In this document: piece after piece, positions 1 to 42,677 of the stretch | How positions within the stretch are numbered: the stretch's first letter is position 1 | How the letters are laid out: every line of letters begins with the position of its first letter | From: Erysipelotrichaceae bacterium | Lineage (GTDB): Bacteria > Bacillota_I > Bacilli_A > Erysipelotrichales > Erysipelotrichaceae | Assembly (NCBI GenBank): GCA_015058845.1 | Contig: SVBO01000008.1 | Span: 1-42,677 of the forward strand | Direction of reading: 5' to 3' | Length of the DNA stretch: 42,677 nt | The notes under the pieces: generated by a model | The model's database searches: none | What the model saw: only the letters and a program-made list of their open reading frames with translations | Told to the model about the DNA's origin: nothing | Translations under genes and position numbers: made by a program

Positions 1-53
1 CTTACGGCGACAATATCTATGCTTGCCATAGTGAAGATAGCAAGTTGCCGGGC
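1..53 (+). rRNA. rrf: 5S ribosomal RNA, 3' end only
   Basis: The first 53 bases align by eye with the 3' half of Firmicutes 5S rRNA. The final stretch GTGAAGATAGCAAGTTGCCG followed by GGC has the same layout as the B. subtilis 3' end (GTGAGAGTAGGACGCCGCC then AAGC). The gene enters from the left edge, so its 5' part is outside the window. A rho-independent terminator follows within 10 bases, as expected at the end of an rRNA operon. The exact 3' end is uncertain by a few bases. Confidence 0.8.
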
Positions 54-61
54 TCTTAAAC

Positions 62-87
62 AACCAGTCTATTCGGCTGGTTTTTTT
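62..87 (+). terminator. Intrinsic terminator of the rRNA operon
   Basis: An 8-bp stem (AACCAGTC with GGCTGGTT, one G-U pair) closes a 5-base loop and is followed by seven T. It sits directly after the 5S rRNA 3' end. Confidence 0.85.
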
Positions 88-186
88 GTGCTTCTTTTCA
101 TCTTTATTCCCCTGAATACACAGCATAATTACCACCCATATAAACACATCCATCTCATCTCTAACAAAACACTTTATTGGTTTATA

Positions 187-215
187 TTCACAAAACAAGT
201 CCAAACTACTATAAG
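187..215 (+). promoter_or_regulatory. Sigma-A-type promoter of the clpC-like gene
   Basis: TTCACA (-35) and TATAAG (-10) each match the consensus at five of six positions and are separated by 17 bases. Transcription would begin near 222, leaving a leader of about 28 bases. No CtsR-type heptanucleotide repeat was seen around it, although clpC genes are often CtsR-regulated. Confidence 0.6.
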
Positions 216-249
216 TAAACATACACTGCATAGAAAGGATGTGGTGTAT

Positions 250-2202
250 ATGCCTCAGCATATGGATAAAGAACTCATCGCTTTAATAGAATTGAGTGAA
301 GAAATAGCAAGAAAAATGAAAGCAAATTACCTCGGAAGTGAACATATATTACTAGCATTACTTAAAACTAAGAACTCATATATCCGGGTCTTTGTTTCCC
401 CATATCAAATGACCTATAACAATGTATATGAAGCACTTGAACAATGTTGTGTATATTCCTCCATGAATTCACTAACATTTACTAAGTCAGTAGAAGCAAT
501 CTTAGAGTGTACTCTACAAAGTACTTACACTGAACATAAACAAAAAGCGAAGATTCGCGACTTAGAACTAGCACTTCTGCAGTATCCTGAATGTGTAGCA
601 TATGAACTATTACTAGAATATAAAGTAGATATTAATGAACTAAAATCGTTGATAGAGAGGGATAAATGGATGAGTGAACTAAATAAGATCAAAGAATTAC
701 AGAATCTTAATATAAAGATGGAGAATGAGAAGCCAATCGTACTGGGTAGAGATAAAGAAATCAATATGATCATTACTATACTTTCACGCAAAGAAAAAGC
801 AAATCCCTTATTAATAGGAGAACCAGGCATTGGAAAGAGTGCCATCATTGAAGAAGTAGCCCGTAGAATTGCTCACAAAGAAGTACCAGTGTGTATGCAA
901 GATACGATTATCTATGAACTCAATATAAATACCCTAGTGGCAGGCACCAAGTATCGTGGAGAATTTGAAGAGAAAATGGACCGGATCTGTAGTACTGTTA
1001 AGAAATATCGAAATGCAGTTCTATTCATCGATGAGATCCATCAGATCGTAGGAGCAGGTAAAGCAGAAGGCAGTATTGATGTAGCCACAGTATTCAAACC
1101 CTATCTCGCACGATCGGAGATCAGAGTGATCGGGGCCACTACATTAACGGAATATACCAAGTATATCGAGAATGATAGAGCCTTAGAAAGAAGATTCCAG
1201 ACTATAACGATCCTCGAACCACGTAAAGAAGAAGTATTCGATATGCTTAGTAATAAGATCAGATCACTATGTACCTACCATCAAGTCAAGATCACACCAG
1301 AGATCATCCATTATGCCATCGAGGAAAGTGATCGATACTTGATCAACCGATATTATCCCGACAAAACGATCGATGTGATCGATCTAGCAGCCACACGTAC
1401 CAAACTCAATAACAAAGTATATATTGATAAGAAAGACATCCAATGCGTGATCGAGGAACTTACCAACATCACCCATGATGATACGAAGACACTCAATATT
1501 CAACCATTAATAAGAAAGTATCCCACTCTAACACCAAGTATCCATACATTTCAGAAAAGCTATCTAGATACTCATTATCACACAGAAGATACCTCTCCCA
1601 CAGGAGTCTATTATCTATGCTCCCCTAACAGAAATGAGGTCAATGAATTCACACGAGATCTAGCTAGTGCGATATCTACTAAAACATCCTACGTGGAACT
1701 ACCACTCCATCTATACAACGAAGCCTCTTCTCTCTATTATCTGACATCTTCCAAAGACGGACCTTTCTATACCCCATGGAAAGATCTCAAGAAAACACCA
1801 CAGACGCTATTCCTGTTACTGAACTTTGATCTAGCACACATGGATGTTCAACACTTCTTTATGAGGATCTTTGAACTGGGTAAATGGAAGGACACAGAAG
1901 GAAAGGAACATGATTTCCGAAACTGTATCTTCCTGATCACCAAGGAACAAAAGCAAGTAAGTAAACTAGGGTTGGAAAGAACTACTCATACTCCGATCCC
2001 TTATGCAGATGAGTATATCCAATTATCAGAGTTTACAAGAACAGAGTTTGATAGCTATGCGGAACTATTAATGGAAAGTTGGCAAGTAGAGATAGCAGAA
2101 GATCTATTAGAAGACTGCTATGATAGATCAAGTGATCGTAAGAGCCAGATCCGAAACTTGAAAAGAGTACTTAGTGAATTAAAGACGAACCAGAATGCGT
2201 AA
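250..2202 (+). CDS. clpC: ClpC-like AAA+ ATPase with degenerate second ATPase domain
   Basis: A 650-residue Clp/Hsp100-family protein, probably an unfoldase working with ClpP or as a chaperone. Residues 5-135 resemble a Clp N-domain. D1 is intact: Walker A GEPGIGKS (190-197), pore loop KYRGEFE (234-240), Walker B LFIDE (258-262) and arginine-finger region ALERRFQ (311-317). The coiled-coil M domain that ClpC carries before D2 is missing. D2 keeps its fold markers (AHMDV, then KDTEGKEHDFRN) but Walker A reads SPNRNEVN (458-465), the Walker B DE pair reads LN (524-525), and no sensor-2 GAR is visible. Usual ClpC length is about 810. The frame runs open upstream to 19, but that part crosses the rRNA terminator. 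ATG 250 follows AAAGG and a good promoter. Calling it ClpC rests on sequence resemblance and on ispD next door. Confidence 0.8.
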   Translation: MPQHMDKELIALIELSEEIARKMKANYLGSEHILLALLKTKNSYIRVFVSPYQMTYNNVYEALEQCCVYSSMNSLTFTKSVEAILECTLQSTYTEHKQKAKIRDLELALLQYPECVAYELLLEYKVDINELKSLIERDKWMSELNKIKELQNLNIKMENEKPIVLGRDKEINMIITILSRKEKANPLLIGEPGIGKSAIIEEVARRIAHKEVPVCMQDTIIYELNINTLVAGTKYRGEFEEKMDRICSTVKKYRNAVLFIDEIHQIVGAGKAEGSIDVATVFKPYLARSEIRVIGATTLTEYTKYIENDRALERRFQTITILEPRKEEVFDMLSNKIRSLCTYHQVKITPEIIHYAIEESDRYLINRYYPDKTIDVIDLAATRTKLNNKVYIDKKDIQCVIEELTNITHDDTKTLNIQPLIRKYPTLTPSIHTFQKSYLDTHYHTEDTSPTGVYYLCSPNRNEVNEFTRDLASAISTKTSYVELPLHLYNEASSLYYLTSSKDGPFYTPWKDLKKTPQTLFLLLNFDLAHMDVQHFFMRIFELGKWKDTEGKEHDFRNCIFLITKEQKQVSKLGLERTTHTPIPYADEYIQLSEFTRTEFDSYAELLMESWQVEIAEDLLEDCYDRSSDRKSQIRNLKRVLSELKTNQNA

Positions 2203-2233
2203 TCTATGGTACAATAATACGAGAGGTGGTTAG

Positions 2234-2869
2234 ATGAATTACAGTGTAGTACTTCCATGTGGTGGTAAGGGTAAGAGAATGGATCTTGGATATAATAAGT
2301 TATTCTATACACTAGATGAGCAAAGTGTGATCGAGAAGACTGTGCAAGTATTCGATCAAGATCCAAAGTGTCAACAGATCGTGATCGTACATGCGATGGA
2401 AGAAGAAGCACAGATCAAAGCATTATGTAGAAGTGCCAAGTGTGTGTTTACTCAGGGTGGTAGTGAGCGTTATGAGAGTGTGTATCATGGCTTATTACTC
2501 GTAGATCATGAGATAGTGTTGATCCATGATGGGGCTAGACCCTATATCACTCAAGCAGTGATCGATCGTGTGTTAAGTGAACTGACCCAGTATCCAGCAG
2601 TGATCTGTGGCGTACCTATGAAAGATACTGTAAAGAGAGTCGTTGAGGGAGAGATCATCGATACACCACCCCGTAGTGAACTATGGTGTGCGCAAACACC
2701 GCAAGGATTCCATACAGCCTTACTGAAAGAGTGTTATGAGAAAGCGATCCAAGAGAACCACTTGATCACAGATGATGCTAGTGCCGTAGAAGCATATAGT
2801 ACCTATAAGGTACGTATGGTAATGGGAGACTATGCTAATATCAAAATCACCACGAAAGAAGACTTATAA
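2234..2869 (+). CDS. ispD: 2-C-methyl-D-erythritol 4-phosphate cytidylyltransferase
   Basis: Transfers CMP from CTP to 2-C-methylerythritol 4-phosphate, the third step of the MEP isoprenoid pathway, in the cytoplasm. The N-terminal nucleotide-binding loop LPCGGKGKRM lies at residues 7-16, IHDGARP carries the family's central Asp/Arg motif, and the NIKITTKEDL ending is typical. The 211-residue length is short against about 225-235, because translation stops where most family members continue into a last helix. It follows the clpC-like gene by 31 bases, with GAGAGGTGG as ribosome binding site. No ispF is adjacent. A terminator begins at the stop codon. Confidence 0.93.
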   Translation: MNYSVVLPCGGKGKRMDLGYNKLFYTLDEQSVIEKTVQVFDQDPKCQQIVIVHAMEEEAQIKALCRSAKCVFTQGGSERYESVYHGLLLVDHEIVLIHDGARPYITQAVIDRVLSELTQYPAVICGVPMKDTVKRVVEGEIIDTPPRSELWCAQTPQGFHTALLKECYEKAIQENHLITDDASAVEAYSTYKVRMVMGDYANIKITTKEDL

Positions 2870-2893
2870 GAGATAGCACGTCTATCTCTTTTA
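2868..2893 (+). terminator. Intrinsic terminator after ispD
   Basis: A perfect 8-9 bp stem (AAGAGATAG with CTATCTCTT) around loop CACGT, followed by TTTATT. The stem starts within the ispD stop codon. Confidence 0.85.
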
Positions 2894-2947
2894 TTATCCT
2901 TTGTATATATCCGCTAGAACAAGACACCCTAGTACAGAGGTGGCAGC

Positions 2948-3718
2948 ATGCGTAAACTAAAATACCTAGTAATACTACTCATAGCATGGATATATATTCA
3001 AAGTACAATAGAACCATATCCAAGCATACCTGTGAGTCATCCTAATGAGAAGGTATCTTGGGGGATCGGGAAAGTGAAGGAAGAGAATGGGCAACCTAGA
3101 GATTGTGTAGAAGCGAATCATACATATACGGAATATGGAGCTACTTTCGTAGGGAGTAGTGAACCAATCATCTATCTAACATTCGATAATGGATATGAGA
3201 ATGGGAATACACATACGATCTTAGATATATTGAAGAGAGAGGATGTGCAGGCAGTATTCTTTGTAACGGGTGATTATGCTAGAGAAGAATATGATCTAAT
3301 TCAAAGAATGATCGAGGAAGGACATGGAATCGGAAACCATAGTTTCAAGCACTTGGAGTATGCTAGTATATCAAGTGAGAAACGAATAGAAGACCTTCAA
3401 AAGCTACATACCCTCATGGAGGAGAGGTATCACTATACCATGTCCCTATTCAGATTTCCTAAGGGTGAATACTCCATCGCAGCCCTACAAGATATCCATG
3501 CATCAGGATATCGAACATTGTTTTGGTCATTTGCCTACTATGATTACAATATCCAAGACCAACCCAGTAACACCACAGCACTCTCTAAACTAAACAGTGG
3601 ACTCCATCCAGGCGCTATCTATCTACTCCATGCAGTCTCTGATGCGAACATGAATGTACTCGAAGAATTTATACAAAGTGCGAAGGCTCAGGGATATACC
3701 TTTGCTCTTTGGGTGTGA
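2948..3718 (+). CDS. pdaA: PdaA-like polysaccharide deacetylase
   Basis: A carbohydrate esterase 4 (NodB fold) enzyme of 256 residues. The closest recognisable relative is PdaA, the N-acetylmuramate deacetylase that makes muramic delta-lactam in spore cortex. The motifs are LTFDNGYENG (77-86), with Asn81 where most CE4 enzymes have the second Asp, as in B. subtilis PdaA; the metal ligands in GNHSFKH (His131, His135); and RFPKGEYS in place of RPPxG. Residues 4-18 form an N-terminal hydrophobic segment, so the protein is membrane-anchored or secreted. The ribosome binding site AGAGGTGG precedes ATG 2948. It stands alone between two terminators. A role on spore or vegetative peptidoglycan cannot be settled from sequence. 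Confidence 0.85.
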   Translation: MRKLKYLVILLIAWIYIQSTIEPYPSIPVSHPNEKVSWGIGKVKEENGQPRDCVEANHTYTEYGATFVGSSEPIIYLTFDNGYENGNTHTILDILKREDVQAVFFVTGDYAREEYDLIQRMIEEGHGIGNHSFKHLEYASISSEKRIEDLQKLHTLMEERYHYTMSLFRFPKGEYSIAALQDIHASGYRTLFWSFAYYDYNIQDQPSNTTALSKLNSGLHPGAIYLLHAVSDANMNVLEEFIQSAKAQGYTFALWV

Positions 3719-3748
3719 ATGATGAAAGAAGCAGTTCTATTGGAAAAC

Positions 3749-3773
3749 AAGGTGTTCGAAAGAGCACCTTTTC
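3749..3773 (+). terminator. Intrinsic terminator after the deacetylase gene
   Basis: A 9-bp stem AAGGTGTTC/GAGCACCTT with a GAAA tetraloop and a short T-rich tail (TTTCT). Confidence 0.8.
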
Positions 3774-3829
3774 TACTACTAGAATTCTAATAAGTATTAA
3801 GCTATAATTTAAATAAAGAGGTGATCTGT

Positions 3830-4489
3830 ATGCATGTAGAGATTCCGAAAGTATTATTAGCACTAAGAGATCATACGATAGATACCTATCTAGAAGATGA
3901 GGAATACATCGAGGAAAAGTATCTCTGTGATATCCATCTACCTACAGGTAAGATCATAGCCAATGACCCATTATGTATGTATGAATTTCCTGTATTATCC
4001 AATACATTACTTCCCGGGAAATATCCAGTATATATCTACATACATCACATTCAAACAGATCAACGAGTTGCCTTTGCAGAGATCAGAATACAAGATACTC
4101 TACCCCAATATTATGAAGTAGCTGGAAACTATGGTGTAGACAGTGCTACAGGCTGTTACATGGATGCATCTCTAGCAGAGGTGTATAAAGACTATTCCAA
4201 AGAACAGGTAGAAAGTAGTTCACAAACACTCTCTACACTTCTAGAAGAAACCTATACCCATACCTATAGTACCTGTAACTATACCCTAGATACAGCCAAT
4301 ATCGTAGCCTTTTCAACTGGCTATGGAGATGGGGAATATACATGTTACTTTGGATATGATAGTAACCAAAAGATCTGTACTTTGATCACGTACTTCGATA
4401 CGTTAGAGGAGATAGAAGAAGTAGAAGCAATACAGATCAGTGAGGAAGAGAAACAAAGAATGATCTGTAAATATAAGTTAGAAAGATAG
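3830..4489 (+). CDS. DUF4241-family protein
   Basis: A 219-residue cytoplasmic protein without signal peptide or membrane helix. The segments YGVDSATGCYMD and FSTGYGDGEYTCYFGYD match my recollection of the DUF4241 signature (GVDxxxxCFMD, then SxGxGDGxYPxYWG). Its molecular role is not established; some family members sit in polymorphic-toxin or immunity loci. The frame opens with GTG at 3821, but AAAGAGGTGAT is placed for ATG 3830. A TATAAT box lies at 3803-3808. It is the first gene of a three-gene operon, with 12 bases to the next gene. Confidence 0.75.
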   Translation: MHVEIPKVLLALRDHTIDTYLEDEEYIEEKYLCDIHLPTGKIIANDPLCMYEFPVLSNTLLPGKYPVYIYIHHIQTDQRVAFAEIRIQDTLPQYYEVAGNYGVDSATGCYMDASLAEVYKDYSKEQVESSSQTLSTLLEETYTHTYSTCNYTLDTANIVAFSTGYGDGEYTCYFGYDSNQKICTLITYFDTLEEIEEVEAIQISEEEKQRMICKYKLER

Positions 4490-4501
4490 AGGATAAGAAT
4501 A

Positions 4502-5329
4502 ATGGCAGTCAGTGTAAGAATTGATTTTAAAGGAAAGAAGATCCCCAGTGTAGAAGAGATCGCAGCTCTTAAGGGATTAGAATATGGAGCAGCCGATCGT
4601 AATTACATGATGCATGGAGGAGAAATAGGAGATTACACGATCCTATGTGACCCACAGAGAGTAGGAAGAGGCTTTGAAGTCTATGTAGAAGATGATCAAT
4701 TATGCTTCAGTATATCATTACCGAATACACCCCATGATATCGAGTTATTCTATCAATTACTAGTAGAGATCTGTAAAGAATACAAGATCCCTAAGTTTAC
4801 AAGAGATAACGAAGAAGTATTACTGATCAGTGCCTTAGATTGTATCAGTATCGATATCCATACTTCTAAGAAGATCTTGAAAGACTTTGAAGCAAAGGTA
4901 AGAAACAAAGACCAAGAACTAGTATTATTATTTGGGGCCTATCATCCGATCTCTTTAGGAGAAAAGCAATTCGATGAGATCAAGGGAGAGCCTGCTAACT
5001 TAGAAGAACTTCTCAATAGACTACAACAAAAAGATTCTTACTATGTCAATCCACACTTATACCAGAAACAAGATGGAACAGTGTTTGGAGTCTATATGGT
5101 AGGAGATGAGGATACTTCTATCGTACCAACATACCCATATGTGATCTCAGCAGATAATGATATCGTAAGTGCTTGGTATGTAGCAATACCACCACTACAC
5201 ATGATCCCTTATGAACACTTCATCAAACATGTTCGTAAGGTAGAAGACTTTGATGAGAACCATATTATTATAGAATTAGACCAAGAAACGATCGACTATC
5301 TAGCAAAGAACTTTGCAGTAGAAATATAG
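4502..5329 (+). CDS. Hypothetical protein, possibly DUF4299 family
   Basis: A 275-residue soluble protein with no transmembrane segment and no catalytic motif that I recognise. It begins MAVSVRIDFKGKKIPSVEEI and ends in a hydrophobic and acidic alternation. The layout (short beta-rich start, then an LFYQLLVEICKEY helix) recalls the DUF4299 family, but this is a weak recollection that a profile search must confirm. AGAGGATAAG precedes ATG 4502. It lies 12 bases after the DUF4241 gene and 14 bases before the sulfatase, so the three are probably cotranscribed. Confidence 0.7.
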   Translation: MAVSVRIDFKGKKIPSVEEIAALKGLEYGAADRNYMMHGGEIGDYTILCDPQRVGRGFEVYVEDDQLCFSISLPNTPHDIELFYQLLVEICKEYKIPKFTRDNEEVLLISALDCISIDIHTSKKILKDFEAKVRNKDQELVLLFGAYHPISLGEKQFDEIKGEPANLEELLNRLQQKDSYYVNPHLYQKQDGTVFGVYMVGDEDTSIVPTYPYVISADNDIVSAWYVAIPPLHMIPYEHFIKHVRKVEDFDENHIIIELDQETIDYLAKNFAVEI

Positions 5330-5343
5330 AAGGGAGTGTTTCT

Positions 5344-6942
5344 ATGGCTAGACCCAATATCTTACTGATCACTACCGATCAACAACGCTTTGACACGATC
5401 CATGCCCATGGATATCCCCATATGCTCACAGAGAATCTAGATAGACTAGCAAGAGAGGGATGTAGCTGTGTAAACGCCTATTCACCTAATCCAGTATGTT
5501 TACCTGCTAGACATAATATCATTACAGGATTAAGTGCTAAGTATCATACCTTTGATGATAACTACTTCGATGATTCTCACCAGATCCCCTATGATCTACC
5601 TACCTTTGCCCAATGTCTATCAGATCAAGGATATGACACGATCGCTATCGGAAAGATGCACTTTCAACCGTATCGTAGACATAATGGATTCCATAGATTA
5701 TTACTCATGGATGAGATCCCACGCTTTAGAGAAGATGATGATTACGCATTGTATTTAAAAGACCATGGCTATGAACACTTACAAAGTATTCATGGAGTTA
5801 GACATATGTTATACATGCAACCACAACGATCTCTAGTAAGAGATGAAGATCATGGTTCTAGTTGGGTAGCTAGTGAAACTATCAAGTATTTAGAGAATAA
5901 ATCAAAAGATAAACCATTCATGATCTGGGCAGGCTTCATAGCCCCTCATCCTCCATTCGATGTACCAAGTAGCTATGCAGACCTATATAAAGATAGAAAT
6001 ATACCATTACCATTACAGTCTAAAACACCACTCTCTACCTTGGCAGAAGAGAATAAGAATATAGCAGACCATCCTAATACAGAAACACTCATGAGAGCTA
6101 GAGAATTATATTATAGTGCTATCTCATTCGTAGATCATAACGTAGGTAGGATCTTAGATAAGTTAGAAGAAATGGGTGAGTTAGATAATACATTCATTAT
6201 GTTTACAAGTGATCATGGGGAAATGTTAGGAGATATGGGAACTTACCAAAAGTTCTTACCATATGATGGTTCTAGCAAGATTCCAATGATCATACGCTAT
6301 CCTAAGCTAGTAGAGAAGAATAGTATCAAGAAAGAGTTCGTAGATCTCAATGATATATTCCCTACCTTCTTAGATGTAGCAGGGATCCACTATCCTGGTA
6401 AGATACAACTACCAGGAGCCTCTATTCTATCCAATGAGAAGGATCGATCCTATCAGTATATCGAACATCAACATGGAGCAAGACGTTGGTGTTGTATCAT
6501 CACAGAGGAATATAAGTATACGTACTATTATGGTGGCGGTAAGGAAGAGTTATACGATCGGATCCATGATCCATATGAGAGTGAGAACTTACTATATACG
6601 CACAAAGATGAGTATGAGGAAGTAAGAATAGATTTACGAAAGAAACTAATAGAATTAGAGAAGAGGTGGGGATTAGAAGGATGTATCGAGAACGATGATT
6701 TCAAGGTATATGAGGATTTCGAAATAAACTTCTATCGGGAAGCAAATCCACCATTCTTTCCATCTCATCTATCTAAAGAATATGAGAGAGAACAGTTATG
6801 GAGCTTAGAGAAAGAATTAGAAGAGGCTATTAAAGAGGAAGAAGTAGTAGATCTAAGAAAACTAGATCAAGAGTACTTTATTACTAGAAATATAGTTTCG
6901 AAAGAGAAGATCGATGAGATCTGTAAGAGAAGAAAACAATAG
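5344..6942 (+). CDS. Type I sulfatase (formylglycine-dependent), cytoplasmic
   Basis: A 532-residue sulfatase that would hydrolyse a sulfate ester (or phosphonate monoester) of unknown substrate. The N-terminal metal site starts PNILLITTDQQR. The maturation motif C-x-P-x-R is present as CLPAR at residues 52-56, so Cys52 should be converted to formylglycine. GKMHF and the later TSDHGEMLGD give further active-site and metal residues. No signal peptide is visible, so the substrate must be intracellular or imported. No anaerobic sulfatase-maturating radical-SAM enzyme occurs in this window, so it would have to be encoded elsewhere. AGGGAGTG precedes ATG 5344. It is the last gene of the DUF4241 operon. 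Confidence 0.88.
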   Translation: MARPNILLITTDQQRFDTIHAHGYPHMLTENLDRLAREGCSCVNAYSPNPVCLPARHNIITGLSAKYHTFDDNYFDDSHQIPYDLPTFAQCLSDQGYDTIAIGKMHFQPYRRHNGFHRLLLMDEIPRFREDDDYALYLKDHGYEHLQSIHGVRHMLYMQPQRSLVRDEDHGSSWVASETIKYLENKSKDKPFMIWAGFIAPHPPFDVPSSYADLYKDRNIPLPLQSKTPLSTLAEENKNIADHPNTETLMRARELYYSAISFVDHNVGRILDKLEEMGELDNTFIMFTSDHGEMLGDMGTYQKFLPYDGSSKIPMIIRYPKLVEKNSIKKEFVDLNDIFPTFLDVAGIHYPGKIQLPGASILSNEKDRSYQYIEHQHGARRWCCIITEEYKYTYYYGGGKEELYDRIHDPYESENLLYTHKDEYEEVRIDLRKKLIELEKRWGLEGCIENDDFKVYEDFEINFYREANPPFFPSHLSKEYEREQLWSLEKELEEAIKEEEVVDLRKLDQEYFITRNIVSKEKIDEICKRRKQ

Positions 6943-6949
6943 ACTTGTA

Positions 6950-6978
6950 TTGCAATATGACTTTAAAAGTCGTACACT
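6950..6978 (+). promoter_or_regulatory. Promoter of tdh-kbl with palindrome in the spacer
   Basis: TTGCAA (-35) and TACACT (-10) are 17 bases apart. The spacer holds the palindrome GACTT-TAA-AAGTC (6959-6971), where a repressor could sit. The pulA promoter has nearly the same hexamers (TTGCAT-17-TACACT). Confidence 0.5.
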
Positions 6979-7006
6979 TAATTAGGAAATAAAGGAGAGG
7001 TATTGT

Positions 7007-8074
7007 ATGAGTGAAATGATGTGGGCTTTAGTAAAAGAAAAAGCTGATAAAGGTTTGTGGTTAAAGAAAGTACCAGTACCTGTAACAGGTAAGAATGATG
7101 TGAAGATCAAGATCCATAAGACTAGTATCTGTGGTACAGATGTACACATCTATAACTGGAACCAATGGGCACAGAATACAATTCCAGTGGGATTAACTGC
7201 TGGTCATGAATATGTTGGTGAGATCGTAGAGATCGGTGAGAATGTAAAAGGATTCGAGATCGGTGAACTAGTAAGTGGTGAGGGACATATCGTTTGTGGT
7301 AAGTGTCGTAACTGTTTAGCAGGACAACCACATCTATGCCGTCATACACAAGGAGTAGGTGTAAATCGTAATGGAGCATTTGCTGAATATCTAGTAATTC
7401 CTGCTAGTAATGTATGGAGATGTTCTCCTAATGTCAGAGAAGAATTATACTCTTGCTTTGATCCACTAGGAAATGCCGTACACACAGCATTAACATATGA
7501 TATGATCGGAGAAGATGTACTGATCACTGGAGCTGGTCCGATCGGATGTATGGCAGCAGCGATCTGTCGCCATGTAGGAGCTCGTAATGTCGTGATCACT
7601 GATATGAATGAATATCGTTTGAACTTAGCAAAAGAGTTAGGTGCTACACGTACAGTCAATGTTAAGGAAGAAAACCTATTTGATGTTATGAAGGAACTAG
7701 GTATGAAGGAAGGTTTCGACGTAGGTCTTGAAATGTCTGGAGCACAATCTGGTTTCAATGATATGGTCAATACAATGAAGAATGGTGGTAAGATCGCTGT
7801 ACTAGGTCTTCAAAGAGCAGATGCTGTGATCAACTGGGAGAAAGTGATCTTCAATCAATTAAATATCAAGGGAATCTATGGTCGTCAAATGTGGGAAACT
7901 TGGTATAAGATGGATATGATGTTACAAAGTGGTCTAAATATTGATAAGATCATTACACATCGTTTCAAGGCACATGAATATGAGCAAGGTTTCGCTGCTA
8001 TGAATAGTGGTCTATCTGGTAAGGTAGTACTTGACTGGAGCGAGATGCATGACTGGGAGGGTAATCATGAATAA
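7007..8074 (+). CDS. tdh: L-threonine 3-dehydrogenase
   Basis: Oxidises L-threonine with NAD+ to 2-amino-3-ketobutyrate. A zinc medium-chain dehydrogenase of 355 residues, the usual family length. The catalytic zinc ligands are in ICGTD (Cys42) and GHE (His67-Glu68). The structural zinc site is formed by Cys97, Cys100, Cys103 and Cys111, and the Rossmann motif is [11 protein letters not shown]. It is encoded just ahead of and overlapping kbl, the partner that keeps the unstable ketoacid from decarboxylating. Ribosome binding site AAAGGAGAGG. The pair turns threonine into glycine and acetyl-CoA. Confidence 0.93.
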
Positions 8075-9260
8075 GAAAGAAGCATTACTACATTATGCTA
8101 ACGAAGTAAATACTATCAGAGAAGCAGGATTATTTAAAGGAGAAAGTCCGATCGTTTCTAGCCAAAGTGCCCATGTTACATTAGCAGATGGTAGACAAGT
8201 CATCAATATGTGTGCGAATAACTATTTAGGACTAGGAAATGATCAAAGACTGATCGATGCTGCTAAGAGAACGTATGATGAGAAGGGATATGGTCTAGCT
8301 TCTGTACGTTTTATTTGTGGTACACAAGATATTCATAAGCAATTAGAGAAGAAGATCAGTGATTTCTTAGGTATGGATGATACGATTCTATATTCTTCTT
8401 GTTTTGATGCGAATGGTGGTCTATTTGAGGTGTTATTGACAGCAGAGGATGCTATCATTAGTGATGAATTGAACCATGCTAGTATCATTGATGGGGTTCG
8501 TTTATGTAAGGCTAAGAGATATCGTTATAAGAATAATGATATGAATGATCTAAGAGCTAAATTAGAACAAGCTGATCAAGAGGGTGCTCGTATCAAGATG
8601 ATCGCTACGGATGGTGTATTCTCTATGGATGGTATTATTGCTGATCTTAAGTCTATCTGTGATCTAGCAGATGAGTATAATGCACTTGTGATGGTAGATG
8701 ATTCTCACTCTGTAGGATTTGTGGGCAAGAGAGGTAGAGGAACTGCTGAACACTGTGGTGTAGAAGGTAGAGTAGATATTATTACTGGTACTTTAGGTAA
8801 GGCTTTAGGGGGAGCTAGTGGTGGTTATACTAGTGCTCGTAAAGAGATCGTGGATCTACTTCGTCAACGTAGTCGTCCTTATTTATTCTCTAATACATTA
8901 GCACCAGCGATTGCAGGAGCTAGTATGGAGGTATTCAATATCATTAGTGAAGATACTAAGTTACGTGATCATTTAGAAGATCTTACTGCTTATTACCGTG
9001 CTCAATTAACAGAAGCAGGATTCGATATTATTCCAAGTACGCATCCAATCGTACCTGTTATGTTATATGATGAACTAGTAGCAGGAGAAATGGCTAGACG
9101 TATGATGGAGAAGGGTGTGTATGTAGTAGCCTTCTCTTATCCAGTAGTACCAAAGGGCAAAGCACGTATTCGTACGCAAGTAAGTGCTGCTCATACTAAG
9201 GAAGATATCGATTATATCGTTAAGTGCTTTAAAGAAGTTAGAGCGGATATGGAGAAATAG
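8067..9260 (+). CDS. kbl: 2-amino-3-ketobutyrate CoA ligase (glycine C-acetyltransferase)
   Basis: A PLP enzyme that cleaves 2-amino-3-ketobutyrate with CoA to glycine and acetyl-CoA. The PLP lysine is Lys245 in [22 protein letters not shown] carries the cofactor-stacking and Asp residues. Length is 397 residues against 398 for the E. coli enzyme. The frame is open from 8031, but that reading lies inside tdh. ATG 8067 has GGGAGGG at the right distance, gives the family N-terminus, and overlaps tdh by 8 bases, suggesting translational coupling. Confidence 0.95.
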
Positions 9261-9264
9261 AGGT

Positions 9265-9298
9265 AAGTACCTGTGTGATAGCAGGTACTTTTCTTTTG
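9265..9298 (+). terminator. Intrinsic terminator after kbl
   Basis: A perfect 9-bp stem AAGTACCTG/CAGGTACTT around an 8-base loop, followed by TTCTTTT. Confidence 0.85.
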
Positions 9299-9342
9299 CT
9301 CTGAAAAGTGTGAAATATTCTTTAAAATATTTAAATTTTTTG

Positions 9343-9371
9343 TTTACTTCTGTTGGAATTATTGCTATAAT
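9343..9371 (+). promoter_or_regulatory. Promoter of the rpsF-ssb-rpsR operon
   Basis: TTTACT (-35), a 17-base spacer, and a perfect TATAAT preceded by TGC (extended -10). The start point would be near 9378, exactly at the foot of the first leader hairpin. Confidence 0.75.
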
Positions 9372-9377
9372 ATACAA

Positions 9378-9449
9378 ACGGATAGGTATGCGTTGCATAA
9401 CTATTCCTTGTCTTGCAAAAGACCGTTAGACCATAAGGAGGTGTACACA
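9378..9449 (+). promoter_or_regulatory. Structured rpsF leader, candidate S6:S18 autoregulatory element
   Basis: Two hairpins precede the ribosome binding site. The first pairs GGATAG with CTATTCC and, inside it, TATGC with GCATA (9380-9407). The second pairs GTCTT with AAGAC under a GCAA tetraloop (9410-9423). A CCG triplet follows at 9423-9425, next to AAGGAGG. Known S6:S18-binding leaders in many bacteria carry a conserved CCG beside a hairpin in this position. Assignment to that motif is inference from position and the CCG. Confidence 0.5.
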
Positions 9450-9740
9450 ATGAGTAAGTACGAAGTCATGTACATTTTAAGACCAACACTAGATGAAGCT
9501 GGTAAGGCAGAAGTAATGGAAACATTACACGGAGTTATCACATCAAATGGTGGAACAATCACAAATGTTGACGATTGGGGCTTAAAAGAACTAGCTTATC
9601 AAATCGATGACATGACAAAGGCTTATTACGTAGTAATCACTATCGAAGCTGATGCAGCTTGCGTTGCTGAATTCGATCGTCGTTCTCGTATCCATAGCCA
9701 AGTTGTTCGTCATTTAACTGTTAACTTAGACAAACAGTAA
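9450..9740 (+). CDS. rpsF: 30S ribosomal protein S6
   Basis: A 96-residue ribosomal protein that binds S18 and the central domain of 16S rRNA. MSKYEVMYILRPTLDE and WGLKELAYQI are typical of S6. The frame extends upstream to 9393, but ATAAGGAGGTG at the proper distance fixes ATG 9450. First gene of the conserved rpsF-ssb-rpsR operon. Confidence 0.96.
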   Translation: MSKYEVMYILRPTLDEAGKAEVMETLHGVITSNGGTITNVDDWGLKELAYQIDDMTKAYYVVITIEADAACVAEFDRRSRIHSQVVRHLTVNLDKQ

Positions 9741-9756
9741 TCAAAGAGGTGATAAT

Positions 9757-10209
9757 ATGATAAATCGTGTAGTATTGGTAGGACGCCTAACACAAGATCC
9801 GATGGTGAGAAAATCACAATCTGGAGTTACTTCAGCACGTTTTACACTTGCGATCGATCGCAGATACTCAGGGCAAGGCCAAGAAAAGCAAACAGATTTC
9901 ATTAACTGTGTAGCTTTCAGCCGTACTGCTGAATTCATGGAACAATACATCAAGAAGGGGTTCCTTGTAGGTGTAGAGGGACGTATTCAAACAGGTAGCT
10001 ATGAGAATCAACAAGGTCAAAGAGTGTATACAACTGATGTAGTATGTGATAGTGTTCAAAATTATCAACCGCGTAATACTGCTCCAGTAGCATCTGCTCC
10101 ATATGGAGAGCCTACTAGAAGCAATTATGCTCCACATCACGAAGATCAATTCTCTACTTCTGATTTCGCAAACACACTTGATATCTCAAGTGATGATTTA
10201 CCATTCTAG
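9757..10209 (+). CDS. ssb: Single-stranded DNA-binding protein
   Basis: A 150-residue SSB that coats single-stranded DNA in replication and repair. The OB fold covers residues 1-105, beginning MINRVVLVGRLTQDP. A Gln/Asn/Pro-rich linker follows, and the protein ends in the acidic tail DDLPF that recruits partner proteins. It lies between rpsF and rpsR, 16 bases after rpsF and 18 before rpsR, the standard Firmicutes arrangement. GAGGTGAT precedes ATG 9757. Confidence 0.97.
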   Translation: MINRVVLVGRLTQDPMVRKSQSGVTSARFTLAIDRRYSGQGQEKQTDFINCVAFSRTAEFMEQYIKKGFLVGVEGRIQTGSYENQQGQRVYTTDVVCDSVQNYQPRNTAPVASAPYGEPTRSNYAPHHEDQFSTSDFANTLDISSDDLPF

Positions 10210-10227
10210 TGAAAGGAGAAAATAAGT

Positions 10228-10458
10228 ATGGCATTCAAGAAACAACGTATGGGCCGTAAGAAAGTATGTTATTTTACAAAGAATAATGTAGAATACATCG
10301 ACTATAAGGATGTTGAACTATTAAACCGTTTCATCTCTGCAAACGGTAAGATCATCCCTCGCCGTGTAACTGGTACAAGTGCTAAGTATCAACGTATGTT
10401 AGCAACTGCTATCAAGCGTGCACGTCAAATGGCTCTTTTACCTTACGTAAAAGACTAA
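10228..10458 (+). CDS. rpsR: 30S ribosomal protein S18
   Basis: A 76-residue ribosomal protein, partner of S6 on the small-subunit platform. [19 protein letters not shown] and the [19 protein letters not shown] core are diagnostic. Strong ribosome binding site GAAAGGAG. Last gene of its operon, followed at once by a terminator. Confidence 0.97.
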
Positions 10459-10465
10459 GAACAGT

Positions 10466-10494
10466 AAAACCTCCACGATGTTGGAGGTTTTTTT
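10466..10494 (+). terminator. Intrinsic terminator after rpsR
   Basis: A 10-bp perfect stem AAAACCTCCA/TGGAGGTTTT with loop CGATGT, followed by further T. Confidence 0.9.
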
Positions 10495-10560
10495 CTCTAT
10501 CTAATATCTATACTGTCATGTTTTCCTGTGAAATTTCAAAATTTTCTAAAAAACCATAAC

Positions 10561-10582
10561 TAATCACATAATACTGTGATTA
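10561..10582 (+). repeat. Inverted repeat upstream of yybS
   Basis: TAATCACA and TGTGATTA form a perfect 8-base inverted repeat with a 6-base centre, in the 201-base gap between rpsR and yybS. It has no T tract, and the symmetry would suit a dimeric DNA-binding regulator. Function not known. Confidence 0.45.
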
Positions 10583-10629
10583 AATAATATAAATATAACT
10601 ATGCCAATAACTCAAAGAAATTATCTAAT

Positions 10630-10651
10630 TCCTTTGATCGAATATAAAGGA
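10630..10651 (+). promoter_or_regulatory. Possible hairpin covering the yybS ribosome binding site
   Basis: TCCTTT (10630-10635) can pair with AAAGGA (10646-10651), the first half of the AAAGGAGG ribosome binding site of yybS. The stem is only 6 bp, so it may have little effect. Confidence 0.35.
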
Positions 10652-10659
10652 GGAATACC

Positions 10660-11577
10660 ATGAACTCAACCAAGAAGATCACCCAAGGAGCCATGATGTG
10701 TGCTATCGTAGGAGCCATGTTACTGTTAGACCGACAACTAGCAGGTTTCATCGACTTTGCACTCTTCTGGATCATTCCTCTTCCGGTAGTAGTCTATACA
10801 GCAAAACAAGGTACAAGATATGGGGCTATGTTAGCCTTCAGTATCGCAGTGATCGCTTTACTAGTAGGACAACCAAGCGCGATCTTTTATTCCATCATGG
10901 CCACATTCATGGGACTCTCTCTAGGATGGGGCATCCATAAGGGAATCGACCAAGGAAAACTATTCGCTACTAGCTGTATCGTATCCATGATCTCAACATT
11001 TCTATCAGTATTTGTATTTGCATCACTTTTAGGGTATAATCTAGTAGATGAAGCAAATTACATTCAAGAGACATTAGTGACCCTAACACAATCCTTTGGG
11101 ATCGCTCAAGTTCCTCAAACATTGATCGACTTCATACCGATCATCGTAATGCTATCCTTCATCATATCTGCCCTATTAGAAGCCGTATTAGTATATCTTC
11201 TATCCTATGCTACGTGTCATCGAATGAAGATCAAACTAACACCTATGAAACCAATCGTACAGATCCAATTACCTAAAATGTGGGGATATCTATGTTTAGC
11301 CGTTTATATCGCAAGTTTCATTCTATTGATGTTACCATCTACTGTACAATACAGTAATGTTTGGTACTTCATCAATCTAGTCAGTCAATTGATCTTACTA
11401 GTCAATGGGTATATTGCTATCGTAACTGTATTAGCCTATTACCAACAAAGAAAACTTGCTATCTTATTATTACTAGCGATCGTACCAGTTCTCAATACCA
11501 TCATCGTTGTAATCGGGTTCTTAGACAGTGTCTGGATGCTTCGCTGGCGTATCGTTGCTTTAAAAGAGAGGAGGTAG
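10660..11577 (+). CDS. yybS: YybS-like (DUF2232) multispanning membrane protein
   Basis: A 305-residue integral membrane protein with about seven to eight hydrophobic segments, beginning KKITQGAMMCAIVGAMLLLD. Family and position match B. subtilis YybS, a DUF2232 protein of unproven function, possibly transport-related, that is always found next to gdpP. It starts the long operon to rlmH: only 3 bases separate it from gdpP. Ribosome binding site AAAGGAGG before ATG 10660. Confidence 0.82.
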   Translation: MNSTKKITQGAMMCAIVGAMLLLDRQLAGFIDFALFWIIPLPVVVYTAKQGTRYGAMLAFSIAVIALLVGQPSAIFYSIMATFMGLSLGWGIHKGIDQGKLFATSCIVSMISTFLSVFVFASLLGYNLVDEANYIQETLVTLTQSFGIAQVPQTLIDFIPIIVMLSFIISALLEAVLVYLLSYATCHRMKIKLTPMKPIVQIQLPKMWGYLCLAVYIASFILLMLPSTVQYSNVWYFINLVSQLILLVNGYIAIVTVLAYYQQRKLAILLLLAIVPVLNTIIVVIGFLDSVWMLRWRIVALKERR

Positions 11578-11580
11578 AGT

Positions 11581-13560
11581 ATGTTTGAAACATTTAAATC
11601 ACGTGTATATCTGATCTTAGGTATCGAATTTCTAGTGATCTTAGCAGGAGGATTCGTGATCGGTCTTCCTAGTGTGGCCATTGGTCTTGGTGCATTATTG
11701 ATCAATGCAGTATGTATCGAACATGTATTCCGTGTACAAGAACAAGATAATAAAAAGAGGATCTACTCTATCACTCGAATCCTGGGGAATGATGCGAAGG
11801 ATGCTTTTAACTTTGGAGAAGTAGGTATCGTTACCTATGATGATAAGGGACAAGTGACATGGATGAGCGACTTGTTCTATGAACGTAAAGTAGTCGATGT
11901 GAATAAGAATCTAGGACATCAATTATCTGGACTTATTCCATTATTACAAGGAGAAGTAGATACTCTAGAGATCAAGATCAAAGATCGTTGGTATCGCGTG
12001 ATCCGTAAGGAAAAAGCCGAGATCTTATTCTTTAAAGATATTACTGAATTAAAACAACTACAACAACAAATGGAAGATGATTCTCTAGTACTAGGATTCA
12101 TTAATGTAGATAACCTAGAAGAAGCTATCCAATATGTAGATGAACACAAAGCCACACAGATCACAGGAACGATCCGTCAAAGTATCATGGATTGGGCTAA
12201 GGAATACAACATGATCTTACGTAGATATCGTAATGATCGTTACATGATGGTCATGAATGAAGCAAACTATGTGAATGTCGTAAATGATCGCTTCAAGATA
12301 TTAGATACGATCAGACATGATGCAGCTAAATTAGATGTTGCCATTACTCTATCCATGTCATTTGCGCGTGGTACTTCTGATATCATGGCACTAGATGAAA
12401 TGGCATTTGAGGCATTAGAATTAGCACAAAGCCGTGGTGGTGACCAAGTGGTATATAAGAAGTATGGTTCTGATCCAGTATTCTTTGGTGGTACTACGGA
12501 GGCATTTGAGAAACGTAGTCGTGTTCGTGTTCGTGTTATTGCGCAAACATTACGTGATCTGATCAATGAGAGTAGTAATGTCATTATCGTGGGTCATCAG
12601 AATGCAGACTTTGACTGTGTTGGTTCTGCTTTATGTATGAGTGCTATCGTACGTAGTTATCATAAAGAATGTGCGATCGTACTTCGTAGTGGGGGAGTAG
12701 AAGAGAAGTTATCTTTGGCGTTAGAGAAATATGATAAGGAATTAAGTGAGCGTCATGTGTTTGTTAGTGAAGAGGAAGCTCTTGAATCCTTAGGAGAGAA
12801 TACATTGGTGATCGCGGTAGACCACCATATCTTATCACAAAGTAATGGTAAGGATATTGTATCGAATGCGAAGAAAGTAGTGATCATTGACCATCACCGT
12901 CGTGGTATGGACTTGATCCCGAATTCGATCTTATTATATATCGAATCTTCCGCATCTTCGACAAGCGAACTAGCATTAGAACTAGTATACTATCAACAAA
13001 CATATATCGATATTAGTGAGATCGAAGCTACGCTTATGTTGACAGGTGTCTTGATCGATACAAATCGTTTCCGCAATCATACTGGAACAAGAACATTTGA
13101 AGTGGCAGCTAGTCTAAAGAAGATGGGTGCTAATTTACAAGAAGCAGATGAGATGTTGAAGGATAACTATGAAGAGTTCTTAATGAAGCAGATGGCTATG
13201 CGTAATCTGCAGATGTTAGGACAGGGTGTAGTGATCAGTGCTATGGATGAAATGCATAAGACACCATCTCGTGCTATATTATCTCAAGTAGCGGATCATA
13301 TTCTTTCTGTAAAGGATGTGGAAGCTGCTTTCGTGATCGGTCAAACAGCCGATGGCAAAACATGTATCAGTGCACGTAGTAAGGGTAATGTGAACTGTCA
13401 AGTATTGATGGAAGTATTCCAGGGTGGTGGACATTTCTCTGCGGCTGCAGCACAGATCCCGAATCAAACAGTGAAGGAAGTAAATGACCGTTTGATCGAA
13501 GCAATTCATAAATATTTCAGTGAGGAGGGCATCAACAATGAAAGTGATTTTACTAAATGA
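11581..13560 (+). CDS. gdpP: Cyclic-di-AMP phosphodiesterase GdpP
   Basis: Hydrolyses the second messenger c-di-AMP to pApA, linking osmolyte and cell-wall homeostasis. The 659-residue layout is the family one: two N-terminal membrane helices (about 10-50), a PAS-like domain (75-155), a degenerate GGDEF domain (165-295), a DHH domain and a DHHA1 domain. The metal ligands are in [13 protein letters not shown] (338-350), VDHH (413-416) and DHHRRG (437-442); GGGHFSAAA closes the DHHA1 domain. Its presence implies a diadenylate cyclase elsewhere. The last 23 bases overlap the start of rplI. Confidence 0.95.
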
Positions 13561-13987
13561 TGTTAAGAAAGTAGGTAAGAAAGGTGAGATCGTGGAGGTA
13601 GCTGATGGCTATGCACGTAACTTTCTAATTAAAAATAAACAAGCTGTAGAGGCTACTAAGAAGAGCATGGAGATCTTAGATCACCAAAATGTAGAGAAGA
13701 AACTACATGAGCAAGAGTTAAAAGCACAAGCACAAGAGATCGCTAAGAAATTAGAGAGTATCATGTTGAAGTTTGAAGTAAAGACTGGTAAGGGTGGAAG
13801 AGTCTTTGGGGCTGTTTCTACGAAGCAAGTAGCTGAGGAATTAGCCAAGAAACATGGTATTACTATTGATAAGCGTAAGTTCGTGAATAAGGATGGTGCT
13901 GAGTCTTTAGGAGTTACTAGACTTGATATCGAGCTTTATAAGGATGTTATGGGAGTAGTTAGTGTACATTTAGTAGAGAAGAAATAG
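13538..13987 (+). CDS. rplI: 50S ribosomal protein L9
   Basis: A 149-residue L9 that binds 23S rRNA near the L1 stalk. [30 protein letters not shown] is the standard start (N-domain 1-50), followed by the long connecting helix rich in Lys, Glu and Ala and the C-domain. ATG 13538 lies inside the gdpP 3' end, with GAGGAGGG as ribosome binding site. The longer frame from 13520 lacks such a site. Confidence 0.96.
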
Positions 13988-14005
13988 AGTGTAAGAGGTA
14001 GTGAT

Positions 14006-15349
14006 ATGGAGCGTCAAATGCCACATAGTATTGATATTGAACAGGCTGTTTTAGGTGCGCAGATGATGTATGCTTCAGCAGTTCGTGAGGCAGAGGATTA
14101 TGGTCTTAAGCCAGCGGATTTCTATGAAGAACGTCATGCTCGTATTTACGAGGCAGTTATGCAATTATATAAAGAGGGTCGTACTGTAGACATTACGACT
14201 CTTACTTCTCGTTTAGAAGATAAGAAGTTATTGTCTTATGTAGGGGGAGTAGATTATCTATTCCAATTAACACAGAAGGCAACATCTTCTGCTGGTGTAA
14301 AGCATCATATCGCTATTCTGATCGAGAAAGCACATACTCGTAATTTGATCAGTGCAGCTCAATTGATCGCGGAAGAAGGATTGACACAAAGTTCTACATT
14401 AGATGAGTATATCTCTAATGCAGAGAAAGCAATCTTGAATGTAACACGTTCTCGTATGGTCAATGATTTCCGCTCTAGTGAGGAAGTAGTAGATGAGGTC
14501 ATTCAGGAAACGATCGCTTTAAGTGAGGCAAAGAATGCTGTTACAGGACTTCCTACAGGATATGAGAAGTTTGACCGATTGACAAATGGTCTACATAGTG
14601 GTGACCTATTGATCCTAGCAGCTCGTCCATCTGTAGGTAAGTCTGCCTTCGCATTGAATCTAGCTAGACAATGTGCTAAGTATTCTGCCTTAGAAAACAG
14701 AGGAGCAGTGGCTTTATTCTCTCTAGAAATGCCTTCTACACAGTTGATCAAGAGAATGCTTTCTAGTGAAAGTAGGATCAATTCCTATAAGATCCAAAGT
14801 GGTAAATTAAATAATGAAGATTGGTCACGTTTACATTATGGAGCGAATCAATTAAAAGAATATCCATTATTCCTAGATGATTCCTCAGTGATCCGTGTCA
14901 ATGAGATCTTTGCTAAGTGTCGTAAACTTAAAGCAGAGCATGGTCTATGCTTGATCATTATCGACTACTTACAATTGATCACAGGTAGTGGTAATAAAGG
15001 TGATAATCGTCAATTAGAGATCAGTGAGATCTCACGTTCTCTAAAACAATTAGCCAGAGAAATGGAAGTACCAGTTATTGCCTTATCTCAATTATCCCGT
15101 AATGTCGAGAAACGTGAAGATAAGCGTCCTATGCTATCAGATCTACGTGAATCTGGTGCGATCGAGCAGGATGCCGATATTGTAATGTTCTTACACCGTG
15201 AAGACTATCAGACAAAAGATGCAGGGGAAGTAGATACTGTTAAGGTAGAAGTGATCTTTGCTAAGCACCGTAATGGTGCCACAGGTTCGATCGAACTAGC
15301 ATTCACTAAGTCTATCAGTAAATTCGATAACTATAGCGATGATATGTAA
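14006..15349 (+). CDS. dnaB: Replicative DNA helicase
   Basis: The hexameric helicase of the replication fork (DnaB; called DnaC in B. subtilis), 447 residues. The N-terminal helical domain begins PHSIDIEQAVLGAQM. The RecA-like domain carries Walker A RPSVGKS (207-213), Walker B LIIIDYLQL and the DLRESGAIEQDAD arginine-finger region. It follows rplI by 18 bases, the same order as in B. subtilis. Confidence 0.96.
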   Translation: MERQMPHSIDIEQAVLGAQMMYASAVREAEDYGLKPADFYEERHARIYEAVMQLYKEGRTVDITTLTSRLEDKKLLSYVGGVDYLFQLTQKATSSAGVKHHIAILIEKAHTRNLISAAQLIAEEGLTQSSTLDEYISNAEKAILNVTRSRMVNDFRSSEEVVDEVIQETIALSEAKNAVTGLPTGYEKFDRLTNGLHSGDLLILAARPSVGKSAFALNLARQCAKYSALENRGAVALFSLEMPSTQLIKRMLSSESRINSYKIQSGKLNNEDWSRLHYGANQLKEYPLFLDDSSVIRVNEIFAKCRKLKAEHGLCLIIIDYLQLITGSGNKGDNRQLEISEISRSLKQLAREMEVPVIALSQLSRNVEKREDKRPMLSDLRESGAIEQDADIVMFLHREDYQTKDAGEVDTVKVEVIFAKHRNGATGSIELAFTKSISKFDNYSDDM

Positions 15350-15368
15350 TCACTAGGAAGGTTTTAGA

Positions 15369-16874
15369 ATGATGAGTAAAAAGAAAGAATGGATCATAGG
15401 AGTCATATCGGTAATCATAGTAGCACTACTGACTGCCTTTGGCCCTAGGATCGTGAAATATGACTTAATAACATTACTGAATAAACATATCAGAACTGAT
15501 GCCAGTATCCAGCAAGATATCGTGGGGATCCGTGCTGTACCAGATCAAGTGTATACAGTATATTATAAAGATACATTGATCGGTAGATTACAAGATAAGA
15601 ATGATATCGAAGTGATGTTAGAGGAAGTATATAACGAGAGATATATAGAAGAATTCCCTAATTCACAAGTTAGTTTCGATGAAGATATCCATATCAATCA
15701 GGAATTAAGTTTCTTAGAGTATGAAGATATCGATGAAGAGATCTTAGACTATTTAAAGAAAGACGATAACTTTGCGATCGAAGTGACTAAGATATCTCTA
15801 TCCAATGGAGCAGAGTTCTATGTAAAGAACTTCGATGACTTTACAGTAGCTCGTGATATGTATGTATTGAACTTTATCTCTGCACAAGAATATAGTAATA
15901 TCCAGAATAAGATCGAAACAGCTCCTCTTACGGAGTATGGTGATAAGGCATTGAATATCACGATCAAGGAGACTGTCGATGTTTCTACGGGATATGCATC
16001 TTATGATAAGATATTGAAGAATGTCGATGAAGTGATCTATTATCTAAGTTATGGATATGATACAGTACCTGAATACTATACAGTACAACGCTATGATACA
16101 GTAGAAGGTGTGGCTCGTCAGTATGGTCTACAACCAGAACATATCGTAATGATCAACCCTGAATTAGAGAGTGTCAATCAGATCTTAACACCAGGATCTG
16201 AATTAAATGTTACGTATTATAACTCTCCATTAACGATCGTAGTACAGAAACAACGTTTATATAAAGAAGTTGTATATCCTGATAAGACACAGTATGTCTA
16301 TGATGCTTCTATTGCTGAGGGTCAAATGACTACGATCCAGAAGAGTAAAGATGGTTCTGCGGATGTAATGATGTTAGAAACTTATGTTAACGGAGTCTTG
16401 ATCGAAGAAGAATCTTCTCTGATCTCTTCTAAAGTAACAGTAGCACCACAACGAGAGATCGTACGTGTAGGTACGAAGTATATTCCAGGAGTAGGTACTG
16501 GTAAGTTCAGATGGCCAGTAGATAATCCTAAGGTAACTTGTCGTTGGTATTGTTACTCTGGACACAGAGCGATCGATATGATCAACCGATATAAGACATA
16601 TGCGAATGTATATGCAGCAGACCGTGGTGTTGTTTCTATGAATAGTTATGATAGTATTAGTGGTTACTATGTACGTATCAATCACAACAATGGTTTCATT
16701 ACACACTATGGACACTTACGTAGTAAGTCTAAGTTGACTGTAGGGGCTAAGATCGATAAGGGTGATGTGATCGGTACGATGGGTGATACAGGACAAGCCT
16801 ATGGTGTCCATGTCCACTTCGTCATATGGAAGAATGGGGTCCGAGTCAACCCATGTAACTATCTAGGATGTTAG
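15369..16874 (+). CDS. Membrane-anchored LysM-G5-M23 peptidoglycan endopeptidase
   Basis: A 501-residue envelope protein, predicted to cut peptidoglycan cross-links outside the membrane. N-terminal signal anchor at 8-25, an unassigned region to about 235, LysM from about 237 (YYTVQRYDTVEGVARQYGL), a G5 domain at about 288-370, and an M23/LytM domain from 378 to the end. The zinc site is complete: His399 and Asp403 in GHRAID, His449 in YGHL, and HVH at 481-483. It lies 19 bases after dnaB and 3 bases before walJ, in the place where B. subtilis-like genomes carry walRKHI. Ribosome binding site AGGAAGG; either of two successive ATG codons could be used. Confidence 0.9.
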   Translation: MMSKKKEWIIGVISVIIVALLTAFGPRIVKYDLITLLNKHIRTDASIQQDIVGIRAVPDQVYTVYYKDTLIGRLQDKNDIEVMLEEVYNERYIEEFPNSQVSFDEDIHINQELSFLEYEDIDEEILDYLKKDDNFAIEVTKISLSNGAEFYVKNFDDFTVARDMYVLNFISAQEYSNIQNKIETAPLTEYGDKALNITIKETVDVSTGYASYDKILKNVDEVIYYLSYGYDTVPEYYTVQRYDTVEGVARQYGLQPEHIVMINPELESVNQILTPGSELNVTYYNSPLTIVVQKQRLYKEVVYPDKTQYVYDASIAEGQMTTIQKSKDGSADVMMLETYVNGVLIEEESSLISSKVTVAPQREIVRVGTKYIPGVGTGKFRWPVDNPKVTCRWYCYSGHRAIDMINRYKTYANVYAADRGVVSMNSYDSISGYYVRINHNNGFITHYGHLRSKSKLTVGAKIDKGDVIGTMGDTGQAYGVHVHFVIWKNGVRVNPCNYLGC

Positions 16875-16877
16875 TAT

Positions 16878-17615
16878 ATGAAGTTTGCTATGTTACAAAG
16901 CGGTTCAGCAGGAAATAGTTTCTTGTTAGAAAGCGCCAGTACGAAAATAATGATCGATTGCGGGGGCACGAAGAAATATCTTCAAACTGCCCTCGCACAG
17001 TTGCATTGTGAGATCAAAGACATAGATGCCTTACTATTGACTCATGGGCATGTAGATCACATTGCACAGATCAAACAATTCAAAGACACAATTACCTTCG
17101 GAACATTTCAAGTAGAGAATAAAGACATCCATCTGATCAGTACCCATGCCACATTCCAGATCAAAGACATCACGATCACATCTCTACCACTCTCTCATGA
17201 TTATAAGAGAACAGTGGGATATAAATTAGAATGTGATGGAGAGACTTTGGTATATGTGACAGATACTGGGTATATTAATGAGAGTTTGTTGGATGAGTTA
17301 AAGAATGCGGAGTATTATATTTGGGAAAGTAATCATGATCCTTATTTACTAATGAAGACCAATAGAGCGTATTACATTAAACAAAGAATACTCTCTAGTG
17401 AAGGACATTTAAGTAATGAGGAAAGTGCTCGTCTATTAACGATGTTAGTAGGAGATAAGACGAAAGAAGTGGTATTAGCGCATATTTCTAGAGAAGCTAA
17501 TACATATGAATTAGCAGTAGATACATTATACAAGACCTTTGAGAAAGCACAGATACCGATCCATTTCAAGGTACATGCGGCTACTCAAAACGAAATGTAC
17601 CTAGGAGGAAACTAA
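16878..17615 (+). CDS. walJ: WalJ (YycJ)-like metallo-beta-lactamase-fold hydrolase
   Basis: A 245-residue cytoplasmic MBL-fold protein. The metal motif THGHVDH lies at residues 55-61, with further ligands in LSHDY, TDTGY and LAHIS. In the WalRK regulon neighbourhood this protein is called WalJ/YycJ and has been tied to co-ordination of cell division with replication, possibly as a nuclease. The walJ-htrA-rlmH order is retained here. Its stop codon overlaps the htrA start (TAATG). Confidence 0.9.
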   Translation: MKFAMLQSGSAGNSFLLESASTKIMIDCGGTKKYLQTALAQLHCEIKDIDALLLTHGHVDHIAQIKQFKDTITFGTFQVENKDIHLISTHATFQIKDITITSLPLSHDYKRTVGYKLECDGETLVYVTDTGYINESLLDELKNAEYYIWESNHDPYLLMKTNRAYYIKQRILSSEGHLSNEESARLLTMLVGDKTKEVVLAHISREANTYELAVDTLYKTFEKAQIPIHFKVHAATQNEMYLGGN

Positions 17616-18700
17616 TGAAATATATCACCATGATCCTTTGTGTATTGGTATTAGGTTGGAATATTGTCTTATATAAACAAGTAGATGAACTACAGAAGTC
17701 TATCGATATACTACAAGAGAAGATCGTTTCGACAGAGCGTGAGGTAGTGTATCTAGGAGATCTAGATATTACAGATGTAGTAGAAGAGGTGTCTCCTCAA
17801 GTAGTGGGTATTTCTAATATGAATAGGTATGAGCAGTTGCAAGGGAATGGTAGTGGTATTATATATAAAGTAGAGGGATCTATTGTATATATCGTAACCA
17901 ATCATCATGTAATAGAGAATGCTTCAGCAGTACAGATCAGTTATTCGAATGGCTCTATTTCTAAGGCTGAGATAGTGGGTAGTGATGTATATACAGATCT
18001 AGCCTTACTTAAGACTCAAGTAGATTTTGAAGTAGAGGCTGCTAAGCTAGGAGATTCTTCGGTAGTAGAAGTGGGGGAGGTAGCTATTGCTATTGGTTCT
18101 CCACTGGGTCTATCTTTCCAGGGTTCTACTACGAAGGGGATCATTTCTGGTAAGGATCGTATTATTGGAGTGGATCTAGATAGTAATGGTAGTGAGGATT
18201 GGGATATGGTGTTGATGCAGACGGATGCTGCGATCAATCCTGGGAATAGTGGTGGTCCTTTGATCAATGCTTTGGGAGAAGTGATCGGAGTGAATTCGAT
18301 GAAGATCGCGAATACTGAGGTAGAGGGATTTGGTTTCGCAATTCCTATGAATGAAGTGATCCCTATTGTAAATCAATTAATGGAGCAGGGATATGTGCAA
18401 CGACCAATCTTAGGGATCAGTGCTAGAGCCTTAAGTGAAATGAGTTACTTTGAGAAGAGTTGGTATGATGTACCAGCGAGTTCTATGCAAGGCTTATTGA
18501 TCCTAGAGGTGATCGAAGACTCTCCTGCGCAAGAAGTAGGTATTGTAATGGGAGATATTCTATTGAGTTATAATGGCGAAGAGATCTATGATTTCAAGAG
18601 TTTTCGGAAGTTGCTGTATAGTTCACAGATCCATGATACAGTGACATTAGAGATCTCTCATCAAGGGGTAAGTAGAGTAGTTGAGGTGGTTTTAGAATGA
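17615..18700 (+). CDS. htrA: HtrA-like serine protease with PDZ domain
   Basis: A 361-residue S1C protease for quality control of exported proteins. The N-terminal signal anchor is at about 4-20, followed by a short coiled linker. The catalytic triad is His98 (TNHHVI), Asp128 (YTDLALLK) and Ser212 (NPGNSGGP). One PDZ domain occupies about 262-361. It corresponds to HtrC/YycK of B. subtilis by position. One-base overlap with walJ and four-base ATGA overlap with rlmH indicate translational coupling. Confidence 0.93.
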   Translation: MKYITMILCVLVLGWNIVLYKQVDELQKSIDILQEKIVSTEREVVYLGDLDITDVVEEVSPQVVGISNMNRYEQLQGNGSGIIYKVEGSIVYIVTNHHVIENASAVQISYSNGSISKAEIVGSDVYTDLALLKTQVDFEVEAAKLGDSSVVEVGEVAIAIGSPLGLSFQGSTTKGIISGKDRIIGVDLDSNGSEDWDMVLMQTDAAINPGNSGGPLINALGEVIGVNSMKIANTEVEGFGFAIPMNEVIPIVNQLMEQGYVQRPILGISARALSEMSYFEKSWYDVPASSMQGLLILEVIEDSPAQEVGIVMGDILLSYNGEEIYDFKSFRKLLYSSQIHDTVTLEISHQGVSRVVEVVLE

Positions 18701-19173
18701 TCAAGATCATAGCGATAGGTAAGTTAAAAGAGAAAGCATCTGTTTCTTTGGTAGAGGAGTATGCGAAGAGGATCAAGGCCTTTTCGAAGTTAGAGATCAT
18801 TGAGGTCAGTGATCAGAAGATCCCTCATAATGCTTCTGCTAAGGAAGAAGAGATGGTGTTGTTGAAGGAGGGAAGAGATGTTCTTTCTAAGATCAAGGAT
18901 GATGAGTTCGTGATCTTGTTAGATCTTCATGGTTCTTATATGAGTAGTGAAGAGTTCTCTTCGTATTTAAATAATTTATTTATTACGGGTAAGTCTACTG
19001 TTACTTTCGTAATTGGGGGAAGTTTAGGAGTTAGTAAAGAATTAGTGGAAAGAAGCAATTATCGCTTCAAACTATCACCACTTACATTCCCTCATCAGTT
19101 AGTAAGGATCTTATTAGTAGAACAGATCTATCGTGCATTCACGATCGTGAAAGGGAGTCCGTATCATAAGTAA
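18697..19173 (+). CDS. rlmH: 23S rRNA pseudouridine-1915 N3-methyltransferase RlmH
   Basis: A 158-residue SPOUT methyltransferase that methylates N3 of pseudouridine 1915 in helix 69 of 23S rRNA. It starts MIKIIAIGKLKEK. The SAM-binding knot contains VIGGSLGVS, and the C-terminus ends KGSPYHK, the family hallmark. The ATG overlaps the htrA stop. Last gene of the yybS-rlmH operon; no clear terminator follows before the ptsH promoter. Confidence 0.95.
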   Translation: MIKIIAIGKLKEKASVSLVEEYAKRIKAFSKLEIIEVSDQKIPHNASAKEEEMVLLKEGRDVLSKIKDDEFVILLDLHGSYMSSEEFSSYLNNLFITGKSTVTFVIGGSLGVSKELVERSNYRFKLSPLTFPHQLVRILLVEQIYRAFTIVKGSPYHK

Positions 19174-19188
19174 TTTCAGGATAAAGGG

Positions 19189-19217
19189 TTGTATTTCACG
19201 TGGATTTACAGTATTAT
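19189..19217 (+). promoter_or_regulatory. Probable promoter of ptsH
   Basis: TTGTAT and TATTAT with a 17-base spacer, ending 33 bases before the ptsH start. A TATACT alternative overlaps it 3 bases downstream. Confidence 0.5.
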
Positions 19218-19250
19218 ACTGAATAAAGGATGATAAGGGAGGATGTAATG

Positions 19251-19538
19251 ATGAAAGATATTAAAGTGTTAGTAGTGGATCCTGTCGGTCTACATGCTCG
19301 TCCTGCTACAACTGTAGTAAGTGCAGCTAATAAGTTTTCAAAAGGGGATGTTGTACTTACGTATAAAGGAAGAGAAGTAGATATGAAGTCTATTATGGGC
19401 GTTATGTCATTAGCGATCCCAACGCAATCAGAGATCACGATCTCATGTACTGGTGAGGGAGAAGAAGAAGCTCTTGAGACGATCATTACGATTCTACGTA
19501 CTCAAAAGATCATTGATGATATTCCGGTGGCTAAATAG
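19251..19538 (+). CDS. ptsH: Phosphocarrier protein HPr
   Basis: A 95-residue PTS phosphocarrier that passes phosphate from enzyme I to sugar-specific EIIA and, in Firmicutes, is also phosphorylated on serine for catabolite control. The histidine site is His15 in GLHARPAT, and the regulatory serine is in KSIMGVMSL (Ser47 in this numbering). ATG 19251 is chosen over 19248 because it lies 8 bases from GGGAGG and gives canonical His15; the frame opens at 19230. It is not next to ptsI here. The stop codon lies inside its terminator. Confidence 0.93.
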   Translation: MKDIKVLVVDPVGLHARPATTVVSAANKFSKGDVVLTYKGREVDMKSIMGVMSLAIPTQSEITISCTGEGEEEALETIITILRTQKIIDDIPVAK

Positions 19539-19552
19539 CCACCTTTTCTTTT
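19526..19552 (+). terminator. Intrinsic terminator overlapping the ptsH stop codon
   Basis: GGTGGCT pairs with AGCCACC around AAAT, followed by TTTTCTTTT. The stem contains the last two ptsH codons and the stop codon. Confidence 0.85.
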
Positions 19553-19598
19553 ACCGGTAATTCTATCCAGATTACATATGGAATAAGCATACAGGATT

Positions 19599-19607
19599 TG
19601 CTATAAT
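19599..19607 (+). promoter_or_regulatory. Extended -10 promoter of pgcA-glgB
   Basis: TG, one base, then a perfect TATAAT. No good -35 hexamer is seen 17 bases upstream, consistent with an extended -10 promoter. The start point would be near 19614. Confidence 0.5.
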
Positions 19608-19646
19608 AAAAAGAGAATTGTAAAGGTATATAAAGGAGATTGTGTT

Positions 19647-21326
19647 ATGATTGAACGTTATGAGCAATGGTTGAATTTCCCAGAATTAGACAGTGATTTA
19701 AAGAAAGAACTAGAAAACATGAGTGAAGCGGAGCGTAGCGATGCTTTCTATAAGAATCTAGAATTTGGTACAGCAGGTATGCGTGGTGTACTAGGGGCTG
19801 GAACGAACCGTATGAACATTTACACTATTCGTAAGGCTAACGTAGGATATGCGAAGTACTTACTAGAACAAGGGGGATCAGAAAGAGGCGTAGCGATCGG
19901 GTATGATAACCGTCATTTCTCTTATGAATTCGCGATCGAATCTGCTAGAGTACTAGCTAGCTACAACATCCCATCTTATGTATTCACAAGCCTAAGACCA
20001 ACACCAGAGTTATCTTATGCAGTACGTGAATTAAAGTGTGCTGGTGGCATCGTAGTAACTGCATCACACAATCCTAAGGAATACAATGGATATAAGTTAT
20101 ATGATGAAAGAGGATGTCAATTAGTACCAGAACTAATGGAGAAGGTCATTGCGCAAGTAAATGCAGTAGAAGATGAATTATCTATCAAGGTTGAATTAAC
20201 ACCAGAGCAAGAAGCTATGATCCATATGATCGACAAAGAGATCGATCTACCATATATCGAAGCAGTAAAAGGGATCCAATTACGCCCAGAACTAGATAAG
20301 AATGTGAATATTGTATTCACACCACAACATGGTACTGCTAGAGTATTAGTCGAAGAAGTATTAACACAATGTGGCTATACATATACATTAGTACAAGAAC
20401 AAGCAGATCCAAACCCAGACTTCATCAACACTAAGACACCAAACCCAGAAGATAAGGAAGCTTACACATTAGCTATCGAATATGCTAGAAAAGAACAAGC
20501 CGATATCGTACTAGCTACAGACCCAGATGCAGACCGTGTAGGTGTAGTTGTGAAACAAGGGGATGACTATGTATTAATGAGTGGGAACCAAACAGGTTCA
20601 GTATTACTAGACTATGTATTCTCTACTATGATCGAGAAGGGAACAATGCCAGAAAACCCTGTGATGTTCAATACAGTTGTAACAAGTGATCTAGGAGAGA
20701 AAGTTGGTAAGAAATATAACGTAGATTGTGAAAAGACTCTTACAGGATTCAAGTTCATTGGAAATAAGATCTATGGACATGAGGTAAAGGGGGATAAGCA
20801 ATTCGTATTTGGATATGAGGAAAGTTACGGATACTTACTACAAGCCTTTGTAAGAGATAAGGATGCAGTACAAGCTTGCTTATTGATCGCGGAAGCAGCT
20901 AATTATTATAAGGCACAAGGTAAGACACTATTAGATGTTCTACATGAGTTATATGCAGAGTTTGGTTGGTATGAGGAAAGCCAAGTATCCCTAACGCTAA
21001 AGGGTGCGGAAGGCGCTAAGGAGATCAAACGTATTACAGGTTCTCTAAGAGCTAATACACCAAGTGAGATCTGTGGTCAAAAGGTAGTACGCTTTGAAGA
21101 TTACCAAAACAGTATTGCTAAGGAAGCAGACAAAGAAGAAACACTAGACTTCCCAGTAAGTGATGTGATCAAGTTCTATCTAGAAGACGGAAGCTTCATT
21201 GCAGTACGTCCATCTGGAACAGAACCAAAGTGTAAGTTCTATTACTGTGTACGTGGTAATGGCGAAGCAGACGCATTACATAAGACTGAAATGTATCAAA
21301 ATGCTATGAGGGAATTAACTAAATAG
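19647..21326 (+). CDS. pgcA: Alpha-phosphoglucomutase / phosphohexomutase
   Basis: Interconverts glucose 6-phosphate and glucose 1-phosphate, the precursor of ADP-glucose. A 559-residue alpha-D-phosphohexomutase. The phosphoserine loop is TASHNPKEYNG, the Mg site DPDADR, the sugar-binding loop GYEESYGY, and the phosphate-binding loop RPSGTEPK. Placement 17 bases ahead of glgB ties it to glycogen synthesis. AAAGGAG precedes ATG 19647. The family also includes phosphopentomutases and phosphomannomutases, but length and context favour the PgcA type. Confidence 0.92.
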   Translation: MIERYEQWLNFPELDSDLKKELENMSEAERSDAFYKNLEFGTAGMRGVLGAGTNRMNIYTIRKANVGYAKYLLEQGGSERGVAIGYDNRHFSYEFAIESARVLASYNIPSYVFTSLRPTPELSYAVRELKCAGGIVVTASHNPKEYNGYKLYDERGCQLVPELMEKVIAQVNAVEDELSIKVELTPEQEAMIHMIDKEIDLPYIEAVKGIQLRPELDKNVNIVFTPQHGTARVLVEEVLTQCGYTYTLVQEQADPNPDFINTKTPNPEDKEAYTLAIEYARKEQADIVLATDPDADRVGVVVKQGDDYVLMSGNQTGSVLLDYVFSTMIEKGTMPENPVMFNTVVTSDLGEKVGKKYNVDCEKTLTGFKFIGNKIYGHEVKGDKQFVFGYEESYGYLLQAFVRDKDAVQACLLIAEAANYYKAQGKTLLDVLHELYAEFGWYEESQVSLTLKGAEGAKEIKRITGSLRANTPSEICGQKVVRFEDYQNSIAKEADKEETLDFPVSDVIKFYLEDGSFIAVRPSGTEPKCKFYYCVRGNGEADALHKTEMYQNAMRELTK

Positions 21327-21343
21327 AAAGATGAGGATCTGGT

Positions 21344-23215
21344 ATGCAAGAAGTATTTAAGACTTTCTTTGAAGGAACATGTTTAAATGCTTATGATCTC
21401 TTTGGAATGCATAAGGAAGGAGATGGTATCCGTTTTACGGTATATGCTCCTAATGCGTATGCAGTGTATTTGGTAGGAGATTTCAATCACTGGAACAATC
21501 ATAGAATGGATAAGATCGATCGTAGAGGGATCTATTCTACGGTAATACATAATGCCAAGGAATATGATAACTATAAGTATCGTATCGAAACACAAGAACA
21601 TGTTTTCTTAGATAAAGCAGATCCATATGCAGTATTCAGTGAAGTACGTCCTAAGACTGCTTCTAAGGTATATAACATAGAAGGGTTTAATTGGAGTGAT
21701 AAGGTATATCTAAATAAGAGAAATCGTCAGTTCGATAAACCTATGAATATCTATGAACTACATCTAGGTTCATGGAAGAGAAAGAAAGATGTAGTAAGAA
21801 CAGAAGATCCCGATGATCCAGATGTAACTGCTACATACCATACATATGAGGAAATGATCGATATTCTAATTCCATATATCACTAAGATGGGATACAGTCA
21901 TATCGAGTTATTACCACTCGCAGAACATCCATTTGATGGAAGTTGGGGATATCAAGATACAGGATATTACTCTGCTACTTCTCGTTATGGAACACCTAGA
22001 CAACTCATGAAATTGATCAATGCTTGTCATAAAGCAGGGATCGGTGTCATTATGGACTTCGTACCAGTACACTTTGTACAAGATGCGCATGGGTTAGCTA
22101 TGTTTGATGGGGGTTGTGTGTATGAATACTATAATGAGTATGATCGATATAGTGAGTGGGGTACTTCTAACTTTGATCTTTGGAGAGAGTCTGTACGTAG
22201 TTTCTTAATGTCTGCTGTAAACTTCTGGATCGAGGTATACCATGTAGATGGTATTCGTTTCGACGCTGTGTCTAATGTGATCTATTGGCGTGGTAAGAAG
22301 GATCTAGGGATCAATGGTGGAGCAGTAGATTTCATTCGTAGAGTGAATACTATGATCCATGAGAAGCATCCAGAGATCATGATGATCGCTGAGGATAGTA
22401 GTGATTATCAAGGGGTTACTAAGGCGGTAGAAGAGGGTGGATTAGGCTTTGATTATAAGTGGGATCTAGGTTGGATGAATGATACTCTTAGATATTATTC
22501 TATGGATCCTTACTTTAGAGGAAAACATCACCATATGCTTACCTTCTCTATCCTGTATTTCTTCAGTGAGAACTTCATTATGCCATTCTCTCATGATGAA
22601 GTAGTTCATGGTAAGAAAACGATCGTAGATAAGATGTGGGGTACCTATGAACAGAAGTTTGCGCAAGCACGTAACCTATATCTATACATGATGACACACC
22701 CAGGAAAGAAATTAAACTTCATGGGGAATGAATTAGGTATGTTGATGGAATGGAGCGAGAAGAAGTCTTGTGACTGGAACTTATTAGAGTATCCTAAGCA
22801 TCAAGCATTCCATAGATATATCAAAGATCTGAATATGATCTATCGCTATCATAAGGCCTTCCATGTACTGGATTATAGTTATGATGGATTTGAATGGATC
22901 GATGCAGATAATACTACTCAAAGTATCTATGTATATGAACGTAAATACAAACGAGATCACTTTGTAGTAGTATTGAATATGACACCACTTTCTTATGAAA
23001 CATATCGTGTAGGAGTGCCAAGAGAGGGTATATATATGGAACTGATCAATAGTGAAAAGGATATCTATGAGGGATGTAACATGTGTAACTATGAACCAGT
23101 AGAAAGTGAAGCTATACCAGCGCATCATAGAAATCATTCTATCAAGATCCGTGTAGCTCCATTTAGTGGTATCATCTTCCAATATATGCCAAGTAGTAAG
23201 AAGAATAAGGAGTAA
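21344..23215 (+). CDS. glgB: 1,4-alpha-glucan branching enzyme
   Basis: Makes alpha-1,6 branches in glycogen (GH13). 623 residues: an N-terminal CBM48 module (about 25-115, FTVYAPNAYAVYLVGDFNHW), the GH13 barrel, and a C-terminal beta domain. The catalytic residues are Asp307 (IRFDAVSN), Glu350 (MIAED) and transition-state Asp418 (SHDEVVHGKK). The protein lacks the extra N1 domain of E. coli GlgB, as is common in Firmicutes. Probably cotranscribed with pgcA. Confidence 0.95.
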   Translation: MQEVFKTFFEGTCLNAYDLFGMHKEGDGIRFTVYAPNAYAVYLVGDFNHWNNHRMDKIDRRGIYSTVIHNAKEYDNYKYRIETQEHVFLDKADPYAVFSEVRPKTASKVYNIEGFNWSDKVYLNKRNRQFDKPMNIYELHLGSWKRKKDVVRTEDPDDPDVTATYHTYEEMIDILIPYITKMGYSHIELLPLAEHPFDGSWGYQDTGYYSATSRYGTPRQLMKLINACHKAGIGVIMDFVPVHFVQDAHGLAMFDGGCVYEYYNEYDRYSEWGTSNFDLWRESVRSFLMSAVNFWIEVYHVDGIRFDAVSNVIYWRGKKDLGINGGAVDFIRRVNTMIHEKHPEIMMIAEDSSDYQGVTKAVEEGGLGFDYKWDLGWMNDTLRYYSMDPYFRGKHHHMLTFSILYFFSENFIMPFSHDEVVHGKKTIVDKMWGTYEQKFAQARNLYLYMMTHPGKKLNFMGNELGMLMEWSEKKSCDWNLLEYPKHQAFHRYIKDLNMIYRYHKAFHVLDYSYDGFEWIDADNTTQSIYVYERKYKRDHFVVVLNMTPLSYETYRVGVPREGIYMELINSEKDIYEGCNMCNYEPVESEAIPAHHRNHSIKIRVAPFSGIIFQYMPSSKKNKE

Positions 23216-23220
23216 TAAGT

Positions 23221-23249
23221 ATAGCCATTGTGAAGAACACAATGGCTAT
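23221..23249 (+). repeat. Perfect 12-bp inverted repeat between glgB and the MazG-like gene
   Basis: ATAGCCATTGTG and CACAATGGCTAT flank AAGAA. The RNA hairpin would be very stable, but the next bases are GTTGTATG rather than a T tract. It could be a terminator of unusual type, an mRNA 3'-end stabiliser for pgcA-glgB, or an operator. Confidence 0.7.
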
Positions 23250-23280
23250 GTTGTATGATAATATAAAGGAGTAATGTATA

Positions 23281-23607
23281 ATGAGTGATTTTACAGTCAA
23301 TGAGATGTTAGAGATGCAACGTCTTCTACAGGATAAGTATAAGGATAAGTGGGAAGGTATTTCTAGAGAGATTGGGAAGAATAAGCTATTATGGATGATC
23401 GGTGAGATCGGAGAGGTGATCGATATTATTAAGAAGCATGGGGATGATGTGCCTTGTGAGGATAGTGAGCTGAGAGCTTCTTTGATCGAGGAGATGGCAG
23501 ATGTGTTGATGTATTACAATGATGTGTTGTTATGTTATGGGATCACTTCTGAGGAGTTAAAGGATACGTATACTAAGAAATTCCATAAGAATATGAATAG
23601 ATGGTAA
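23281..23607 (+). CDS. MazG-like nucleotide pyrophosphohydrolase
   Basis: A 108-residue all-alpha NTP pyrophosphohydrolase-like protein. GEIGEVIDIIKK and EEMADVLMYYND give the ExxE...ExxD metal motif of the MazG/dUTPase-alpha superfamily. It is single-domain, unlike the two-domain E. coli MazG. Such proteins clean up non-canonical nucleotides; the substrate cannot be told here. AAGGAG precedes ATG 23281. Confidence 0.8.
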   Translation: MSDFTVNEMLEMQRLLQDKYKDKWEGISREIGKNKLLWMIGEIGEVIDIIKKHGDDVPCEDSELRASLIEEMADVLMYYNDVLLCYGITSEELKDTYTKKFHKNMNRW

Positions 23608-23610
23608 GGA

Positions 23611-23640
23611 AAATGGACAGGGTGACCTGTCCATTTATTT
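23611..23640. terminator. Bidirectional terminator between convergent genes
   Basis: An 11-bp stem AAATGGACAGG/CCTGTCCATTT under a GTGA tetraloop, with TTTATTT on the plus side and a weaker T run on the minus side. It lies between the MazG-like gene and the convergent XRE gene. Confidence 0.85.
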
Positions 23641-23664
23641 CTCTATGCCTAGTACATATATGTA

Positions 23665-24294
23665 CTATTGCTCCTGATCTATATTCTCTATTCTACAAGA
23701 TCCATTACGGAATATAAAGTAATCTTCGATCTTGGCTAACAATACATTCGCATCATTATATTGTTCTACTTGCACATGGTCTGCTATGAATTGATTTCCT
23801 CCAGCAGATAAGATCCGATATTGATCATCATACGATACAGTGTACGTATAGGTCTCTTCCTCTAATGTACATGTGATCTGGGTACTACTAGCAGATGTCC
23901 CCTCACTACTCTTAATACTTGTAAAGGATGCGAAGGCTAATATATACAGTATCATAGAGATCACTAGAAAGGAAAGGATCCCGATCAGGATATTCCTCCA
24001 CATACGTCTTTTATCTCTACTTTGTTTAGCTAGTTGCTCATTGAGAATAGCTAGTTGCTTCACGATCTCTTCATTCGTATTTACTCCAGTATCCTCTATG
24101 ATCGTACTACCTAATAACTCACTCACAGACACCTCAAACACATCTGCGATCTTCTCTAACATCTCTGCATCTGGTACAGAGTAACCTTTCTCCCACTTTG
24201 AAATAGTTTGCCGTACGACATTCAACTGGGTAGCCAGTGTATCTTGTGAATACCCCTTTTTCTTACGTAATATCCTTATATTCTCACTTAACAT
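23665..24294 (-). CDS. Membrane-anchored XRE-family transcriptional regulator
   Basis: A 209-residue protein with an N-terminal Cro/C1-type helix-turn-helix (about 5-60, KKGYSQDTLATQLNVVRQTISKWEKG), a charged linker (75-100), one transmembrane helix (about 101-124) and an outward-facing C-terminal domain of about 85 residues. The C-terminal part is beta-rich (CTLEEETYTYTVSYDDQYRI) and resembles no domain I can name. Many Firmicutes carry HTH-TM regulators of this form; a link to signal sensing at the membrane is inference. GGAGGTATAGGT precedes the start. Confidence 0.85.
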   Translation of the reverse strand: MLSENIRILRKKKGYSQDTLATQLNVVRQTISKWEKGYSVPDAEMLEKIADVFEVSVSELLGSTIIEDTGVNTNEEIVKQLAILNEQLAKQSRDKRRMWRNILIGILSFLVISMILYILAFASFTSIKSSEGTSASSTQITCTLEEETYTYTVSYDDQYRILSAGGNQFIADHVQVEQYNDANVLLAKIEDYFIFRNGSCRIENIDQEQ

Positions 24295-24311
24295 ACCTAT
24301 ACCTCCTTACA

Positions 24312-24345
24312 AGATCAGTATATCTAAGATCTCTTATTGCGGTAA
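24312..24345 (-). promoter_or_regulatory. Promoter and possible autoregulatory operator of the XRE gene
   Basis: On the minus strand TTACCG (24340-24345) and TATACT (24317-24322) are 17 bases apart. The inverted repeat AGATC-N11-GATCT (24312-24332) brackets the -10 box, a position suited to self-repression. The -35 match is weak. Confidence 0.4.
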
Positions 24346-24355
24346 GCAATGCACA

Positions 24356-24862
24356 TTAACATTTCCTAATTCTCGTACAATAATGCTTCTCATCCTCATG
24401 ATGGATATACGCCCCATTCTTGATCATTACCCGTAAAGAAGCTGGATTATCCTTATTCACAGACATATAGATCTCATCTTCTGGAATGATCCCCCAAGCA
24501 AGCTCTATTGCCAAGGCTAAGCCCTTAGTCCCATATCCCTTACCACGATGTAGAGGATGTATACCATACCCAATATGACCAGCCCCATGACGGAGCACAT
24601 CATTTAAATAATGACGAATACGGAATAGACCCACAATCTCCTCCCCATCCCATAAGAAATATTCTGTAGAAGGAACATGACCCTCAGGAAGTTCGATCCC
24701 TAAAGACTTATGAATATACCTAGGTAGCACAACACGCTCAAACTCTTCTCTACTCACTCCAAAGTCTCTATTCAAGAACCCATTCTCATCTTTAGGTAAA
24801 CTAGCCATATACGCATATTCCTTCTCAACATCTTCCAAGTTCGCAGCCTTTAAATACAACAT
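24356..24862 (-). CDS. GNAT-family N-acetyltransferase
   Basis: A 168-residue acetyltransferase using acetyl-CoA. The pyrophosphate-binding loop is HRGKGYGTKG (about 105-114), followed by the helix LALAIELAW; NPASLRVMIKNGA is the usual C-terminal motif. GHIGYGIHP is the beta-4 strand. The substrate is unknown. The start is supported by a GGGGGGAT ribosome binding site. It lies upstream of the XRE gene on the same strand, 61 bases away, with a separate promoter for each. Confidence 0.85.
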   Translation of the reverse strand: MLYLKAANLEDVEKEYAYMASLPKDENGFLNRDFGVSREEFERVVLPRYIHKSLGIELPEGHVPSTEYFLWDGEEIVGLFRIRHYLNDVLRHGAGHIGYGIHPLHRGKGYGTKGLALAIELAWGIIPEDEIYMSVNKDNPASLRVMIKNGAYIHHEDEKHYCTRIRKC

Positions 24863-24888
24863 ACCTATCCCCCCTACACTTTACAGTA

Positions 24889-24917
24889 AGTATACGATAG
24901 CGATCCCTTGAAAGCAA
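24889..24917 (-). promoter_or_regulatory. Promoter of the GNAT gene
   Basis: On the minus strand TTGCTT (24912-24917) and TATACT (24889-24894) are 17 bases apart. It faces away from the glgP promoter in the same 161-base gap. Confidence 0.6.
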
Positions 24918-24970
24918 CATAAATAGAGTATCGAAATGCACTAGAAAACGCACTTTCCATCATAGTTTCA

Positions 24971-24999
24971 TTGACTTTGTTGAGGAAGTAAAATAAAAT
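24971..24999 (+). promoter_or_regulatory. Promoter of glgP
   Basis: TTGACT (five of six) and TAAAAT (five of six) with a 17-base spacer. The leader is about 18 bases and holds the GGAG ribosome binding site. Confidence 0.7.
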
Positions 25000-25023
25000 T
25001 AAAGAACAGACTGGAGTGATATA

Positions 25024-27423
25024 ATGTTTTCTAATAAAGAAGGATTCAAGAAAGAGTATGAACGCCATATGGCAGAAGAATATGGTCGTAGCCTAGAACT
25101 CTCACATATTACAGAGAAGTACATGGTACTAGGAAAGATGATCAGAGAGTATGCCGCTATCCACTGGAAAGAAACTAGAACTAAGGTAGCGAAACAAGGA
25201 CTAAGACAAGTACATTATTTCTCTATGGAATTCTTGATGGGAAGATTAATGACGAATAATCTAATGAACCTAGGGATCTATGATATCGTGAAAGAAGGAT
25301 TGAATGACCTAGGGATCGATCTAAATGAATTAGAAGACTTAGAAAGCGATGCAGGACTTGGAAATGGTGGTCTAGGAAGACTTGCAGCATGCTTCATGGA
25401 CTCCCTAACATCTCTGGATTATCCTGGTACAGGGAATAGTATCCGTTATCAATATGGTTTCTTTAAACAAAAGATCGAGAATGGATATCAAGTAGAAGTA
25501 CCTGATCAATGGTTAAAGTATGGTAACGTATGGGAAGTAAAGAAACCTAAGCTTGCAGTAGATGTATGTTTCTGGGGAAGAGTAGAGATGTACATGGACC
25601 ATAAGGGGAAACTAAAAGCAAATCATATTGACTGTGAAAGAGTACGTGCTGTACCATATGATGTACCTATTGCAGGATGTCAGAACAATGTAACGAATAC
25701 ATTACGTCTATGGTCTGCTGAACCAAGTGAAACACTACCTAACAAAGAGTTCCGTCAATATTTAAGTGAAGTCAATGAGATCTGTATGAACCTATATCCA
25801 AATGATACAGTAGAATCAGGAAAGTACCTACGCTTAAAACAACAATACTTCTTTGTAGCCGCTGGTCTAGCAGCCCTAGTAGATGCTCACTTACGTGTAT
25901 ATCCTAGTATGGATAACTTCTGGGAAAAGAATATCATTCAATTAAATGATACACATCCAGTACTAGTGATCCCTGAACTAATGCGTATTCTCATGGACCA
26001 ATTCGAATATGAATGGGATGACGCATGGAACCAAGTAACTAAGTGTGTAGCTTACACGAACCATACAGTATTAAGTGAAGCGCTAGAGAAATGGCCAACA
26101 GAATATATCCAGAAACTATTACCACGTATCTATATGATCATTGAAGAGATCAACCGTCGTCATGTATTAGACCTAAGATCTCGTGGCATCTCTCAAGAAG
26201 CAGTATCTTCTATGATGATCATTAAGGATGGTCTAGTATATATGGCTAACCTAGCGATCGTAGCTAGTACTTCTGTCAATGGTGTAGCAGCCTTACATAC
26301 AGAGATCTTGAAGAAAGATGTTATGAAGAACTTCTATGAGATCTATCCGCAAAAGTTCAATAACAAGACAAATGGGGTAACACATAGAAGATGGTTGTTA
26401 TATACAAACCCACAATTAGTATCTCTATTGGATAATACGATCGGAGAAGACTATAAGAAAGATCCAGATCGTTTAGAAGATCTAATGGCATATATTGATA
26501 ACAGGGATGTTCAAGAAGCATTCTTACAAGTGAAGAGACAACGTAAAGAGATCTTAGCGAAATATATCAAAGATACATTGAATATTGAAGTAGATGTAGA
26601 TTCTATCTTCGATGTGCAAGCGAAACGTCTACATGCGTATAAGAGACAATTACTGAACTGTATGCATATTATTTATCTATACAATCAGTTCAAGAAGGAT
26701 CCTAACTTCACAATGCCTAAGAGAACATTTATCTTCTCTGCCAAGGCAGCTCCTTCTTATTACTTTGCAAAGTGTGTAATTAAGTTGATCAACTCTTTAA
26801 GTGAAACGATCAACAATGATCCAGTAGTATCTAAGTATATGAAGGTCGTATTTATTCCTAACTATAGTGTAAGTGTAGCAGAGATCTTGTTGAATGCTGC
26901 GGATGTTAGTGAGCAGATCTCTACGGCTGGTAAGGAAGCTAGTGGTACTGGTAATATGAAGTTCATGATGAATGGGGCTATTACTTTAGGTACATTGGAT
27001 GGTGCGAATGTAGAGATCTCTGAGCGTGTGGGTAGAGAGTACTGTGAGATCTTTGGTATGACTGCGGATGAGGTAGATGCTCTTCGTAAGAGTGGTATGT
27101 ATGATGTTTGGAAGTATTATGCAGATGATAGAGACTTACAAGAAGTGTTAGATCGTTTAAATATGACACCATTTACTACAAATGTGCAAGAGTTTAGAAG
27201 TATCTTTGATGAATTGATGTATCATAATGATGAGTACTTCTTATTAGCAGATTTCCAAGCCTATGTTGCAGCACAAAGAAGAGTGGCTGAACGTTATCAA
27301 GATCGTTATGGTTGGGCTAAGATGTGCTTGGTGAATATTGCTAAGAGTGGTTATTTCTCAACGGATAGAACGATCACTCAATATGCAGAAGAGATCTGGC
27401 ATCTTGAGAAAGTAAAAGTATAG
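25024..27423 (+). CDS. glgP: Glycogen phosphorylase
   Basis: Releases glucose 1-phosphate from the non-reducing ends of glycogen or maltodextrin. A 799-residue GT35 enzyme of normal bacterial length. The active-site glycine loop is DAGLGNGGLGRLA, and the PLP lysine is Lys646 in the motif EASGTGNMKFMMNG. Regulatory N-terminal extensions of the eukaryotic enzymes are absent. It stands as a single-gene unit between its own promoter and terminator, which is unusual against the glgBCDAP operon of Bacillus. Confidence 0.95.
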   Translation: MFSNKEGFKKEYERHMAEEYGRSLELSHITEKYMVLGKMIREYAAIHWKETRTKVAKQGLRQVHYFSMEFLMGRLMTNNLMNLGIYDIVKEGLNDLGIDLNELEDLESDAGLGNGGLGRLAACFMDSLTSLDYPGTGNSIRYQYGFFKQKIENGYQVEVPDQWLKYGNVWEVKKPKLAVDVCFWGRVEMYMDHKGKLKANHIDCERVRAVPYDVPIAGCQNNVTNTLRLWSAEPSETLPNKEFRQYLSEVNEICMNLYPNDTVESGKYLRLKQQYFFVAAGLAALVDAHLRVYPSMDNFWEKNIIQLNDTHPVLVIPELMRILMDQFEYEWDDAWNQVTKCVAYTNHTVLSEALEKWPTEYIQKLLPRIYMIIEEINRRHVLDLRSRGISQEAVSSMMIIKDGLVYMANLAIVASTSVNGVAALHTEILKKDVMKNFYEIYPQKFNNKTNGVTHRRWLLYTNPQLVSLLDNTIGEDYKKDPDRLEDLMAYIDNRDVQEAFLQVKRQRKEILAKYIKDTLNIEVDVDSIFDVQAKRLHAYKRQLLNCMHIIYLYNQFKKDPNFTMPKRTFIFSAKAAPSYYFAKCVIKLINSLSETINNDPVVSKYMKVVFIPNYSVSVAEILLNAADVSEQISTAGKEASGTGNMKFMMNGAITLGTLDGANVEISERVGREYCEIFGMTADEVDALRKSGMYDVWKYYADDRDLQEVLDRLNMTPFTTNVQEFRSIFDELMYHNDEYFLLADFQAYVAAQRRVAERYQDRYGWAKMCLVNIAKSGYFSTDRTITQYAEEIWHLEKVKV

Positions 27424-27432
27424 GTAAGTAAG

Positions 27433-27461
27433 CTTCGTGGATCTCCACGGAGTTTTCTTTT
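27433..27461 (+). terminator. Intrinsic terminator after glgP
   Basis: CTTCGTGG pairs with CCACGGAG (one G-U) around ATCT, followed by TTTTCTTTT. The T run merges into the -35 box of the next gene. Confidence 0.85.
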
Positions 27462-27488
27462 GACGTATTCTATGGTAAAATATAGAAT
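27460..27488 (+). promoter_or_regulatory. Promoter of the MATE exporter gene
   Basis: TTGACG and TAGAAT, each five of six to consensus, 17 bases apart, immediately after the glgP terminator. Confidence 0.7.
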
Positions 27489-27511
27489 TGTAATGGATAG
27501 GAGGGATAGAT

Positions 27512-28828
27512 ATGAGTCAATGGAATGAGTTAAGACCTCATGTTCAACAAGTATGGAAACTCAGTCTACCTGCTATCCTCTCTCAGATCACAACGATCGC
27601 TATGCAGTATATTGATTCTGCTATGGTAGGAAATCTAGGAGCGAATGCCTCTGCGGCTATTGGACTAGTTTCTACTACTACATGGTTATTGAGTGGTATT
27701 ACCTATGCAGTAACAGCAGGGTTCTCTGTACAAGTGGCGCATCAGATCGGAGCTAAGCAAGAGAGAGAAGCTAGAGATATCGTGAAGCATGGTCTTTTGA
27801 CTGCTTTGATCGTATCTGGTCTATTATGTATATTTGGTATATTGATCGCTACCCCTCTTCCTATTTGGTTGGGAGGAGAAGAAGTACTACATCATGATGC
27901 TACAGCCTATTTCTTTGTATTTGCTTGTATGCTACCATTCTCTCAGCTCAATTCACTCACATCCTCTTTCTTACAATGTAGTGGAGACATGGTCACACCT
28001 AGTATCTTGAATGCTATGATGTGTGTATTAGACGTGATCTTCAATTCCTTCTTTATTCCTAGATATGGTGTATTAGGAGCAGGGATCGGTACTGCGCTTG
28101 CTTGTGTTGTGATCAGTGTATTAATGTTCTATTGTTGTTGTGTTCGTAACAGTAGTTTGCGATTACATAGAAATGAGAAGACTATGTTTAGTAGTTTGAT
28201 TCTAGCTAAAGCATGGAAGATCGGTGTACCTGTAGCAGTACAAGAGATCGCTATGTGTGGAGCTATGGTAGTGTCTACCATGATCATCGCGCCATTAGGG
28301 GCTATTGCGATCGCAGCCCATTCCTTTGCGATCACTGCCGAGAGTTTATGTTATATGCCAGGCTATGGTATTGGTTCCGCAGCTACTACATTAGTAGGTA
28401 GAAGTGTGGGAGCTAAGGAGATGAAGTTAGCTAAGAGATATGGGAATATATGTACAGCCATGGGAGGGATCTTCATGGGAGTGACAGGGATCCTGATGAT
28501 GTTCCTATGTCCCCTAGTATTCTCACTATTGACACCTGATCCAGCCGTACAAACACTTGCGATCCAAGTATTACGCATTGGTCTATTAGCAGAACCATTA
28601 TATGGCGTATCGATCGTAGCGGCAGGAGCACTTCGAGGAGCAGGGGATACGCTTGTACCAAGTCTTATGAACCTAGCAAGTATCTGGGGCGTACGTTTAG
28701 TCCTTGCCTATTTCTTAGTAGAGTCTATGGGACTACATGGTGTATGGATCGCCATGGCAGTAGAGTTATGTGTAAGAGGTCTATTGATGTTGTATCGACA
28801 GAAGACTTCTCGATATTATAGTATCTAG
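27512..28828 (+). CDS. MATE-family multidrug or metabolite exporter
   Basis: A 438-residue membrane protein with twelve predicted helices in two repeats. It begins LRPHVQQVWKLSLPAILSQI, followed by MQYIDSAMVGNLG, the typical first-helix motif of MATE transporters. The second half opens in the same way (WKIGVPVAVQEIAMCGAMV). These proteins export cationic drugs or metabolites in exchange for Na+ or H+; the substrate is unknown. GATAGGAGGGAT precedes ATG 27512. Single-gene unit. Confidence 0.9.
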   Translation: MSQWNELRPHVQQVWKLSLPAILSQITTIAMQYIDSAMVGNLGANASAAIGLVSTTTWLLSGITYAVTAGFSVQVAHQIGAKQEREARDIVKHGLLTALIVSGLLCIFGILIATPLPIWLGGEEVLHHDATAYFFVFACMLPFSQLNSLTSSFLQCSGDMVTPSILNAMMCVLDVIFNSFFIPRYGVLGAGIGTALACVVISVLMFYCCCVRNSSLRLHRNEKTMFSSLILAKAWKIGVPVAVQEIAMCGAMVVSTMIIAPLGAIAIAAHSFAITAESLCYMPGYGIGSAATTLVGRSVGAKEMKLAKRYGNICTAMGGIFMGVTGILMMFLCPLVFSLLTPDPAVQTLAIQVLRIGLLAEPLYGVSIVAAGALRGAGDTLVPSLMNLASIWGVRLVLAYFLVESMGLHGVWIAMAVELCVRGLLMLYRQKTSRYYSI

Positions 28829-28835
28829 TATATAG

Positions 28836-28860
28836 GGTCTATTCTATGAATAGGCCTTTT
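28836..28860 (+). terminator. Intrinsic terminator after the MATE gene
   Basis: GGTCTATTC pairs with GAATAGGCC (one T-G) around TAT, followed by TTTTC. Confidence 0.75.
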
Positions 28861-28870
28861 CTAATTCCTT

Positions 28871-28906
28871 TAGGAAATTGCATTTAAACCTTTCCTATGG
28901 TACACT
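28871..28906 (+). promoter_or_regulatory. pulA promoter with inverted repeat around the -35 box
   Basis: TTGCAT (28878-28883) and TACACT (28901-28906) are 17 bases apart. TAGGAAA (28871-28877) and TTTCCTA (28891-28897) form a perfect 7-base inverted repeat with a 13-base centre that begins exactly at the -35 box. This is a good place for a repressor or activator dimer. Confidence 0.5.
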
Positions 28907-28933
28907 ATACATATCTATTAAAGGGGTAATATC

Positions 28934-30985
28934 ATGGAGACTGCATGTGCATATTTAGATAATTATAAGGAAATACGTATAGAGATCGCTAAGCATTTCT
29001 ATGAAGGAGAGAGCAAAGCATTCTATGTATCTTTACAAAGTGGGGAACTCAAAGAACTAAGTGTATTACGTAAGAGTAGAGAGAGTGATAAGGTAGTATA
29101 TACAGTAAGAGCCTTCCCATCCTTACAGATCGGTACAGCCTATGAGATCGTAGAAGAACATGGATATCGTTTCCCATTACAGTATCGTTATATTGTACGA
29201 GAAGGGAAATTTGATCGTGAATTTAGTTACCATGAGGAAGATCTAGGAGTCACTTATCGCAAAGAACATACACAATTTAAAGTATGGGCTCCTACGGCCT
29301 CTACCATGATCTTATGCCTAGAGAAAGAATATTACCCAATGCAACGAGGCGAAAAGGGTGTATATAGTGTAGATATTTCTAAAGATACAGCCCTATATGA
29401 ATACCACTACCTAGCCCAAGTCAATGGAAAGTGGGTAGAGAGTGTAGATCCATATGCTAAAGGAAGCACGATCAACTCTAAACGAAGTGTTGTGATCCCT
29501 CCAAGTAACGTCCAAGTAGAAAGACATACACCACAAGTAGATAGTTGTGTACCCGTGATCTATGAAGTCAGTGTACGTGACTTCACATCCTCCCTAAGAA
29601 ATACCCATCGCTCTACTTTCAAAGGCTTCATCAGTGAAGACCTACGTACCAATAACAAACAAATAGCAGGCTTCGACTACTTAAAAAGCCTAGGCATCAC
29701 TCATGTCCAATTCATGCCGATCTATGATTTCTATACAGTAGATGAAGAGTATAAATTTAAGTTCTATAACTGGGGCTATGATCCTATTCAGTATAATATT
29801 CCAGAGGGAAGTTACTCCTCAGATCCATTAGATCCATTAGCAAGGATCATTGAATGTAAACAAATGATCGAAGCATGTCACAAAGAGAATATGTATGTAG
29901 TCATGGATGTGGTATATAACCATATGTATAACAAAGATCTATCTTCCTTTGAGAAACTAGTTCCTTACTATTATTTCCGTATGAATCGTGCGGGAGAGTA
30001 TTCTAATGGTTCTTTCTGTGGAAATGATTTTGATAGTACTAGAGAAATGGCTCGTGCTTATATTGTAAATAGTGTTAAGATGTGGATGAGTGAGTATAAT
30101 GTAGATGGCTTTAGATTTGATCTAATGGGCATCATAGATATCGATACGATGAAGGAGATCACTCGTCAATGTCGTGCTATGAAACCGAATTGCTTGATCT
30201 ATGGAGAGGGTTGGAATATGCCTACGATGTTAGAGGAACAACGTAGATCGAATATGTTGAATGCGTATCAATTACCACAAGTAAACTTCTTCAATGATTC
30301 TTTCAGAGATATCGTGAAGGGTAAAACGAGTGAGGGAGAGAGTGGTGTTAGGGGATATCTGACTGGGGATATTTCGTATATCGAAGAGATGAAACATGTG
30401 TTACTAGGAAATACTAGTTCTCGCTTATTCACATCTCCTATGCAATCGATCAATTATGTAGAATGTCATGACAATGCTACGGCATATGATAAGGTCAAAA
30501 TGTGTTTATATTATGAGGGAGAAGAGAACTGGAAGAAGAGATGTAAGTTATTGATCTCGGCTGTATTATTAGCCCAGGGGATCCCATTCTTACATGCTGG
30601 TCAAGAATTCTTACGTACTAAGAATATGGCACATAACACATATAATTCCTCTGATAGTATCAATACACTAGACTATGAACGTAAAGATAAATATCAAGAT
30701 GTAGTAGATTTCACGAAAGAATTGATCAAGTTCAGGAAGAATACCGTAGGCTTTACGAAACAGGAGTATCATGATATCGAGAAGGATATCAAGTGTCTAG
30801 ATATGGGAAATGGTGTGCTAGCCTACCAAGTAGTAGCAGGGGATCAGGTATATACAACGTACTTTAATCCTACTGAGGGTTCTTATCAATTACCACACTA
30901 TGAGCAATGTATTTTAAGTAGTGATGGTGTATGGGATCAGTATATCCCTCCTATTTCGATGTGTATCACAATGTCTTATCAGTAA
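28934..30985 (+). CDS. pulA: Type I pullulanase (glycogen debranching)
   Basis: Hydrolyses alpha-1,6 branch points, here probably of glycogen limit dextrins because no signal peptide is present. 683 residues: an N-terminal region to about 100, CBM48 (about 105-190, TQFKVWAPTAS), the GH13 barrel and a C-terminal beta domain. The type I pullulanase signature YNWGYDP is at 278-284. Catalytic residues are Asp396 (FRFDLMG), Glu425 (YGEGW) and Asp513 (ECHDN). AAGGGG precedes ATG 28934. Together with GlgP it completes glycogen breakdown; no glgX-type gene is in the window. Confidence 0.94.
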   Translation: METACAYLDNYKEIRIEIAKHFYEGESKAFYVSLQSGELKELSVLRKSRESDKVVYTVRAFPSLQIGTAYEIVEEHGYRFPLQYRYIVREGKFDREFSYHEEDLGVTYRKEHTQFKVWAPTASTMILCLEKEYYPMQRGEKGVYSVDISKDTALYEYHYLAQVNGKWVESVDPYAKGSTINSKRSVVIPPSNVQVERHTPQVDSCVPVIYEVSVRDFTSSLRNTHRSTFKGFISEDLRTNNKQIAGFDYLKSLGITHVQFMPIYDFYTVDEEYKFKFYNWGYDPIQYNIPEGSYSSDPLDPLARIIECKQMIEACHKENMYVVMDVVYNHMYNKDLSSFEKLVPYYYFRMNRAGEYSNGSFCGNDFDSTREMARAYIVNSVKMWMSEYNVDGFRFDLMGIIDIDTMKEITRQCRAMKPNCLIYGEGWNMPTMLEEQRRSNMLNAYQLPQVNFFNDSFRDIVKGKTSEGESGVRGYLTGDISYIEEMKHVLLGNTSSRLFTSPMQSINYVECHDNATAYDKVKMCLYYEGEENWKKRCKLLISAVLLAQGIPFLHAGQEFLRTKNMAHNTYNSSDSINTLDYERKDKYQDVVDFTKELIKFRKNTVGFTKQEYHDIEKDIKCLDMGNGVLAYQVVAGDQVYTTYFNPTEGSYQLPHYEQCILSSDGVWDQYIPPISMCITMSYQ

Positions 30986-30988
30986 AAC

Positions 30989-31013
30989 AGGCAACTCATT
31001 TGAGTTGCCTTTT
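30989..31013. terminator. Bidirectional terminator between pulA and the MGMT-like gene
   Basis: AGGCAACTC pairs with GAGTTGCCT around ATTT, with TTTT on one side and AAAA on the other, so it can serve both converging genes. It touches the stop codon of the minus-strand gene. Confidence 0.85.
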
Positions 31014-31311
31014 AATTCCCATTCCATGTATGCTTCATAAGATCTACATTCCCATTCTTTCTGAACGTGATCCCCTCATCACACAACAATTCTCTTTGCT
31101 CTTGCCACCCAGGCACCAATCTACCCTGACAATTCACCACACGATGACAAGGATACTCCCCAAAGAAACCCGCCATACTCATGACTCTACCCACTAAACG
31201 AGAGTTCTTAGGTCTACCGATCAAGGCCGCGATCTGTCCATAAGTAGCTACTTTCCCACAAGGGATCTCACTGACTACCGCCAAGATCTCATATATTAAT
31301 TCCTCATTCAT
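31012..31311 (-). CDS. Single-domain MGMT-family alkyltransferase-like protein
   Basis: A 99-residue protein equal to the C-terminal DNA-binding domain of O6-methylguanine-DNA methyltransferase. IPCGKVATYGQIAALIGRPKNSRLVG is the helix-turn-helix with the arginine finger, and PCHRVV holds the alkyl-acceptor Cys55. Proteins of this size are usually alkyltransferase-like (Atl) with Trp in place of the cysteine and no transfer activity. Here the cysteine is kept, so it may be a minimal methyltransferase. The stop codon of the upstream PNPOx-like gene lies 1 base before the ATG, indicating coupling. Confidence 0.85.
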   Translation of the reverse strand: MNEELIYEILAVVSEIPCGKVATYGQIAALIGRPKNSRLVGRVMSMAGFFGEYPCHRVVNCQGRLVPGWQEQRELLCDEGITFRKNGNVDLMKHTWNGN

Positions 31312-31312
31312 A

Positions 31313-31795
31313 CTACTTCCCTACCAATTCTATCGCTTGCTTACCACTGATCTCCTTGATATCTACACGCACAATCGCTACATTTGCAAGATGATCTTGG
31401 ATCTCCTTCTCTCCCTCTATCACATAGCTAGGAGAATACTTCTTAACTAATAAACGAAGCGCATGAATGACCTTATCACTATCCACTACCACAGAAGCCA
31501 CCCCAAACCCGATCACACTACGGAAATAACTAGTAAACTTCTCTTCCACGATATCCTCCTGATCGATCACACAGAAAGACACCCTAGGATCATACTGTAA
31601 CACATCCCACTTATGCCCCACTCTAGCACAATGGAAATAGAAATGATCCTCCTCTACCACATAATTCACAGGCACCACATACGGAAACTCCTCATCACCC
31701 TTCATACCCAAGGTAACAGTGATCCCCCTCTTCATAATATCTATAACCTCATTACTACTTAACAATTGCTTAGATCTACGCATAGAATACCTCAT
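31313..31795 (-). CDS. PNPOx-fold flavin-binding protein (NimA-like)
   Basis: A 160-residue split-barrel protein of the pyridoxamine 5'-phosphate oxidase-like superfamily, closest in pattern to NimA-type proteins: RRSKQLLSSNEVIDIMKRGI, then PYVVPVNYVVEEDHFYFHCARVGHKWD. The HCAxxGHK motif binds the flavin phosphate in this group. Such proteins reduce flavin-accessible substrates, sometimes 5-nitroimidazoles; the native substrate is unknown. The frame opens at 31813, but GAGGTGG lies at the right distance from the ATG at 31795. Cotranscribed with the MGMT-like gene. Confidence 0.82.
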   Translation of the reverse strand: MRYSMRRSKQLLSSNEVIDIMKRGITVTLGMKGDEEFPYVVPVNYVVEEDHFYFHCARVGHKWDVLQYDPRVSFCVIDQEDIVEEKFTSYFRSVIGFGVASVVVDSDKVIHALRLLVKKYSPSYVIEGEKEIQDHLANVAIVRVDIKEISGKQAIELVGK

Positions 31796-31852
31796 ACAGA
31801 CCACCTCAAACATAGAATATCACAGTAAATCTCTCACATACAATACTTATTA

Positions 31853-31881
31853 TTAATTTAAAGGTAACTTCGTGGTATAAT
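31853..31881 (+). promoter_or_regulatory. Promoter of the solute-binding lipoprotein gene
   Basis: A perfect TATAAT at 31876-31881 with a weak TTAATT 17 bases upstream. The ribosome binding site GGAG follows 10 bases later. Confidence 0.55.
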
Positions 31882-31902
31882 ACTAGAAATGGAGTGTGGA
31901 AT

Positions 31903-33330
31903 ATGAAGAAAGTATTGATCATGATGCTAGGGGTCTTATTAGGAATAGTAGGATGTCAGAAGCAAGAAGAAGAGGTCGGTTGTGTGCTAGATGGTACACA
32001 GGTGTGTTATGATGAAGAGGGTTCTTTCGTATTAGAAGAAGGAGCAGTTATTTATATTGGTGGATTAGAGAAAGAGTTCGAAGATGCATTGATCCAAATG
32101 TGGGATGCCTATTATCCAGAGTATAAGGGATTGATCGGGTCTACTAGTGAGAAGGAAGCGTATGATGCTGCGAGTGATCTATTAGCCCAAGAGAGGACCT
32201 ATGATATCATTTATACGAGTGAAGAGATGGTCACTTACTATTTAGATAAGTTACGTGCATGGGAAGAGAGAGTATATATTATTGCTAATGAGAATAGTAT
32301 CGCAGAGAAGATCGTGAGTCCTCTAGATCAGTACTTTATTCCCTATAGTATGGATGGTAGTGCCTTTCTATATAATAAGACTATGTTAGAGGCACTAGGA
32401 ATAGATGTAGAGAGTGATGAAGATGGCAATGGTCTACCGGATAGTATCGATACCTGGGAAGAGATCTTTGTGTTAGCAGATACTTGGAGTCAAGAACCTC
32501 CTGTATATAAAGATCAGAAAGTACTAGTCACATTCCCATTCTCTTTAAATGAAATGTCATTAAGTTACTTCATGCTTACTTCCAATCACTTCCGTCTATT
32601 TAGTAGTAACATTGGAAATGACCCAGGGTTCAATCACCAAAGCTTCGTGAAAGCACTAGGTTTCATTCAAGAGATTGGGAAACATACTATGGCTAGTAAA
32701 GAAGTCACTACTAAAGTGGATCAGGAAGTGATCACAGAGATCATTCCGTATACTACAGAGGAATATATTTGGCAGTGGGAAGATGTCTTCAACCATGAGA
32801 TATCTCCTTTTGGGGTAGTGACTCCATGGATGACATATACAGAAGCAGAAGGGTATAATGGGGTAGACTATGTGATCGCTCCATTTCCTACTTATCAAGG
32901 AACACAACAAGCTTCATTTGTTAGCTATAATGGCTTTGCTATGAAGGCCAATACACCTTATCCAAGTGCTACGAATGCAGTCATGGAATTCTTGCGTAGT
33001 GAGAAGGTAATGCGATTATTTGTACAGTATACTAATGAGATCCCATATGCCTATCAGGATCATTCTTTATTCTTCAATGATGATCGTGGAGAATGGATGG
33101 ATGCCTTGGTGTTAGGAGATCATATCTCTTTACTAGCACTCCCTGATAATGTATATGTATCTGCTATGAATGGATACTATGAGATCAAGTGGATTGATGT
33201 ATTGAAAGGTCTGATCGAGCAGAACTTTACACCTGAGTATGCAGCTAGTGTGATCCAGGAGAGATATGAGAAGTGGTATGGTGAACAGAGTAGTATCAAG
33301 GGATTAGAGATAGAACTTGGGATCAAGTAA
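31903..33330 (+). CDS. Orphan carbohydrate-type solute-binding lipoprotein
   Basis: A 475-residue extracellular solute-binding protein of the family 1 (maltodextrin-type) fold. The signal peptide ends in lipobox IVGC, so Cys18 is lipidated. YSMDGSAFLYNKTMLEALGI is the typical hinge-region motif. An insertion at 171-183, SDEDGNGLPDSID, looks like an EF-hand or dockerin-like calcium loop. Cys27 and Cys35 could form a disulfide. No ABC permease or ATPase gene is adjacent, so it must work with a transporter encoded elsewhere or act as a sensor. GTG 31894 is also in frame, but GGAG fits ATG 31903. The ligand is not known; nearby glycogen and pullulanase genes make an alpha-glucan plausible. Confidence 0.85.
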   Translation: MKKVLIMMLGVLLGIVGCQKQEEEVGCVLDGTQVCYDEEGSFVLEEGAVIYIGGLEKEFEDALIQMWDAYYPEYKGLIGSTSEKEAYDAASDLLAQERTYDIIYTSEEMVTYYLDKLRAWEERVYIIANENSIAEKIVSPLDQYFIPYSMDGSAFLYNKTMLEALGIDVESDEDGNGLPDSIDTWEEIFVLADTWSQEPPVYKDQKVLVTFPFSLNEMSLSYFMLTSNHFRLFSSNIGNDPGFNHQSFVKALGFIQEIGKHTMASKEVTTKVDQEVITEIIPYTTEEYIWQWEDVFNHEISPFGVVTPWMTYTEAEGYNGVDYVIAPFPTYQGTQQASFVSYNGFAMKANTPYPSATNAVMEFLRSEKVMRLFVQYTNEIPYAYQDHSLFFNDDRGEWMDALVLGDHISLLALPDNVYVSAMNGYYEIKWIDVLKGLIEQNFTPEYAASVIQERYEKWYGEQSSIKGLEIELGIK

Positions 33331-33331
33331 A

Positions 33332-33357
33332 AACAGGCACTTATATAAGTGCCTGTT
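33332..33357. terminator. Perfect palindrome terminator between converging genes
   Basis: A 26-base perfect palindrome (each half AACAGGCACTTAT). The T tract is on the minus strand (TTTTT after the stem), so it serves ung better; the plus side has only ACTCTTT. It overlaps the ung stop codon. Confidence 0.85.
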
Positions 33358-34033
33358 ACTCTTTATTCGGTAATTGCCAATCAATAGGAGTTTCCCCATT
33401 CTCTATTAAATAGGTATTTGCTTTAGAGAAATGCTTACAACCAAAGAAACCATTATAAGCAGATAATGGACTTGGATGGGCAGCAGTTAATACTAAGTGC
33501 TTAGGGTTATTCAGTAATGCTTGCTTATCCTTTGCATTTCTACCCCATAGTAAGAATACCACAGGACCATCCTTCTCATTCAGTAATGAAATGATCTTAT
33601 CCGTCAAGATCTCCCATCCCTTCCCCTTATGAGAATTCGCAGCACCTTCTCTAACTGTTAGTACAGTATTGAGAAGTAATACACCCTGCTTAGCCCAAGT
33701 CGTTAATTCTCCATGGTCTGGGATCGTGATCCCTACATCTTGCACCTGTTCCTTAAAGATATTCACTAGACTAGGAGGCGCTTGTACACCCTTCTTCACA
33801 GAGAAACATAAGCCATGGGCTTGATTAGGACCATGGTAAGGATCCTGTCCTAAGATCACGATCTTCGTATCTTGATAAGAAGTATACTTTAAAGCATTAA
33901 AGATATCATACATATTTGGATAGATCGTCTTTGTATTATATTCCTCTACTAGAAACTTACGGATCTCTTGATAGTATTCCTTCTCAAACTCATCCTTCAA
34001 TAACGCATCCCAATCATTTCCCATATGTACCAT
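33356..34033 (-). CDS. ung: Uracil-DNA glycosylase, family 1
   Basis: Excises uracil from DNA as the first step of base-excision repair. 225 residues, normal length. The catalytic motif is [14 protein letters not shown], with Asp as the water-activating residue, and HPSPLS is the DNA minor-groove loop. The start at 34033 follows GAGGTG by 5 bases; a second ATG lies three codons in. Convergent with the solute-binding gene and divergent from folC. Confidence 0.96.
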
Positions 34034-34055
34034 ACTAACACCTCATTTCTAGTAT

Positions 34056-34084
34056 ATTGTACGATAAGTTAAGCAATTCAGCAA
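34056..34084 (-). promoter_or_regulatory. Promoter of ung
   Basis: On the minus strand TTGCTG (34079-34084) and TACAAT (34056-34061) are 17 bases apart, 22 bases before the ung start. Confidence 0.55.
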
Positions 34085-34146
34085 GAAAAGGATACTGAAA
34101 GTACAAAGATGTGTTACAATACCTATACGAATAAAGGAGTGATACC

Positions 34147-35355
34147 ATGGCATTCTTTACAAGTGCTTCTATGGCAGTAGAAATGATCGAGAATAGACGT
34201 TCATTTAGAGTAGATAGAGAGGCTTTACAAGCCTTCCTACATGCTTACGATGATCCACATCTAAAGTTACAAACGATCCATGTAGCGGGAACGAACGGTA
34301 AGGGTTCTACTACGAACTATATTAGTCATATCTTAATGGAACAGGGGTATACAGTGGGGATGTTTACGTCTCCTTATCTGATCACACACTTTGATCGGAT
34401 CAGGATCAATGATCATGATATACCAGAAGAAGTATTCTTAAGTATTCTAGAGGAGATCTGGGAAGATGTGTTAGCATTTGATCTGAATATGTTTGAGATA
34501 GACTTTGTACTATCTGCTTTATACTTTGTAAGAGAGAATGTAGATTTTGCAGTGTATGAAGTGGGTATGGGTGGAAGATTAGATGCTACGAATGAAGTGA
34601 TGCCATTGGCGTGTGCTATTACGAATATTGGAATGGATCATATGCAGTATCTAGGGGATACGTATGAGAAGATCGCGTATGAGAAGGCTGGTATTATTAA
34701 GGAGAGTGTTCCTTGCTTTACAACAGAGACTAGAAGTGATTGTTTGTGTGTTATGAGAGATGAGGCTAGTCAAAAGAATACACAAGTATATGAGGTATCT
34801 CCACTTGAGAAGATCTCTTATCCACCATTAAGAGCTATGAGTCATGTGGGAGAGATAGAGTTAGGAGAGGTAGCACTATATCAGTTAAAGAATGGGGCGT
34901 TAGCGATAGCAGTGATTGAGTCATTGCGAGAGAGAGGATTCGTGATCAGTGATGAGGCTATTCAAAGAGGCATGCAGCATTCTTGGAAGGGTAGATTTGA
35001 GAGAGTAAGTGATAGAGTGTATATCGATGGTGCGCATAATGAGGAAGGTGTAATTGCTTTATGTGAGAGCATTCAGGCTATGCGGGCTACTAGACCTGTA
35101 CATATATTATTTGCTTGTTTAAAGGATAAGCCATTTGTGAATATGTTATCGTATCTAGAGAAGCATTGCGATAGTCTTACTCTTACTTGTATTCCATATC
35201 CTAGAGCTTGTAAGAAGGAGGATTATGGTGAGGGGTATAGTGTGATCGAGGATCCTGTGGTGGCTATAGAAGAGGTGATGAAGAGAGAGGGACTTATCTT
35301 TATTACTGGTTCTTTGTATTTTATTACGTTAGTGAAGAGGCATTTTGAGGAGTAG
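34147..35355 (+). CDS. folC: Folylpolyglutamate synthase / dihydrofolate synthase
   Basis: Adds glutamate to (dihydro)folates or makes dihydrofolate from dihydropteroate. A 402-residue Mur-ligase-like enzyme. The P-loop is GTNGKGST, TSPYLITHFDRIRIN is the folate and Mg region, and YEVGMGGRLDATN and DGAHNEEG follow in the expected order. Length is slightly below the usual 420-430. AAAGGAG precedes ATG 34147; a TACAAT -10 box lies at 34115-34120. The stop codon lies in the terminator stem. Confidence 0.94.
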   Translation: MAFFTSASMAVEMIENRRSFRVDREALQAFLHAYDDPHLKLQTIHVAGTNGKGSTTNYISHILMEQGYTVGMFTSPYLITHFDRIRINDHDIPEEVFLSILEEIWEDVLAFDLNMFEIDFVLSALYFVRENVDFAVYEVGMGGRLDATNEVMPLACAITNIGMDHMQYLGDTYEKIAYEKAGIIKESVPCFTTETRSDCLCVMRDEASQKNTQVYEVSPLEKISYPPLRAMSHVGEIELGEVALYQLKNGALAIAVIESLRERGFVISDEAIQRGMQHSWKGRFERVSDRVYIDGAHNEEGVIALCESIQAMRATRPVHILFACLKDKPFVNMLSYLEKHCDSLTLTCIPYPRACKKEDYGEGYSVIEDPVVAIEEVMKREGLIFITGSLYFITLVKRHFEE

Positions 35356-35371
35356 GGAGACCTACTCTTTT
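35350..35371 (+). terminator. Intrinsic terminator overlapping the folC stop codon
   Basis: GAGTAGG pairs with CCTACTC under a GAGA tetraloop, followed by TTTT. The folC TAG is inside the 5' arm. Confidence 0.85.
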
Positions 35372-35495
35372 AAAATATTCCTTTACTTATTACCTATATA
35401 TCAACATAAGACTACAAAAGTTATTTAAATTCATACTACATAGTGATATTAATTTACATGCATCGTGGTATGTAATAGAATTATTACAGAAGGTA

Positions 35496-35723
35496 GTGGC
35501 AAGGATGAAAGGAGATAGGGATATGATGATGTTCTATATGAGTAGTCAGGCAGAGAGAGAAGATTGGTTTGAACAGGGAATGGATATTGGAGAAGAACGT
35601 GGTAGGATCTTTTCAGTTAAGAGAATGTTAGAAGATAATATGAGTGTGGAGACTATTGCTAAGTATGTAGGACTTACTGTTCCAGAAGTAGAAGCAATAG
35701 CACATACAGTATCCATAGAATAA
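35496..35723 (+). pseudogene. C-terminal remnant of an Rpn / PD-(D/E)XK transposase-like protein
   Basis: The 75-codon frame reads like the tail of Rpn-type recombination-promoting nuclease proteins: DRDMMMFYMSSQAEREDWFEQGMDIGEERG, then a short helical pair MLEDNMSVETIAKYVGLTVPEVEAIA. Those proteins are normally about 280-330 residues, with the nuclease domain ahead of this tail. Here the frame stays open upstream to about 35360 but holds no nuclease motif and runs into the folC terminator, so the front is lost. GGAGATAGGG before ATG 35523 could still give a peptide of about 66 residues. Family assignment is from memory of the tail pattern. Confidence 0.55.
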
Positions 35724-35729
35724 GAAAAC

Positions 35730-35754
35730 AGGAGAAGCATACACTTCTCCTTTT
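35730..35754. terminator. Terminator between the Rpn remnant and the GerQ-like gene
   Basis: AGGAGAAG pairs with CTTCTCCT around CATACA, followed by TTTAA on the plus strand. On the minus strand the tail is GTTTTC. Confidence 0.75.
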
Positions 35755-36091
35755 AAGTACTTAAATACTGAATATCATCTTCAAATACTAATGCTATCAG
35801 ATCCTTGAAGAATAAGATCGTATGAGAACGAGACTTCGGATCATGAAGAATAAAGTATTGCTCAGAACAATACTCGATCACACCCTTATAAGAAGCATGT
35901 ATAGTACTAGCATTCACCACACTTCCTACATTCTGCTTTAGAAGATCACATATAGGTAAAGATACATTTCTCTTATCGATAGGTCTTGGAGGTAGTGGTT
36001 GCTTGATATAAGGCGCATAGTTAGGGTACGTACCTTGTTGATAAGGGAACTCCTCTGGATACATAGGATTTTGAAAGTTTATTGGATTCAT
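35753..36091 (-). CDS. gerQ: GerQ-like spore-coat protein
   Basis: A 112-residue protein with a Pro/Tyr/Gln-rich N-terminal third (MNPINFQNPMYPEEFPYQQG) and a C-terminal domain whose pattern GVIE...HDPKSRSHTILFFKDLIALVFEDDIQY follows that of GerQ (GxIEAAGRDHIIISDPQTGxRYLLLxxYLDYVTFDEEI). In B. subtilis GerQ is a coat protein needed for proper localisation of the lytic enzyme CwlJ and is cross-linked by transglutaminase at N-terminal lysines. Those lysines are absent here. AAGGGAGAA precedes the start. The assignment is by eye and moderate. It lies divergently from glgC. Confidence 0.6.
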   Translation of the reverse strand: MNPINFQNPMYPEEFPYQQGTYPNYAPYIKQPLPPRPIDKRNVSLPICDLLKQNVGSVVNASTIHASYKGVIEYCSEQYFILHDPKSRSHTILFFKDLIALVFEDDIQYLST

Positions 36092-36188
36092 ATAGTTCTC
36101 CCTTCTTTATACAAGATATGTATTAGAATAGAGAAATAGACATGGCTGAAAGAGGTAAACATTTTCAGTATTTTCACTCCCAAAAGCA

Positions 36189-36217
36189 TAGACATTATAA
36201 GAAAGTTGATGTATGAT
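36189..36217 (+). promoter_or_regulatory. Promoter of glgC-glgD-glgA
   Basis: TAGACA and TATGAT, each five of six to the sigma-A consensus, 17 bases apart, 38 bases before the glgC start. A further inverted repeat CTGAAA-N11-TTTCAG lies upstream at 36146-36168. Confidence 0.65.
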
Positions 36218-36255
36218 AAAATCGATTAATAGCATTAATGAAAGGGGTTTCTTTT

Positions 36256-37392
36256 ATGAAGAGCGGAACTATGTTAGCAATGATATTAGCCGGTGGGCGT
36301 GGTACAAGATTAGAAAACTTGACACAGAATATCGCAAAACCGGCAGTGTATTACGGGGGAAAATATCGTATCGTGGATTTCCCATTAAGTAACTGCGCCA
36401 ATAGTGGTGTAGACGTAGTAGGTGTATTAACACAGTATGAATCAGTATTACTTAACTCTTATTGTGCTGGTGGACACAAGTGGGGTATCGATGCTAAGGA
36501 TAGTGGAGTATTCATCTTACCTCCAAGAGAAACATCTGCGGGATTTGGTCTATATCGTGGTACAGCAGATGCGATCACGCAAAATATCGACTTCATTGAT
36601 CAATATGATCCAGAGTATGTATTGATCTTATCAGGAGACCATATCTATAAGATGGATTATGATAAGATGTTAGATGTACATCGTGAAAATAATGCGGATG
36701 TAACGATCGCAGTATTAGAAGTTCCTATGAAAGAAGCAAGCCGTTTTGGTATTATGAACACAGATAATAATGATCGTATTATCGAATTCCAAGAAAAACC
36801 AAAAGAACCTAAGTCAAATCTAGCTTCTATGGGTATTTATATCTTTAACTGGGATCTATTAAAGAAAGAATTGATCTATGATAAGAATTGTGAAGATTCA
36901 GAACATGACTTTGGTAAGAATGTAATTCCTAAGTTATTAAATGAAGATCGTAGATTATATGCATATCGTTTCAAGGGATATTGGAAAGATGTAGGAACTA
37001 TCTCTTCTTTATGGGAAGCCAATATGGATCTATTAGGGGATAAACCTGCTCTTAATCTTCATGATAATGAATGGAAGATCTATACAGAAGAGATCACAAC
37101 GGCTCCTCAATATATGGGTAGTGATGCTGTGATCCAGAACTGCTATATCAACCAAGGTTGTGTGATCGATGGGGAAGTACGTAATTCTGTTCTATATACG
37201 AATGTAGAGGTCAAGCAAGGGGCTTGTGTTATGGATTCTGTATTGATGCCTGGTTGTAAAGTAGGTAAGAATAGTAAAGTAACACGTGCTATCGTAGCTC
37301 CTGGTATCGTTATTGAGGATAACTGTGTTGTAGGGGATGCAGATAGTAAGGATATTGTATTAGTTTCTAAGAGAGTGAGGGGCGAGAAATAA
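36256..37392 (+). CDS. glgC: Glucose-1-phosphate adenylyltransferase, catalytic subunit
   Basis: Makes ADP-glucose from ATP and glucose 1-phosphate, the committed step of glycogen synthesis. 378 residues: a nucleotidyltransferase domain with LAGGRGTRL (11-19) and [13 protein letters not shown], then a left-handed beta-helix domain from about 280. The frame opens at 36238, but AAAGGGG is spaced for ATG 36256. Its TAA overlaps the glgD ATG by one base. Allosteric control by fructose 1,6-bisphosphate or other effectors cannot be judged from the sequence. Confidence 0.95.
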
Positions 37393-38498
37393 TGAAGGCA
37401 TTAGGTATTGTTAATATTCATAAGGATTCTATTGAAGGTCTTGGGGATTATCGTCCTCTAGCAGCTACTTCTTTCTTAGGGCGTTACCGTTTAGTAGACT
37501 TTGTATTGTCTAATATGGCTAACTCTGGGATCGACGTGATCCAAGTATATATCAAAGAGAAACCACGTTCTATTGTCGAACATATCGGTAGTGGTCGTCA
37601 TTACAACATCAACTCTAAACGTGGGCGTATTATGTTATTAGGAGATGAAAGACGTTTACCTAGTGAAGCGTATAATACTGATATCAATTCATTTGATGAA
37701 CATATGCAATTCATTGATCGAGTAAATGTACCATATGTGATCATTGCTCCATGTAACTATATCTATATGTTGAATTATGATGAAGTATTAGCAGCGCATA
37801 TCGAATCAGAAGCTGATGTTACTATGGTATATAAGTCAGTAGATACTGCTAAGGAGAAGTTCTTGGGTTGTGATACTATCAATTTAAATACTAAGAAGAC
37901 TGTTGTTTCTATGGAACCAAATCGTGGAAACTATGCGAAGCGTAATATTTCTCTTGAGACATATGTAATGAGTAAAGAGGTATTCAAGGATCTTGTTAAG
38001 AAAGCTCGTGAGACAAGTATGTTCTATACATTAAGTGATATTATTTCTGAGTCTTTGGATACACTAGATGTACAGGGATATCCTTATAAGGGATATGCTG
38101 CTTGTGTCAATAGTTTTGATTCTTATTATAGTACTTCAATGGAATTAAAACAAAGAGATATGATGAAGACATTGATGTCAGAGAAATGGCCGATCTATAC
38201 TCGTACTAATGACTCTGCTCCTGTGAAGTATGGAGAGAATGCGACTGTTAAGGATAGTTGTATTTCAAATGGTTGTGTGATCAAGGGGACTGTTATTAAT
38301 TCAGTATTGGGTCGTAATGTAGTAGTTGGAGAGAATGCTGTTCTGAAGAATTGTATCGTTATGGCGGATACTGTGATCGGTAATGATATTGAGATGGATT
38401 ATGTAATTGCGGATAAGTTCGTGACAGTTACTAAGAAGAATTGTATCAAGGGTACTGCTGAAGAACCTGTATATATTTGTAAGTACGATAAGGTGTAA
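37392..38498 (+). CDS. glgD: GlgD, regulatory subunit of ADP-glucose pyrophosphorylase
   Basis: A 368-residue GlgC paralogue that forms heterotetramers with GlgC in Firmicutes and raises activity. The nucleotide-binding GGxGxRL loop of GlgC is replaced by a gap near NIHKDSIEGLGDYRPLAA, so it is unlikely to be catalytic. RYRLVDFVLSNMANSGI and the C-terminal beta-helix (GCVIKGTVINSVLGRNV) are kept. Coupled to glgC by a TAATG overlap. The GlgC/GlgD pair is typical of Firmicutes and supports the taxonomic reading. Confidence 0.93.
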   Translation: MKALGIVNIHKDSIEGLGDYRPLAATSFLGRYRLVDFVLSNMANSGIDVIQVYIKEKPRSIVEHIGSGRHYNINSKRGRIMLLGDERRLPSEAYNTDINSFDEHMQFIDRVNVPYVIIAPCNYIYMLNYDEVLAAHIESEADVTMVYKSVDTAKEKFLGCDTINLNTKKTVVSMEPNRGNYAKRNISLETYVMSKEVFKDLVKKARETSMFYTLSDIISESLDTLDVQGYPYKGYAACVNSFDSYYSTSMELKQRDMMKTLMSEKWPIYTRTNDSAPVKYGENATVKDSCISNGCVIKGTVINSVLGRNVVVGENAVLKNCIVMADTVIGNDIEMDYVIADKFVTVTKKNCIKGTAEEPVYICKYDKV

Positions 38499-38510
38499 GG
38501 AGGAGAGTAC

Positions 38511-39938
38511 ATGAGATCAGTTTTATTCACAGCTGCGGAGGGGTTACCTTTTTGTAAGTCTGGTGGATTAGCAGATGTGATCGGTTCTCTTCCACAGGCG
38601 TTATTAGCACAAGGATATGATGTGAGAGTCGTATTACCTTTATATCTACCGATTGCTAAGAAGTTCCGTGCTGAGTTTACTGAGTTAGCTACCTATGATG
38701 TACACTTTGGATACTTCCATGCCCCTGCTACGGTATTTGAGAAGGTAAAGGATGGGGTGCGTTATTACTTTATTCAACATGCTCCTTATTTCGAAAGAGA
38801 TGCTATGTATGGGTATGCAGATGATGGAGAGAGATTCTCTTTCTATCAAATGGCGATCTTAGAGATGTGTAAAGCGTTAGATTATTTCCCTGATATTATG
38901 CATGAACATGATTGGCATACGGGTATGTTACCAGTTCTTTGTAAAGAAAAGTATGGTTGGGATGAGAGATATCGTAATATCAAGCATATCTTCACGATCC
39001 ACAATCTGGCGTATCAAGGAGTATATCCTAAAGAAGTGTTGGAGTCTTGTTTAGGTCTTCCTTATCATTTATATGAAAGTGGACAAGTGCGTTTCAGAGA
39101 TTGTATTAGTTTCCTTAAGTCTGCTGTAGTATATGCAGATAAGGTAACTACAGTGTCTCGTACGTATGCGCAAGAGATCTTGACTTCTTATTTTGGAGAG
39201 AATCTAGAGAGTGTATTAGAGCTTCGTAAAGAGGATCTATCTGGTATCGTAAATGGTATCGATACTACAGTATGGGATCCTAAGAATGACCCATATCTAC
39301 CATATCCATTAACTACTGCTAGCAATCGTGCTAAGAATAAATTATCTTTACAGAAACGTCTAGGTCTACGTGAAAGTAAGGATACGATGTTAGTGGCTAT
39401 GGTATCTCGTCTAACATGGCAAAAGGGATTACCATTGATCTTAGAGAAGATCACGGATCTATTAGCGAATGATGTTCAGTTAGTGATCTTGGGTAGCGGG
39501 GATATGTCTTTCGAGAATCAGTTAAAGGGTCTTGAGTATCGTTATAAGAGAAGAGTATGTTTCTATTGTGGATATAATGAAGAGTTAGCACATCATATTT
39601 ATGGGGGTAGTGACTTGTTCTTGATGCCTTCTCTATTTGAACCATGTGGTATTTCACAACTAATTGCTATGCGTTATGGTTGTGTACCTTTGGTGAGAGA
39701 GACTGGTGGTCTAAAGGATACTGTACAGCCTTATAATGAGTATACTAAGGAAGGTTGGGGATTTAGTTTCACTAGTTATTCTCCAGATGATTTCTTGTAT
39801 ACATTTAGAAGAGCTGTGGACTTCTATTATGATCAGAAGGAAGATTATCAAAGAATGAGTAAGGCTTGTATGAAGGTAGATGTTTCTTGGGAGAAGTCCG
39901 CTAAGGAATACAGTGATCTATATAGTTCATTACTATAA
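38511..39938 (+). CDS. glgA: Glycogen synthase (ADP-glucose, GT5)
   Basis: Transfers glucose from ADP-glucose to the growing alpha-1,4 chain. 475 residues, normal for bacterial GlgA. The ADP-glucose loop is KSGGLADV (16-23, usual KTGGLGDV), the middle carries HDWHTGMLP and VNGIDTTVWDP, and the C-terminal GT-B half has LFEPCGISQLIAM, with the E-x7-E type nucleotide site. It lies 12 bases after glgD with AAGGAGGAG as ribosome binding site. Last gene of the operon. Confidence 0.95.
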   Translation: MRSVLFTAAEGLPFCKSGGLADVIGSLPQALLAQGYDVRVVLPLYLPIAKKFRAEFTELATYDVHFGYFHAPATVFEKVKDGVRYYFIQHAPYFERDAMYGYADDGERFSFYQMAILEMCKALDYFPDIMHEHDWHTGMLPVLCKEKYGWDERYRNIKHIFTIHNLAYQGVYPKEVLESCLGLPYHLYESGQVRFRDCISFLKSAVVYADKVTTVSRTYAQEILTSYFGENLESVLELRKEDLSGIVNGIDTTVWDPKNDPYLPYPLTTASNRAKNKLSLQKRLGLRESKDTMLVAMVSRLTWQKGLPLILEKITDLLANDVQLVILGSGDMSFENQLKGLEYRYKRRVCFYCGYNEELAHHIYGGSDLFLMPSLFEPCGISQLIAMRYGCVPLVRETGGLKDTVQPYNEYTKEGWGFSFTSYSPDDFLYTFRRAVDFYYDQKEDYQRMSKACMKVDVSWEKSAKEYSDLYSSLL

Positions 39939-39944
39939 GAAGAT

Positions 39945-39975
39945 AGGGGATAACGAGGAGTTATTCCCTTTTATT
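39945..39975 (+). terminator. Intrinsic terminator after glgA
   Basis: AGGGGATAAC pairs with GTTATTCCCT (one G-T) around GAGGA, followed by TTTATTTAT. Confidence 0.8.
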
Positions 39976-40002
39976 TATGCTTTTCTAAGTAGTAAAAGAT
40001 GG

Positions 40003-40008
40003 TATAAT
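40003..40008 (+). promoter_or_regulatory. -10 box upstream of the two-TM coiled-coil protein gene
   Basis: A perfect TATAAT, 39 bases before the start codon. No convincing -35 hexamer is seen at 16-18 bases. Confidence 0.45.
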
Positions 40009-40047
40009 GATATAAAAGCATACTATATAGATAAAGAGGTGATATCA

Positions 40048-41058
40048 ATGACTAATAAAGAATTAAAAGAATATCTTACTGCTATTGTAGACCTAGAACA
40101 GAATTATTATCTACAAACAAAGTTGATCACTAAGTTAGAAGATCGATTACAGAATGGATCTCGGCATATTTATCTAGGCTCTAGACCGATCATATTAGAA
40201 TATACTCCTAAAGCGTTTCATTTTGATGTAGGAGGATCGATCACACTATCTGCTATAGTAGGTGTATTCGTAGGAGCTATTCTAGCGATCATTCTGGGAA
40301 ATGTATTGATTGCTACTGGTCATAAGGATATCTATTATGATATTGGTATTGGTAAGCTATGGGGCATATCTGTGATAGTTAGTGTGGTCCTTATATTTGC
40401 ACTGTTATATGTGATCTGTAAGAGTGGGCATATAGATAGTGAGAAAAGGGCATTAGCAGCAGCTAAGAGTAAATTAGAAGAAGCGCAAGAAACATATGAT
40501 GCAGATAAGAAACATGCAGAAGAACATAATGCGAAAGTAACTCTGCAGAAGAAGTTCTACCAAAGAGAATTAGACAGTGTTCGGAAAATGCGTGGTGAAA
40601 CGAAAGCTTGGTTAACAGTATTGTATGCTAAGAATATTATTTATCCTAAGTATCAAAACTATGTAGCAACTAGTACGATATTAGATTACTTATTATCTGG
40701 TAGATGTTCACAATTAGAAGGACATGAAGGGGCATATAATCTGTATGAGAATGAGAGTCGTTTGAATGCGATCATTACTAAGTTAGAGGATATCGAAAGA
40801 GCTGTAAATCGTGTAGCAGGTAATCAGTATCTACTGGCTAAGTCGATCGAGAATTCTAATCGTAGAATGGAGAATCTATTCCAAAGTACATGTGAACTAG
40901 CAGAGCGTATGTCTTCTTTAGAAAGCGGTATGTCTGCTATATCTGATAATCTAGAGCAGATCAATGAACTATCTGCTATTACAGCATATAATACAGAGAG
41001 AACTGCTGCCGAAGTGAGATACCGTAATATTATAGACAATGTATATACAGCATTATAG
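40048..41058 (+). CDS. Two-TM coiled-coil membrane protein of unknown function
   Basis: A 336-residue protein with a soluble N-terminus of about 65 residues, two transmembrane helices (about 68-90 and 106-125), a charged coiled coil (about 128-182), and a C-terminal helical region. The stretch NIIYPKYQNYVATSTILDYLLSGRC (about 196-220), followed by LEGHEGAYNLYENE, recalls conserved hypothetical proteins seen in Firmicutes, without known function. The tail from 235 to 336 is again predicted coiled coil. The frame extends upstream to 39880 inside glgA, but AAAGAGGTGATATCA fixes ATG 40048. Probably cytoplasmic domains on both sides of a membrane hairpin. Confidence 0.75.
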   Translation: MTNKELKEYLTAIVDLEQNYYLQTKLITKLEDRLQNGSRHIYLGSRPIILEYTPKAFHFDVGGSITLSAIVGVFVGAILAIILGNVLIATGHKDIYYDIGIGKLWGISVIVSVVLIFALLYVICKSGHIDSEKRALAAAKSKLEEAQETYDADKKHAEEHNAKVTLQKKFYQRELDSVRKMRGETKAWLTVLYAKNIIYPKYQNYVATSTILDYLLSGRCSQLEGHEGAYNLYENESRLNAIITKLEDIERAVNRVAGNQYLLAKSIENSNRRMENLFQSTCELAERMSSLESGMSAISDNLEQINELSAITAYNTERTAAEVRYRNIIDNVYTAL

Positions 41059-41064
41059 AAACAG

Positions 41065-41088
41065 AAGTCTGGCATATGTCAGACTTTT
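41065..41088 (+). terminator. Intrinsic terminator after the coiled-coil protein gene
   Basis: AAGTCTG pairs with CAGACTT around the self-complementary loop GCATATGT, followed by TTTTC. Confidence 0.75.
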
Positions 41089-41118
41089 CAATTAGATGAT
41101 TTTCTTTTGAACTATTTG

Positions 41119-41127
41119 TGCTATAAT
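41119..41127 (+). promoter_or_regulatory. Extended -10 promoter of the XpaC-like gene
   Basis: TGC followed by a perfect TATAAT, 30 bases before the start codon; no good -35 hexamer at normal spacing. Confidence 0.5.
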
Positions 41128-41157
41128 TAGTAATACAGTATGAAAGGAGAGATCATA

Positions 41158-42069
41158 ATGAATGAAGGACTAAAGAAATTTCTAATATTCTTCTTTGGAA
41201 TACAATTTGTATCTATTGCTTTCGCATTTGGTCTATTCCCTGGTCTATTTGCCTTATGGATCTTGAGTTCTGCTTTAAAAGGGGACAAGAAGAAAACTAC
41301 TACTAAAGCTACTAAAACAACTAAAGCTAAAGGATTTACAGGTAAGAAAGCAACTACCTTCAATAAAAATATACGAACATACTTCGATGCTCATGAGTTA
41401 TTACAATTAACAGAGAATATCTCTATTCAAGCAGAGAAACAAGGCGGAAATAGAGCCTATAAATTACATGTATATTATGATGGAGAGAAAGTATGTGCGA
41501 TCGACGAGTTTTCACAATACTATCCTAAGACATATAACGAATTATTAGAAAAGGCATATGAAGCAGTATTACCAACTAATCAAGAAGTAGTAAAGCCAGT
41601 ACAAGAACAACTAAAGAAGAGAGTCTTGCAGAAAGATTGTGCTGAATACTATATCAATGTATTAAATGAATTGATCATACAGATCCCGAAAGCAGAGATC
41701 ACACATGATCTACATCAAACAACAGCTATGTTGAAACAGATCGATCTGATCGAAGAAAAGTATCCAGCAAGTAAAGAAAAACTAGTGAAGTTATATCAAT
41801 ACTACTTACCGATCCTAGTAGATATACTAGAAGGATATGTTAAGTTAGTAAACAGTAATTCTATTCATACAGAGATCGCGAATGTAGAACTAAAGTTACG
41901 TAAAACGATCGTGCTAGTCAATGAAGCCCTTAAAACGATCACTATGCAGTTATGTGAAGAAGAGATCGTAGATATGAAGAGTGATATGAGTGTTTTAGAG
42001 GCTATCTTACGTAAAGATGGTCTAGTGAAAGATGGAACACTGTTTGCAGAAGAAAAGAGTGTGAAGTAA
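41158..42069 (+). CDS. XpaC-like membrane protein
   Basis: A 303-residue protein with one or two N-terminal membrane segments (about 6-38), a Lys/Thr-rich linker (41-65), and a helical C-terminal domain. The end, YYLPILVDILEGYVKL then VNEALKTIT and MKSDMSVLEAILRKDGL, follows the pattern of the XpaC family (named for 5-bromo-4-chloroindolyl phosphate hydrolysis, true function unknown). XpaC is often paired with the toxic-anion-resistance protein TelA; no telA is seen here. The frame opens at 41140, but AAAGGAGAGAT supports ATG 41158. Followed after one base by the next gene. Confidence 0.65.
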   Translation: MNEGLKKFLIFFFGIQFVSIAFAFGLFPGLFALWILSSALKGDKKKTTTKATKTTKAKGFTGKKATTFNKNIRTYFDAHELLQLTENISIQAEKQGGNRAYKLHVYYDGEKVCAIDEFSQYYPKTYNELLEKAYEAVLPTNQEVVKPVQEQLKKRVLQKDCAEYYINVLNELIIQIPKAEITHDLHQTTAMLKQIDLIEEKYPASKEKLVKLYQYYLPILVDILEGYVKLVNSNSIHTEIANVELKLRKTIVLVNEALKTITMQLCEEEIVDMKSDMSVLEAILRKDGLVKDGTLFAEEKSVK

Positions 42070-42070
42070 T

Positions 42071-42616
42071 ATGTCTAAGCGTAATACAGATTTCTTAGAT
42101 GATCTATTTAGAAGTTTAGAGGATAATGACAATATCGATCAAACGATCGAAGAATTTACAGCAGGTATCCAACAAACGATCCATGAGTCATTACATCGTA
42201 ATGGGTATGATACTATGTCTGATGTATTGCATAGAAGATCTCAGAGTGAGTATAGTCGTAAACCAGAGGTGAGAGTGGGTACACAGAAAGCTTCTAGTAT
42301 TGGTCTTTCTAGGTATGAGTACTTCTTATCTTTGTTAGAGGATATTACGTATGATCCAAAGTATCAAGGATACTACAAAGAAGGACATCAGAAGGCAATA
42401 GAGATCTATCGTAGTAAAGCAGAATTCACACAGTCAGATCTAGTCTCTTTAGAGGATGATGTAAAGGGTGAGATCCATAGAGCTGAGTTGAATCGTAAGA
42501 ATAGAGATCTATTCGATGTGGGATACTATGATGGGTTAGAGTTTATAGAGAAGGCATTACAGAGATCTAAGTTATATATGATGACTTTGGTGAAGGAAGA
42601 GATGGAGTGTTATTAG
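42071..42616 (+). CDS. Hypothetical acidic helical protein
   Basis: A 181-residue soluble protein with no membrane segment, rich in Asp, Glu and Ser in its first 45 residues (NTDFLDDLFRSLEDNDNIDQ), and helical after residue 75. I do not recognise a family. ATG 42071 starts one base after the stop of the XpaC-like gene, and the ribosome binding site is weak, so translation is probably coupled to that gene and the two products may act together. Confidence 0.7.
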   Translation: MSKRNTDFLDDLFRSLEDNDNIDQTIEEFTAGIQQTIHESLHRNGYDTMSDVLHRRSQSEYSRKPEVRVGTQKASSIGLSRYEYFLSLLEDITYDPKYQGYYKEGHQKAIEIYRSKAEFTQSDLVSLEDDVKGEIHRAELNRKNRDLFDVGYYDGLEFIEKALQRSKLYMMTLVKEEMECY

Positions 42617-42643
42617 GGGTTGTTAGAGATAGCAACTCCTTTT
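42616..42643 (+). terminator. Intrinsic terminator after the last gene
   Basis: GGGGTTGTTA pairs with TAGCAACTCC (two G-T pairs) under a GAGA tetraloop, followed by TTTT. The stem begins at the last base of the stop codon. Confidence 0.8.
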
Positions 42644-42668
42644 CAAATCCTTCATGTTATAGTAGAAT
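42640..42668 (+). promoter_or_regulatory. Possible promoter for a gene right of the window
   Basis: TTTTCA and TAGAAT with a 17-base spacer, at the right edge of the window. The gene it would serve is outside. Confidence 0.35.
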
Positions 42669-42677
42669 ACCTACAAA

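Follow-up and report, generated by a model that had tools for sequence, protein, structure and literature searches.

Three open reading frames lie in a row on the + strand near the start of the window, the whole 42,677-nucleotide stretch that was analysed, which belongs to a draft genome of 1.75 Mb assembled in 64 contigs. They occupy 3821/3830-4489, 4502-5329 and 5344-6942, and these coordinates bear out the same-strand arrangement with gaps of 12 and 14 bases described in an earlier note on this DNA. In a profile scan, IspD and deacetylase genes precede the trio and Tdh-like and Kbl-like genes follow it. The features of the locus are:

3749..3770, + strand: terminator-like hairpin with a 9-bp stem and a GAAA loop, downstream of the deacetylase gene and ahead of the trio
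3803..3808, + strand: TATAAT, a perfect -10 hexamer with a poor -35
3830..4489, + strand: DUF4241 protein, 219 aa, predicted immunity-type (PF14025, 1.7e-28; neighbourhoods of homologues)
4502..5329, + strand: DUF4299 protein, 275 aa, possible immunity-type (PF14132; homologues with DUF7832)
5344..6942, + strand: predicted cytoplasmic Cys-type S1 sulfatase, 532 aa, with a C-terminal extension conserved in its clade (Pfam, alignment)
5497..5511, + strand: codons of the C-L-P-A-R maturation motif, with Cys52

The ATG at 3830 is the likely start of the DUF4241 frame, because the GTG at 3821 falls within a GAGGTG Shine-Dalgarno stretch. The hairpin at 3749-3770, which the earlier note does not mention, sets the trio apart from the upstream deacetylase gene; the segment 3742-3785 folds with an MFE of -14.5 kcal/mol (z -4.84), and the T-run after the hairpin is short. 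As the earlier note had stated, no terminator-like site lies on the + strand inside the trio; the scan of 3600-7100 returned two such sites, both on the - strand and in a number at chance level. The -10 region that was said to be shared by the three genes is present as the TATAAT at 3803-3808, but its claim to be a promoter is weak, because the -35 is poor and the consensus scan of 3600-7100 gave promoter-like sites at a level not above chance (9 versus 13.7 expected), the TATAAT not among them. Together, the hairpin and the hexamer are compatible with a transcription unit beginning just before 3830, and judging from the sequence the three genes are probably co-transcribed. No strong hairpin was found in the 64 bases 3' of the sulfatase gene (z -0.45), so the transcript may continue into tdh and kbl. 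The GC content of the three genes (0.368-0.373) is close to that of the window (0.381) and thus gives no sign of recent import. In the one other genome of the genus that was compared, the only match was a weak one (24% identity), to the Kbl-like protein.

The product of 5344-6942 carries a Sulfatase domain (PF00884, 3e-54, over its cut-off) and an SGSH_C domain (PF16347, 4.5e-22), and the CLPAR motif reported earlier is indeed encoded at 5497-5511; the domain and the C-x-P-x-R motif place the protein among the S1 formylglycine sulfatases. C-[LI]-P-A-R-H-N is present in 9/9 aligned sulfatase homologues, which also have further long conserved blocks and the C-terminal extension in common. The N-terminus reads MARPNILLITTDQQR, and no hydrophobic leader is visible by eye in any of the nine aligned homologues, supporting the earlier assignment of a cytoplasmic enzyme devoid of a signal peptide. 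The own genome holds a single gene with a strong match to the sulfatase profile. With S1 sulfatases that combine PF00884 and SGSH_C the protein shares the catalytic domain, the C-x-P-x-R motif and a maturase in the genome; the NCBIfam model closest to it is the PRK13759 arylsulfatase and the closest solved chain is 7oz8. It differs in having no visible signal peptide, and it scores below the curated cut-offs of the named subfamilies (327.9 of 481 bits for PRK13759). Among the neighbours of its eight close homologues are two ADP-ribosylglycohydrolase genes, two LacI regulators, PTS EIIA domains and ABC permeases. The occurrence of sugar kinase, LacI, PTS or ABC sugar/nucleoside transporter genes in these neighbourhoods hints that the substrate could be a sulfated sugar or nucleoside, a reasonable guess and no more. 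A literature search on sulfatases and maturases of Erysipelotrichaceae returned nothing.

A maturase gene is located elsewhere in the genome. The one anSME gene lies on contig C21 (3008-4105), with an E-value of 1.8e-101 and 338.8 bits, slightly under the curated cut-off of 349.45, while its SPASM and Radical_SAM domains are over their cut-offs. The earlier remark that neither a maturase nor a glycosidase is nearby therefore stands for the maturase, which is on another contig, but not for glycosidase-type genes, since GlgB, phosphorylase and pullulanase-like genes of glycogen type are found in the window, 14-24 kb away. The glycogen-type genes (GlgB-like, phosphorylase, pullulanase-like) extend across 21344-39938, with ORFs judged by eye to be GlgC/GlgD/GlgA-like at 36238-39938. 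The neighbours of the C21 maturase are M18 aminopeptidase, PfkB and SIS genes; the maturase gene faces the PfkB kinase and the SIS-domain gene (L064:3008-5916), which we take to resemble a fructosamine-type pair.

In three of the eight loci of close sulfatase homologues an anSME gene adjoins the sulfatase gene: the two are convergent at L058, and the order is anSME-PfkB-sulfatase at L061 and anSME-sulfatase at L063, with overlapping genes. An anSME match of at least 280 bits is present in 8/9 genomes bearing a sulfatase homologue versus 24/106 others (Fisher p 1.3e-4, uncorrected for kinship and with a threshold set after the scores were seen); G084, which has a sulfatase homologue, gave no maturase match. 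The recurrent partner of this sulfatase clade is anSME, not the DUF genes, and the sulfatase itself is predicted to be an ordinary cytoplasmic S1 sulfatase with a remote maturase. Cys52 would probably be converted to formylglycine by the single anSME of the genome, from C21, and the matured enzyme would then split the sulfate ester of an imported small molecule.

We compared a family sample of 115 genomes and a class sample of 395 genomes, each including the own genome. Close sulfatase homologues (53-78% identity) are found in eight other family genomes, DUF4299 relatives in 14 and DUF4241 profile matches in five (four over the cut-off), and all three genes occur together in no other genome among the 115. 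A sulfatase homologue is accompanied by a DUF4299 relative in G093 and by a short DUF4299 profile match in G033, in both cases on separate contigs. At the class level, DUF4299 is present in 12/395 and DUF4241 in 5/395 genomes, with both in G266, again on separate contigs. A six-frame profile search covered 8 sulfatase-homologue loci, 22 DUF4299 loci and 85 DUF4241 loci (80 from scanned contigs and five from genomes). DUF4241 or DUF4299 was found near the sulfatase homologues at 0/8 loci, DUF4299 near DUF4241 at 0/85, and a sulfatase or DUF4241 near DUF4299 at 0/22. The pairing of DUF4241 with sulfatases envisaged earlier came down to one of the 85 DUF4241 loci (L133), where a fragment of a different sulfatase sits at the locus end, about 6.5 kb from DUF4241. 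Because many of the assemblies are drafts and the sequence flanking a locus usually spans 5-10 kb, in some cases less, more distant linkage may exist. The three genes form a local neighbourhood rather than a conserved system.

These results bear directly on the proposal that the three genes form a single functional unit, with the DUF proteins assisting or regulating the sulfatase. The short gaps, the common strand, the uninterrupted + strand and the hairpin that separates the trio from the upstream gene all speak for such a unit. The trio nevertheless recurs in none of the other family genomes, the very outcome that the earlier note had named as refuting it, its three profiles never meet in the loci examined, and the sulfatase homologues pair with anSME instead. 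We therefore give the functional unit very little credence.

The DUF4241 protein of the window is a divergent member of its family, with 26-35% identity. A scan of genome contigs provided 80 DUF4241 loci of 144 related ones, falling into 24 groups by DNA similarity; as 51 of the 80 share one element, counting by locus would distort the picture, and each group was therefore represented by a single locus. Within 3 kb of the 24 independent loci there are 145 ORFs, among which ABC transporter parts and AAA domains are the commonest families, followed by SUKH (4), SUFU (3), DUF7832 (3), two each of Imm33, DUF5713, DUF1266, DUF4253 and UPF0167, and methyltransferases and further small families. The neighbour tallies of the DUF4241, DUF4299 and sulfatase sets all cover the first 25 families listed, so that isolated immunity genes of the control sets may be hidden beyond them; among the first 25 around the sulfatase homologues (67 ORFs), none of those immunity families appears. 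Ten DUF4241 neighbours picked by eye comprise PoNi (L112), two SUKH (L110, L174), a SUFU+DUF7832+Imm33 protein (L114), DUF1266, DUF4253, DUF5713, DUF4176 (L108), one NADAR and one protein without a match. In the family genomes, Imm51, DUF5713 and DUF4259 lie by the DUF4241 locus L072, and SUKH and DUF4274 by L075. PoNi and Imm51 have their immunity naming from Pfam; we take UPF0167, DUF1266, DUF4253, DUF5713, DUF4259, DUF4274 and DUF6630 to be immunity-type and DUF4176 to be T7SS-linked. SUKH, SuFu and Imm33 are named as immunity families in the parts of PMC3482391 consulted, which describe polyimmunity loci. DUF4241 homologues thus recur in the company of immunity genes (80 loci in 24 independent groups), and this context makes DUF4241 a fairly well supported predicted immunity family. 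A DUF4241-DUF6630 fusion forms one 714-aa open frame in Atopobium sp. oral taxon 810 (L152:6407-8548).

A structure model of the DUF4241 protein, built with 30 sequences (pTM 0.71), retrieved no Foldseek match at E <=0.001, the best E-value being 0.062. In VIA-align, ranks 1-28 are mostly UTRA, plus DUF98 and chorismate lyase, with Z of 4.4-6.2, above unrelated rows. DUF4241 could on this ranking be a small-molecule binder with a UTRA/chorismate-lyase fold, for example a sugar-phosphate sensor, that might belong with carbohydrate genes. However, the modelled resemblance is weak and below the level for claiming a fold (Z <8), and the homologues sit in immunity arrays, not beside sugar genes; we regard a binder of this kind as improbable. 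No immunity protein was recognised in the structure-match list, which excludes nothing. Neither DUF protein of the window had a sequence match in the PDB, and DUF4241 and DUF7832 were not named in the literature searched, where a single paper names DUF4299.

The second protein, uncharacterised in the earlier note, was identified by profile search as DUF4299 (PF14132, 5.5e-8, 33.3 bits versus a cut-off of 31). In three near homologues with 46%, 34% and 27% identity (L065, L066, L068), the second domain is DUF7832, which is joined to SUFU and Imm33 in another protein (L114). The 12.4-kb contig of the 46% homologue also carries LHH nuclease toxin and SUKH_5 genes, at least 5 kb from the homologue. 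In describing the two proteins as having no known role, the earlier note had missed the immunity-gene context of the one and the DUF7832 fusion and toxin/SUKH contig of the other. By contrast, housekeeping genes dominate the 143 ORFs around 21 DUF4299 loci, with no immunity families among the first 25 families listed, so an immunity role for DUF4299 rests on the domain fusion and one contig. These same neighbourhoods would suit a stand-alone household protein, leaving only DUF4241 immunity-type, but the DUF7832 partnership and the toxin and SUKH genes on the nearest homologue's contig make this rather unlikely. The observations on DUF4299 are mixed, and we consider it an only moderately supported candidate immunity family. 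A DUF4299 gene of C. jejuni is located within a T6SS effector region, for which the authors, in the part of PMC8285248 consulted, speculate on an adaptor role. The AlphaFold model of DUF4299 alone is poor (pLDDT 49.9). Four paralogous genes, none with a Pfam match above the cut-off, are distributed on the two sides of the nearest DUF4299 homologue (L065:5863-10152). Short DUF4299 remnants at L194 and L195 (G212:C45 and G306:C19), whose open frames span 132 and 121 aa and of which one match has an internal stop, sit among ORFs of equal sizes and order in two related genomes.

We lean, with modest confidence, towards an orphan immunity-type pair (DUF4241 and DUF4299) placed by chance in front of a cytoplasmic S1 sulfatase that depends on a maturase, the three genes probably being co-transcribed without forming one unit. 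The DUF4241 and DUF4299 proteins would each act by binding, and so neutralising, a toxin that neighbouring bacteria deliver. More tentatively, DUF4241 and DUF4299, the latter with its partner domain DUF7832, may be two undescribed immunity families against contact-delivered toxins, making an orphan defensive pair in a gut bacterium without a recognised T7SS. Searches of the own genome for LXG, WXG100 and SUKH-1, each positive in at least one control genome, gave no match, and therefore no own producer system was found. The flanking genes encode IspD, the deacetylase and the Tdh-like and Kbl-like proteins; with no toxin gene adjacent and no LXG or WXG100 in the genome, the DUF pair would be an orphan.

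The pair shares with the polyimmunity loci described in the parts of PMC3482391 consulted same-strand neighbours, small gaps, unrelated immunity-type families and no toxin between them, but it comprises only two genes, and DUF4241 and DUF4299 were not found in those parts by Pfam accession. With acquired interbacterial defence and orphan immunity, as covered in the parts of PMC12247911 consulted, it has in common immunity-type genes and no producer system found in the genome. That work concerns Bacteroidales and the T6SS, whereas in the window protection is only predicted, and the recombinase that a recombinase-associated acquired interbacterial defence cluster would carry beside its immunity genes was not recognised among the flanking genes scanned.

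The proposed new sulfatase system is thereby removed, and two families of unknown function gain a testable role. If the immunity reading is true, orphan immunity would reach a gut bacterium that has a small genome and no recognised T7SS toxins of its own. The anSME-tied clade would represent a cytoplasmic sulfatase whose substrate, a sulfated sugar or nucleoside, is only guessed at.

Other settings for the three proteins were also considered and rejected. For an anti-phage role, PADLOC gave no match to any of them. For a viral source of DUF4241, no match was confirmed in viral contigs. For plasmid carriage, DUF4299 had no match and DUF4241 eight distant plasmid records. The 51-locus DUF4241 group, represented by L117, has a relaxase gene together with DUF5713, Imm51 and DUF4259 neighbours as in L072. 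It is found in many gut Clostridia, in Holdemania and in one Sutterella MAG, and may represent a mobile element that is widespread and carries immunity-type genes as cargo.
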